Source: an uncultured Oscillospiraceae bacterium
GTDB taxonomy: Bacteria > Bacillota > Clostridia > Oscillospirales > Oscillospiraceae
Reading direction: 5' to 3'
Length of the DNA stretch: 36,283 nt
NCBI GenBank assembly: GCA_944385885.1
Contig: CALWYY010000015.1
Coordinates: forward strand, 1 to 36,283
This document shows, piece after piece, positions 1 through 36,283 of this stretch. Below the pieces are notes generated by a model, which was not told the origin of the DNA, ran no database searches, and was given only the letters and a program-made list of their open reading frames with translations. The stretch's first letter is position 1, and each line of letters starts with the position of its first letter. Position numbers and translations under genes: made by a program.

Positions 1-1
1 A

Positions 2-313
2 TCGTTCCGCCCGTGGATTACCCGGATCCTGCTGAACCTGTGCCGGGATGAGCTGCGGCGCCAGCGGCGGCTGCAGCCGCAGGAGGAGACGGAAGAAGCC
101 GGGGCCGAGGCCTATGACGGGCTTCCCCTCCGGGACGCCCTGGACCGGCTCCCCCCGCCGCTGCGGGAGGTGGTGGTCCTGCGGTACTTCGCAGGCTATA
201 CCCTGGGGGAGACGGCAGAGGCCCTGGGCATCCCCCCGGGCACCGCGGCCACCCGCCAGCGCCGGGCGCTGGCGCTGCTTCGGCTGGATCTGGAAGAGGA
301 GGATGGGTTATGA
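2..313 (+). CDS. RNA polymerase sigma factor, sigma-70/ECF type, C-terminal part (5' end outside window)
   Basis: An open frame enters from the left edge and ends at TGA 311-313, giving 103 residues. The visible part matches the end of region 2 and region 4 of small sigma-70 (ECF-like) factors. It starts with a WITRILLNLCRDELRR-type segment. A region 4 helix-turn-helix follows, with the run LPPPLREVVVLRYFAGYTL and then ETAEALGIPPGTAATRQRRA. Region 4 binds the -35 element. The stop overlaps the next start as ATGA (310-313), so it is translationally coupled to a membrane protein that is probably its anti-sigma factor. The pairing of an ECF-like factor with a DUF4179 protein is common in Firmicutes. 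Which promoters it reads cannot be told from here. Confidence 0.9.
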   Translation, partial: SFRPWITRILLNLCRDELRRQRRLQPQEETEEAGAEAYDGLPLRDALDRLPPPLREVVVLRYFAGYTLGETAEALGIPPGTAATRQRRALALLRLDLEEEDGL

Positions 314-1662
314 ACCGCATGGAGGAATACCGGGCCCTGGCCCGGGAACTGGAGACGCCGCCTCCGGCGCTGGAATACACTCTGACGCGTGCTTTGGCTC
401 GGGATCGGGCCCGGCGGCGGCGGAACCGGCTGCTGCGGCCCTTAGGAGCCCTGGCGGGCGTCCTGGGCGCGTTTGTGGTGCTGGTAAACGTGAGCGCCCC
501 CATTGCCAGGGCGGTGTCCCAGGTGCCGGGGCTGCGGGAGCTGGCCGCGGCGGTGACGGTCTCCCCCTCCCTGACCCGGGCGGTGGAGAACCAGTACGTG
601 CAGTGGGTGGAGCAGGCCGATACGGACGGGGACGTAACCGGGACGGTGGAATACATGATTGCCGATCCGGGGCAGGTGAATGTGTTCTATACCCTGGAGT
701 CCTCCCTGTACGCCGACCTGGACGCCACCCCCCGTATCCAGGCCCTGGATGGGACGGAACTGGAAAGTTACAGCCTGTCTTCCCGGCCGGTGGAGGGAGA
801 CGGGACGCTGAGGTGGCTGGTGATCAACTTCTTTGGCGACCCGGCGCCGGAGTCCTTCCGGCTGACCCTGGAGGTGACGGCCCGGGAGGCCCGGGACGGC
901 CAGGCCCCCGACGCCCATATCTGGGAGGAATCGCCGGTGGCCAGGGAGACGGTGGTGGCGGTGCTGGAATTCGACCTGACCGTAGACCCCCAGGCCGCCC
1001 AGGCGGTGAAGCGGGTGGCCTTAGACCGGACCCTGGAGCTGGACGGCCAGAAAATCACCCTGACGGAGCTGGAGATCTACCCTACCCATCTGCGGCTGGA
1101 CGTGGCCGAGGACGAGGGGAACAGCGCCTGGCTGCGGGGGCTGCAATTCTACGTCCAGCTGGATTCCGGGGAGACGTTTCTCCCGGTGACCAACGGCGTC
1201 CTGTCCAACAGGAGCCAGGACCACCCCGGCATAACCTCCTACCGGGCGGACAGCTTCTATTTCTGCGACGCCCGGAGCCTGACGGTGGTGGTCACCGGGG
1301 CGGAGTGGCTGGATAAGGACATGGAGTGGGTGGAGGTAGACCTGAAGACCCTGGAGGCGGAGCGGATGCCCCAGGACGCCCAGCTGTGGCAGGCCCGGCA
1401 GCTGGACCAGGGCTGGCTGGTCACCGTCCGGGTCCGGCAGCGGGAGGAAAATACCGCCCACAGCGTCTTTTTGTCCAGCTTCCGGGACGAGGAGGGCGTG
1501 GAGCGGGGTATTTGGTCCAGCAGCGTGCGCTTTGACGAAGACGGGGAGTATTTCTATGAGACCGTCCTGCTGGCGGACTGCCCCGGCAGCCGGGTGTGGC
1601 TCCAGCCGGCCTATACCCAGCGGTGGACGGCGGAGGAGCCGATTTCCATACGGATCCGATGA
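310..1662 (+). CDS. DUF4179-type membrane protein, probable anti-sigma factor
   Basis: This 450-residue protein has a short cytoplasmic N-terminus, a basic stretch (RDRARRRRNR), one membrane helix at about residues 42-63 and a large outer domain. The layout and the segment just after the helix (SAPIARAVSQVPGLRELA) resemble DUF4179 proteins, often followed by a DUF5643-like region. These are commonly encoded directly after an ECF-like sigma factor and taken to be its membrane anti-sigma factor. Here the two genes overlap by four bases, which supports coupling. The outer domain is rich in acidic residues and beta-type segments, and its ligand is unknown. A strong hairpin at about 1701-1729 lies downstream. 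The anti-sigma role is inferred from family and context. Confidence 0.85.
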   Translation: MNRMEEYRALARELETPPPALEYTLTRALARDRARRRRNRLLRPLGALAGVLGAFVVLVNVSAPIARAVSQVPGLRELAAAVTVSPSLTRAVENQYVQWVEQADTDGDVTGTVEYMIADPGQVNVFYTLESSLYADLDATPRIQALDGTELESYSLSSRPVEGDGTLRWLVINFFGDPAPESFRLTLEVTAREARDGQAPDAHIWEESPVARETVVAVLEFDLTVDPQAAQAVKRVALDRTLELDGQKITLTELEIYPTHLRLDVAEDEGNSAWLRGLQFYVQLDSGETFLPVTNGVLSNRSQDHPGITSYRADSFYFCDARSLTVVVTGAEWLDKDMEWVEVDLKTLEAERMPQDAQLWQARQLDQGWLVTVRVRQREENTAHSVFLSSFRDEEGVERGIWSSSVRFDEDGEYFYETVLLADCPGSRVWLQPAYTQRWTAEEPISIRIR

Positions 1663-1693
1663 CCCTCCGGCGGACCGCCGCCGGCCCCAGGCC

Positions 1694-1729
1694 AAAAATG
1701 CGCCGGCGCCCCTTTTTGGGGCGCCGGCG
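1694..1729. terminator. Perfect 12-bp hairpin between converging genes
   Basis: Arms 1701-1712 and 1718-1729 are exact inverted repeats around a 5-nt loop (1713-1717, TTTTT). Five A residues at 1694-1698 become a T run after the hairpin on the minus strand. It therefore works best as a terminator for the minus-strand XRE gene, and probably also stops plus-strand transcripts of the DUF4179 gene. Confidence 0.75.
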
Positions 1730-1746
1730 GCGTCTTTGAGGCGGGC

Positions 1747-2079
1747 CTATGGCTCGGCCGCCTCCAAAAACAGGTCGATCATACGCCGCAGAAGCTGAAA
1801 CTGCCGGGCCGGCAAGCGCTGCAGCCGCCGGGCCAGCTGGGTTACGTCGTTTTCCCCGCCGCCGCCGAACAGAAGCCGGTCGCAGGATACGCCCAGAACC
1901 ACGCTCAGCCGCTTCAACGTGGGAATGGAGACCCCCACAACCCCCCGCTCCAAGTCGGAGACGTATTGGGCGGAGACGTCTACCCGTTCCGCCAGCGCCT
2001 CCTGGGTCAGCCCCGCGCCCTCCCGGGCCAGACGGACCTGCTCCCCCAGCAGAATGTTTACCTCTTTTTTCTCCCGCAT
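1747..2079 (-). CDS. XRE-family helix-turn-helix transcriptional regulator
   Basis: This 110-residue protein has a Cro/C1-type helix-turn-helix at about residues 10-68. It contains LGEQVRLAREGAGLTQEALA, then VSAQYVSDLERG, then the typical closing segment IPTLKRLSVVLGV. The C-terminal 40 residues are a charged helix with LARRLQRLPARQ, a tail often seen in small clostridial XRE regulators. The start at 2079 follows a GAGGTGG-type ribosome site. It is divergent from the small membrane protein at 2189. The intergenic region carries three copies of the heptamer GCTTTTA/TAAAAGC and a 10-bp palindrome, likely operators for autoregulation. The signal sensed is unknown, since no ligand domain is present. 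Confidence 0.9.
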   Translation of the reverse strand: MREKKEVNILLGEQVRLAREGAGLTQEALAERVDVSAQYVSDLERGVVGVSIPTLKRLSVVLGVSCDRLLFGGGGENDVTQLARRLQRLPARQFQLLRRMIDLFLEAAEP

Positions 2080-2094
2080 GCTGCCACCACCTCT

Positions 2095-2145
2095 GCTTTT
2101 AGTTTAAGTAAAAGCGGCGTTGACAAACACAATGCATTGCTTTTA
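2095..2145. promoter_or_regulatory. Candidate operator: three heptamer copies plus palindrome in the XRE intergenic region
   Basis: GCTTTTA lies at 2095-2101, its inverse TAAAAGC at 2109-2115, and GCTTTTA again at 2139-2145. The first two form a 7-7-7 inverted repeat. The third runs into the -10 box at 2144-2149. A separate perfect palindrome, CAATGCATTG, occupies 2130-2139 between the -35 and -10 boxes. Binding by the adjacent XRE protein is inferred from position. Confidence 0.45.
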
Positions 2146-2149
2146 TAAT
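2120..2149 (+). promoter_or_regulatory. Sigma-A-type promoter for the small membrane protein
   Basis: TTGACA at 2120-2125 and TATAAT at 2144-2149 with an 18-bp spacer are perfect consensus boxes, placed about 40 bases before the start at 2189. The spacer and -10 box overlap the candidate XRE operator. Confidence 0.75.
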
Positions 2150-2188
2150 ATATAAATGCAATAAATTTATTCCCAAGAGAGGAACGGC

Positions 2189-2659
2189 ATGGGACAAAGG
2201 GCGGCGAGGACGAGGAGCGGGAGGCGGTGCGGTGCGGGGACGGCGGCATGGCTTTTGGCGGCGGCGCTGCTGGGGGCGGCGGTGCTGGCGCTGGAGCGCG
2301 GCGATCCGTTTCTGGCGCTGGAGGGGCCGGGGGCAGGCCGGGTATATCTGGCGTACCGGGGGCCCGGCCTGGAGGGGTGGCTGGAGGGGGAGCGGGACGG
2401 CAGGGGAGAGCTGATATCCGCCCAGCTGCTGTGCTGGCCCGGGCAGGCAGAGGACGGGGCCCGGGCGGTGTACCGCCGGGCCCGGCAGATCACACGGTAT
2501 TATTTCTGGCGGTACGGGCCGCCGGAGGGAGGGGCGGGGGAATATCGCTGGGAGCTTCCCGGCGGCGGGGAGGCCGGGCTGGCGGTGGAGCAGGAGGCGG
2601 GACGGAAGGTGCTGCGGGTGTGGTATTTCCGTGGCCCGGCCCCGCCGGGGGCGGGATAA
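2189..2659 (+). CDS. Small single-pass membrane or secreted protein of unknown function
   Basis: I do not recognise this 156-residue protein. It has a basic N-terminus (MGQRAARTRSGRR), one hydrophobic helix at about residues 17-36 (AAWLLAAALLGAAVLAL) and a Gly/Arg/Glu-rich outer part with several aromatic residues. It could be a membrane anchor or an uncleaved signal. A consensus promoter just upstream and a GAGAGG-type ribosome site before ATG 2189 argue that it is real, although codon bias in such GC-rich DNA leaves all frames fairly open. It is divergently paired with the XRE regulator, so that regulator may control it. It ends with TAA at 2657-2659. Confidence 0.6.
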   Translation: MGQRAARTRSGRRCGAGTAAWLLAAALLGAAVLALERGDPFLALEGPGAGRVYLAYRGPGLEGWLEGERDGRGELISAQLLCWPGQAEDGARAVYRRARQITRYYFWRYGPPEGGAGEYRWELPGGGEAGLAVEQEAGRKVLRVWYFRGPAPPGAG

Positions 2660-2761
2660 AAAAACCGGGGCACCGGCCAGACGGCGGGAGCCCGGAACGG
2701 GAGAGGGTGGGCAAACGGCCCTCCCGGCGGCGGGGAGGCCGGGAGGCGGCCCCGAAGAAAA

Positions 2762-2795
2762 CCGGGCCCCGGAGAAAGTTTTCTCCGGGGCCCGG
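2762..2795. terminator. 15-bp GC-rich hairpin
   Basis: Arms 2762-2776 and 2781-2795 pair perfectly around a 4-nt loop. The hairpin lies just past the minus-strand lipoprotein stop (2799). On that strand it is followed by a short T-rich stretch (A residues 2757-2761 on plus). It may serve both converging transcripts. Confidence 0.65.
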
Positions 2796-2798
2796 GTC

Positions 2799-3602
2799 TT
2801 ATTCAATGGGGGCATAGCCGGCCACCGCGGCTTGGATCATGCGCATGAGGCCGTTGTACCCGTCCCCAAAGGTTTTGTCCGACCAGAGGAAGGCCCCCAC
2901 GGCCTCGTATCCGCTGTCCTCCCCCGCCGCCAGGGCCGCCTTTTCCGCCTGGGCGAACGCGGCTTCATCCGCGCTTGCGCCCCCCACCGTGTAGGTGGCG
3001 GACACCTCCTCTCCCGCGACCGGGTCGGTGACCACCCTCTTGTAGTACACGCTTTCCAGGGTCAGCACCCCGTCCTGGGAGGAGAAACGGATAAGCTCGT
3101 TGTAGTAGAAGTTTTCCGCTCCGTTGCGGGAGAGGACCTGGAACCAGCGGCGGCCGTCCTCCGCCTGCAGGAGGCGAAAATCCTCAAAGTATACCGTATC
3201 TACGTACAGGGGGGACAGGTGCTCCCCGCCGAAGAGCTGCCCCACGGCCACAGAGCTGGCGGATACGCACGTGACCGCCCCGTCCACAATGTCGAACAGC
3301 TGCACCCCCATGGACGCGGAGGCCCCGGAGTCGAACAGCACCAGCTCCGGCGTCCCGTCCAGGTCCAGGTCCAGGAACCCCACCCCGGCCACGGCGCCGT
3401 AGCAGCTCTCGCTCAGGGCGGCGTAGTTTTTCTCCACAAAGGCCGCGTACTCCTCGGCCCAGCCCGGGTCCGCCTCCGGCAGGGGCCCGGCTACCCCCGG
3501 CAGCGGGGCGGACGAGGCCTCCGGCCCGGCGGTCGCCGCGCCGCAGCCGCTCAGGCCCAGCACCAGAAGCCCTATAAAAATCCAGGCGATAATCCTTCTC
3601 AT
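2799..3602 (-). CDS. Secreted lipoprotein of unknown function
   Basis: I place the start at 3602, where MRRIIAWIFIGLLVLGLSGC gives a textbook lipoprotein signal with lipobox LSGC. An upstream in-frame extension to 3674 has no such sense. The product is about 267 residues, lipid-anchored on the outer membrane face. After an Ala/Pro/Ser linker, the mature part holds the segment GVGFLDLDLDGTPELVLFDSG. This resembles the calcium-binding-like DLDGDGxxEL repeat found in many clostridial lipoproteins of unknown function. The gene is divergent from htpG and ends at a strong hairpin. No enzyme motif is recognised. It may be a surface sensor or binding protein. Confidence 0.8.
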   Translation of the reverse strand: MRRIIAWIFIGLLVLGLSGCGAATAGPEASSAPLPGVAGPLPEADPGWAEEYAAFVEKNYAALSESCYGAVAGVGFLDLDLDGTPELVLFDSGASASMGVQLFDIVDGAVTCVSASSVAVGQLFGGEHLSPLYVDTVYFEDFRLLQAEDGRRWFQVLSRNGAENFYYNELIRFSSQDGVLTLESVYYKRVVTDPVAGEEVSATYTVGGASADEAAFAQAEKAALAAGEDSGYEAVGAFLWSDKTFGDGYNGLMRMIQAAVAGYAPIE

Positions 3603-3726
3603 AGCAAGAGAAAGAGTATCACAACGACAAACTCTCCCGCAAGGGAAACGGGCAAATTGTAGAATTTGTGACAATTCTTCACGGTTTTGTTATTGCTCCC
3701 GCCCGGCCGGGGTGGTTAGAAAGCTG

Positions 3727-3755
3727 TTGAAATTTACATAATAAGGATATATAAT
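3727..3755 (+). promoter_or_regulatory. Sigma-A-type promoter of htpG
   Basis: TTGAAA at 3727-3732 and TATAAT at 3750-3755 are separated by 17 bp, about 40 bases before ATG 3794. No CIRCE element (TTAGCACTC-N9-GAGTGCTAA) is seen. An inverted repeat AGAATT-N6-AATTCT lies upstream at 3661-3678. Confidence 0.8.
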
Positions 3756-3793
3756 ATATGGTTGTATACCATACTAACGGAGGCGTTTTTCCT

Positions 3794-5713
3794 ATGGCGA
3801 AAAAGCAGTTTAAGGCGGAGTCCAAACGGCTTTTGGACCTGATGATCCATTCCATTTATACCAACCGGGATATTTTTCTCCGGGAGCTGATCTCCAACGC
3901 GTCCGACGCCATCGACAAGCTGTGCTTCCTTTCTCTGACGGACGAGAAGGTGGGGCTGGACCGGTCGGATTTCCGCATCCGGATCACGGCAGATAAGGAA
4001 CGGGGCGTGCTGATGGTCTCGGACAACGGCATCGGCATGACCCGGGAGGAGATGGAGAGCAACCTGGGAGTGATCGCCCGCTCGGGGACCCTGGCGTTCC
4101 GGGACGGGCTGGATCCCGCCCAGGCGGAGAAGGCCGGCATCGACATGATCGGCCAGTTCGGCGTGGGGTTCTATTCGGCGTTTATGGTGGCGTCCACCGT
4201 CACCGTGGTGTCCCGGGCCTACGGGGCGGAGACCGGGTCCAAGTGGGAGAGCGACGGGGCGGACGGGTACACCATCGCCGAGTTCGACCGGCCGGAGGTG
4301 GGCACCGACGTGATCCTGAAACTCAAGCCCGATACGGAGGAGGACTGCTTCAGCGTCTATGCCCAGCCCTGGAAGCTCCAGGAACTGGTGAAGAAATACT
4401 CCGACTACGTCCGCTGGCCCATCCGCATGGACGTGGAGCGCACCGAGAAGGTGGACACGGGGGAGAAGGACGAAAACGGCGTGCCCCGGATGGACTGGAA
4501 GACCGTGGTGGAGGAGCAGACCGTAAACTCCATGGTCCCCATCTGGCAGCGGAGCAAGAAGGAGGCCAGCGACGCCGACTGCATCGCCTTTTACAAAGAG
4601 AAGTTCCGGGACACGGAGGATCCGGTGGCGGTGATCCGGGTGAATGCGGAAGGCATGGTATCCTACCGCTGCCTGCTGTTCGTCCCGGCCCGGGCGCCCT
4701 ATGACTACTATACCCGGGACTACGTCCCGGGCCTGCGCCTGTACTCCAACGGCGTGATGATCATGGAAAAGTGCGCCGACCTTCTGCCGGAATGTTTCCG
4801 CTTTGTCCGGGGGGTGGTGGACTCCCCCGACCTGTCCCTGAACATATCCCGGGAGCTGCTGCAGCACGACCGGCAGCTGAAGCTGATCGCCGCCAACCTG
4901 GAAAAGAAGATCAAGGCGGAGCTCCAGCGGCTCATGGAGTGCGACCGGGAGAAATACGAGAAGTTCTTCCGGGTTTTCGGCGCCCAGCTGAAATACGGCG
5001 TGGTAGGCGACTACGGGATGAAGAAGGACCTGCTGACGGATCTGCTGCTGTACGATTCCGCCCGGGAGAAGAAACTGGTGTCCCTGAAGGAATACGTGGC
5101 CGCCATGGGGCCGGAGCAGAAGTATATATATTTTGCCAGCGCCGAGACGGCGGAAAAAGCCGCCCGGCTGCCCCAGACGGAGCAGGTGCGGGCCCATGGC
5201 TACGACATCCTCTGCTTCATCCAGGACGCAGATGAGTTTGTGGCGGAGATCCTGGGAGAGTACCAGGGCAAGCGGTTCTGCAACGTAGCGTCCCAGGACC
5301 TGGGGCTGGAGACCGACGAGGAGAAGGCCCAGGCGGAAAAAGCACAGGAAGAGAACCGGGAGCTGCTGGAATTCGTCCAAAAGGCGGTGGATGGCCGCGT
5401 GGAGGCGGTGAAGGCCACCCGGAAGCTGAAAAGCCACGCGGTATGCCTGTCGTCGGAGGGGGAGATCACCCTGGAGATGGAGCGGTATTTCCACGGGATG
5501 CCGGGAGTGGATCCCAAAGCCATGCGGGCCCGCCGGGTGCTGGAGCTGAACCTGGAGCACCCGGCGGTACGGGCCATGGACCAGGCCCGGAATACCGATC
5601 CCCAGCGGGCCGAGGCCATGGCCCGGGTGCTCCTGGCCCAGGCGGAGCTTATGGCGGGGTTCCCGCCGGAAGACCCGTCGGCCTACTCCGAGCTGGTCTG
5701 CACCCTGTTCTGA
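3794..5713 (+). CDS. htpG: Molecular chaperone HtpG (Hsp90)
   Basis: This 639-residue protein is a full-length bacterial Hsp90, a cytosolic ATP-dependent chaperone homodimer. The N-terminal GHKL ATPase domain shows FLRELISNASDAIDKL (about residues 28-43), DNGIGMT and IGQFGVGFYSAF. The middle domain contains the RELLQHDRQL-type segment, and the C-terminal dimerisation domain follows. ATG 3794 (MAKKQFKAESKRLLDLM) is chosen because an ACGGAGG site lies 10 bases upstream. An in-frame start at 3758 adds 12 unlikely residues and falls nearly on the -10 box. A sigma-A promoter lies at 3727-3755. hemW follows after about 60 bases, so some readthrough is possible. Heat control by HrcA is not supported because CIRCE is absent. 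Confidence 0.97.
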   Translation: MAKKQFKAESKRLLDLMIHSIYTNRDIFLRELISNASDAIDKLCFLSLTDEKVGLDRSDFRIRITADKERGVLMVSDNGIGMTREEMESNLGVIARSGTLAFRDGLDPAQAEKAGIDMIGQFGVGFYSAFMVASTVTVVSRAYGAETGSKWESDGADGYTIAEFDRPEVGTDVILKLKPDTEEDCFSVYAQPWKLQELVKKYSDYVRWPIRMDVERTEKVDTGEKDENGVPRMDWKTVVEEQTVNSMVPIWQRSKKEASDADCIAFYKEKFRDTEDPVAVIRVNAEGMVSYRCLLFVPARAPYDYYTRDYVPGLRLYSNGVMIMEKCADLLPECFRFVRGVVDSPDLSLNISRELLQHDRQLKLIAANLEKKIKAELQRLMECDREKYEKFFRVFGAQLKYGVVGDYGMKKDLLTDLLLYDSAREKKLVSLKEYVAAMGPEQKYIYFASAETAEKAARLPQTEQVRAHGYDILCFIQDADEFVAEILGEYQGKRFCNVASQDLGLETDEEKAQAEKAQEENRELLEFVQKAVDGRVEAVKATRKLKSHAVCLSSEGEITLEMERYFHGMPGVDPKAMRARRVLELNLEHPAVRAMDQARNTDPQRAEAMARVLLAQAELMAGFPPEDPSAYSELVCTLF

Positions 5714-5774
5714 GCCGGGGCCCGGAGCGGGCCGCGCCGGGCCGGTCCCGGAAGTATGATTTGGGGGACACCCG

Positions 5775-7022
5775 ATGGATCAACAAGAAAAACGCCTTGG
5801 CGTATACATCCACATACCGTTTTGCGCCTCCAAGTGCGGGTACTGTGATTTTTGCAGCCTGGCGGGCCGGGAAAAGCTCATGCCCCACTACCAGGACGCG
5901 GTGCTCATCCAGCTGCAGGAGACCATGCCCCGGCTGAAGGGGTATCTTATCGACACGGTCTACTTCGGCGGCGGCACGCCCAGCTATTACGGGGCCAAAC
6001 GGATCCTGGAGATACTCCGGGAACTGAAGTATTCCAACCTGCTCCTGCGCAGCAGCGAGATCACCATGGAGGCCAACCCCGACAGTGTGCGGCGGAAAGA
6101 CCTGCGGGCCCTGCGGCGGGAGGGGGTCAACCGGATCTCCCTGGGCGCCCAGTGCGCCAACGACGAGATCCTGCGGCTTATCGGCCGCCGGCACACCTGG
6201 CGGCAGGTGGAGTTGGCCGTCCGGCGGGCGCGGAAGGCGGGGTTCCGGAACATCAGCCTGGATCTGATCTATGGCCTGCCCAGCCAGTCCCGGGAGGACT
6301 GGGCGGAGACCTTGGCCAAGGCCATCGCCCTGAAACCGGCCCATCTGTCCTGCTATGGCCTGCGCCTGGAGGAGGGCACGCCCCTGTACCAGGAGTACCT
6401 GAACTCCCCCCTGATCCCCTCCGAGGACGATCAGGCGGATATGTACCTGTATGCGGTGGACCTGCTGGAACGCCACGGGTACCGGCAGTACGAGATATCC
6501 AATTTTGCCCGGCCCGGGTTCGAGAGCCGGCACAACCTGAAGTACTGGCGCCTGGGGGACTATATCGGGTTCGGCGCGGCGGCCCACTCCAACCTGGGGA
6601 ACCTGCGCTACTCCTACACCCGGAACGTACGGGAGTACATCTCCGGTGTGCTGGGGGAGGAGAACATCATCGACGAGGAAGAGGAGCTCACCGATTTCAA
6701 CCGGGCGGCGGAATACCTGATGCTGGGGATGCGCACCGCCCGGGGCATCAGCCGGGAGGAATATACCCGGCTCTACCGCAGCAGCTTCGACGCCCTGGAG
6801 GAGGTGCTGGACGCCTTCGTAACCAACGGCTGGGCCGTGCGGGAGGGGGACCGGTGGCACTTCACCGCCGGGGGGTTCCTGGTATCCAACGTGCTCATCG
6901 GCGTGCTGCTGGAGGCCCAGACAAAGGAGAAATTCAGCGCCAACCCCTGGATACGGGAGGCCTTTGAGTCGCAGGGGGAAAAGATCCCTCTGCCCACCGC
7001 CTCCGAGCCATACATGAACTGA
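5775..7022 (+). CDS. hemW: Radical SAM heme chaperone HemW (HemN-like)
   Basis: This 415-residue protein is a HemN/HemW-type radical SAM enzyme. The cluster motif CASKCGYCDF places Cys17, Cys21 and Cys24 in the CxxxCxYCxF pattern typical of HemW, as opposed to CxxxCxFCxC of true coproporphyrinogen dehydrogenase HemN. It also has the SAM-binding GGGTPS segment, the MEANPDS strand, and the C-terminal HemN domain with the tract HNLKYW followed by GFGAAAHS. Family members bind heme and pass it to respiratory proteins; they do not make protoporphyrin. The gene follows htpG after 61 bases with a weak GGGGGA ribosome site. It is followed closely by the VanW gene, suggesting a plus-strand run. Confidence 0.93.
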   Translation: MDQQEKRLGVYIHIPFCASKCGYCDFCSLAGREKLMPHYQDAVLIQLQETMPRLKGYLIDTVYFGGGTPSYYGAKRILEILRELKYSNLLLRSSEITMEANPDSVRRKDLRALRREGVNRISLGAQCANDEILRLIGRRHTWRQVELAVRRARKAGFRNISLDLIYGLPSQSREDWAETLAKAIALKPAHLSCYGLRLEEGTPLYQEYLNSPLIPSEDDQADMYLYAVDLLERHGYRQYEISNFARPGFESRHNLKYWRLGDYIGFGAAAHSNLGNLRYSYTRNVREYISGVLGEENIIDEEEELTDFNRAAEYLMLGMRTARGISREEYTRLYRSSFDALEEVLDAFVTNGWAVREGDRWHFTAGGFLVSNVLIGVLLEAQTKEKFSANPWIREAFESQGEKIPLPTASEPYMN

Positions 7023-7041
7023 TACAAAGAGAAAGGCGGTA

Positions 7042-9219
7042 CTGGCCATCAAAAGCGATAACAACAACGAAAGACGGAAAAACCGGCCTGGGATGCCCTC
7101 CGGCCGGTCCCGGGACATTCCCGAGCCGGTCCGGGAGAACCCGCTGGAGGAAGAACTGTCCTTTGACCTGAACGATATCCTGATGGAGGATCTGTACGAG
7201 CTGTCGGAGGGGTTCCCGCCGGAACCGGTTCTGGAAGAGCCTCCGGCCGATCCGGGGGAGAGGGTACGGAAAGCCCGGCCGGAGCCGGAGGAGGAGCCCC
7301 GGCGGGGCCGGAAGGCCCGGCCGGAGCCGGAGGAGGAAGCGCCCCGGCGCAGCCGGAAGGCCCGGCCGGAGCCGGAGGAGGAGACGCCCCGGCGCAGCCG
7401 GAAGGCCCCGGGCGGGGGGAAACGCCGGCCGGCGGCCCCGGACGAGGAGGGGACCGGAAAAAGCGGGCGGAAGGCCCGGCTGCGGGTGGCCCTGATTGCC
7501 GGACTGAGCGTGGCGGCGGTGCTGGTGGTGGGGCTGCTGGCGCTGTCCCTGGCGGTGCGGGGCGTGGACACCATTTACAACGGCATTGCCGTCAACGGGG
7601 TGGAGCTGGGCGGCATGACCCAGGAGGAGGCCAACCAGGCGCTGCTGGAAGAGGGGCATCAGGTGTACGACAACCTGGTGGTGACCGTAAGCCTGCCCCT
7701 GAACAACCTGATGACCATTACCGCCCAGGAGGCGGGGGTACAGATCTCTGCGGCCCAGGCGGCCCAGGCGGCCTGGAACTACGGCCGGGACGGGGGGCTT
7801 TTGAAGAACCTGTTCCGGTACATCGGCTGCCGGTTTTTGGATAACAATACGTTTGCCTACGAGCCATGGCTGGACGTTACCATGGACGAGGCGGCGATCC
7901 GGGCGCTGGTGGCGGAGAAATCCAAGGCCATCGACGAGGCCCTGCTCACCAGCGGCACGGACATCCGGGAAGAGGAGATCCGGGTGGTCAAGGGCGCCAA
8001 GGCCCTGCCCATCGACGAGGAAGAGGTATTCCAGCTGATCCGCCAGGCGTTCCTGGCGGGGGACGCGGCGGCCCAGATCTACGAGGCGCCGGTGGAGGTG
8101 GACGAGAGCTTCGACTTCCAGGCGCTGTACGACCAGGTGTACGCGGAGGTCAAGGACGCGGAGCTGGACGAGGAGACGGGAGAGGTGATCCCCTCGGTGA
8201 CGGGGGTGACCTTCGACATCGCCGCCGCGGAGAAGAAGTGGGCGGAGGCGGAGTACGGGGAGGAAGTGATCATCCCCCTGATCCTAGACGAGCCGGAGGT
8301 CTCCACGGAGGATCTGAGCGGGCTGCTGTTCCGGGACGTGCTGAGCATGGACTACACCATGGCGTACCTGAAGGGCGAGGAGGTCAAGGACGAGGTACGC
8401 ACCTCGCTGGCAGGGAGCACCGCCAACCGGATCTCCAACGTGGAGCTGGCCTGTGCCTCCATCAACGGCATTATCCTGCAGCCGGGGGACGAGTTCTCCT
8501 TCAACGACGCCCTGGGCGAGCGCACGGCGGAGAACGGGTATCTGCCCGCCACGGCCTACGCCAACGGGGAGGTGCGCCAGGAGTACGGCGGGGGCATCTG
8601 CCAGGTGTCCTCCACCCTGTACAACGCGGCTCTGTATGCCAACCTGGAGATCACCCAGCGGGAGTGCCATCAGTTCCAGGTGGGGTACCTCCCCTGGGGC
8701 CTGGACGCCACGGTGAGCTGGGGCTGGCCGGATTTCAAGTTTAAAAACGATAAGGAGTATCCCATCAAAATCGTGGCCTGGGTGGATAAGGAGACCAACG
8801 AGTGCGTCGTCCAGATCCTGGGGACCAACACGGACCACACCTTTGTGGTGATGCATTTTGCCAACTGGGAGTACTTTGACGAGGAGGGGCTGTACTTTGA
8901 CGCCTCCGGCAACCCCCTGTCCATTGGCATGAAGGCGGTGACCTGGCGGTATATCTACAACGAGGGGGACGATTTTATGGACAGCAGCGTCCAGCCCCTG
9001 AGCAGCGAGGTGGAGGTGTACAGCACCTACAACTACCACCAGGAGGATATTGAAGCCCGGAACGTACCCACCCCGGCTCCGGAGACGCCGGTGCCGGAGA
9101 CGCCGGTGCCCAGTACCCCGGTGCCCAGCACTCCGGTGCCCAGCACTCCGGTGCCCAGCACTCCGGTACCGGATACCCCGGTACCGGATACCCCGGTGCC
9201 GGATACCCCGGCGACTTAA
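7042..9219 (+). CDS. VanW-family cell-wall protein with YoaR-type domains and two repeat tracts
   Basis: The product is 708 residues from ATG 7093. A CTG at 7042 preceded by AGAAAGG (5-nt spacing) would add 17 residues (AIKSDNNNERRKNRPG) and has the better ribosome site, so I list that start as likely. The order is a charged cytoplasmic tail with KARPEPEEE(x)PRRSR repeats, one membrane helix (LIAGLSVAAVLVVGLLALSL), a YoaR/PG_binding_4-type domain starting NGVELGGMTQEEANQALL, then the VanW domain. The VanW domain carries LQPGDEFSFND and GGGICQVSSTLYNAAL with its conserved Cys. It ends in nine PxTPV repeats. VanW-like proteins are extracytoplasmic and linked to peptidoglycan, but no enzymatic activity is firmly known. 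metG follows after 39 bases. Confidence 0.9.
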   Translation: MAIKSDNNNERRKNRPGMPSGRSRDIPEPVRENPLEEELSFDLNDILMEDLYELSEGFPPEPVLEEPPADPGERVRKARPEPEEEPRRGRKARPEPEEEAPRRSRKARPEPEEETPRRSRKAPGGGKRRPAAPDEEGTGKSGRKARLRVALIAGLSVAAVLVVGLLALSLAVRGVDTIYNGIAVNGVELGGMTQEEANQALLEEGHQVYDNLVVTVSLPLNNLMTITAQEAGVQISAAQAAQAAWNYGRDGGLLKNLFRYIGCRFLDNNTFAYEPWLDVTMDEAAIRALVAEKSKAIDEALLTSGTDIREEEIRVVKGAKALPIDEEEVFQLIRQAFLAGDAAAQIYEAPVEVDESFDFQALYDQVYAEVKDAELDEETGEVIPSVTGVTFDIAAAEKKWAEAEYGEEVIIPLILDEPEVSTEDLSGLLFRDVLSMDYTMAYLKGEEVKDEVRTSLAGSTANRISNVELACASINGIILQPGDEFSFNDALGERTAENGYLPATAYANGEVRQEYGGGICQVSSTLYNAALYANLEITQRECHQFQVGYLPWGLDATVSWGWPDFKFKNDKEYPIKIVAWVDKETNECVVQILGTNTDHTFVVMHFANWEYFDEEGLYFDASGNPLSIGMKAVTWRYIYNEGDDFMDSSVQPLSSEVEVYSTYNYHQEDIEARNVPTPAPETPVPETPVPSTPVPSTPVPSTPVPSTPVPDTPVPDTPVPDTPAT
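7270..7407 (+). repeat. Tandem 42/45-bp coding repeat in the VanW protein N-terminus
   Basis: Three near-identical units at 7270-7311 (42 bp), 7312-7356 and 7357-7401 (45 bp each) encode KARPEPEEE-(x)PRR(G/S)R, followed by a partial fourth. Charge alternates between acidic and basic blocks in a predicted disordered cytoplasmic tail. Such repeats can change copy number by slippage. Confidence 0.85.
9079..9213 (+). repeat. Nine tandem 15-bp units encoding PxTPV
   Basis: Nine 15-bp units encode PETPV twice, PSTPV four times, PDTPV twice and a last PDTPA before the stop. This is a proline/threonine-rich extracellular tail, likely wall-spanning. It is a coding microsatellite-like repeat, not a CRISPR array. 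Confidence 0.9.
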
Positions 9220-9258
9220 CCCCGGCGGACGCCGGAATACGAGAAGGAGAAGGCCGCT

Positions 9259-11208
9259 ATGGAAAAACCCACGTTTTATATCACCACGCCCATTTACTAT
9301 CCCTCGGATAAGCTGCACATCGGCCACGCGTACAGCACGGTGGCCACGGACGCCATCGCCCGGTACAAACGGCTGTGCGGGTACGACGTGATGTTCCTCA
9401 CCGGTACGGACGAACACGGCCAGAAGATCGAGACCAAAGCCGCGGCGGCGGGGAAAACGCCCCAGCAGTTTGTGGACGAGATCGTGGAGGGGCCCGGGGG
9501 CATCCGGGACCTGTGGAAGCTCATGAACATCTCCAACGACCGGTTCATCCGCACCACCGACGACTACCACGTCAAGAGCATCCAGCGGATCTTCCGGAAG
9601 ATGTACGATAAAGGGGATATATACAAGGGCAAATACAGCGGCATGTACTGCACCCCCTGCGAGAGCTTCTGGACGGAGAGCCAGCTGGTGGACGGCCGGT
9701 GCCCGGACTGCGGGGGCGAGGTGAAGTACGCGGAGGAGGAGGCGTATTTCTTCCGCCTGTCCCGCTACGCGGACCGGGTGCGGGAGCTGCTTCTGTCGGG
9801 GACGTTCCTGGAGCCCGCCAGCCGGGTCAACGAGATGGTACGCAACTTCCTGGACTGCGAGGGCGGCCTGCAGGATCTGTGCGTGAGCCGGACCACGTTC
9901 CAGTGGGGGGTGCCGGTGGACTTTGACCCGGGCCATGTGGTATACGTGTGGGTGGACGCCCTGTCCAACTACATCACCGCCCTGGGGTACGAAAACGACC
10001 GGTACCAGGATTACCAGCGGTACTGGCCGGCGGATGTGCACATCGTGGGCAAGGAGATCGTGCGCTTCCACTCCATTATCTGGCCGGCCATGCTCATGAG
10101 CTTGGGGGAACCGCTGCCCAAAAAGGTGTACGGCCACGGCTGGCTGGTGATGGACGGGGGCAAGATGTCCAAATCCAAGGGGAACGTGGTGGACCCGTAC
10201 ATGCTGGCGGAGCGGTACGGGGTGGACGCCCTGCGGTTTTTCCTGCTGCGGACCTTCCCCTTCGGGGCGGACGGGAACTTCTCCAACGAGCTTTTGATCT
10301 CCTGCATCAACACGGACCTGGCCAACGATCTGGGCAACCTGCTGTCCCGGACCACGGCCATGGTACAGAAATACTTCGGCGGCACGCTGCCGGCGGAGCA
10401 GGCGGAGGGGCCGGAGGACGGAGAGCTGCTGGCCCTGGCGGCCGGGCTCCGTGACCGGTATCAGGAGCAGATGGACCGGTTCCAGCTCCAGAACGGGCTG
10501 GCGGAGGTGTTCCGGGTGGTGTCCCGGGCCAACAAATACATCGACGAGACCATGCCGTGGATCCTGGCCAAGACGGAGGCGCAGCGGCCCCGCCTGGCCC
10601 GGGTGCTGTATAACCTTCTGGAGAGCCTGCGGCTGTGCGGCACGCTCCTGCGGCCGTTCATGCCGGAGAGCATGGACCGGCTCTTTGCCCAGATCGGCGC
10701 CGGGCCGGAGGAGACCGGCTGGGATGCCGCGGGGCGCTGGTTTGTCCTGCCGGCCCAGGTCCGGGTGGAGAAGGGGGAGAACCTCTTCCCCCGCATCGAC
10801 GTGCAGAAGGAGCTAGAGGCGCTGGCAAAGCTCCACGCCCCCCAAAAGGACCCGGTGGACCCGGTGCTGCCGGAGGTGCCGTTTGACGATTTCTGCCGCT
10901 GCGACATCCGGGCCTGCAAGGTCCTGGAGTGCGAGAATGTGAAAAAATCGGAGAAGCTTTTGCGCTTCCGGCTGGACGACGGTACCGGCACGCCCCGGCA
11001 GATCCTCTCGGGCATTGCCAAATGGTATAAGCCGGAGGAGCTGGTGGGCAAGACCGTGGCGGCCATTTTGAATCTGCCGCCCCGGAAGATGATGGGGCAG
11101 GAATCCAACGGGATGCTCCTGTCGGCGGAATACCGGGAGGGCGGACAGGAGAAGCTCCGCCTGATCCTGCTGGACGACGGCATTCCGGCGGGAGCCCGGT
11201 TCTGCTGA
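9259..11208 (+). CDS. metG: Methionyl-tRNA synthetase with C-terminal tRNA-binding domain
   Basis: This 649-residue class I aminoacyl-tRNA synthetase charges tRNA-Met in the cytosol. It shows the ATP-binding HIGH motif (His20-His23), one zinc-knuckle set (Cys131, Cys134, Cys148, Cys151) and KMSKS at residues 302-306. An anticodon-binding helical domain follows. An EMAPII/Arc1-like tRNA-binding domain lies at about 540-649, ending in NLPPRKMMGQESNGMLL and typical of dimeric bacterial MetG. ATG 9259 has a good AAGGAG site. No T-box leader fits in the 39-base gap to the VanW gene, so it is probably transcribed with upstream genes. A 12-bp hairpin follows the stop. Confidence 0.98.
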   Translation: MEKPTFYITTPIYYPSDKLHIGHAYSTVATDAIARYKRLCGYDVMFLTGTDEHGQKIETKAAAAGKTPQQFVDEIVEGPGGIRDLWKLMNISNDRFIRTTDDYHVKSIQRIFRKMYDKGDIYKGKYSGMYCTPCESFWTESQLVDGRCPDCGGEVKYAEEEAYFFRLSRYADRVRELLLSGTFLEPASRVNEMVRNFLDCEGGLQDLCVSRTTFQWGVPVDFDPGHVVYVWVDALSNYITALGYENDRYQDYQRYWPADVHIVGKEIVRFHSIIWPAMLMSLGEPLPKKVYGHGWLVMDGGKMSKSKGNVVDPYMLAERYGVDALRFFLLRTFPFGADGNFSNELLISCINTDLANDLGNLLSRTTAMVQKYFGGTLPAEQAEGPEDGELLALAAGLRDRYQEQMDRFQLQNGLAEVFRVVSRANKYIDETMPWILAKTEAQRPRLARVLYNLLESLRLCGTLLRPFMPESMDRLFAQIGAGPEETGWDAAGRWFVLPAQVRVEKGENLFPRIDVQKELEALAKLHAPQKDPVDPVLPEVPFDDFCRCDIRACKVLECENVKKSEKLLRFRLDDGTGTPRQILSGIAKWYKPEELVGKTVAAILNLPPRKMMGQESNGMLLSAEYREGGQEKLRLILLDDGIPAGARFC

Positions 11209-11218
11209 GGAAAATACC

Positions 11219-11246
11219 GGACGCCGCCTCTGGGGAGGCGGCGTCC
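11219..11246 (+). terminator. Perfect 12-bp hairpin after metG, no clear U tract
   Basis: Arms 11219-11230 and 11235-11246 are exact inverse repeats around loop TGGG. Only GTTTC follows, about 6 bases later. It may be a weak terminator or a transcript stabiliser before the glycosyltransferase gene. Confidence 0.5.
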
Positions 11247-11275
11247 GGCGGCGTTTCAGGGAAAGGCGGTACGAA

Positions 11276-12643
11276 TTGGATCAGACAAAGCAGGCTGGAG
11301 GGGCCCCGGCGCTGGAGGGCGGGGAGAAGGGGCTGAACGTGTGCCTTCTGAACGACTCCTTCCCGCCGGTGATCGACGGCGTGGCCAACGCCGTGGTAAA
11401 CTATGCCCGGGTGATCTGGGGCCGGTACGGCCGGTGCACGGTGGTCACGCCGGAGTATCCGGGGGTAAAGGACGAGTATCCGTTTCCGGTGGTACGCTAT
11501 CCCAGCATCGACACCACCCGGCTGGCGGGATATCGCACGGGCAATCCCTTTGACCCGGCCACGGTGGCCCGGCTGGGAGGGATGGGGTTTGATATACTCC
11601 ACTGCCACTGCCCGGTGACCTCGGCCATGCTGGCCCGGTCCCTGCGGGACGTGGTCAACGCGCCGGTGGTGTTCACCTATCACACCAAATTCGATATAGA
11701 CATCGCCCGGGCGATAAAGGGCCGGGCCCTCCAGAGCGCGGCGGTGAAACTACTGGTAAACAACATAACGGCCTGCGACGAGGTGTGGGTCGTGAGCCGG
11801 GGGGCGGGGGAAAACCTGCGGTCCCTGGGCTTCGACGGGGAGTACATCGTCATGCCCAACGGGGTAGACCTGCCCAAGGGGCGGGCGGAGGAGGCCGCCA
11901 GAGGGCTGGATCGGACTCTGGACCTGCCACGGGATGTGCCGGTATACCTGTTTGTGGGGCGGATCATGTGGTATAAAGGGCTGCGGCTGATCCTGGACGC
12001 TCTGGCGCGGCTGAAAGGCGCGGGCCGGGACTTCCGTATGGTGTTTGTAGGGGACGGCCAGGATCGGGAGGCGGCGGAGGACTACGCCCGGGAACTGGGG
12101 TTGGAGAACGAGTGCGTTTTCGTAGGGGCCCTGCGGGATCGGGAGGCCATCCGTGCCTGGTACACCCGAGGGGACCTGCTGCTGTTCCCCTCCACCTTTG
12201 ACACCAACGGGCTGGTGGTCCGGGAGGCGGCAGCCTGTGGTTTAGGGAGCCTCCTGATCCGGGGCAGCTGTGCCGCGGAGGGGATCCAGGATGGAGAGAC
12301 GGGGATTCTGGTGGAGGAGACGGCGGAGAGCCTGGCGGGGGCGCTGATGGGGCCGGAGGCCGGCCGGGACCGGCTCCGGCAGCTGGGGGAGAACGCCATG
12401 GACCGGATCTACCTGTCCTGGGACGACAGCGTGGCGGCGGCCTGCCGCCGGTACCGGCAGGTCCGGGACCGGTGGGACCGGGGAGAGCTGCACCGGCGGA
12501 AGGTGCCCCTGGACGGGCTGTACGACGTGTCCGGCGAGGTGGCGGAGGCCCTGGAGACGGCCCGGGCCCAGCGGCAGGAGACCCTGGCCCAGCTCCGCCG
12601 GGAGCTGGAACGGGTCCGGGACCGGCTGGACCGGTACCTGTGA
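11276..12643 (+). CDS. GT4-family glycosyltransferase, diacylglycerol glucosyltransferase-like
   Basis: This 455-residue protein is a GT-B fold retaining glycosyltransferase of family 4. The N-terminal acceptor domain opens with LNDSFPPVIDGVANAV and contains the segment HCHCPVTSAMLA. The C-terminal donor domain has FVGRIMWYKGLRLILDAL, FVGDGQDRE, and the nucleotide-sugar EX7E motif region (PSTFDTNGLVVREAAACG). It resembles 1,2-diacylglycerol 3-glucosyltransferases, which make membrane glycolipid or lipoteichoic acid anchors, but the acceptor is not proven. The start is TTG 11276 with AAAGGCGG seven bases upstream. A later start near 11333-11339 (LNVCLLNDSF) is possible, since the first 20 residues are low complexity. 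A DUF5655-like gene follows after 14 bases. Confidence 0.9.
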   Translation: MDQTKQAGGAPALEGGEKGLNVCLLNDSFPPVIDGVANAVVNYARVIWGRYGRCTVVTPEYPGVKDEYPFPVVRYPSIDTTRLAGYRTGNPFDPATVARLGGMGFDILHCHCPVTSAMLARSLRDVVNAPVVFTYHTKFDIDIARAIKGRALQSAAVKLLVNNITACDEVWVVSRGAGENLRSLGFDGEYIVMPNGVDLPKGRAEEAARGLDRTLDLPRDVPVYLFVGRIMWYKGLRLILDALARLKGAGRDFRMVFVGDGQDREAAEDYARELGLENECVFVGALRDREAIRAWYTRGDLLLFPSTFDTNGLVVREAAACGLGSLLIRGSCAAEGIQDGETGILVEETAESLAGALMGPEAGRDRLRQLGENAMDRIYLSWDDSVAAACRRYRQVRDRWDRGELHRRKVPLDGLYDVSGEVAEALETARAQRQETLAQLRRELERVRDRLDRYL

Positions 12644-12657
12644 CGGGGGACGGAACT

Positions 12658-13044
12658 ATGGAAGAGCTTACCGGGGACGAGCTGCTGTTTTTTAACGGGC
12701 GGGAGGGGGCGCTGCCCCTGTACGCCGCCCTGCGGCGGCGGATCCTGTGGGCCTGCGGTCCCGTGGAGATCCAGGTAAAAAAGACCCAGATTTCCTTTGT
12801 CAGCCGCCGGCTGTTCGCCGCGGCGTCTTTCCTGCCGGTGCGCCGGGCCGGGGCCCGGCCAGACCCGTATATCACGGTGACCTTCGGGCTGGGCCGCCGG
12901 CTGGACTCCCCCCGGATCCACGGGGCGGTGGAGCCCTACCCCGGGCGCTGGACCCACCATGTGCTCCTGGGGAAGACCGGGCAGATCGACGGGGAACTCA
13001 CCGGCTGGCTTCAGGAGGCCGCCGGGTTTGCCCGGGAAAAGTAA
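12658..13044 (+). CDS. Small protein resembling DUF5655
   Basis: This 128-residue protein starts at ATG 12658, 14 bases after the glycosyltransferase stop, with GGGACGGA upstream. It is likely cotranscribed with that gene. Its pattern resembles DUF5655. It has a helical start (LPLYAALRRRILWACGPVEI), a KKTQISFVSRRLFAAASFLP strand region, then ITVTFGLGRRLDS and the closing segment THHVLLGKTGQIDGELTGWL. DUF5655 proteins are small and of unknown biochemical role. The match is from memory of the pattern and moderate. No signal or membrane segment is present, so it is cytosolic. Longer in-frame starts inside the upstream gene are unlikely. Confidence 0.7.
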   Translation: MEELTGDELLFFNGREGALPLYAALRRRILWACGPVEIQVKKTQISFVSRRLFAAASFLPVRRAGARPDPYITVTFGLGRRLDSPRIHGAVEPYPGRWTHHVLLGKTGQIDGELTGWLQEAAGFAREK

Positions 13045-13058
13045 AGAGACCGAGAGGG

Positions 13059-13090
13059 ACGGGACGGCTCCAGAGGGGCCGTCCCGTTTG
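13059..13090 (+). terminator. Rho-independent terminator after the DUF5655-like gene
   Basis: Arms 13059-13068 (ACGGGACGGC) and 13078-13087 (GCCGTCCCGT) pair perfectly and run into a short T stretch (13087-13089). Confidence 0.65.
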
Positions 13091-13189
13091 CTGCGAGAGA
13101 AAGGCCGCCGGCCGCGCCGGGAGCGCCCAAAACGGCAGCCGGAGCGTAGAAAGAGCCTTCCGCGGCGCCCGGATTTTTTGGAATTGCTG

Positions 13190-13218
13190 TGGAAAAAGAT
13201 ACCATAGTGTGGTATAAT
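13190..13218 (+). promoter_or_regulatory. Promoter with extended -10 box
   Basis: TATAAT at 13213-13218 is preceded by TGG, making an extended -10. A weak -35 TGGAAA lies at 13190-13195 with a 17-bp spacer. It is about 45 bases before the start at 13263. Confidence 0.65.
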
Positions 13219-13262
13219 CAAAAAGAGAAAGCCTGATTTCAGGCGGAGAGGGAGGAAAGACC

Positions 13263-14216
13263 ATGAACCGGCGTGTTGTGGAAAATTATGAAGCGATTGC
13301 CCAAAGCCTGGGGTTCCGGCTGGACAAAGAGAGCGGCGTAATGTATGGGACGAAAGGCACATATTCCATGCTCCTCTATGCGCCCCAGGGGGGATCTGCC
13401 CCGTATGTCTTTTGCCTGACGGCCTCGGTCCGGCGCGGGGACGGCCCTCTGACCCGGGAGGAACAGCGGCAGCTCCAGAAGGAGAATAAGTTTGTGACGA
13501 AGGTGGAGCAGAAGGGCAACCGGATCACCCTCCGGTTCCGGAAGATAAACAACCAGGACCGTCTGCGGGAGGCCATCCGGTCTTCCATGGACTTCCTGGC
13601 GGAGTTTCTCCGGCAGGCGGGGTTCCAGAACTGCTGCCAGACCTGCGGCCAGACCGGGGCGACCGGCGAGTGCATCGCTTCCGGCGCCCCCATGCTCCTG
13701 TGCTCGTCCTGCTATGGGGCGATGCAGCGGGAGGCGGCCGTAAAAGGCTCCAAGCTGCAGACGGAATCCGTCCTGACGGGCCTGGTGGGGGCGCTGCTGG
13801 GCAGCCTGGTGGGCGTCGCCAGCATCCTGCTTTTGAGCCAGCTGGGGTATGTGTCCGCCCTGTCCGGCGTGCTGATGGCCGTGTGTACCCTGAAAGGGTA
13901 CGAGTGGATGGGCCGCAGAATCAGCAAAAAGGGCGTGGTTCTGTGCGTGCTGGTGATGCTGGTGATGACCTTTGTGGGAGACTGGCTGGATTGGGCCGTG
14001 CTCCTGGCTCAGGAGCTGGAGGTCCGTTTGGCTATCGCGTTTCGGGCTATGCCCGGACTCCTCCAGGAGGAGATCATCCCTATGTCGAACTATTTGGGAA
14101 ACCTGGGCATCTTGTACCTGTTCGTCCTGCTGGGGATGGTCCCCACGGTGCACAATATCCTGAGGAACCAGGCCCAGCGGGGACAGGTCCGCTGGCTGGG
14201 CGGACCGGTGGAGTGA
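13263..14216 (+). CDS. Multi-pass membrane protein with N-terminal cytosolic domain and Cys cluster, function unknown
   Basis: I do not recognise a named family for this 317-residue protein. An N-terminal soluble domain (1-115) is followed by a Cys cluster (Cys124, Cys125, Cys128, Cys137, Cys147, Cys150) that could bind zinc as two CxxC-type pairs. About four membrane helices follow: roughly 168-192, 195-213, 223-245 and 280-300. The gene has its own extended -10 promoter, a GGGAGGAAAG ribosome site just before ATG 13263, and a strong shared terminator downstream. It appears to be a single-gene unit. A membrane sensor or a stress-linked membrane protein is possible, but nothing in the sequence settles it. 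Confidence 0.75.
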   Translation: MNRRVVENYEAIAQSLGFRLDKESGVMYGTKGTYSMLLYAPQGGSAPYVFCLTASVRRGDGPLTREEQRQLQKENKFVTKVEQKGNRITLRFRKINNQDRLREAIRSSMDFLAEFLRQAGFQNCCQTCGQTGATGECIASGAPMLLCSSCYGAMQREAAVKGSKLQTESVLTGLVGALLGSLVGVASILLLSQLGYVSALSGVLMAVCTLKGYEWMGRRISKKGVVLCVLVMLVMTFVGDWLDWAVLLAQELEVRLAIAFRAMPGLLQEEIIPMSNYLGNLGILYLFVLLGMVPTVHNILRNQAQRGQVRWLGGPVE

Positions 14217-14293
14217 CGCGGGAGCCCCCGCCGGGCGGCGGAGGCCCTCCCCGGCCCCGCGGCGGCGGGAGAGCCGCGAAAACGTATGAAAAC

Positions 14294-14332
14294 GAGCCTG
14301 GAAGGCCTATGGGGCCTTCCAGGCTCATCTTT
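14294..14332. terminator. Bidirectional terminator between converging genes
   Basis: Arms 14294-14307 and 14313-14326 form a perfect 14-bp stem with a 5-nt loop. T-rich sequence follows on plus (ATCTTTTCC), and T residues also follow on minus (complement of 14287-14292). It serves both the membrane protein gene and nicotinate phosphoribosyltransferase. Confidence 0.85.
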
Positions 14333-14357
14333 TCCTCCCGCCGGGGTACAGCGGGCT

Positions 14358-15812
14358 TCAGTCCCGGCCGCCGTTTTTCAGCAGGTCGTACCGGATGTCC
14401 CACAGCTTCTGGGACAGGTCCACGTAGTACGTGTGGGGGTTGTCGAAACGCCGGACCTCCTCCCAGAGCGTGTCCAGCTCCCGGGCGCAGTAGGCTCGGA
14501 TCTCCTCCAGGGAGGGCAGGCTGTATACCAGCTCCCCGCCCTGGAACACCGGCACCAACAGCTCCCGGGCGGCGTAGCCGGTGAGGGTCTTGCGCTTCCA
14601 GGTGGCCTCCGGGTCGAAGATCTCCAGGGGCTGGGTGTCGTCCACGGCCTCATCCCGAAGGCACAGGTAATCCGCCAGGGCCTTGCCCGTCTCCCGGCGG
14701 TAGAACCGGTAGAGCTTTTTAAAATGAGGAATGGTGATCTTGGAGACGTTCTCGCTGATCTTGATCTTAGGGGCGACCGACCCGTCCGGCCGCTCCACCC
14801 CCACCAGCTTGTACACCCCGCCGAAAACCGGTTCGCTCCGGGCGGTGATCAGCCGCTCGCCCACGCCGAAGGCGTCGATCCGCGCGCCTTGGAGCAGCAG
14901 GTCCTGGATGATGTACTCGTCCAGGGAATTGGAGCAGGTGATGGTACACTCCGTCCACCCGGCGGCGTCCAGCATCTCCCGGGCTTTGCAGGTGAGATAG
15001 GCCATGTCCCCGGAGTCCAGCCGGATGCCGCAGCGGCGGATGCCCAGGGGCCGGAGCACCTGGTTAAAGGCGCGGATGGCGTTGGGGATACCGGATTGAA
15101 GGGTGTTGTAGGTGTCCACCAGCAGCACCGCGTTGTCCGGGTACATCCGGCAGTAGGCCAGAAAGGCCTCGTACTCGGAGTCGAACATCTGCACCCAGGA
15201 ATGGGCCATGGTGCCCAGGGCCTTCACCCCGTAGCACTGGTCGGAAAGGGTGCAGGCCGTGCCGGAGCAGCCGCCGATGTAGGCGGCCCGGGCGCCCAGG
15301 ATAGCCCCGTCCGGGCCCTGGGCCCGGCGGGAGCCGAACTCCATTACCGGCCGGCCACGGGCCGCCCGGACGATCCGGCTGGCCTTGGTGGCGATGAGGG
15401 ACTGATGGTTCACCGCCAAAAGCAGGTAGGTCTCTATCAGCTGGGCCTGGATGGCCGGGGCGCGCACGGTGATCAGCGGCTCCCGGGGGAAGACCGGCGT
15501 GCCTTCCGGCACCGCCCAGATGTCCCCGCTGAAGCGGAAATGCCGAAGATACTCCAAAAACCCCTCGTCAAACAGGCCCCGGCCCCGAAGATAGGCGATG
15601 TCCTCCGGCTCAAACCGCAGGTTGCGGATATACTCCACCACCTGTTCCAGCCCGGCGGCGATGGCAAACCCGCCCCCGTCCGGCACCTGACGGAAAAAAA
15701 GGTCAAAGTAGGCGATCCGGTCCCGGTATCCCTGGCGGAAAAAGCCGTTGCCCATAGTCAGCTCATAGAAATCGCAGAGCATGGACAAATTCTGGCTGTT
15801 GCGCACATTCAT
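14358..15812 (-). CDS. pncB: Nicotinate phosphoribosyltransferase
   Basis: This enzyme makes nicotinate mononucleotide from nicotinate and PRPP with ATP use, in the Preiss-Handler NAD salvage pathway, and is cytosolic. The start at 15812 gives 484 residues opening MNVRNSQNLSMLCDFYELTM, the typical family N-terminus. A longer TTG start at 15845 lies inside the -10 box and is rejected. Family landmarks are the DFYELTMGNGFF opening, PVMEFGSRRAQG with the substrate-binding Ser/Arg, VLLVDTYNT, GIRLDSGDMAYL and the SNSLDEY/FGVGERL region. The size fits the long bacterial class. A promoter TTGCAT-16-TATAAT drives it divergently from the dehydrogenase gene. No nicotinamidase gene is evident in the window. 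Confidence 0.96.
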   Translation of the reverse strand: MNVRNSQNLSMLCDFYELTMGNGFFRQGYRDRIAYFDLFFRQVPDGGGFAIAAGLEQVVEYIRNLRFEPEDIAYLRGRGLFDEGFLEYLRHFRFSGDIWAVPEGTPVFPREPLITVRAPAIQAQLIETYLLLAVNHQSLIATKASRIVRAARGRPVMEFGSRRAQGPDGAILGARAAYIGGCSGTACTLSDQCYGVKALGTMAHSWVQMFDSEYEAFLAYCRMYPDNAVLLVDTYNTLQSGIPNAIRAFNQVLRPLGIRRCGIRLDSGDMAYLTCKAREMLDAAGWTECTITCSNSLDEYIIQDLLLQGARIDAFGVGERLITARSEPVFGGVYKLVGVERPDGSVAPKIKISENVSKITIPHFKKLYRFYRRETGKALADYLCLRDEAVDDTQPLEIFDPEATWKRKTLTGYAARELLVPVFQGGELVYSLPSLEEIRAYCARELDTLWEEVRRFDNPHTYYVDLSQKLWDIRYDLLKNGGRD

Positions 15813-15844
15813 GGCGGTATACCCCCTGTGGTGATGCTTTACCA

Positions 15845-15872
15845 ATTATACACCACCGGCGGGGGAATGCAA
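15845..15872 (-). promoter_or_regulatory. Promoter of pncB
   Basis: On the minus strand, TTGCAT (15872-15867) and TATAAT (15850-15845) have a 16-bp spacer. This gives a leader of about 26 bases and supports start 15812. The -35 box lies only 5 bp from that of the divergent plus-strand promoter. Confidence 0.75.
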
Positions 15873-15877
15873 GGAAA

Positions 15878-15907
15878 TTGACAGAGCGGGCGGTTTGGGC
15901 TTATGCT
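15878..15907 (+). promoter_or_regulatory. Promoter of the D-2-hydroxyacid dehydrogenase operon
   Basis: TTGACA at 15878-15883 and TATGCT at 15902-15907 with an 18-bp spacer lie about 22 bases before ATG 15930. It is back to back with the pncB promoter, so the two may compete or share control. Confidence 0.65.
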
Positions 15908-15929
15908 GAGAGAGACGGGAGGGATGACT

Positions 15930-16886
15930 ATGAAAATAGTAGTACTGGACGGATACTCCACCAATCCCGGGGATATTTCCTGGGCGGCGCTGGAGGCCCT
16001 GGGGGAGCTGACGGTATATCCCCGGACGGCGCCGGAAGAGGTGGTGGCCCGGGCAGGAGAGGCGGAGGCGGTGTTCCTCAACAAGGCGCCCCTGACGCGG
16101 GCTGTGCTGGCCCAGCTGCCCCGGCTGCGGTTTGTGGGGATCATGGCCACGGGCTATGATGTGGTGGATCTGGAGGCAGCCCGGGACCGGGGCGTCACGG
16201 TGTGCAACGTACCGGGGTATTCCACCGGATCGGTGGCCCAGCTGGCGGCGGCGTTTTTGCTGGAGGCCAGCTTCCGGCTGGGGGAGCACAACCGGGCGGT
16301 GCATGCGGGGGAATGGTCTGCCGGGCCGGATTTCTGCCTGCGGAAAACGCCGCTGCTGGAGCTGGAAGGAAAGACCCTGGGGATCCTCGGCTGCGGGGCC
16401 ATTGGCCGGCGCCTGGGGGAGATTGCCGGGGCCCTGGGCATGGAGGTGCTGGGGTACAGCCGCCGGGCCGCGCCGGGGACCCGGGAGGGGAACATAACCA
16501 TCGTGGGGCGGGAGGAGCTGCTGGAACGCAGCCGGTTTCTGAGCCTGCACTGCCCGCTGAACCGGGACAGCGCCGGATTTCTCTGCCGGGAGACGATCTA
16601 CCGCCTGCCCCGGGGAGCGGTGGTGATCAATACCGCCCGGGGCGGCCTGGCGGTACCGGAGGATGTGGCGGCGGCGCTGGAGGACGGCCAGCTGGCGCTC
16701 TACTGCGCCGACGTGGCCGCCGTGGAGCCCATCTCCCCGGCGGACCCGCTGCTGAAGGCCCCCAACTGTATTCTAACGCCTCATATCGGCTGGGCCACCC
16801 GGGAGGCCCGGGAACGGCTTCTGGCCGCCTGCGCCGGAAACCTGAGGGCTTTTCTTGACGGAAATCCGGTGAACGTGGTACATTGA
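15930..16886 (+). CDS. D-isomer-specific 2-hydroxyacid dehydrogenase (glycerate dehydrogenase-like)
   Basis: This 318-residue NAD(P)-dependent dehydrogenase has the family triad Arg237 (NTARGGL), Glu266 (AVEP) and His285 (TPHIGW). The dinucleotide-binding motif GILGCGAIGRRLG is at about 151-163. The opening MKIVVLDGYSTNPGD resembles hydroxypyruvate reductase/glycerate dehydrogenase type proteins, so glycerate or another 2-keto acid pair is the best guess. ATG 15930 is chosen because GGGAGGG lies six bases upstream. An ATG at 15924 touches that site, and 15903 would fall on the promoter. The GH1-like gene follows after 31 bases, suggesting an operon with it and ygiQ. Confidence 0.9.
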   Translation: MKIVVLDGYSTNPGDISWAALEALGELTVYPRTAPEEVVARAGEAEAVFLNKAPLTRAVLAQLPRLRFVGIMATGYDVVDLEAARDRGVTVCNVPGYSTGSVAQLAAAFLLEASFRLGEHNRAVHAGEWSAGPDFCLRKTPLLELEGKTLGILGCGAIGRRLGEIAGALGMEVLGYSRRAAPGTREGNITIVGREELLERSRFLSLHCPLNRDSAGFLCRETIYRLPRGAVVINTARGGLAVPEDVAAALEDGQLALYCADVAAVEPISPADPLLKAPNCILTPHIGWATREARERLLAACAGNLRAFLDGNPVNVVH

Positions 16887-16917
16887 AGGGCGACGAAAAA
16901 AAGCTGCGAGGTAGGCA

Positions 16918-18063
16918 ATGGACACATTCCGGCTGCATGGGAATATGCTTCTGGGCACGGAGGCCGCCCCTGGAACGGAGGGGGCGGCTCTGTGTCTGGA
17001 GACGGCACGGCTGCGGGCCCTGGGGGCGGGGGCCTGCCTGGTGCAGGTCCGCTGGGACCTGGTGGAGCCGGAGTGCGGCCGGTACGACGAGGAGGTCCTG
17101 GAGGCCCTGCGGGAGAGGCTCCTCCGTCTCCGGAGCCAGGAGATCCGGCCGGTCCTCAGCCTGCACCGGGACGGGGAACCGGCCTGGTTCCTCCAGCGGG
17201 GCGGCTGGGAACGGGAGGACAACCTGCGCTGCTACCTGCGCTACGTGGGCAAGATCCTCCGGAGCCTGGGACACCTGGCGGAGGAGTATATCACCTTCTG
17301 CAACCCCAATGTGGCGGTCTGGCAGGAGGAGGCCGGGGAGGGCCGGCGGGGGTTCCTGCGCCGGACGCTGATGCTCTCCCACATCGCCTGCACCCATGTG
17401 CGGGCCTACCGGCTGATCCACGATTTCCGGGAGCGCCGGGGCTGGCGGGACACGGCGGTGGGGTTCAGCCTGGGCATGTATCCCCTGCCCCGGGAGAAGG
17501 GGGTTATCAGCCGGGTGTTCTCTCCGGAGGCCCTGCACCGGAGCCTGCCTCTGCGGGCTATGGCCCGAGGCGAATTTGCCCCGCCCCTGCGCAACGTGCT
17601 CCGGGTGCGGCCGGGGAAATGGTGCGACTTTGCGGGGCTGGGCTGGGCGCCGGAGGCGGCGGGCGGCCGGGCCCTGGCCCTGTACTGCATGATGGCGGCC
17701 CGGGCCGCCGGCGCGCCCCTGTACGTCCTGGACGAGGGAAAGCCCGGGGACGACGGGGGCCGGATGCGGTATATCTACGAGAACCTGCGGGCGCTGCACT
17801 ATTCCCACCAGCCGGTGCTGCGCTATTTCTACCTGCCCCTGGCGGACGGAGGGGAACCTCTGGGCCGGGGCCTGAGCGGGCCCGGGGACTTTCTGCGGCC
17901 CAGCGGACGGTTCCTGGCGGAAGCCGGCCGGGGCGGCGATGTGACCGAGGCCCTGGAGCGGGTCCGGGCGGAGGCCGGGCCGGAACCGAGCCCCCCGGCC
18001 GGAACCCGGGAGGCCGCCCCGGCGGGGGGGACAGGACGGGATGTAGGGGCGGGGCCGGAGTGA
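16918..18063 (+). CDS. GH1-fold protein, probable inactive or altered glycosidase
   Basis: This 381-residue protein follows the GH1 beta-glucosidase order. It has RWDLVEPECGRYDEEVLEAL (about 45-64), RPVLSLHRDGEPAWF, the position of the TFNEP motif, the LMLSHIACTHVRAYRLIHD helix, the DFxGL strand and a YVLDEG-plus-DGGRMRYIYENLRAL segment like TENG-D-RI-YL. In GH1 the NEP glutamate is the acid/base. Here the run is TFCNPN, with Asn129 at that place. The nucleophile position may be kept as Glu273, but the WSLxDNFEW sugar-binding motif is absent near 300-310. The protein is also shorter than usual GH1 enzymes (about 440-480) and ends in a Gly/Pro/Ala-rich tail. No signal peptide is present. It sits 28 bases before ygiQ. 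A non-hydrolytic binding role or an altered reaction is possible. Confidence 0.75.
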   Translation: MDTFRLHGNMLLGTEAAPGTEGAALCLETARLRALGAGACLVQVRWDLVEPECGRYDEEVLEALRERLLRLRSQEIRPVLSLHRDGEPAWFLQRGGWEREDNLRCYLRYVGKILRSLGHLAEEYITFCNPNVAVWQEEAGEGRRGFLRRTLMLSHIACTHVRAYRLIHDFRERRGWRDTAVGFSLGMYPLPREKGVISRVFSPEALHRSLPLRAMARGEFAPPLRNVLRVRPGKWCDFAGLGWAPEAAGGRALALYCMMAARAAGAPLYVLDEGKPGDDGGRMRYIYENLRALHYSHQPVLRYFYLPLADGGEPLGRGLSGPGDFLRPSGRFLAEAGRGGDVTEALERVRAEAGPEPSPPAGTREAAPAGGTGRDVGAGPE

Positions 18064-18091
18064 GCCTCGCCGGCGGAGACGGGGGAGACGG

Positions 18092-19897
18092 ATGTACACG
18101 GAATTTTTGCCGGTGTCACGGCAGGATATGGCCCGCCGGGGGTGGGATTGGTATGATATCCTGCTGGTGACCGGGGACGCCTATGTAGACCACCCCTCTT
18201 TCGGCAGCGCGGTGATCGGCCGGGTGCTGGAGGCGGAGGGGTTCCGGGTGGCGGTACTGGCCCAGCCGGACTGGCACAGCCCGGCGGCATTTGCCGCCAT
18301 GGGGCGGCCGGAGCTGGGGGTCTTTATCGGCGCGGGAAACCTGGACAGCATGGTGGCCCACTACACCGCCGCCAAAAAACGCCGGAGGGAGGATTTCTAC
18401 TCCCCCGGCCGGAAAACAGGGCTGCGGCCGGACCGGGCTGTTATCGTATACGCCAACCGTGCCAGGGAGGCATTTCCGGGCACGCCGGTGGTCTTGGGCG
18501 GCCTGGAGGCGTCTCTGCGCCGGTTTGCCCACTACGATTACTGGCAGGACCGGGTGCGCCGGAGCGTGCTGGTGGACGCCCGGGCGGATCTGCTGGTGTA
18601 CGGCATGGGGGAGACGGCCACGGCGGAGGCGGCCCGGCGGCTCCGGGACGGGCGGCCGCTGGAGGGGATACCCGGCACCTGTGTGCTGGCGCCGGAGGCG
18701 CCGGAGGGGGCGATCCTTCTGCCGTCCTATGAGGAGACGGCCGCCCAGCCCAGGCAGTACGCCCTGGCCGTCCGGACCGAGTGGGCCCAGCACGACCCCA
18801 TCCGGGGCCGGGTGCTGGCCCAGCCCCACGCCAACCGGATGCTGGTGGCCTATCCTCCCGCCATGCCCCTGGCTACGGAAGAACTGGACCGGGTGGCCGC
18901 CCTGCCGTACACCAGGCGGGCCCACCCCATGTACGACGCCCAGGGGGGCGTGCCCGCCCTGGAAGAGGTGCGGTTCTCCGTGATCCACAACCGGGGCTGT
19001 TTCGGCGGGTGCAATTTTTGCTCCCTGGCCTTCCACCAGGGACGGATGGTCACCAGCCGAAGCCATGACTCCGTGGCCGCCGAGGTGGAGGCCATGACCC
19101 GGGACCCCCAGTGGAAGGGTTACGTGTCGGATGTGGGCGGCCCCACCGCCAATTTCCGCGGGCCCTCCTGCCGGCGCCAGCTCCGGGAGGGGATGTGCCC
19201 CCTGAAGCAGTGCCTGGCCCCGGAGCCCTGCCGGGAGCTGGAGGCCAGCCATGCCGATTACCTGGCCCTCCTGCGCCGGCTGCGGCGGATCCCCGGGGTG
19301 AAAAAGGTGTTCGTCCGGTCGGGAGTGCGCTTCGACTATGTGCTCCAGGATAAGGACGATACGTTCCTGTCGGAGCTGGTCCGATACCACGTCTCCGGCC
19401 AGCTGAAGGTGGCCCCGGAGCACTGCGTGGACCGGGTGCTGGCGTATATGGGCAAGCCCCCCGCGGCGGTGTACCAGCGGTTTATGGAGAAGTACCGGGC
19501 TCTGAACCGGCGCTACGGCAAGGAGCAGTTTGTGGTGCCCTATCTCATGTCCTCCCACCCCGGGTGCCGGCTGGAGGACGCGGTGGAGCTGGCCCTGTAC
19601 CTGAAAAACCATGGGCTGCGGCCGGAGCAGGTGCAGGACTTCTATCCCACGCCCGGTACCGTGAGTACCTGCATGTACCACACGGGGCTGGATCCCCGGA
19701 CGATGAAACCGGTTTACGTCCCCCGGGAGGCCCGGGAGAAGGCCATGCAGCGGGCCCTTTTGCAGTACGGCCGGCCGGAAAACGCCCGGCTGGTACGCCA
19801 GGCGCTCCGGCTGTGCGGCCGGGAGGACCTGATCGGTTTCGGGCCGGGGTGCCTGGTGCGGCCGGAGGGGAAAAACCAGGGGAGGAAACGGCTATGA
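18092..19897 (+). CDS. YgiQ family radical SAM protein
   Basis: This 601-residue protein matches the long YgiQ family, whose biochemical role is not established. It opens with an N-terminal domain (FLPVSRQDMARRGWDWYDIL and VDHPSFGSAVIGRVLE) that looks like the cobalamin-binding-type or UPF0313 N-domain. The radical SAM cluster motif CFGGCNFC follows with Cys303, Cys307 and Cys310, binding a 4Fe-4S cluster. A Cys-rich segment at about 363-384 (CRRQLREGMCPLKQC) and the conserved KVAPEHC and DFYPTPGT motifs come next. The size fits the family. It follows the GH1-like gene after 28 bases and overlaps the next gene as ATGA (19894-19897), so the two are coupled. Confidence 0.95.
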   Translation: MYTEFLPVSRQDMARRGWDWYDILLVTGDAYVDHPSFGSAVIGRVLEAEGFRVAVLAQPDWHSPAAFAAMGRPELGVFIGAGNLDSMVAHYTAAKKRRREDFYSPGRKTGLRPDRAVIVYANRAREAFPGTPVVLGGLEASLRRFAHYDYWQDRVRRSVLVDARADLLVYGMGETATAEAARRLRDGRPLEGIPGTCVLAPEAPEGAILLPSYEETAAQPRQYALAVRTEWAQHDPIRGRVLAQPHANRMLVAYPPAMPLATEELDRVAALPYTRRAHPMYDAQGGVPALEEVRFSVIHNRGCFGGCNFCSLAFHQGRMVTSRSHDSVAAEVEAMTRDPQWKGYVSDVGGPTANFRGPSCRRQLREGMCPLKQCLAPEPCRELEASHADYLALLRRLRRIPGVKKVFVRSGVRFDYVLQDKDDTFLSELVRYHVSGQLKVAPEHCVDRVLAYMGKPPAAVYQRFMEKYRALNRRYGKEQFVVPYLMSSHPGCRLEDAVELALYLKNHGLRPEQVQDFYPTPGTVSTCMYHTGLDPRTMKPVYVPREAREKAMQRALLQYGRPENARLVRQALRLCGREDLIGFGPGCLVRPEGKNQGRKRL

Positions 19898-20163
19898 GGC
19901 AATGGATAGGCCTGTGGCTTTTGGCGGTGAACGCGGCGGGGTTTCTGCTGATGGGCTCGGATAAGCGCCGGGCCATCCTGCGGGCCCAGCGGGTCCCGGA
20001 GAGGGTGTTCCTGCTGCTGTCGGTTTTGGGAGGCGCTGCGGGCGTCCTGGCGGGAATGGTCAGTTTCCGGCACAAAACCAAACACGGGAAGTTCGCCCTG
20101 GGGGTGCCGGCGATTCTGCTGGCCCAGATCCTCCTGGGCTTCTGGCTCCTGGCCCGGGGATAG
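19894..20163 (+). CDS. DUF1294 small membrane protein
   Basis: This 89-residue protein has two to three membrane helices: about 4-20 (IGLWLLAVNAAGFLLM), 40-56 (FLLLSVLGGAAGVLAGM) and 69-86. Between the helices it has the DUF1294 signature of DKRRA near the first helix, RVPE before the second and MVSFRHKTKHGKF after it. Function is unknown. ATG 19894 follows GGGGAGGAAA and overlaps the ygiQ stop by four bases, so translation is coupled. A strong bidirectional terminator closes the plus-strand run. Confidence 0.9.
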   Translation: MRQWIGLWLLAVNAAGFLLMGSDKRRAILRAQRVPERVFLLLSVLGGAAGVLAGMVSFRHKTKHGKFALGVPAILLAQILLGFWLLARG

Positions 20164-20194
20164 CCCGGCGCCCGCGGATGGGGAGCCCGGGACG

Positions 20195-20226
20195 AAAAAG
20201 AGACGCGCCGCAGCGCGTCTCTTTTC
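20195..20226. terminator. Bidirectional Rho-independent terminator
   Basis: A 12-bp stem (20196-20207 with 20214-20225) around a 6-nt loop has an A tract on the left arm and a T tract on the right. It fits both the DUF1294 end (20163) and the minus-strand zinc-ribbon gene end (20242). Confidence 0.9.
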
Positions 20227-20241
20227 TTCGGCTTGGGAGGA

Positions 20242-20703
20242 TCAGTCCTCCTCGTCCTTGCCGTCTTCCTCAAACAGCACTTCCTCCACAGAGGCATCTT
20301 TGAAATCAATCACTTCGCCGCACTCCGGACACTCAAAGGACCCCCGGTCCAGAATGTCCTCGTCCACCGTGAGCTTGAATCCACAGCCAGGGCATTCCAC
20401 CGAGTAGAACACGGTGTCGTCCTCGTCGTCCCCGTCGTCGTCCTCGTCATCCTCGTCGTGCCCGCCGCAGCTGCTGCAGGGGCTGTCGTAAAACTCATCT
20501 TCCAGCTCTTCCAGTTCTTCACTGATGGCATCCACGCTGTCGGTGAGGTCTACCAGAGAATCCCGGGTGTCCGCCAGGTCCAGGGCAAGATCTTCCAGGA
20601 TGTCGATAATGACCTTGAAGAGCTTCCCCTCGTTGGAACGTTCGTCCACGCCCAGCCCCTCGGCCAGACCCTTCAGATACGCCACTTTCTCGGATGTAGT
20701 CAT
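20242..20703 (-). CDS. CD1247 N-terminal domain-type zinc-ribbon protein
   Basis: This 153-residue protein begins with a helical domain, MTTSEKVAYLKGLAEGLGVD, as in the clostridial CD1247 N-terminal family. A long acidic coiled segment (about 50-68) follows. A CSSC pair precedes a stretch of Asp/Glu (DEDDEDDDGDDEDD), and then a zinc ribbon with VECPGCGF and FECPECGEV Cys pairs. It ends in an acidic tail. It lies 51 bases downstream of efp with an AGGAGGG site before its start. The pepP-efp-CD1247 order is, as I recall, common in Clostridia. Function is unknown. An acidic zinc-ribbon protein could contact nucleic acid machinery, but this is speculation. Confidence 0.85.
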   Translation of the reverse strand: MTTSEKVAYLKGLAEGLGVDERSNEGKLFKVIIDILEDLALDLADTRDSLVDLTDSVDAISEELEELEDEFYDSPCSSCGGHDEDDEDDDGDDEDDTVFYSVECPGCGFKLTVDEDILDRGSFECPECGEVIDFKDASVEEVLFEEDGKDEED

Positions 20704-20754
20704 GTTCAGCCCTCCTGTGAAAGATATTGGGTGGTTGGATATATGGACAGGGGC

Positions 20755-21318
20755 TCAGCCCTTGGCGCGCTCCAGGTACTCGCCGGTGCGGGTGTCGATC
20801 TTGATCCGGTCGCCGGGATCGATGAACAGGGGGACCTTGATCTCCGCGCCCGTCTCCAGAGTGGCGGGCTTGGTCACGTTGGTGGCGGTGTTGCCCGCAA
20901 AGCCCGGGTCGGTTTCCGTTACCTCCAGCTCCACAAACGTGGGCGGCTCCACCGCAAAGACCTTGCCCTTGTAGGAGCTGACGGTGCAGACCATGTTCTC
21001 CTTGACGAAGCGGAAGTTGTCCGAGAGCATGCTCTCGTCGATGGGCTCCAGCTCGTAGGTCTCCGGATCCATAAAGTAATAGAGGTTGCCGTCGTTGTAG
21101 CTGTACTCCATGCTGCGGCGGTCCACATAGGCGTTCTCAAACTTGGCGGTGGGGTTGAAGCTGTTTTCAATGACGGCCCCGGTGATGACGTTTTTCATTT
21201 TGGTGCGCACAAAAGCGGCGCCTTTGCCAGGCTTAACATGCTGGAACTCGACGACCTGCATTACCTGCCCATCCAGCTCAAACGTTACACCGTTGCGAAA
21301 TTCCCCTGCGGAAATCAT
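20755..21318 (-). CDS. efp: Translation elongation factor P
   Basis: This 187-residue protein is a standard EF-P that enters the ribosome beside the P site and rescues stalling at polyproline. It has the three beta-barrel domains, the tip-loop segment [14 protein letters not shown] with Lys32 at the position that carries the modification in many bacteria, and the C-terminal segment [19 protein letters not shown]. The start at 21318 follows an AGGGAGG site. It has a promoter upstream (TTGCAT-17-TAAAAT) right after the pepP stop, so it can be made independently of pepP. The neighbouring proteins in this window include very proline-rich ones (the VanW C-tail, the carboxypeptidase tail) that would need EF-P. 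Confidence 0.98.
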
Positions 21319-21375
21319 GATGTTACCTCCCTGTATGTGGAAATGTTTCTCGCATAATATAAATCGGGCTAAAAT

Positions 21376-21404
21376 ATTTTATACTAAATACCGGTATAAT
21401 GCAA
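21376..21404 (-). promoter_or_regulatory. Promoter of efp
   Basis: On the minus strand, TTGCAT (21404-21399) and TAAAAT (21381-21376) are separated by 17 bp, in the 94-base gap between pepP and efp. The gap is unusually AT-rich for this genome. Confidence 0.65.
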
Positions 21405-21412
21405 GGCCTTTC

Positions 21413-22477
21413 TTACAGCTCCAGCAGCTGCTTAGGCGCACGGGTAATATTCTCCGCACCGGCATGGTCTAAAAACAGCACGTCCTCGATGCGCACGCCG
21501 AACCGGCCCGGCAGGTAGATGCCCGGCTCGGCGGAGATGACGGCGCCGGCAGGCAGCGGGGTGCCGCAGGTGGGGGAAGCGTTGGGGGCCTCGTGGATCT
21601 CCAGGCCCAGGCTGTGGCCGAACCCATGGCCGAAGAAGGAGCCGTAACCGGCGTCCCGGATGACCTTCCGGGCCGCCTCGTCCACGGCCCGGCCGGGGAC
21701 TCCCGCCCGGGCGGCGGCGATGCCCGCCAGCTGGGCCTCCAGCACGACGGCATAGACCCGCTTCATCTCCTCCGTGGCCTTTCCCACCACCACCGTGCGG
21801 GTCATGTCGGAGCAGTACCCGTTCTTCAATGTGCCGAAGTCCATGGTGACAAAGTCTCCCGCCTGGATCACCAGATCCCCGGGCACCCCGTGGGGCATGC
21901 TGGTCTTGGGGCCGGTGACCACGATGGGGTCAAAGGAGTTGCCCTCGCCGCCGTATCTCATCATCCGGTAGGTCAGTTCCGCGGCCACCTCCCGCTCCGT
22001 GAGCCCCGGGCGCAGCCAGCCAAGCACGTCCTCCAGCGCCCGCTCGGCGATGCGCTGTGCCTGGATCAGGCTCTCCTTCTCGTCCTGGTCCTTGGCCGCC
22101 CGGAGCGTATGGAGAATCTCCGCTGCCGGCGTGAGGGACCGGCCCAGCGTCTCTTCCCAGCCCGTCCAGCCGCTGTGGGAGAGACGGTCCTCTTCCGCCC
22201 CCACCGGCCCCGGGACCGCCCCCAGAACCTCTTTGACCCAGTCCGATAGCTTCCGGGTCACGTCAAACTGGATCACCTCCGCCGTCTTTACCTGCCCCTG
22301 TGCCGCCTCCGTGTACCGGGAGTCGGTGAGAAGCCACGCCCGGTCCCGGGTCACCGCCACAGCCCCATCTGTGAAGTAGAAGCCGGTGGCGTACCGGCAG
22401 CTTATGGGGTCTGTCAGCAGCAGGGCCTCCAGCCCCTTCCCGGCCAAGGCCGCCTGGATCTTTCCGATGTGTTCCAT
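21413..22477 (-). CDS. pepP: M24 family Xaa-Pro aminopeptidase
   Basis: This 354-residue cytosolic metallopeptidase removes N-terminal residues ahead of proline. The N-terminal creatinase-like domain (1-130) is followed by the pita-bread fold with all five metal ligands in place: Asp213 (TMDFG), Asp224 (YCSDMTR), His288 (GHGFGHSLG), Glu317 (ISAEPGIY) and Glu331 (GVRIEDV). The length fits short bacterial PepP/PepQ-like enzymes. It is part of the minus-strand cluster comEA-pepP-efp-CD1247; a 36-base gap separates it from comEA. The start at 22477 has GGAGG about 13 bases upstream and AGGG nearer. Confidence 0.93.
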   Translation of the reverse strand: MEHIGKIQAALAGKGLEALLLTDPISCRYATGFYFTDGAVAVTRDRAWLLTDSRYTEAAQGQVKTAEVIQFDVTRKLSDWVKEVLGAVPGPVGAEEDRLSHSGWTGWEETLGRSLTPAAEILHTLRAAKDQDEKESLIQAQRIAERALEDVLGWLRPGLTEREVAAELTYRMMRYGGEGNSFDPIVVTGPKTSMPHGVPGDLVIQAGDFVTMDFGTLKNGYCSDMTRTVVVGKATEEMKRVYAVVLEAQLAGIAAARAGVPGRAVDEAARKVIRDAGYGSFFGHGFGHSLGLEIHEAPNASPTCGTPLPAGAVISAEPGIYLPGRFGVRIEDVLFLDHAGAENITRAPKQLLEL

Positions 22478-22513
22478 AGTCCCTGTTAAACCTCCGTAGA
22501 AAGTTAGTTTTCC

Positions 22514-22891
22514 TTAGGATTCCTCCGGCGGCACCGAGGCGGCCAATATGCGGTCCACCACGCCCTCCCCTATGCCGGGTATGGCCAGCAGATCGTCCAC
22601 GGAGGAAAAGGGGCCGTGTTCCTGGCGGTATTCCACGATCCGCCCGGCCAGAGTCTCCCCGATCCCCGGAAGGAGCATCAGTTCCTCCTCCGTGGCGGTG
22701 TTCAGATCCACCGCCGTCTGCAGGATGATCCATACCGCCCCGTCCTCCCCGTCGGGACCGGCTGGCGGTTCCGGCGCTTGGTACGCGTCCTGAGCCGCCC
22801 GGGCCCGCAGCCCCGGCTTCCAGGGAAACAGAAAAAGCGCCGCCAGAAACAGAACGGTGGCCGCTAGGAGTAGGCGTTCTGTCTTTGTCAC
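22514..22891 (-). CDS. ComEA-like helix-hairpin-helix protein
   Basis: This 125-residue protein has an N-terminal membrane anchor (LLLAATVLFLAALFLFPW, about residues 7-24), a short Pro/Gly-rich linker and a tandem helix-hairpin-helix domain (about 62-118). The first half contains VDLNTATEEELMLLPGIGET and the second DDLLAIPGIGEGVVDRIL. It matches the DNA-binding part of competence protein ComEA, which sits on the outer membrane face and binds incoming DNA. The SLBB domain of full-length ComEA is absent, and no other com gene is in this window, so a true uptake role is uncertain. The start is GTG (22891), preceded by GGACGGAG. It is divergent from the D,D-carboxypeptidase gene. Confidence 0.85.
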   Translation of the reverse strand: MTKTERLLLAATVLFLAALFLFPWKPGLRARAAQDAYQAPEPPAGPDGEDGAVWIILQTAVDLNTATEEELMLLPGIGETLAGRIVEYRQEHGPFSSVDDLLAIPGIGEGVVDRILAASVPPEES

Positions 22892-22916
22892 GGAAATCTC
22901 CGTCCTTTATTTGGTG

Positions 22917-22945
22917 TTGCTTTTCCGGCTGCGAACAATTATAAT
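22917..22945 (+). promoter_or_regulatory. Promoter of the D,D-carboxypeptidase gene
   Basis: TTGCTT (22917-22922) and TATAAT (22940-22945) have a 17-bp spacer. The same region reads TATAAT on the minus strand (22943-22938), but no matching -35 for comEA was found there. Confidence 0.7.
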
Positions 22946-22992
22946 AACAGTGCTTGTTTCCCCTATTTTATCATTCCCGGTGGAGATACACA

Positions 22993-24717
22993 ATGAAAAA
23001 AATCAGAAGAATCGTCGGAATATGGCTTGTGATTTTCGTTGCGGGGCTGTGCGCACCGTCCGTTCAGGCGCTGGACGACCCGGTAGTGGACAGCTACGCC
23101 TGTGTGCTCATGGCCATCGACGACGACGCGGAGACCGTGTTATATTCCAAAAATGCCCAGGATCTGGTCTATCCCGCCAGCCTGACCAAGATCATGACGG
23201 TCCTTCTGGCGGTGGAGGCGGTGGAGGCGGGCACCGTGGGGCTGTCCGACCCGGTGACCGCCCAGCTGGGATTTGACTTTGACATGATCGCCGACGGCTC
23301 GTCGGCCAACCTGGCCCTGGGAGAGATCATGACCTTGGAGGACCTGCTTTACTGCGCCATGGTGGCCTCCGCCAACGACGCCTGCAACGTGATCGCCCAG
23401 TACATAGGCGGATCGGTGGAGAACTTCGTGGCCATGATGAACCAGAGGGCGGCGGAGCTGGGGTGCGTCAACACCCACTTTGCCAACACCCACGGCCTGC
23501 CGGACAGCAACCACTATACCACAGCCTGGGATTTTGCCCTGATCTCCCGGGAGGCGGTGTCCCACGACCTGTTTATGCAGGTGAGCAATACGGTGGACTA
23601 TGTGGTGCCGGCCACCAACGTGTCCGGGGAGCGCACCCTGTCCAACTCCAACTCCCTCATCAACGGCAATAACCCCATCTACCCGGGCAATTACCTGTAC
23701 GAATACGCCGAAGGCGTCAAAACCGGCCACACCAACGATGCCGGGTACTGCCTGGTGTCCACCGCCCGGAAGGACGATGTGCGCCTGCTGTCGGTGGTGA
23801 TGAACGCCCAGGCCTACCAGATCGACGATACAAGCTGGTACTACGGCCATTTTGCCGACACCATCACCCTGTTTGACTGGGCGTTCGATAACTTTAGTTA
23901 CCAGGAAGTGGTCAAATCCACAGAGATCGTGGCGGACGTGCCGGTATCCATGGGCGCGGACACGGACACGGTGGCGGCCCGGCCCAGCACGTCCATCACG
24001 GCCCTGCTGCCTAACGACGTAGACCTGAGCACGTTTGTGCGGACCATTACCATATACAGCCAGCAGGCCGGCGGAGAGCCCCTGGAAGCGCCGGTAAGCG
24101 CGGGCCAGCCCCTGGGCGAGATCTCGGTGAGCCGGGACGGGGTAACTCTGGGGACTTCCACCCTGGTGGCCAGCTCCGCGGTGGAGCTGTCCCGGGTGCA
24201 GTACATGAAGACCCAGCTGCGGGAGACCTTGTCTAAGCCCGCCGTCATCCTGACGTTCTGGGCGCTGGTGCTGCTGTTTGGGCTGTACATCGCTCTGGTG
24301 GTGCGTTACCGGGCCCGGCGCCGGGCGTATCAGAAGCGGCTGGAAAATGCCCGGCGGATCCGGCTGGATCTGGAGGACCTGGACGAGGACGAGGAACGGT
24401 ACGAGCGCAACGCCCGGACTCCGGCCCGCCGGGAGGAAACCCGCCCGCCCGCCCGCCGCGCCTACGCTGTCCACGGCCCGGCCGAGCCGCTGGAGGTGCC
24501 GGAAGAGGATGAGGAGGACGAGGAACCGCCGGCTCCGGTGCGCCGGGCTGCCCGGAACGGGAAACCGGCCCGGCCTGCGGCCGCCCGGAAGGAGGTCCCG
24601 CCGGTGGACGATGAGCCCACCCGGGTGGAGCCGCCCCTGACCCGCCAGAACCCCCTGCCTCAGGAGGATGAGGAGGAGTTCCGGGATTACTTTGAGGAGT
24701 TTTTCGGTAAGAAATAA
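22993..24717 (+). CDS. D-alanyl-D-alanine carboxypeptidase (PBP5/DacF type) with long cytoplasmic tail
   Basis: This 574-residue penicillin-binding protein trims the terminal D-Ala of peptidoglycan stem peptides. After a signal sequence (about 1-26, ending SVQA) comes the S11 catalytic domain with SLTK (Ser63, Lys66), the SAN motif in VASANDA and KTG in GVKTGHT. A beta-rich C-domain follows. Then, unlike PBP5 with its amphipathic end, there is a full membrane helix (about 410-433, AVILTFWALVLLFGLYIALV) and a roughly 140-residue Arg/Pro/Glu-rich tail predicted cytoplasmic. ATG 22993 has GGTGGAG seven bases upstream. A longer start at 22954 is weaker. A 13-bp hairpin follows the gene. Confidence 0.93.
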   Translation: MKKIRRIVGIWLVIFVAGLCAPSVQALDDPVVDSYACVLMAIDDDAETVLYSKNAQDLVYPASLTKIMTVLLAVEAVEAGTVGLSDPVTAQLGFDFDMIADGSSANLALGEIMTLEDLLYCAMVASANDACNVIAQYIGGSVENFVAMMNQRAAELGCVNTHFANTHGLPDSNHYTTAWDFALISREAVSHDLFMQVSNTVDYVVPATNVSGERTLSNSNSLINGNNPIYPGNYLYEYAEGVKTGHTNDAGYCLVSTARKDDVRLLSVVMNAQAYQIDDTSWYYGHFADTITLFDWAFDNFSYQEVVKSTEIVADVPVSMGADTDTVAARPSTSITALLPNDVDLSTFVRTITIYSQQAGGEPLEAPVSAGQPLGEISVSRDGVTLGTSTLVASSAVELSRVQYMKTQLRETLSKPAVILTFWALVLLFGLYIALVVRYRARRRAYQKRLENARRIRLDLEDLDEDEERYERNARTPARREETRPPARRAYAVHGPAEPLEVPEEDEEDEEPPAPVRRAARNGKPARPAAARKEVPPVDDEPTRVEPPLTRQNPLPQEDEEEFRDYFEEFFGKK

Positions 24718-24723
24718 CGATAC

Positions 24724-24753
24724 GCATCCCTCCGCCGCCCGGCGGAGGGATGC
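24724..24753 (+). terminator. Perfect 13-bp hairpin, no U tract
   Basis: Arms 24724-24736 and 24741-24753 are exact inverses around loop GCCC. No T run follows. It lies between the carboxypeptidase stop and the EFR1 gene. It may be a weak terminator or an RNA-stabilising structure. Confidence 0.5.
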
Positions 24754-24783
24754 GCTGTATGGACGACCGGAAGGAGGACGGCC

Positions 24784-25548
24784 ATGGAGATCCGGCGGTT
24801 TCGCATGTTTTATTTCAGCCCCACGGGAGGCGTCAAGGGGGCGGCGGAGGCCCTTTCCCAGGCGTTTGCGGCCCGGACGCCCAGCCTGGAGGATATCACC
24901 CTGCCGGGGGTGTGCGCGGAGCTGGGCGGGGACGAGCTGGCGGCATTTTTCTTCCCGGTGTACGGGGGGCGGGTGCCGGGACCCTGCCTGGCCCGGCTGG
25001 AGACCCTGCGGGGGACGGGCACCCCGGCGCTGCTGGCGGCGGTATACGGCAACCGGGCGGTGGACGATGCCCTTCTGGAGATGAAGAACGCCCTGTCCGC
25101 CCGGGGGTTTCGGACGGTGGCGGCGGCGGAGATCGTGGCGCCCCACTCCCTGAACACCAAAATCGGAGAAGGCCGGCCGGACGGGAAGGACCGGGAGGCG
25201 ATAGCCGCCTTTGCCGCCGGAGTGGAGAGGAAGCTGGCCGGCGGGGAGCCGGAGGAGGTGGAGGTGCCGGGCAACATGCCCTACCAGGATTTTGGGGGCA
25301 CGCCGCTGAAGCCTACGGGCGGGAGGGGCTGTACCGGCTGCGGCCGGTGCGCGGCCGCCTGCCCCGCCGGGGCCATTCCGCCGGACCGGCCCCGGGAAGT
25401 GGATAAGAGCCGGTGCATCTCCTGTATGCGCTGCATACGCGTCTGCCCGGCGGGGGCGCGCTCGGTCCCGCTGCCGGTGCGTGCGGCAGTAGCGGCGGCC
25501 CTGGTGCAGAAATGCGCCGGGCGCCGGGAGATAAAATTTTATCTTTAG
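24784..25548 (+). CDS. EFR1-type flavodoxin/ferredoxin
   Basis: This 254-residue cytosolic electron carrier has an N-terminal flavodoxin-like domain. The phosphate-binding loop (FSPTGGVKGAAEAL, residues 11-24) and the FFPVYGGRVPGPCL region bind FMN in relatives. A C-terminal 2[4Fe-4S] ferredoxin domain has Cys183/186/189/193 and Cys211/214/217/221, both in CxxCxxCxxxCP form. Proteins of this layout are called EFR1 family ferredoxins in Clostridia. The gene has a GGAAGGAGG site seven bases before ATG 24784 and lies 66 bases after the carboxypeptidase gene. Redox partners are not visible here. Confidence 0.9.
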   Translation: MEIRRFRMFYFSPTGGVKGAAEALSQAFAARTPSLEDITLPGVCAELGGDELAAFFFPVYGGRVPGPCLARLETLRGTGTPALLAAVYGNRAVDDALLEMKNALSARGFRTVAAAEIVAPHSLNTKIGEGRPDGKDREAIAAFAAGVERKLAGGEPEEVEVPGNMPYQDFGGTPLKPTGGRGCTGCGRCAAACPAGAIPPDRPREVDKSRCISCMRCIRVCPAGARSVPLPVRAAVAAALVQKCAGRREIKFYL

Positions 25549-25678
25549 CGGGAAATACCGGGAAATAGAGGCCGGTGCTAAGGGAACCGGCGGCGCTCCG
25601 GACCGGCGACCCGGGAGCCGGGGCCCGTCTGCGGGCCGGGATCTCGTTTTCTTGGCGCCGCGGGTTTTCACAGGCACA

Positions 25679-25717
25679 CAGGCAGGCCCCCATTATGGGG
25701 GCCTGCCTGTGCTTTTT
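25679..25717 (+). terminator. Rho-independent terminator
   Basis: A 14-bp perfect stem (25679-25692 with 25696-25709) is followed on plus by TGCTTTTT (T run 25713-25717). It is placed for the EFR1 transcript and abuts the stop of the converging MerR-hydrolase gene (25716). Confidence 0.85.
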
Positions 25718-26618
25718 ACAGCTCGTCCGTGTATTCCATCAGCCGGTCCAGGGCTGCGGCGCAGGGAAGCATCTGGAAGTTGTAGTTGATCTGCATCTGG
25801 GCCAGGCCCTGCCGGTGTTCGCTTTCCGTGGTGGAGTTGACCCCGTCTTCCGCAATGGCCACCCGAAACCCCCGGTAAAAGGCCTCAATGGCCGTCTGGG
25901 CCACACATACGTCGGTCCGCCAGCCGGTGAACAGGAGGGTGCGCGCCCCCAGCCCGTCCAGGACCGTTTGCAGGCAGGTGTTGACAAAACCGTTGAAGAG
26001 GTTTTTGTTTACGATGAAATCCCCTGGCTGGGGGGCCAGCTCCTGGATGATCTGGGCACCCCAGGTTCCTTCCATCATATGGTCGTTCCACAGCTCCAGC
26101 TCCGGATCGCCCTGTTTGTGACAGTCGCAGACGTAGATGATGGGGATGTTCCGCCGGCGGGCGTCCTGGTACAGCTCCGAAAGAACGGGGATCAGCCCCT
26201 CGATCCGGCGGCAGGGCAGGGCGCCGCCCTGCAGGATATCGTTTTGCAGGTCTATGCCAATGACGGCCAGGTGCCCGGCGGCCCGGGACTGGACCCCTCC
26301 GGCCCCCAAAATGGAGTCCAGCGCCGCATAAGCCCGGCGATACTCCTTTAGTGCCTGCTCCACCACGTGGAACTGCTGTTCCATGGCGGCCGCAACCCGC
26401 TCTGGCGGGGCGTCCAGCAGCCGGCTGATCTCCCGGAGAGAAAACTTCAGATCCCGGAAATAGCGGATGTCCCGCAGCCGGGACAGGTCCCCGCTGGAGT
26501 ACAAGCGGTAGCCGGATTCCGTGCGCAGGCTGGGCCGGCACAGGCCCAGCTTTTCATAGTGCCGGATGGCCTTGACCGTAAGGCCGGTAATGGCGGCGGC
26601 CTGTTTGATGGTAGTCGC
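25716..26618 (-). CDS. MerR helix-turn-helix fused to a cysteine hydrolase (isochorismatase-like)
   Basis: The frame runs from a MerR winged-helix domain (TTIKQAAAITGLTVKAIRHY, then EKLGLCRPSLRTESGYRLY and a SSGDLSRLRDIRYFRDLKFS helix) through a coiled link into a full cysteine hydrolase. The hydrolase triad is intact: Asp in VIGIDLQND, Lys in IVNKNLFNGF and Cys in TDVCVAQTA. I estimate about 300 residues. There is no ATG/GTG/TTG at the expected place. AAAGGAGG (26634-26627) is followed 8 bases later, in frame, by GCG at 26618. The first canonical start in frame is TTG at 26504, inside the helix-turn-helix. It probably regulates its own operon and may bind the hydrolase substrate as inducer. 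Confidence 0.8.
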   Translation of the reverse strand, partial: ATTIKQAAAITGLTVKAIRHYEKLGLCRPSLRTESGYRLYSSGDLSRLRDIRYFRDLKFSLREISRLLDAPPERVAAAMEQQFHVVEQALKEYRRAYAALDSILGAGGVQSRAAGHLAVIGIDLQNDILQGGALPCRRIEGLIPVLSELYQDARRRNIPIIYVCDCHKQGDPELELWNDHMMEGTWGAQIIQELAPQPGDFIVNKNLFNGFVNTCLQTVLDGLGARTLLFTGWRTDVCVAQTAIEAFYRGFRVAIAEDGVNSTTESEHRQGLAQMQINYNFQMLPCAAALDRLMEYTDEL

Positions 26619-26626
26619 TGCAACCG

Positions 26627-26634
26627 CCTCCTTT
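26627..26634 (-). promoter_or_regulatory. Strong ribosome binding site AAAGGAGG without matching start codon
   Basis: On the minus strand AAAGGAGG is followed 8 bases later by GCG (frame of MerR) and 3 bases later by TTG (26623-26621) in a different frame. It shows where translation was meant to begin and that something is irregular. Confidence 0.75.
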
Positions 26635-26644
26635 CCGCGGCAGA

Positions 26645-26674
26645 CGCCCGGGCCGGCGCAAGCCGGCCCGGGCG
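26645..26674 (-). terminator. 13-bp hairpin between the alcohol dehydrogenase and MerR-hydrolase genes
   Basis: Arms 26645-26657 and 26662-26674 pair perfectly around a 4-nt loop. No T tract follows on minus. It sits just upstream of the AAAGGAGG site, so it may limit readthrough into the last gene. Confidence 0.5.
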
Positions 26675-26692
26675 CGGAGGACAGGTTGGTTT

Positions 26693-27748
26693 TTACCTCT
26701 CGTAGGGGGTGATGGCCACTTTAATGCAGCCGTCCAGGTGCTTTTCAAAGATCTCATAGCCGTGCATGATGTCGTTCAGGGGCATTTTGTGGGTGACCAG
26801 GGGCCGGGTGTTGATCTTGCCGCCGGCAATGAGGTCCACCAGCATCTCGTCCTTGGAGGCGTCCACACCGCCGGTCTTGAAGATCAGGTTCTTGCCGTAC
26901 ATGCTGGGCAGGGGGAGGATCTGGTCCTCCTCGTACATGGCGATCAGGGAGACCACGCCGTTGGGCCGGGCCAGGCGCCAGGCCATCTCAAAGGTGCCGT
27001 CCTTGCCGGCCATCTCGATGACGGAGTCGGCGCCCCGGCCGTTGGTGAGGCTCTTGACCACTTGGTATACGTCGTCCTTTTTGGTGTTGACAAACACGTC
27101 CGCCCAACCGTTGTCCAGGGCCACCTTGCCCCGCTCGTCGTGCCGGTCCACCGCCACAATATGGGCCGGGCCGAACAGGCGGGCGCACATCATGGCCGTG
27201 TAGCCGCAGGGGCCGCAGCCCAGGACCACCACAGTGTCGCCGGGCTTGATCTCCGCCAGCTCCGCGCCGAAATAGCCGCTGGGGAGAATGCAGCTGACCA
27301 TAAGTACGTCCTCGTACTCCAGGGAATCGGGGATCTTCACCAGCCCGTTATCGGCGATGGGTACCCGGACGTACTCCGTCTGGCAGCCGTCGATCCGGCA
27401 GCCCAGGTACCAGCCGCCCTCCACGCAGTTGTTGACAAAGCCCCGTTTGCAGAAGAAGTACTCCCCGCAGAAGGTCTCTACGTTGGCCACCACCCGGTCG
27501 CCGGGCTTGATCTTTTTGACGGCGCTGCCCACGGCGACTACCTCCCCGGCAAACTCGTGGCCCAGGATGGTGTTCTCCTTGGCAATGGGCACCGCCCCGT
27601 TGCGGATGTGGAAATCGCTGGTGCAGATGCTGGACATGCCGACTTTTACAATGGCATCCCGGGGATCCAGAATGGTGGGGATGTCTCTCTCCTCAAAGCG
27701 CAGGTCTCCTTTACCGTGGTAAACGACACCCATCATTTTTCCTGCCAT
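26693..27748 (-). CDS. Zinc-dependent alcohol dehydrogenase (medium-chain family)
   Basis: This 351-residue NAD(P)-dependent dehydrogenase has catalytic zinc ligands Cys42 (SSICTSD) and His64-Glu65 (GHEFAG), with Cys153 at the position of the third ligand. The Rossmann motif VVVLGCGPCGY covers about 173-183. The structural zinc loop reads CGEYFFC...C (Cys94, Cys100, Cys108), so the second of the usual four Cys is Tyr97. The substrate is unknown; the family oxidises sec-alcohols, polyols and related compounds. It starts at 27748 after AGAAAGGTGG, and lies 59 bases after the YczE-type gene and about 70 before the MerR-hydrolase gene on the minus strand. It is probably in the same transcript as these. 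Confidence 0.93.
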   Translation of the reverse strand: MAGKMMGVVYHGKGDLRFEERDIPTILDPRDAIVKVGMSSICTSDFHIRNGAVPIAKENTILGHEFAGEVVAVGSAVKKIKPGDRVVANVETFCGEYFFCKRGFVNNCVEGGWYLGCRIDGCQTEYVRVPIADNGLVKIPDSLEYEDVLMVSCILPSGYFGAELAEIKPGDTVVVLGCGPCGYTAMMCARLFGPAHIVAVDRHDERGKVALDNGWADVFVNTKKDDVYQVVKSLTNGRGADSVIEMAGKDGTFEMAWRLARPNGVVSLIAMYEEDQILPLPSMYGKNLIFKTGGVDASKDEMLVDLIAGGKINTRPLVTHKMPLNDIMHGYEIFEKHLDGCIKVAITPYER

Positions 27749-27784
27749 AACCAGTAACCACCTTTCTGTAAATAGTCAGACCGC

Positions 27785-27801
27785 GCCGCCTGCCAGGCGG
27801 C
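27785..27801 (-). terminator. Small hairpin between the YczE-type and alcohol dehydrogenase genes
   Basis: GCCGCCT (27785-27791) pairs with AGGCGGC (27795-27801) around 3 bases, immediately after the YczE stop. There is no T run on the minus strand. It is more likely a processing or partial-stop element within an operon than a full terminator. Confidence 0.35.
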
Positions 27802-27807
27802 GGGCGG

Positions 27808-28470
27808 TCATTTTGCCTCGTATACGATATCCTCGTTGCCGGACCACTTGTTGACGATAGGCGCCATTTTGTTCAGCACCGGCCCCAGCACCGGCCCCAC
27901 CAGGAACATGCCCACCAGGGTGCCCACATGGACTACGCCGCCCATGATCAGGGCGCCCACTACCATGATGGCGTCGAAGATCATCCGCCACCAGCGAAGC
28001 TGCATCTTCAGGGTCTTGGCCATGAACTGGTTGAAGGCGTCGGAAGGCCCGCAGCCAAATTCCGCGGACTGGTAGAAGCCCAGGCCAACGCCCAGGGCGA
28101 GGGTGCCGGTGACCACCAGGATGATCCGGGTGACCAGCGTGGGCTCCGGCCCAATGACCGCTACGATCCAGGGATCCAGGATGGTGCAGAAGGTGCCCAG
28201 CGTGAAGGTGTACAAGACGGTGCCGATGTGGATGCCTTTCCGGTAGACAATGAGGATCACCACGAAAAACAGGATGTTGAAGTAGTTCATGGCGGTCCCG
28301 AATTGGACGTTCAGGACGTTGCCCAGGCCCTGCACGAAGGCGGTGACCGGGTCACTGCCCAGGGTGGCCAGGACGAACGCCTCCGCGCCGTAGGCGGTGA
28401 TGATCACCCCTACCAGGATGACGATGCACCGGACCACTATGCTGCGTACGGTGTACTTGCCCTTACCCAT
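27808..28470 (-). CDS. YczE/YyaS/YitT-type integral membrane protein
   Basis: This 220-residue protein has about five to six membrane helices and matches the YczE/YyaS/YitT family. It shows AYGAEAFVLATLGSDPVTAFVQGL near the start, GFYQSAEFGCGPSDAFNQFM in the middle and a conserved GTLVGMFLVGPVLGPVLNKM ending. The family is of unknown transport activity, and some members are thought to be permeases or regulators of export. The start at 28470 follows AAAAGGAGG with seven bases of spacing. It lies between the first cysteine hydrolase (90 bases upstream) and the alcohol dehydrogenase, so uptake of the operon's substrate is a reasonable guess. Confidence 0.85.
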   Translation of the reverse strand: MGKGKYTVRSIVVRCIVILVGVIITAYGAEAFVLATLGSDPVTAFVQGLGNVLNVQFGTAMNYFNILFFVVILIVYRKGIHIGTVLYTFTLGTFCTILDPWIVAVIGPEPTLVTRIILVVTGTLALGVGLGFYQSAEFGCGPSDAFNQFMAKTLKMQLRWWRMIFDAIMVVGALIMGGVVHVGTLVGMFLVGPVLGPVLNKMAPIVNKWSGNEDIVYEAK

Positions 28471-28560
28471 AAAAAATCCTCCTTTTCCGTCTCCCCGCGA
28501 AGCGGGGGCTTTTCCCCTCCCCGACTGCTGCTGCTGCCCTCCCCCTGGAAGGGCGTGGAC

Positions 28561-29163
28561 TTAGAACTTTTGGATGACCTTGTCGCTGGTGGTGACGGAG
28601 CCGTACTGGGTCTCCAGGTCCCAGAGGGTGGACTCCTGCTCCCGGGGGCCGGTGGCCCGGACGCAGTCGGTGGGTACCACTACGTTGTAGCCCAGGAAGA
28701 AGGCGTCGTGGCAGGTGGAGCGCACGCAGATGTTGGTGACCACCCCGGTCACCACCACCGTCTTGACCCCCAGCTCCCGCAGCACCAGGTCCAGATCGGT
28801 CTGGAAGAAACCGCTGAAACGCCGTTTCTTGATGCAGTAGTCCTGCTCCAGGGGAGCCAGCTCGTCGATGACCTGGGCGCCCCAGGTGCCGTCGATGCAG
28901 TGGGGTGTGCGCTTGTCAAATTCCTTGTCGTACTTCCCCGGCCGGTGGCAGTCGTTGATGTAGATGATGGGGAACCCGTGCTCCCGGGCCTTGGCGATGA
29001 GGTTGGCGATGGGGGCCACGGCCTCCACGCCCTCCTTGAGGACCATGCTCCCGCCCTCCTTGCAGAAGTCGTTGAGCATATCCACCACCAGAATGGCGGG
29101 GTTTTCCACGGTGAAGTTCTTGCCGTCGTCTACAAAGTGTTCCGAAAATCCTTTTTCCGCCAT
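28561..29163 (-). CDS. Cysteine hydrolase, isochorismatase-like
   Basis: This 200-residue cytosolic hydrolase of the isochorismatase superfamily has the Asp-Lys-Cys triad. Asp is in the ILVVDMLNDFC strand, Lys in IKKRRFSGFF and Cys in VTNICVRST. The loop INDCHRPGKYDKE keeps Asp and His but lacks the second His of nicotinamidases, so pyrazinamidase/nicotinamidase activity is unlikely. N-carbamoyl-type or other amide substrates are more likely. The start at 29163 has AAAGGAGGAGG just upstream. A longer frame reaching 29583 covers a promoter and is rejected. It is first in the minus-strand run with the YczE-type, alcohol dehydrogenase and MerR-hydrolase genes. Confidence 0.9.
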   Translation of the reverse strand: MAEKGFSEHFVDDGKNFTVENPAILVVDMLNDFCKEGGSMVLKEGVEAVAPIANLIAKAREHGFPIIYINDCHRPGKYDKEFDKRTPHCIDGTWGAQVIDELAPLEQDYCIKKRRFSGFFQTDLDLVLRELGVKTVVVTGVVTNICVRSTCHDAFFLGYNVVVPTDCVRATGPREQESTLWDLETQYGSVTTSDKVIQKF

Positions 29164-29247
29164 AAAACCTCCTCCTTTTCCAGCCTCCCGCCGGAGTCCG
29201 GGGCGCGCTCCCGGCCGCCGGCGCCGTCCAAAATAAGGGCTACTATA

Positions 29248-29277
29248 ATTATCATATAGAAAAGATATGCTTGTCAA
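29248..29277 (-). promoter_or_regulatory. Promoter of the cysteine hydrolase operon
   Basis: On the minus strand, TTGACA (29277-29272) and GATAAT (29253-29248) are separated by 18 bp, in an AT-rich stretch. A 19-bp spacer, typical for MerR-activated promoters, would give the weak hexamer ATAATT. Confidence 0.7.
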
Positions 29278-29359
29278 GGTGGGGAAATTCATTAAGTTTA
29301 CCCGTGGGGAAGAGTTAAGCGAGAAAAAATTTGGATATTTTGACGAAACGCAGGGGGCG

Positions 29360-29403
29360 AAAAAAGCCGTCCTCCCGCCGGCGGCCTTCCGGCGGGGGAC
29401 GGC
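29360..29403 (-). terminator. Rho-independent terminator of spo0A
   Basis: A long stem, about 15 bp with one bulge (29366-29381 with 29389-29403), is followed on minus by six T residues (complement of 29360-29365). It isolates spo0A from the hydrolase operon. Confidence 0.85.
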
Positions 29404-29441
29404 CCCTTCTCCGGTGCGGCGGAAACCGGACAGAGGGAGGC

Positions 29442-30230
29442 TCACATGGCGCCCTGTTTCCGGCGCAGGGAGAGGCAGTCGGCAATCATGGCAATAAACT
29501 CCGAATTGGTGGGCTTGCCTTTTATGTTGGAGACGGTGTAACCGAAGAATTTCTGCAGGGTTTCGATATCGCCCCGGTCCCATGCCACCTCAATGGCGTG
29601 GCGGATGGCCCGTTCCACCCGGCTGGGGGTGGTGTTGAACTTCCGTGCCACCTCCGGGTAGAGGACCTTGGTAACGGCGTTGATCACGTCCATGTCCCGG
29701 ATGGTGAGGATAATGGCCTCCCGAAGATACTGGTATCCCTTGATGTGGGCGGGCACGCCGATTTCATGGATGATATCGGTGACCACCGATTCCAGGGAGG
29801 GTTCCGGCCGCGGCTGGAAAGGGACGGGCCGGGACACCAGCGCCGGCCGGGGCTGGCGGGAGGGGGCAAACTGACGGATGCGCTGGAGCAGCTCCGGGGT
29901 GTCGCAGGGCTTGGGTATGAAATAGCAGGCGCCAAGCTCCGCGCTTTCGGCCACCACGTGGGAATTGACGAAACCGGTCAGCACCAGCACCGCCGGCGTG
30001 CGCTCCGTATCGGGCAGCTTTCGCAGGACCCCCAGCCCGTCCAGCTTGGGCATCACAAGCTCCAGCAGCACCACGTCCGGGTCCAGCTCCGTGATCAGGG
30101 AGAGGGCCTCCATCCCGTCCATGGCGCAGCCGGCAACCTCCATATCCTCCTCCTGCCCCAGCACGTCGGACAGCAGGAGGCGGAGGTCCTCGTTGGGGTC
30201 GGCAATCAGCACGCGGATCTTGGTTTCCAT
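29442..30230 (-). CDS. spo0A: Sporulation response regulator Spo0A with non-canonical receiver
   Basis: This 262-residue protein is a full-length Spo0A. The C-terminal DNA-binding domain is highly conserved, with [20 protein letters not shown] and [20 protein letters not shown], plus [14 protein letters not shown]. The receiver is unusual: the acid pocket reads IADPNEDL (Asp11, Pro12) where Bacillus Spo0A has ADDN, and the phospho-acceptor segment is [12 protein letters not shown], with Glu57 where Bacillus has Asp56. Thr85 and Lys107 are kept. The codon is GAG and so not a translation artefact. Start 30230 (METKIRVLI) follows GGAGGAAATG; upstream codons are non-coding. It has its own promoter and tandem 0A-box-like sites upstream. 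Phosphorylation by a classical phosphorelay seems impaired. Confidence 0.95.
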
Positions 30231-30304
30231 AACATTTCCTCCGAAATTATGATATACAACGGGTGCTGATCTTTCTTTACGCTTTATACCGTCGAAACGT
30301 CTAT

Positions 30305-30333
30305 AATTTACCATGAATAGACGGCGCTTGCAA
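30305..30333 (-). promoter_or_regulatory. Promoter of spo0A
   Basis: On the minus strand, TTGCAA (30333-30328) and TAAATT (30310-30305) have a 17-bp spacer. TGG directly before the -10 makes it an extended -10. No clear sigma-H promoter is seen. Confidence 0.55.
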
Positions 30334-30363
30334 CAAAAATGAAGTAAAAAACGGTGGATTTTT

Positions 30364-30381
30364 TGTCGACAATTTTCGACA
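30364..30381 (-). promoter_or_regulatory. Tandem 0A-box-like sites upstream of spo0A
   Basis: On the minus strand TGTCGAA (30381-30375) and TGTCGAC (30371-30365) are direct repeats 10 bp apart. They match the Spo0A box TGTCGAA at 7/7 and 6/7. A third 6/7 site, CGTCGAA on plus, is at 30290-30296 near the predicted transcription start. Autoregulation by Spo0A is inferred. Confidence 0.65.
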
Positions 30382-30410
30382 GTTACTTACATAAAGTTAC
30401 ATAATACGGC

Positions 30411-30445
30411 AAAAAAGGAGGGCCCGCCGGTCTGGCGGACCCCCC
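30411..30445 (-). terminator. Rho-independent terminator of clpB
   Basis: A GC stem (30417-30428 with 30434-30445, one mismatch) is followed on minus by six T residues (complement of 30411-30416). It separates clpB from spo0A. Confidence 0.8.
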
Positions 30446-30467
30446 TTCGCGCGGGTGCGGTAGGTTT

Positions 30468-33059
30468 TTACTTTTTCCGGCAGCGCAGCTGCCCGTTTTC
30501 GGCGTCCAGCACCAGGGTGCTGCCCGCCGGCAGGTCCCCCTGCAGGATGGCCCGGGCGATGAGGGTCTCCGCCCCGCTCTGGAGGTACCGTTTCAGCGGG
30601 CGGGCGCCGTACAGAGGGTCGTAGCCCCGCTGGATCAGCAGGTCCCGGGCCGCTTCCGTCACTTCCAGGGACAGGGTCTTGTCCCCCAGCCGCCGGCGCA
30701 GGCCGGCCATCAGGATATCCACGATTCCCGACAGATTCTCCCGGGTCAGCGGCTTGAAGAGCACGATCTCGTCCAGGCGGTTGAGAAACTCCGGCCGGAA
30801 GGAGCGGCGCAGCTGGCCCAGCACGGCCTCCCGGGCCGCCGGCTCGATCTCCCCGTCCGCCCGGATCCCCTCCAGCAACTCCTGGCTGCCCAGGTTGGAG
30901 GTGAGGATGATGATGGTGTTTTTGAAATCCACTGTCCGGCCCTGGGAGTCCGTGACCCGGCCGTCGTCCAGAATCTGCAGAAGGATGTTGAATACGTCGG
31001 GATGGGCCTTTTCCACTTCGTCGAAGAGCACCACGCTGTACGGCCGGCGGCGTACCGCCTCCGTGAGCTGCCCCCCCTCGTCGTAGCCCACGTATCCCGG
31101 AGGCGCGCCGATCAGCCGGGAGACGGAAAATTTCTCCATGTACTCGGTCATGTCAATGCGTACCAGGTTGTGCTCGTCGTCGAACAGGCACTCCGCCAGG
31201 GATTTGGCCAGCTCCGTCTTCCCCACCCCCGTGGGGCCCAAAAACAGGAAGCTGCCGATGGGCCGGTTGGGGTCGGAGATCCCCGCCCGGGACCGCTGGA
31301 TCGCCTCCGATACCAGACGGACCGCCTCGTCCTGGCCGATCACCCGCTTGTGCAGCAGGTCCTCCATGTGCAGCAGCTTCTCCCGCTCGCCTTCCATCAG
31401 CCGGGATACGGGGATGCCCGTCCACTTGGCCACAATGTCCGCGATCTCGGCTTCCGTCACCGTGTCGTGGACCAGCCCGCCCGAGGCGCCCGCCGCCTCC
31501 GCCTCCTCTTCCGCCGCCCGGAGCTGCTTCTCCAGCGCCGGCAGCTCCGAATACTGGAGCCGGGCGGCTTTCTCGTATTCCAGGTGTACCTGGGCCTGTT
31601 CCATCTCCCCCCGGAGCTGGTCGATCTGGGCCTTCAGGTTCTTCACCCGGTCCATGCTGCCTTTCTCCGCCTCCCAGCGGGATTTCATGGCGCTGAACTT
31701 TTCCTTTTCGTCCGCCAGGGCCCGGCTCAGCTCCGCCAGCCGGTCCCGGGAGAGCTGGTCGTCCTCCTTCTTCAGGGCCATCTCCTCGATCTCCTGCTGC
31801 ATGATCCGGCGGCGGAGGTCGTCCAGCTCCGCCGGCAGGGAGTCGATCTCCGTGCGGATCATGGCGCAGGCCTCGTCCACCAGGTCAATGGCCTTGTCCG
31901 GCAGGAACCGGTCGGTGATGTACCGGTTGGACAGGGTGGCCGCCGCCACCAGGGCGTTGTCGTGGATGCGCACCCCGTGGCAGATCTCGTACCGCTCCTT
32001 CAGGCCGCGGAGAATGGATATCGTGTCCTCCACCGTGGGCTCGCTCACCATTACCGGCTGGAACCGGCGCTCCAGCGCCGCGTCCTTCTCAATGTATTTC
32101 CGGTACGCATCCAGAGTGGTGGCCCCGATGCAGTGCAGCTCCCCCCGGGCCAGCATGGGCTTGAGAAGGTTGCCCGCGTCCATGCTGCCCTCCGTCTTGC
32201 CGGCCCCCACAATGGTGTGCAGCTCGTCAATAAAGAGGATGATCCGGCCGTCGGATTTGCGGATCTGCTCCAGCACCGCCTTGAGCCGCTCCTCAAACTC
32301 ACCCCGGTATTTCGCCCCGGCAATCAGGGCGCCCATGTCCAGGGCAAAGATCGTCCGGTCCTTCAGGCTGTCGGGCACGTCGCCCCGGACAATCCGCTGG
32401 GCCAGGCCCTCGGCGATGGCCGTCTTGCCCACGCCCGGCTCCCCGATGAGCACCGGGTTGTTCTTTGTCTTCCGGGACAGGATGCGGATTACGTTGCGGA
32501 TCTCCCCGTCCCGGCCGATTACCGGGTCCAGCTCCTGCTTGGCCGCCCGCTCCACCAGGTCCGTGCCGTATTTCTTCAGGGCGTCGTAGGTCCCCTCCGG
32601 GTTGTCGGAGGTCACCGGATTGGATTTTACCGCCGCCAGCTCCTGGGAAAACCGGCTCCGGGTGATCCCGTGCTCCTGGAGGATGCGCCGCACCTCCGGC
32701 GTCCCCTCGGTAAACAGCGCCAGCATCAGGTGCTCCACCGATACGTACTCGTCCCCCTGCTTGGCCGCGGCCTTCTCCGCGGCGGCCAGCACCCGGCCCG
32801 CTTCCGGGGAGGCGTACACGTCCCCGCTGCCACCGGATACCCGGGGGAGCTGGCCGATGCGGGTGTCCAGCTCCGAGAGCAGCTGGTCGCAGTCCACCCC
32901 CATCCGGCCCAGCAGGGAGGGGATCAGGCCCCCGTCCTGGTCCACCAGGGCGTAGAGCAGGTGTTCCGGTGTGAGATATTGGTTCTGGTTCTCCTGGGCC
33001 ATGGACTGAGCCGTCTGGAGAGCGTCCAGTGTTTTTCTGGTAAGTTTTTCCGTATTCAT
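30468..33059 (-). CDS. clpB: ATP-dependent disaggregase ClpB
   Basis: This 863-residue protein is a full-length ClpB that, with DnaK, pulls proteins out of aggregates. The order is an N-domain with two Clp_N repeats (about 1-145) and AAA-1 with Walker A GEPGVGKT at 206-213 and Walker [10 protein letters not shown]. The coiled-coil middle domain (about 405-525) marks ClpB as opposed to ClpC. AAA-2 has GPTGVGKT, the pore segment [19 protein letters not shown] and the sensor-2 end [11 protein letters not shown]. It lies 26 bases after a ribbon-helix-helix gene, under whose sigma-A promoter it is probably transcribed. No CIRCE or CtsR-type direct repeat is seen. Confidence 0.98.
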
Positions 33060-33085
33060 GACTATCCACCTCGCTTTTCAATTCC

Positions 33086-33730
33086 TCAGATCAAAACGGC
33101 CCGCCGGGCCAGATCCTGCCGGTACTCCCGCTCCACATCCGAAGCCCCGTACTCTCCGCTGAGCCGGCCCTTCAGCAGCCGGTCAAATAGCTGTACGTAC
33201 CCGGAGATGGCCTCCGCCAGCTCCTCCGGGGATACCGTCCGCCGGGGCATGGCGATGGGCCGCACAAATTTCCCGTCGTATAGGGCGCATTCCAGCCGCA
33301 CCCCCAGCTCCGGGGCCAGGTATGTGTTTTCCACCCGTACCCACAGCCGGAAAAAGTCCGCCATGGCCGACAGAAGGCTCTCCGATTGGGTACGGAAAAT
33401 TACCGTCAGCTCTCCCAGCTTCTCCCCCTCCGGCGTCAGTTCCACCTCGTATTTCACCGTGGGCCGGTATTTGTACATCAGGCTGGATTTCAAGGACATG
33501 GTGGCGGAGTTGGGAGTGAAAAACGGCACCAGCTCCCGCCCCGGCGCCACCAGCGCCTGGATGGCTTGGAACACCTGGTTGATGTGCCGCTCCGGCGTCG
33601 TTACGGATACGTAGTCCGCCAAAATCTGGTTTACCAATCCCGACCGGCTCATCCCCATCTGATGGGCCATGGCGTCTACCGCCCGTACCACATCCTCCGA
33701 CAGGGTCAGACTGTACAGCGTCTTTTTCAT
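33086..33730 (-). CDS. Ribbon-helix-helix (CopG-type) protein with unknown C-terminal domain
   Basis: The N-terminal 41 residues, MKKTLYSLTLSEDVVRAVDA then MAHQMGMSRSGLVNQILADYV, form a ribbon-helix-helix DNA-binding fold. The other roughly 170 residues contain a beta-rich part (about 68-140, KSSLMYKYRPTVKYEVELTP onward) that I do not recognise. The start at 33730 follows GGAGGTGG. An upstream in-frame start at 33751 is less likely. It is the first gene of an operon with clpB, 26 bases apart, behind a perfect-type promoter (TTGACA-17-TATACT). It is a good candidate regulator of clpB in place of CtsR/HrcA; this is inference from position. Confidence 0.85.
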   Translation of the reverse strand: MKKTLYSLTLSEDVVRAVDAMAHQMGMSRSGLVNQILADYVSVTTPERHINQVFQAIQALVAPGRELVPFFTPNSATMSLKSSLMYKYRPTVKYEVELTPEGEKLGELTVIFRTQSESLLSAMADFFRLWVRVENTYLAPELGVRLECALYDGKFVRPIAMPRRTVSPEELAEAISGYVQLFDRLLKGRLSGEYGASDVEREYRQDLARRAVLI

Positions 33731-33760
33731 AAGCCACCTCCGCAGGTTCATTCTGGGTAT

Positions 33761-33789
33761 AGTATAGCGGACGGGAAAGCTTTTGTCAA
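33761..33789 (-). promoter_or_regulatory. Promoter of the RHH-clpB operon
   Basis: On the minus strand, TTGACA (33789-33784) and TATACT (33766-33761) have a 17-bp spacer. Upstream (33793-33840) is a very AT-rich tract with a direct repeat TTATATAA (33795-33802) and TTATATGA (33816-33823), 21 bp apart. It could be an UP element or an RHH operator. Confidence 0.85.
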
Positions 33790-33918
33790 CGATTTTATAT
33801 AAATTAACTTACGAATTATATGAACAAACTTAAAATTTTTGTCTCGGAGGGGAACCCGGGAGCGGCGGGAGCCGGGGGAAAGGGAAACGTGGGGCGGCTG
33901 CGGCGGGCAGGGGGCTTA

Positions 33919-33948
33919 GAAAAAGGCGGGCGCCTTGGGCGCCCGCCT
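33919..33948 (-). terminator. Rho-independent terminator of spoIVB
   Basis: An 11-bp stem (33924-33934 with 33938-33948) around a 3-nt loop is followed on minus by T residues (complement of 33920-33924). It lies directly after the spoIVB stop (33955), so spoIVB is not read through into the RHH-clpB operon. Confidence 0.85.
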
Positions 33949-33954
33949 GCCGCA

Positions 33955-34989
33955 TCAGGCGGCCCCGGCCAGGGCGGCCTGGCCGGTCTGGAGCATATTT
34001 TCAATGGAAATACCGTATCCTTTGGTGGGGTCGCCCACCAGCACATGGGTGACGGCGCCCACCAGCTTGCCGTCCTGGAGGATGGGCGAGCCGCTCATTC
34101 CCTGGACGATACCGCCGGTGATGGCCAGCAGTTTCGGATCGGTTACGGCGATGGTGAGCTGGCGCAGGTCATCTCCGTCCCGGAGAACGCGCAGGATCTC
34201 CACGTCGTACTCCTGGGGCCCGCCCTGTCCCACGGTGGCCAGGATGGTGGCCGGGCCGGTGTGGATCTCCGCCTCCGCCGCCGCGGGGACGGGGGAGGAG
34301 GTTCCCAGAGGCGTCTGGGCCCGGCCGAAGATGCCGCAGACGGTGTTTTGCTGGATGGTGCCCAGCGGGTCCCCGGAGGAGGGGACGCCGCAGAGCTCAC
34401 CCGGCTGGCCGCGCTGGCCGGCCACCACGCCGGATACGGAGGCGGGGGTGATGGTGCCCTGGGTAATGACCATCAGCTCACCGGTCTCTGGCAGGCAGAC
34501 CCCGTGGCCCAGGGCGCCGTAGGCCCCGGTGGCGGGGTCCCAGAAGGTGACGGTGCCGATCCCGGCCACGCTGTCCCTGAGCCACAGGCCCAGCTGCCAG
34601 GCGCCCCGGGCGTTTTGCAGGGGGGTGATGGTACACCGGAAGGACTCCCCGTTCCGAGAGGCCTCCACGGTTACCGGGGACCCGGTGAGGGAGCTCACCG
34701 CCCGGAGGAAGTCCTCGCCGCAGGAAATCGGCCGGCCGTCCAGGGAGGTGATGCGGTCGCCGGGCAGGATCCCGGCGTCTTCGGCGGGGGATACGCCGCC
34801 GGAAGCGGTCTCTACCTGGGCCAGCCCGGAGACGATTACGCCCTGGGAAGACAGCTGGATGCCCACGGCCTGCCCCACTGGCACCAGCATGTCCCCCGGA
34901 GCCAGGGCCTGGGCGGAGGGGCCGCCGCAGATGGCGGCGGCAAGAAGAAAACACGCCGTCCCGGCGGTTATTTTTTGAAAAATCTTCAT
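33955..34989 (-). CDS. spoIVB: Sporulation peptidase SpoIVB
   Basis: This 344-residue serine peptidase of family S55 acts in the space between forespore membranes. In Bacillus it cleaves SpoIVFA to start sigma-K processing. A signal/anchor helix (about 1-28) is followed by a PDZ domain (about 45-120, AGILPGDRITSLDGRPI) and the peptidase domain. His162 (LGHGV), Asp284 (VTDP) and Ser299 (QGMSGSPI) fit the catalytic set, and the conserved AVTHVLVGDPTKGYGI stretch follows. It is shorter than Bacillus SpoIVB (about 425), mostly in the N-terminal part. On the minus strand a CATACT-like sequence at 35033-35028 resembles a sigma-G -10, but no convincing -35 was found. Confidence 0.96.
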   Translation of the reverse strand: MKIFQKITAGTACFLLAAAICGGPSAQALAPGDMLVPVGQAVGIQLSSQGVIVSGLAQVETASGGVSPAEDAGILPGDRITSLDGRPISCGEDFLRAVSSLTGSPVTVEASRNGESFRCTITPLQNARGAWQLGLWLRDSVAGIGTVTFWDPATGAYGALGHGVCLPETGELMVITQGTITPASVSGVVAGQRGQPGELCGVPSSGDPLGTIQQNTVCGIFGRAQTPLGTSSPVPAAAEAEIHTGPATILATVGQGGPQEYDVEILRVLRDGDDLRQLTIAVTDPKLLAITGGIVQGMSGSPILQDGKLVGAVTHVLVGDPTKGYGISIENMLQTGQAALAGAA

Positions 34990-35125
34990 ATCGTCTGTTC
35001 CTCTCCGATGGTTTTGCGCGCCCTGCCAGTATGTGTGGATCGGTCAAAAACAAACGCGAGAATTATGCCCTCTGTTTCCACCGGCATACTTCCCGCGCTC
35101 TGCGAACGTTGCCGCCGCGCATGAT

Positions 35126-35131
35126 TATAAT
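35126..35131 (+). promoter_or_regulatory. Possible -10 box of the LysM/M14 peptidase gene
   Basis: TATAAT at 35126-35131 lies 48 bases before GTG 35179. I do not see a good -35 at 16-18 bp, so a different sigma factor or an activator may be used. Confidence 0.4.
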
Positions 35132-35178
35132 GTATGGAACGAACGGAGAGTTAAACGAAAAAACGGGAGGAAATTTTT

Positions 35179-36283
35179 GTGCAAATTTTAAAATCCGGAG
35201 ACAGGGGTTCTCTGGTATCCCTGCTGCAAAAGGGCCTGGCCCGGGCGGGCTGGGGTCCTCTCGCGGCGGACGGGATATTCGGCCCGGCGACGGAGAGCGC
35301 AGTAAAAAAATTCCAGCGGGCCATGGGTCTTGTTCCCGACGGCATTGCCGGGCCGCGGACCTGGCAGGCGCTCTCCCCCTGGCTGCTGGGATACGCGGTA
35401 CATACGGTGGCCCGGGGGGACACCCTCTGGCGCATTGCGGGCCGGTACGACGCCAGCCTCCTGGCCCTGGAGGCGGCCAACCCCGGCCTGGACCCCTTTG
35501 ACCTTCGGCCGGGCCAGAAACTGACCGTGCCGTATTCCTTCCCGGTAGTGCCCACGGACATCCCGTGGAGCAGCGCGCTGGTGGACTGCTGCGTCCGGGG
35601 CCTGCGGGCCCGCTACCCGTTCCTGATCTCCGGGGAGCTGGGACGGAGCGTCATGGGCCGGCCCATCTGGCGCCTTACCTTAGGCGAGGGCCGCCGCCGG
35701 GTCTTGTACAACGCCACCCATCACGCCAACGAATGGATCACCACGCCCCTGCTGCTGCAATTCGCCGAGGAGCTCCTGTGGGCGTACGTATCCGGGGGGA
35801 ACGTTTTCGGGTACCCGGCGGAAGAGCTGTGGGCCCTGACGGAGATCACCCTGGTGCCGGCGGTAAACCCCGACGGGATGGATCTGGTAACGGGAGCGCT
35901 GGAGGGGGAATTCCTCCATCAGGCGGAGATCCTGGCCGCCAACTATCCCCAGATCCCTTTCCCCGCCGGCTGGAAAGCCAATATCCGGGGGGTGGACCTG
36001 AATCTCCAGTACCCGGCGGGATGGGAGGAGGCCCGGAGGATCAAATTTTCCCAGGGCTACACCCTGCCCGGCCCCCGGGACTACGTGGGGCCGGAGGCCC
36101 TGTCCGCGCCGGAGAGCCTGGCCATGTACCGCTACACGCGGAAGACAGACCCGGCCCTGGTGCTGGCCTGGCACACCCAGGGGGAGGTTATATACTGGAA
36201 ATACCTGGATTTTGAGCCGGAGGGGAGCCGGGACCTGGCCCAGCGCCTGGCCGCGGCCAGCGGCTATGCCTGGGAGGAGACGC
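35179..36283 (+). CDS. Peptidoglycan peptidase: PG-binding + LysM + M14 carboxypeptidase-type domain (3' end outside window)
   Basis: The frame opens at GTG 35179 after GGGAGG and stays open to the right edge, 368 codons. The N-terminus (about 1-70) is a PG_binding_1 domain (LVSLLQKGLARAG, DGIFGPATESAVKKFQRAMG). A LysM (about 74-118, YAVHTVARGDTLWRIAGRYD) follows, then an M14 zinc peptidase. The zinc ligands are the HHANEW motif (His/Glu near residue 182) and His in LAWHTQGEVIYW; NPDG and the GVDLNLQYP signature are present. The catalytic Glu lies past the edge. The layout fits gamma-D-glutamyl-diaminopimelate endopeptidases such as spore enzyme I of Lysinibacillus sphaericus. No signal peptide is seen. 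It is divergent from spoIVB, which suggests a sporulation-related role. Confidence 0.9.
   Translation, partial: MQILKSGDRGSLVSLLQKGLARAGWGPLAADGIFGPATESAVKKFQRAMGLVPDGIAGPRTWQALSPWLLGYAVHTVARGDTLWRIAGRYDASLLALEAANPGLDPFDLRPGQKLTVPYSFPVVPTDIPWSSALVDCCVRGLRARYPFLISGELGRSVMGRPIWRLTLGEGRRRVLYNATHHANEWITTPLLLQFAEELLWAYVSGGNVFGYPAEELWALTEITLVPAVNPDGMDLVTGALEGEFLHQAEILAANYPQIPFPAGWKANIRGVDLNLQYPAGWEEARRIKFSQGYTLPGPRDYVGPEALSAPESLAMYRYTRKTDPALVLAWHTQGEVIYWKYLDFEPEGSRDLAQRLAAASGYAWEET

Follow-up and report, generated by a model that had tools for sequence, protein, structure and literature searches.

The stretch of DNA that we analysed (the window, 36,283 nucleotides from an uncultured Oscillospiraceae bacterium) carries on its minus strand a run of four genes, which opens with H1, a stand-alone isochorismatase-family cysteine hydrolase of 200 aa (28561..29163; PF00857, 174.6 bits, 2.6e-51), and continues with a YczE/YitT-type integral membrane protein of 220 aa (27808..28470; PF02588, 29.7 bits vs a cut-off of 24.3), a zinc-dependent MDR dehydrogenase of 351 aa (26693..27748; PF08240 and PF00107) and a fusion of a MerR HTH domain to an isochorismatase-type hydrolase (25716 to approximately 26618; PF13411, 63.8 bits, and PF00857, 136.9 bits). 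An earlier note on this DNA had described two cysteine hydrolases, one of them fused to a regulator, together with a YczE-type protein and a zinc dehydrogenase on one strand, and all four genes are indeed real. Ahead of H1 lies a promoter-like TTGACA-18-GATAAT (29248..29277, minus strand; 11/12 matches), the best-matching of four such sites in this part of the window, and 17 bp upstream of its -35 box is a degenerate MerR-type dyad, CTCTTCCCCACGGGTAAACT (29295..29314, minus strand), with 13/18 matches to the dyad found at related loci. A promoter-like site as proposed in the note is present; a single four-gene transcript is putative, and GC-rich hairpins lie between some of the genes. The proposed shared terminator is less clear: in the strong hairpin at 25677..25711 the T-tract belongs to the plus strand, which makes it the canonical terminator of a plus-strand ferredoxin-type gene, not clearly that of the operon.

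The fusion is preceded by a Shine-Dalgarno-like AAAGGAGG (26627..26634, minus strand), near which there is no in-frame ATG, GTG or TTG; the in-frame codons that follow (GTT GCA GCG ACT ACC ATC) include zero canonical starts. The fusions at L005 and G1114 have a canonical start, and the dyad at both loci is clear. The dehydrogenase has Tyr in place of the second structural-zinc Cys (CGEYFFC), a Cys in 4/4 orthologues. A second copy of the module, with the order permease–H1–fusion and an H1 paralogue that is 90% identical, lies on contig C166 of the same genome and bears the only perfect dyad match in that genome. The absent start codon, the lost structural-zinc Cys, the degenerate window dyad and the perfect one at C166 would fit a window copy that is decaying after duplication, with the functional role left to C166. 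We regard this as unlikely, however: all four window reading frames are open, comparison with the Oscillibacter locus L035, which has the identical gene order, gives dN/dS of 0.10-0.22 (purifying selection), and the missing start could have arisen by misassembly, the genome being a draft of 187 contigs. Because its genes are under purifying selection and recur elsewhere, the cluster is more than a chance arrangement.

Both hydrolase domains pass the PF00857 cut-off, and in both the catalytic Asp, Lys and Cys align with those of PncA (D28, K113 and C146 in H1; D148, K230 and C263 in the fusion, P0002 numbering). The note had claimed that no nicotinamidase signature ligands are present; this was mistaken, since all three metal ligands align with Escherichia coli PncA in H1 (D71, H73, H88) and in the fusion (D190, H192, H205), and the D-x-H...H pattern recurs at the E. 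coli PncA columns in 8/8 H1 proteins and in every aligned fusion. The position of the PncA pocket Trp is occupied by Arg in 8/8 H1 proteins; the Trp is kept in the fusion domain. Among solved sequences, H1 is nearest to 3hb7 (7.6e-33) and then to 3eef (7e-31), and a possible likeness to N-carbamoylsarcosine amidase lies in similarity to 3eef and 1nba. Its best NCBIfam matches are the RutB ureidoacrylate and BiuH biuret amidohydrolases; in the NCBIfam profile search both domains fall below the PncA equivalog cut-off (NF008623, 174 bits; H1 60, fusion 37.8) and below that of RutB (TIGR03614, 377.95 bits; H1 107.8, fusion 61.3). A Rut-type pyrimidine pathway was rejected, with the rut neighbours absent and the RutB equivalog score far under its cut-off. 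A housekeeping nicotinamidase was also set aside; a separate PncA-like gene with D-T-H...HC lies on contig C41. The structural model of H1, of modest confidence (pLDDT 75.9), falls below 50 in part of the metal-ligand region and carries no residue-level claim here.

In the window fusion, the N-terminal part is a MerR winged HTH (PF13411, 1.6e-17; PF00376, 6.2e-14; both over the cut-off) that matches the MtaN and TipA structures, and the best solved relative of the fusion is 3eef. In the fusion model (pLDDT 88.4) the hydrolase domain matches 3hb7 at Z 28.6. Across 12/12 aligned fusions the catalytic Lys and Cys, the metal ligands D, H and H, and the pocket Trp are unchanged; the catalytic Asp is present in 11/12 and is Asn in the most distant, from locus L026.

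The neighbourhood of the fusion is conserved. A stand-alone isochorismatase-family hydrolase adjoins it in 12/12 loci with a visible neighbour, L026 included, where the fusion is just 28% identical (a spirochaete locus, L042, was left out as a 23% match to the hydrolase part alone). Eight loci also have a CodB-type NCS1 permease alongside, and contig linkage adds a ninth (G1114, between rplL and rpoB). An NCS1 protein of the module matches CodB (7qoa) at 2.6e-59, and five that were tested score 320.7-332.3 bits against the cytosine permease equivalog NF008241 (cut-off 326), two of them above it (329.6, 332.3) and three slightly under (320.7-323.3). The window itself is without an NCS1 permease, and the genome of L035 has no NCS1 match, with YczE in its place. 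At L024 and L038 a RutB-like hydrolase that is without the metal ligands stands in for H1, and the chemistry of the module may therefore vary. The core of the module is the hydrolase and the fusion, usually with a CodB-type NCS1 permease, and YczE and the dehydrogenase count as optional additions. In support of the note, the same four-gene order occurs in a second genus, at L035; the YczE protein and the dehydrogenase lie outside the conserved core. In the literature searched, a cytosine permease and a cysteine hydrolase came up together only in a paper on metformin, which lists CodB and an isochorismatase-type guanylurea hydrolase for degrader plasmids, apparently in another context.

The window YczE-type protein passes the cut-off of the wider YitT family (PF02588) and scores 74.6 bits against the NCBIfam YczE equivalog NF052291, below its cut-off of 205; its orthologues at L024 and L035 are 83-86% identical, with dN/dS of 0.10-0.16. 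Dehydrogenase orthologues occur in five genomes, always inside the module, and a close orthologue is absent from the four permease–H1–fusion genomes tested (L036, L037, L039, G1114). The dehydrogenase reached no NCBIfam equivalog cut-off, scoring below those of L-threonine dehydrogenase (TIGR00692, 154.5 vs 458.35) and scyllo-inosose dehydrogenase (NF041097, 160.4 vs 450), and the oxidation of an alcohol, proposed in the note, is a putative step.

A MerR-like dyad, ACCTTCCCC-N2/3-GGGGAAGGT, stands ahead of the module in most of the upstream regions examined, including that of the divergent L026, and the degenerate window site has the same place; this ties the fusion to the module. On our reading of the sequences, the dyad lies within a 19-bp TTGACx spacer at L045, L046, L026 and G1114, as in classic MerR promoters. 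At the window and six other loci it lies 17-19 bp upstream of the -35 box, five of these being clear (L005, L024, L036, L037 and L039, which share the window's geometry), the window degenerate and L035 weaker; a further site before YczE at L024 (14/18), with no promoter assigned, was left out of the count. A position upstream of -35, as in most Oscillospiraceae loci, is unusual for MerR activators. The score of the window dyad was reached in 0/4000 local shuffles, but over the whole 350-bp upstream region p was only 0.075. Several unrelated chance sites score at least 14/18 within 173 kb, so that the dyad convinces by its recurring place before the module and not by score alone.

We hypothesize that this gene cluster of a gut bacterium probably serves to take up and degrade a small nitrogen compound. 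The window would hold one version of a module found sparsely in Oscillospiraceae and in some organisms elsewhere in the phylum. The compound would enter through the CodB-type NCS1 permease or, in the window version, probably through the YczE protein, and H1, as a metal-site cysteine hydrolase, would split its amide or carbamoyl bond. The MerR regulator, with an effector domain from the same hydrolase superfamily as H1, would bind the dyad before the first gene and turn the module on once its hydrolase-like pocket is occupied by the imported compound or by something closely derived from it. Gene content, co-conservation, the dyad and the conserved catalytic and metal residues are observed directly, whereas the binding to DNA, the activation, the ligand, the chemistry, transport by YczE and the part played by the dehydrogenase are inferred. 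The cluster is best read as a module for inducible uptake and deamidation, with a regulator that senses the inducer and perhaps also hydrolyses it, and as a whole we consider this explanation, with amide or carbamoyl hydrolysis switched on by a dyad-binding MerR regulator with a hydrolase pocket, somewhat favoured by the evidence. The small uptake and hydrolysis pathway of the note fits the conserved neighbourhood, though not with YczE and the dehydrogenase at its core, and its suggestion that the fused hydrolase domain may be the inducer sensor agrees with the neighbourhood, the dyads before the modules and the fused domain's ligand site, which is intact. The degenerate window dyad, the missing canonical start, the dyad outside the spacer and the RutB-like swap point against this explanation.

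A stronger form of the same explanation would have the fused hydrolase active and destroying its own inducer, such that the module switches off once the compound is spent. In 11/12 aligned fusions Asp-Lys-Cys is intact, as are the metal ligands, dN/dS is below 1, and the fusion model superposes on active hydrolases (Z 24-28); conserved residues do not prove activity, however, and the L026 fusion, with Asn for the catalytic Asp yet with metal ligands and dyad kept, points to a binding and not a catalytic role. A MerR activator with a catalytically competent cysteine amidohydrolase effector, closely paired with a stand-alone partner of the same superfamily, that both senses and consumes its inducer would be a new kind of one-component regulator, a proposal that we hold only tentatively and consider less likely than not.

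The identity of the ligand invites two more specific readings of the uptake-and-deamidation module. In a creatinine- or hydantoin-type route, H1 would be an N-carbamoyl amino acid amidase of carbamoylsarcosine type and the permease would import creatinine, hydantoin or a relative: 3eef ranks second among the solved relatives of H1 and first among those of the fusion, hydantoin permeases are found among NCS1 proteins, the invariant Arg of H1 could bind a carboxylate, and an anaerobic N-methylhydantoin degrader is known (PMC4417704). We think this improbable, as a ring-opening enzyme is absent from every module and the function named in the title of 3eef is putative; a hydantoinase route was itself rejected on zero matches to hydantoinase B (PF02538) in the genome, which is approximately 89% complete. 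The creatinine literature serves as context for this route and nothing more. Salvage of vitamin B3 type, with nicotinamide or a similar N-heteroaromatic carboxamide as ligand, would account for the PncA-like D-x-H...H ligands and the WPDH/WNDH of most fusions (for the roles of the metal and of Trp68/Phe13 in PncA, see PMC3025910), for the nucleobase type of the permease and for a PncB-like gene, recognized by reading its translation, at window positions 14358-15812. It is nevertheless distinctly improbable, given the Arg at the PncA Trp position in every H1, the low PncA equivalog score of H1, the other PncA-like gene on C41 and the occurrence of D-x-H...H also in 3eef, titled an N-carbamoylsarcosine amidase.

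If the uptake-and-deamidation reading is true, a regulator drawn from the same enzyme superfamily as its apparent target pathway would show clearly how an enzyme can become a sensor; were its catalytic function intact, it would form a self-resetting switch. YczE membrane proteins would be linked to the replacement of a permease of nucleobase type, making a transport role for YczE testable, and a gut-bacterial degradation route would have been missed by current annotation. The dyad offers a simple handle for finding targets.

H1 and the fused domain share with PncA the fold, the catalytic Asp-Lys-Cys and the metal ligands, and the fusion also its pocket Trp; H1 differs in its Arg and in a score far under the equivalog cut-off. 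RutB and BiuH resemble H1 in the C-terminal half, including the SGFF region, but RutB is without the metal ligands, H1 falls well short of its cut-off, and the module is without rut genes. By sequence, both hydrolase domains have as their closest solved relatives 3hb7 (an Alkaliphilus isochorismatase-like hydrolase without a named function) and 3eef (from Thermoplasma), two stand-alone proteins that are also among the nearest folds for the fusion. The module permease matches CodB at about the equivalog cut-off; however, it is linked to amidohydrolases and not to cytosine deaminase, and is missing in the window. MerR activators of the BmrR/Mta/TipA type likewise join an N-terminal MerR HTH to a C-terminal effector domain, whereas here that domain is a hydrolase of isochorismatase fold whose active site is intact, and the dyad is upstream of -35 at many loci; in the literature searched, as judged by titles and abstracts, we found no description of this type of regulator, nor of the compound. 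MocR regulators share with the fusion a DNA-binding domain joined to an enzyme fold as sensor and a link to YczE membrane proteins (PMC4944035), but are of GntR type with an aminotransferase fold and are divergent from yczE (PMC4944035), whereas the fusion combines MerR with a cysteine hydrolase and is co-oriented.

All four genes claimed in the earlier note are present, on the minus strand, in the order H1, a stand-alone isochorismatase-family (PF00857) cysteine hydrolase (28561–29163), a YczE/YitT-type membrane protein (27808–28470), a zinc MDR dehydrogenase (26693–27748) and a fusion of a MerR-family HTH to an isochorismatase-family hydrolase domain (25716 to about 26618), with Spo0A upstream (29442–30314). 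The promoter claimed for them, TTGACA-18-GATAAT, is likewise present in the window, which is a single contig of a 1.89 Mb assembly (187 contigs, estimated 89% complete). The operon was also claimed to end at a terminator; the hairpin beyond the last gene, however, carries its T-tract on the plus strand and hence better suits the plus-strand ferredoxin-type gene. That gene (24784–25548, plus), with the strong plus-strand terminator after it, encodes a flavodoxin/ferredoxin-like protein (73.7 bits, just under the EFR1-family cut-off of 75). Elsewhere in the window, the plus-strand ORF 33820–35124 matched no Pfam or NCBIfam family, and a codon scan favours the overlapping minus-strand frame 33955–34989.

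The expectation that the four families are co-conserved holds in part: the order H1–YczE–dehydrogenase–fusion recurs in an Oscillibacter locus (L035) and a hydrolase adjoins the fusion in all 12 loci with a visible neighbour, but YczE and the dehydrogenase are missing from several loci. Three loci (L036, L037 and L039, from Oscillibacter, Oscillospiraceae and Dysosmobacter, respectively) instead read NCS1–H1–fusion, where NCS1 is a CodB-type permease absent from the window; L045 and L046 add the dehydrogenase after the fusion, and L025 retains the end of H1, then the fusion. The hydrolase is divergent from the fusion in L026 (another family of the same order; fusion 28% identical) and, as a RutB-like hydrolase accompanied by NCS1, in L038 (Peptococcaceae UBA6096), where a racemase-like gene (Asp/Glu/hydantoin) and a carboxylate-type transporter (4142–6245), both named by sequence reading, also adjoin the fusion. 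G1114, a genome from a different family within the phylum, has ribosomal proteins, a PAP2-like gene, NCS1 and H1 at one contig end, and the fusion, rpoB and rpoC at another. The fusion is rare, occurring in 5 of 400 genomes in the family sample, only in the window's own genome among 394 in the order sample and, as full-length matches, in 2 of 398 in the phylum sample. Close dehydrogenase orthologues were found only in the five of ten searched genomes whose module contains one, always inside the module.

The window's own genome encodes a second copy, NCS1–H1–fusion, on contig C166 (H1 90% and fusion 63% identical to those of the window), adjoining PGK, MgtE and Mrp-type ATPase genes (named by sequence reading; the permease alone was profiled). 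At the same genomic place, G003, a genome of the window's genus, carries YczE–dehydrogenase–NCS1–RutB-like hydrolase–fusion (L024). The simplest reading, in which the history is inferred, is that the window's genome split or duplicated what had been one module. Because the genome of L035 yielded no NCS1 match at E 1e-60 (a missing contig is possible), the data suggest that YczE may stand in for the permease.

Other isochorismatase-family genes occur in genome G000. One, in a C19 region (1673–8136), neighbours a BCCT-like transporter, a molybdenum-hydroxylase-like fusion protein and a sigma-54-type activator, all named by sequence reading. Another, in a C177 region (776–13547), lies with a BCCT-like transporter, an APC-like permease, an Fe-S protein, two amidohydrolases, a molybdenum-hydroxylase-like protein and a RidA-like protein, a set that may form a second cluster for heterocycle degradation; two more are in tandem on C85 (2–1216), one ended by the contig edge.

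Upstream of the module's first gene lies a MerR-like dyad, ACCTTCCCC-N2/3-GGGGAAGGT, a candidate operator scored over 18 positions. In L045, L046, G1114 and L026 it sits between a TTGAC-type -35 and the -10, boxes read as 19 bp apart, resembling the classic arrangement of MerR promoters; L038 has ACCTTACCCTGGGTTAAGGT between its divergent genes. The consensus was derived from the same loci, and the following p-values thus express consistency rather than an independent test: in L005, L024, L036, L037 and L039 the dyad lies 18–19 bp upstream of the -35 (local shuffle p <= 0.0003), the window has a degenerate dyad (13/18) at nearly the same distance (reached by 0 of 4000 local shuffles; p 0.075 over the whole upstream region), and L035 has a weaker one (12/18, local p 0.004). 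L026, L038 and G1114 were scanned after the consensus was set and all matched, G1114 with 13/18. The only perfect match to CCTTTCCCNTAGGGGAAGG in the window's genome is ahead of the C166 copy; the remaining sites all have three mismatches, at a rate similar to the reversed control.

Both H1 and the fused domain carry the catalytic Asp, Lys and Cys when aligned with E. coli PncA and RutB. The earlier note saw no nicotinamidase signature ligands, which is wrong for the metal site, since the PncA ligands D-x-H...H align in all eight H1 proteins and all aligned fusions; RutB lacks them, and they are likewise missing from the RutB-like hydrolases in L024 and L038. The roles of the PncA metal-ligand, catalytic and pocket residues have been described (PMC3025910); every fusion retains the pocket Trp, and all eight H1 proteins have Arg in its place. 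These ligands do not make H1 a nicotinamidase, because its score falls far below the PncA cut-off and the pattern, by sequence reading, is shared by the solved hydrolase 3eef. In the fusion model (pLDDT 88.4), the hydrolase domain matches the hydrolase structure 3hb7 (Z 28.6, 178 residues, rmsd 1.3), 3eef (Z 27.4) and nicotinamidases (Z about 26). The L026 fusion has Asn for the catalytic Asp and retains the metal ligands, which favours a putative sensing role for its hydrolase domain.

The window fusion has a good Shine-Dalgarno and no in-frame ATG, GTG or TTG at the expected start (26607–26634, minus); 10 of 12 other fusions have a canonical start there, and L037 and L039 have ATG six codons further upstream. 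By alignment, the window dehydrogenase has Tyr in place of the second structural-zinc Cys that all four orthologues retain. These oddities may reflect sequencing error, recent decay or unusual initiation. Simple Nei-Gojobori counts with Jukes-Cantor correction give dN/dS values against L035 of 0.18 (H1), 0.10 (YczE), 0.15 (dehydrogenase) and 0.22 (fusion).

Most likely, a compound would enter via NCS1 (or YczE) and be hydrolysed by H1 at an amide or carbamoyl bond; sensing of the compound in its hydrolase-like pocket would let the fusion activate the module through the dyad. Gene content, co-conservation, dyad and residues are what the analysis shows, and we infer binding, activation, ligand, reaction and transport. 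Our limited literature search found no published description of a MerR–isochorismatase fusion. MocR regulators, some linked to yczE genes, provide a precedent for enzyme-fold sensors (PMC4944035). MerR regulators with fused effector domains are a known kind, here represented by the joining of MerR to an isochorismatase domain.
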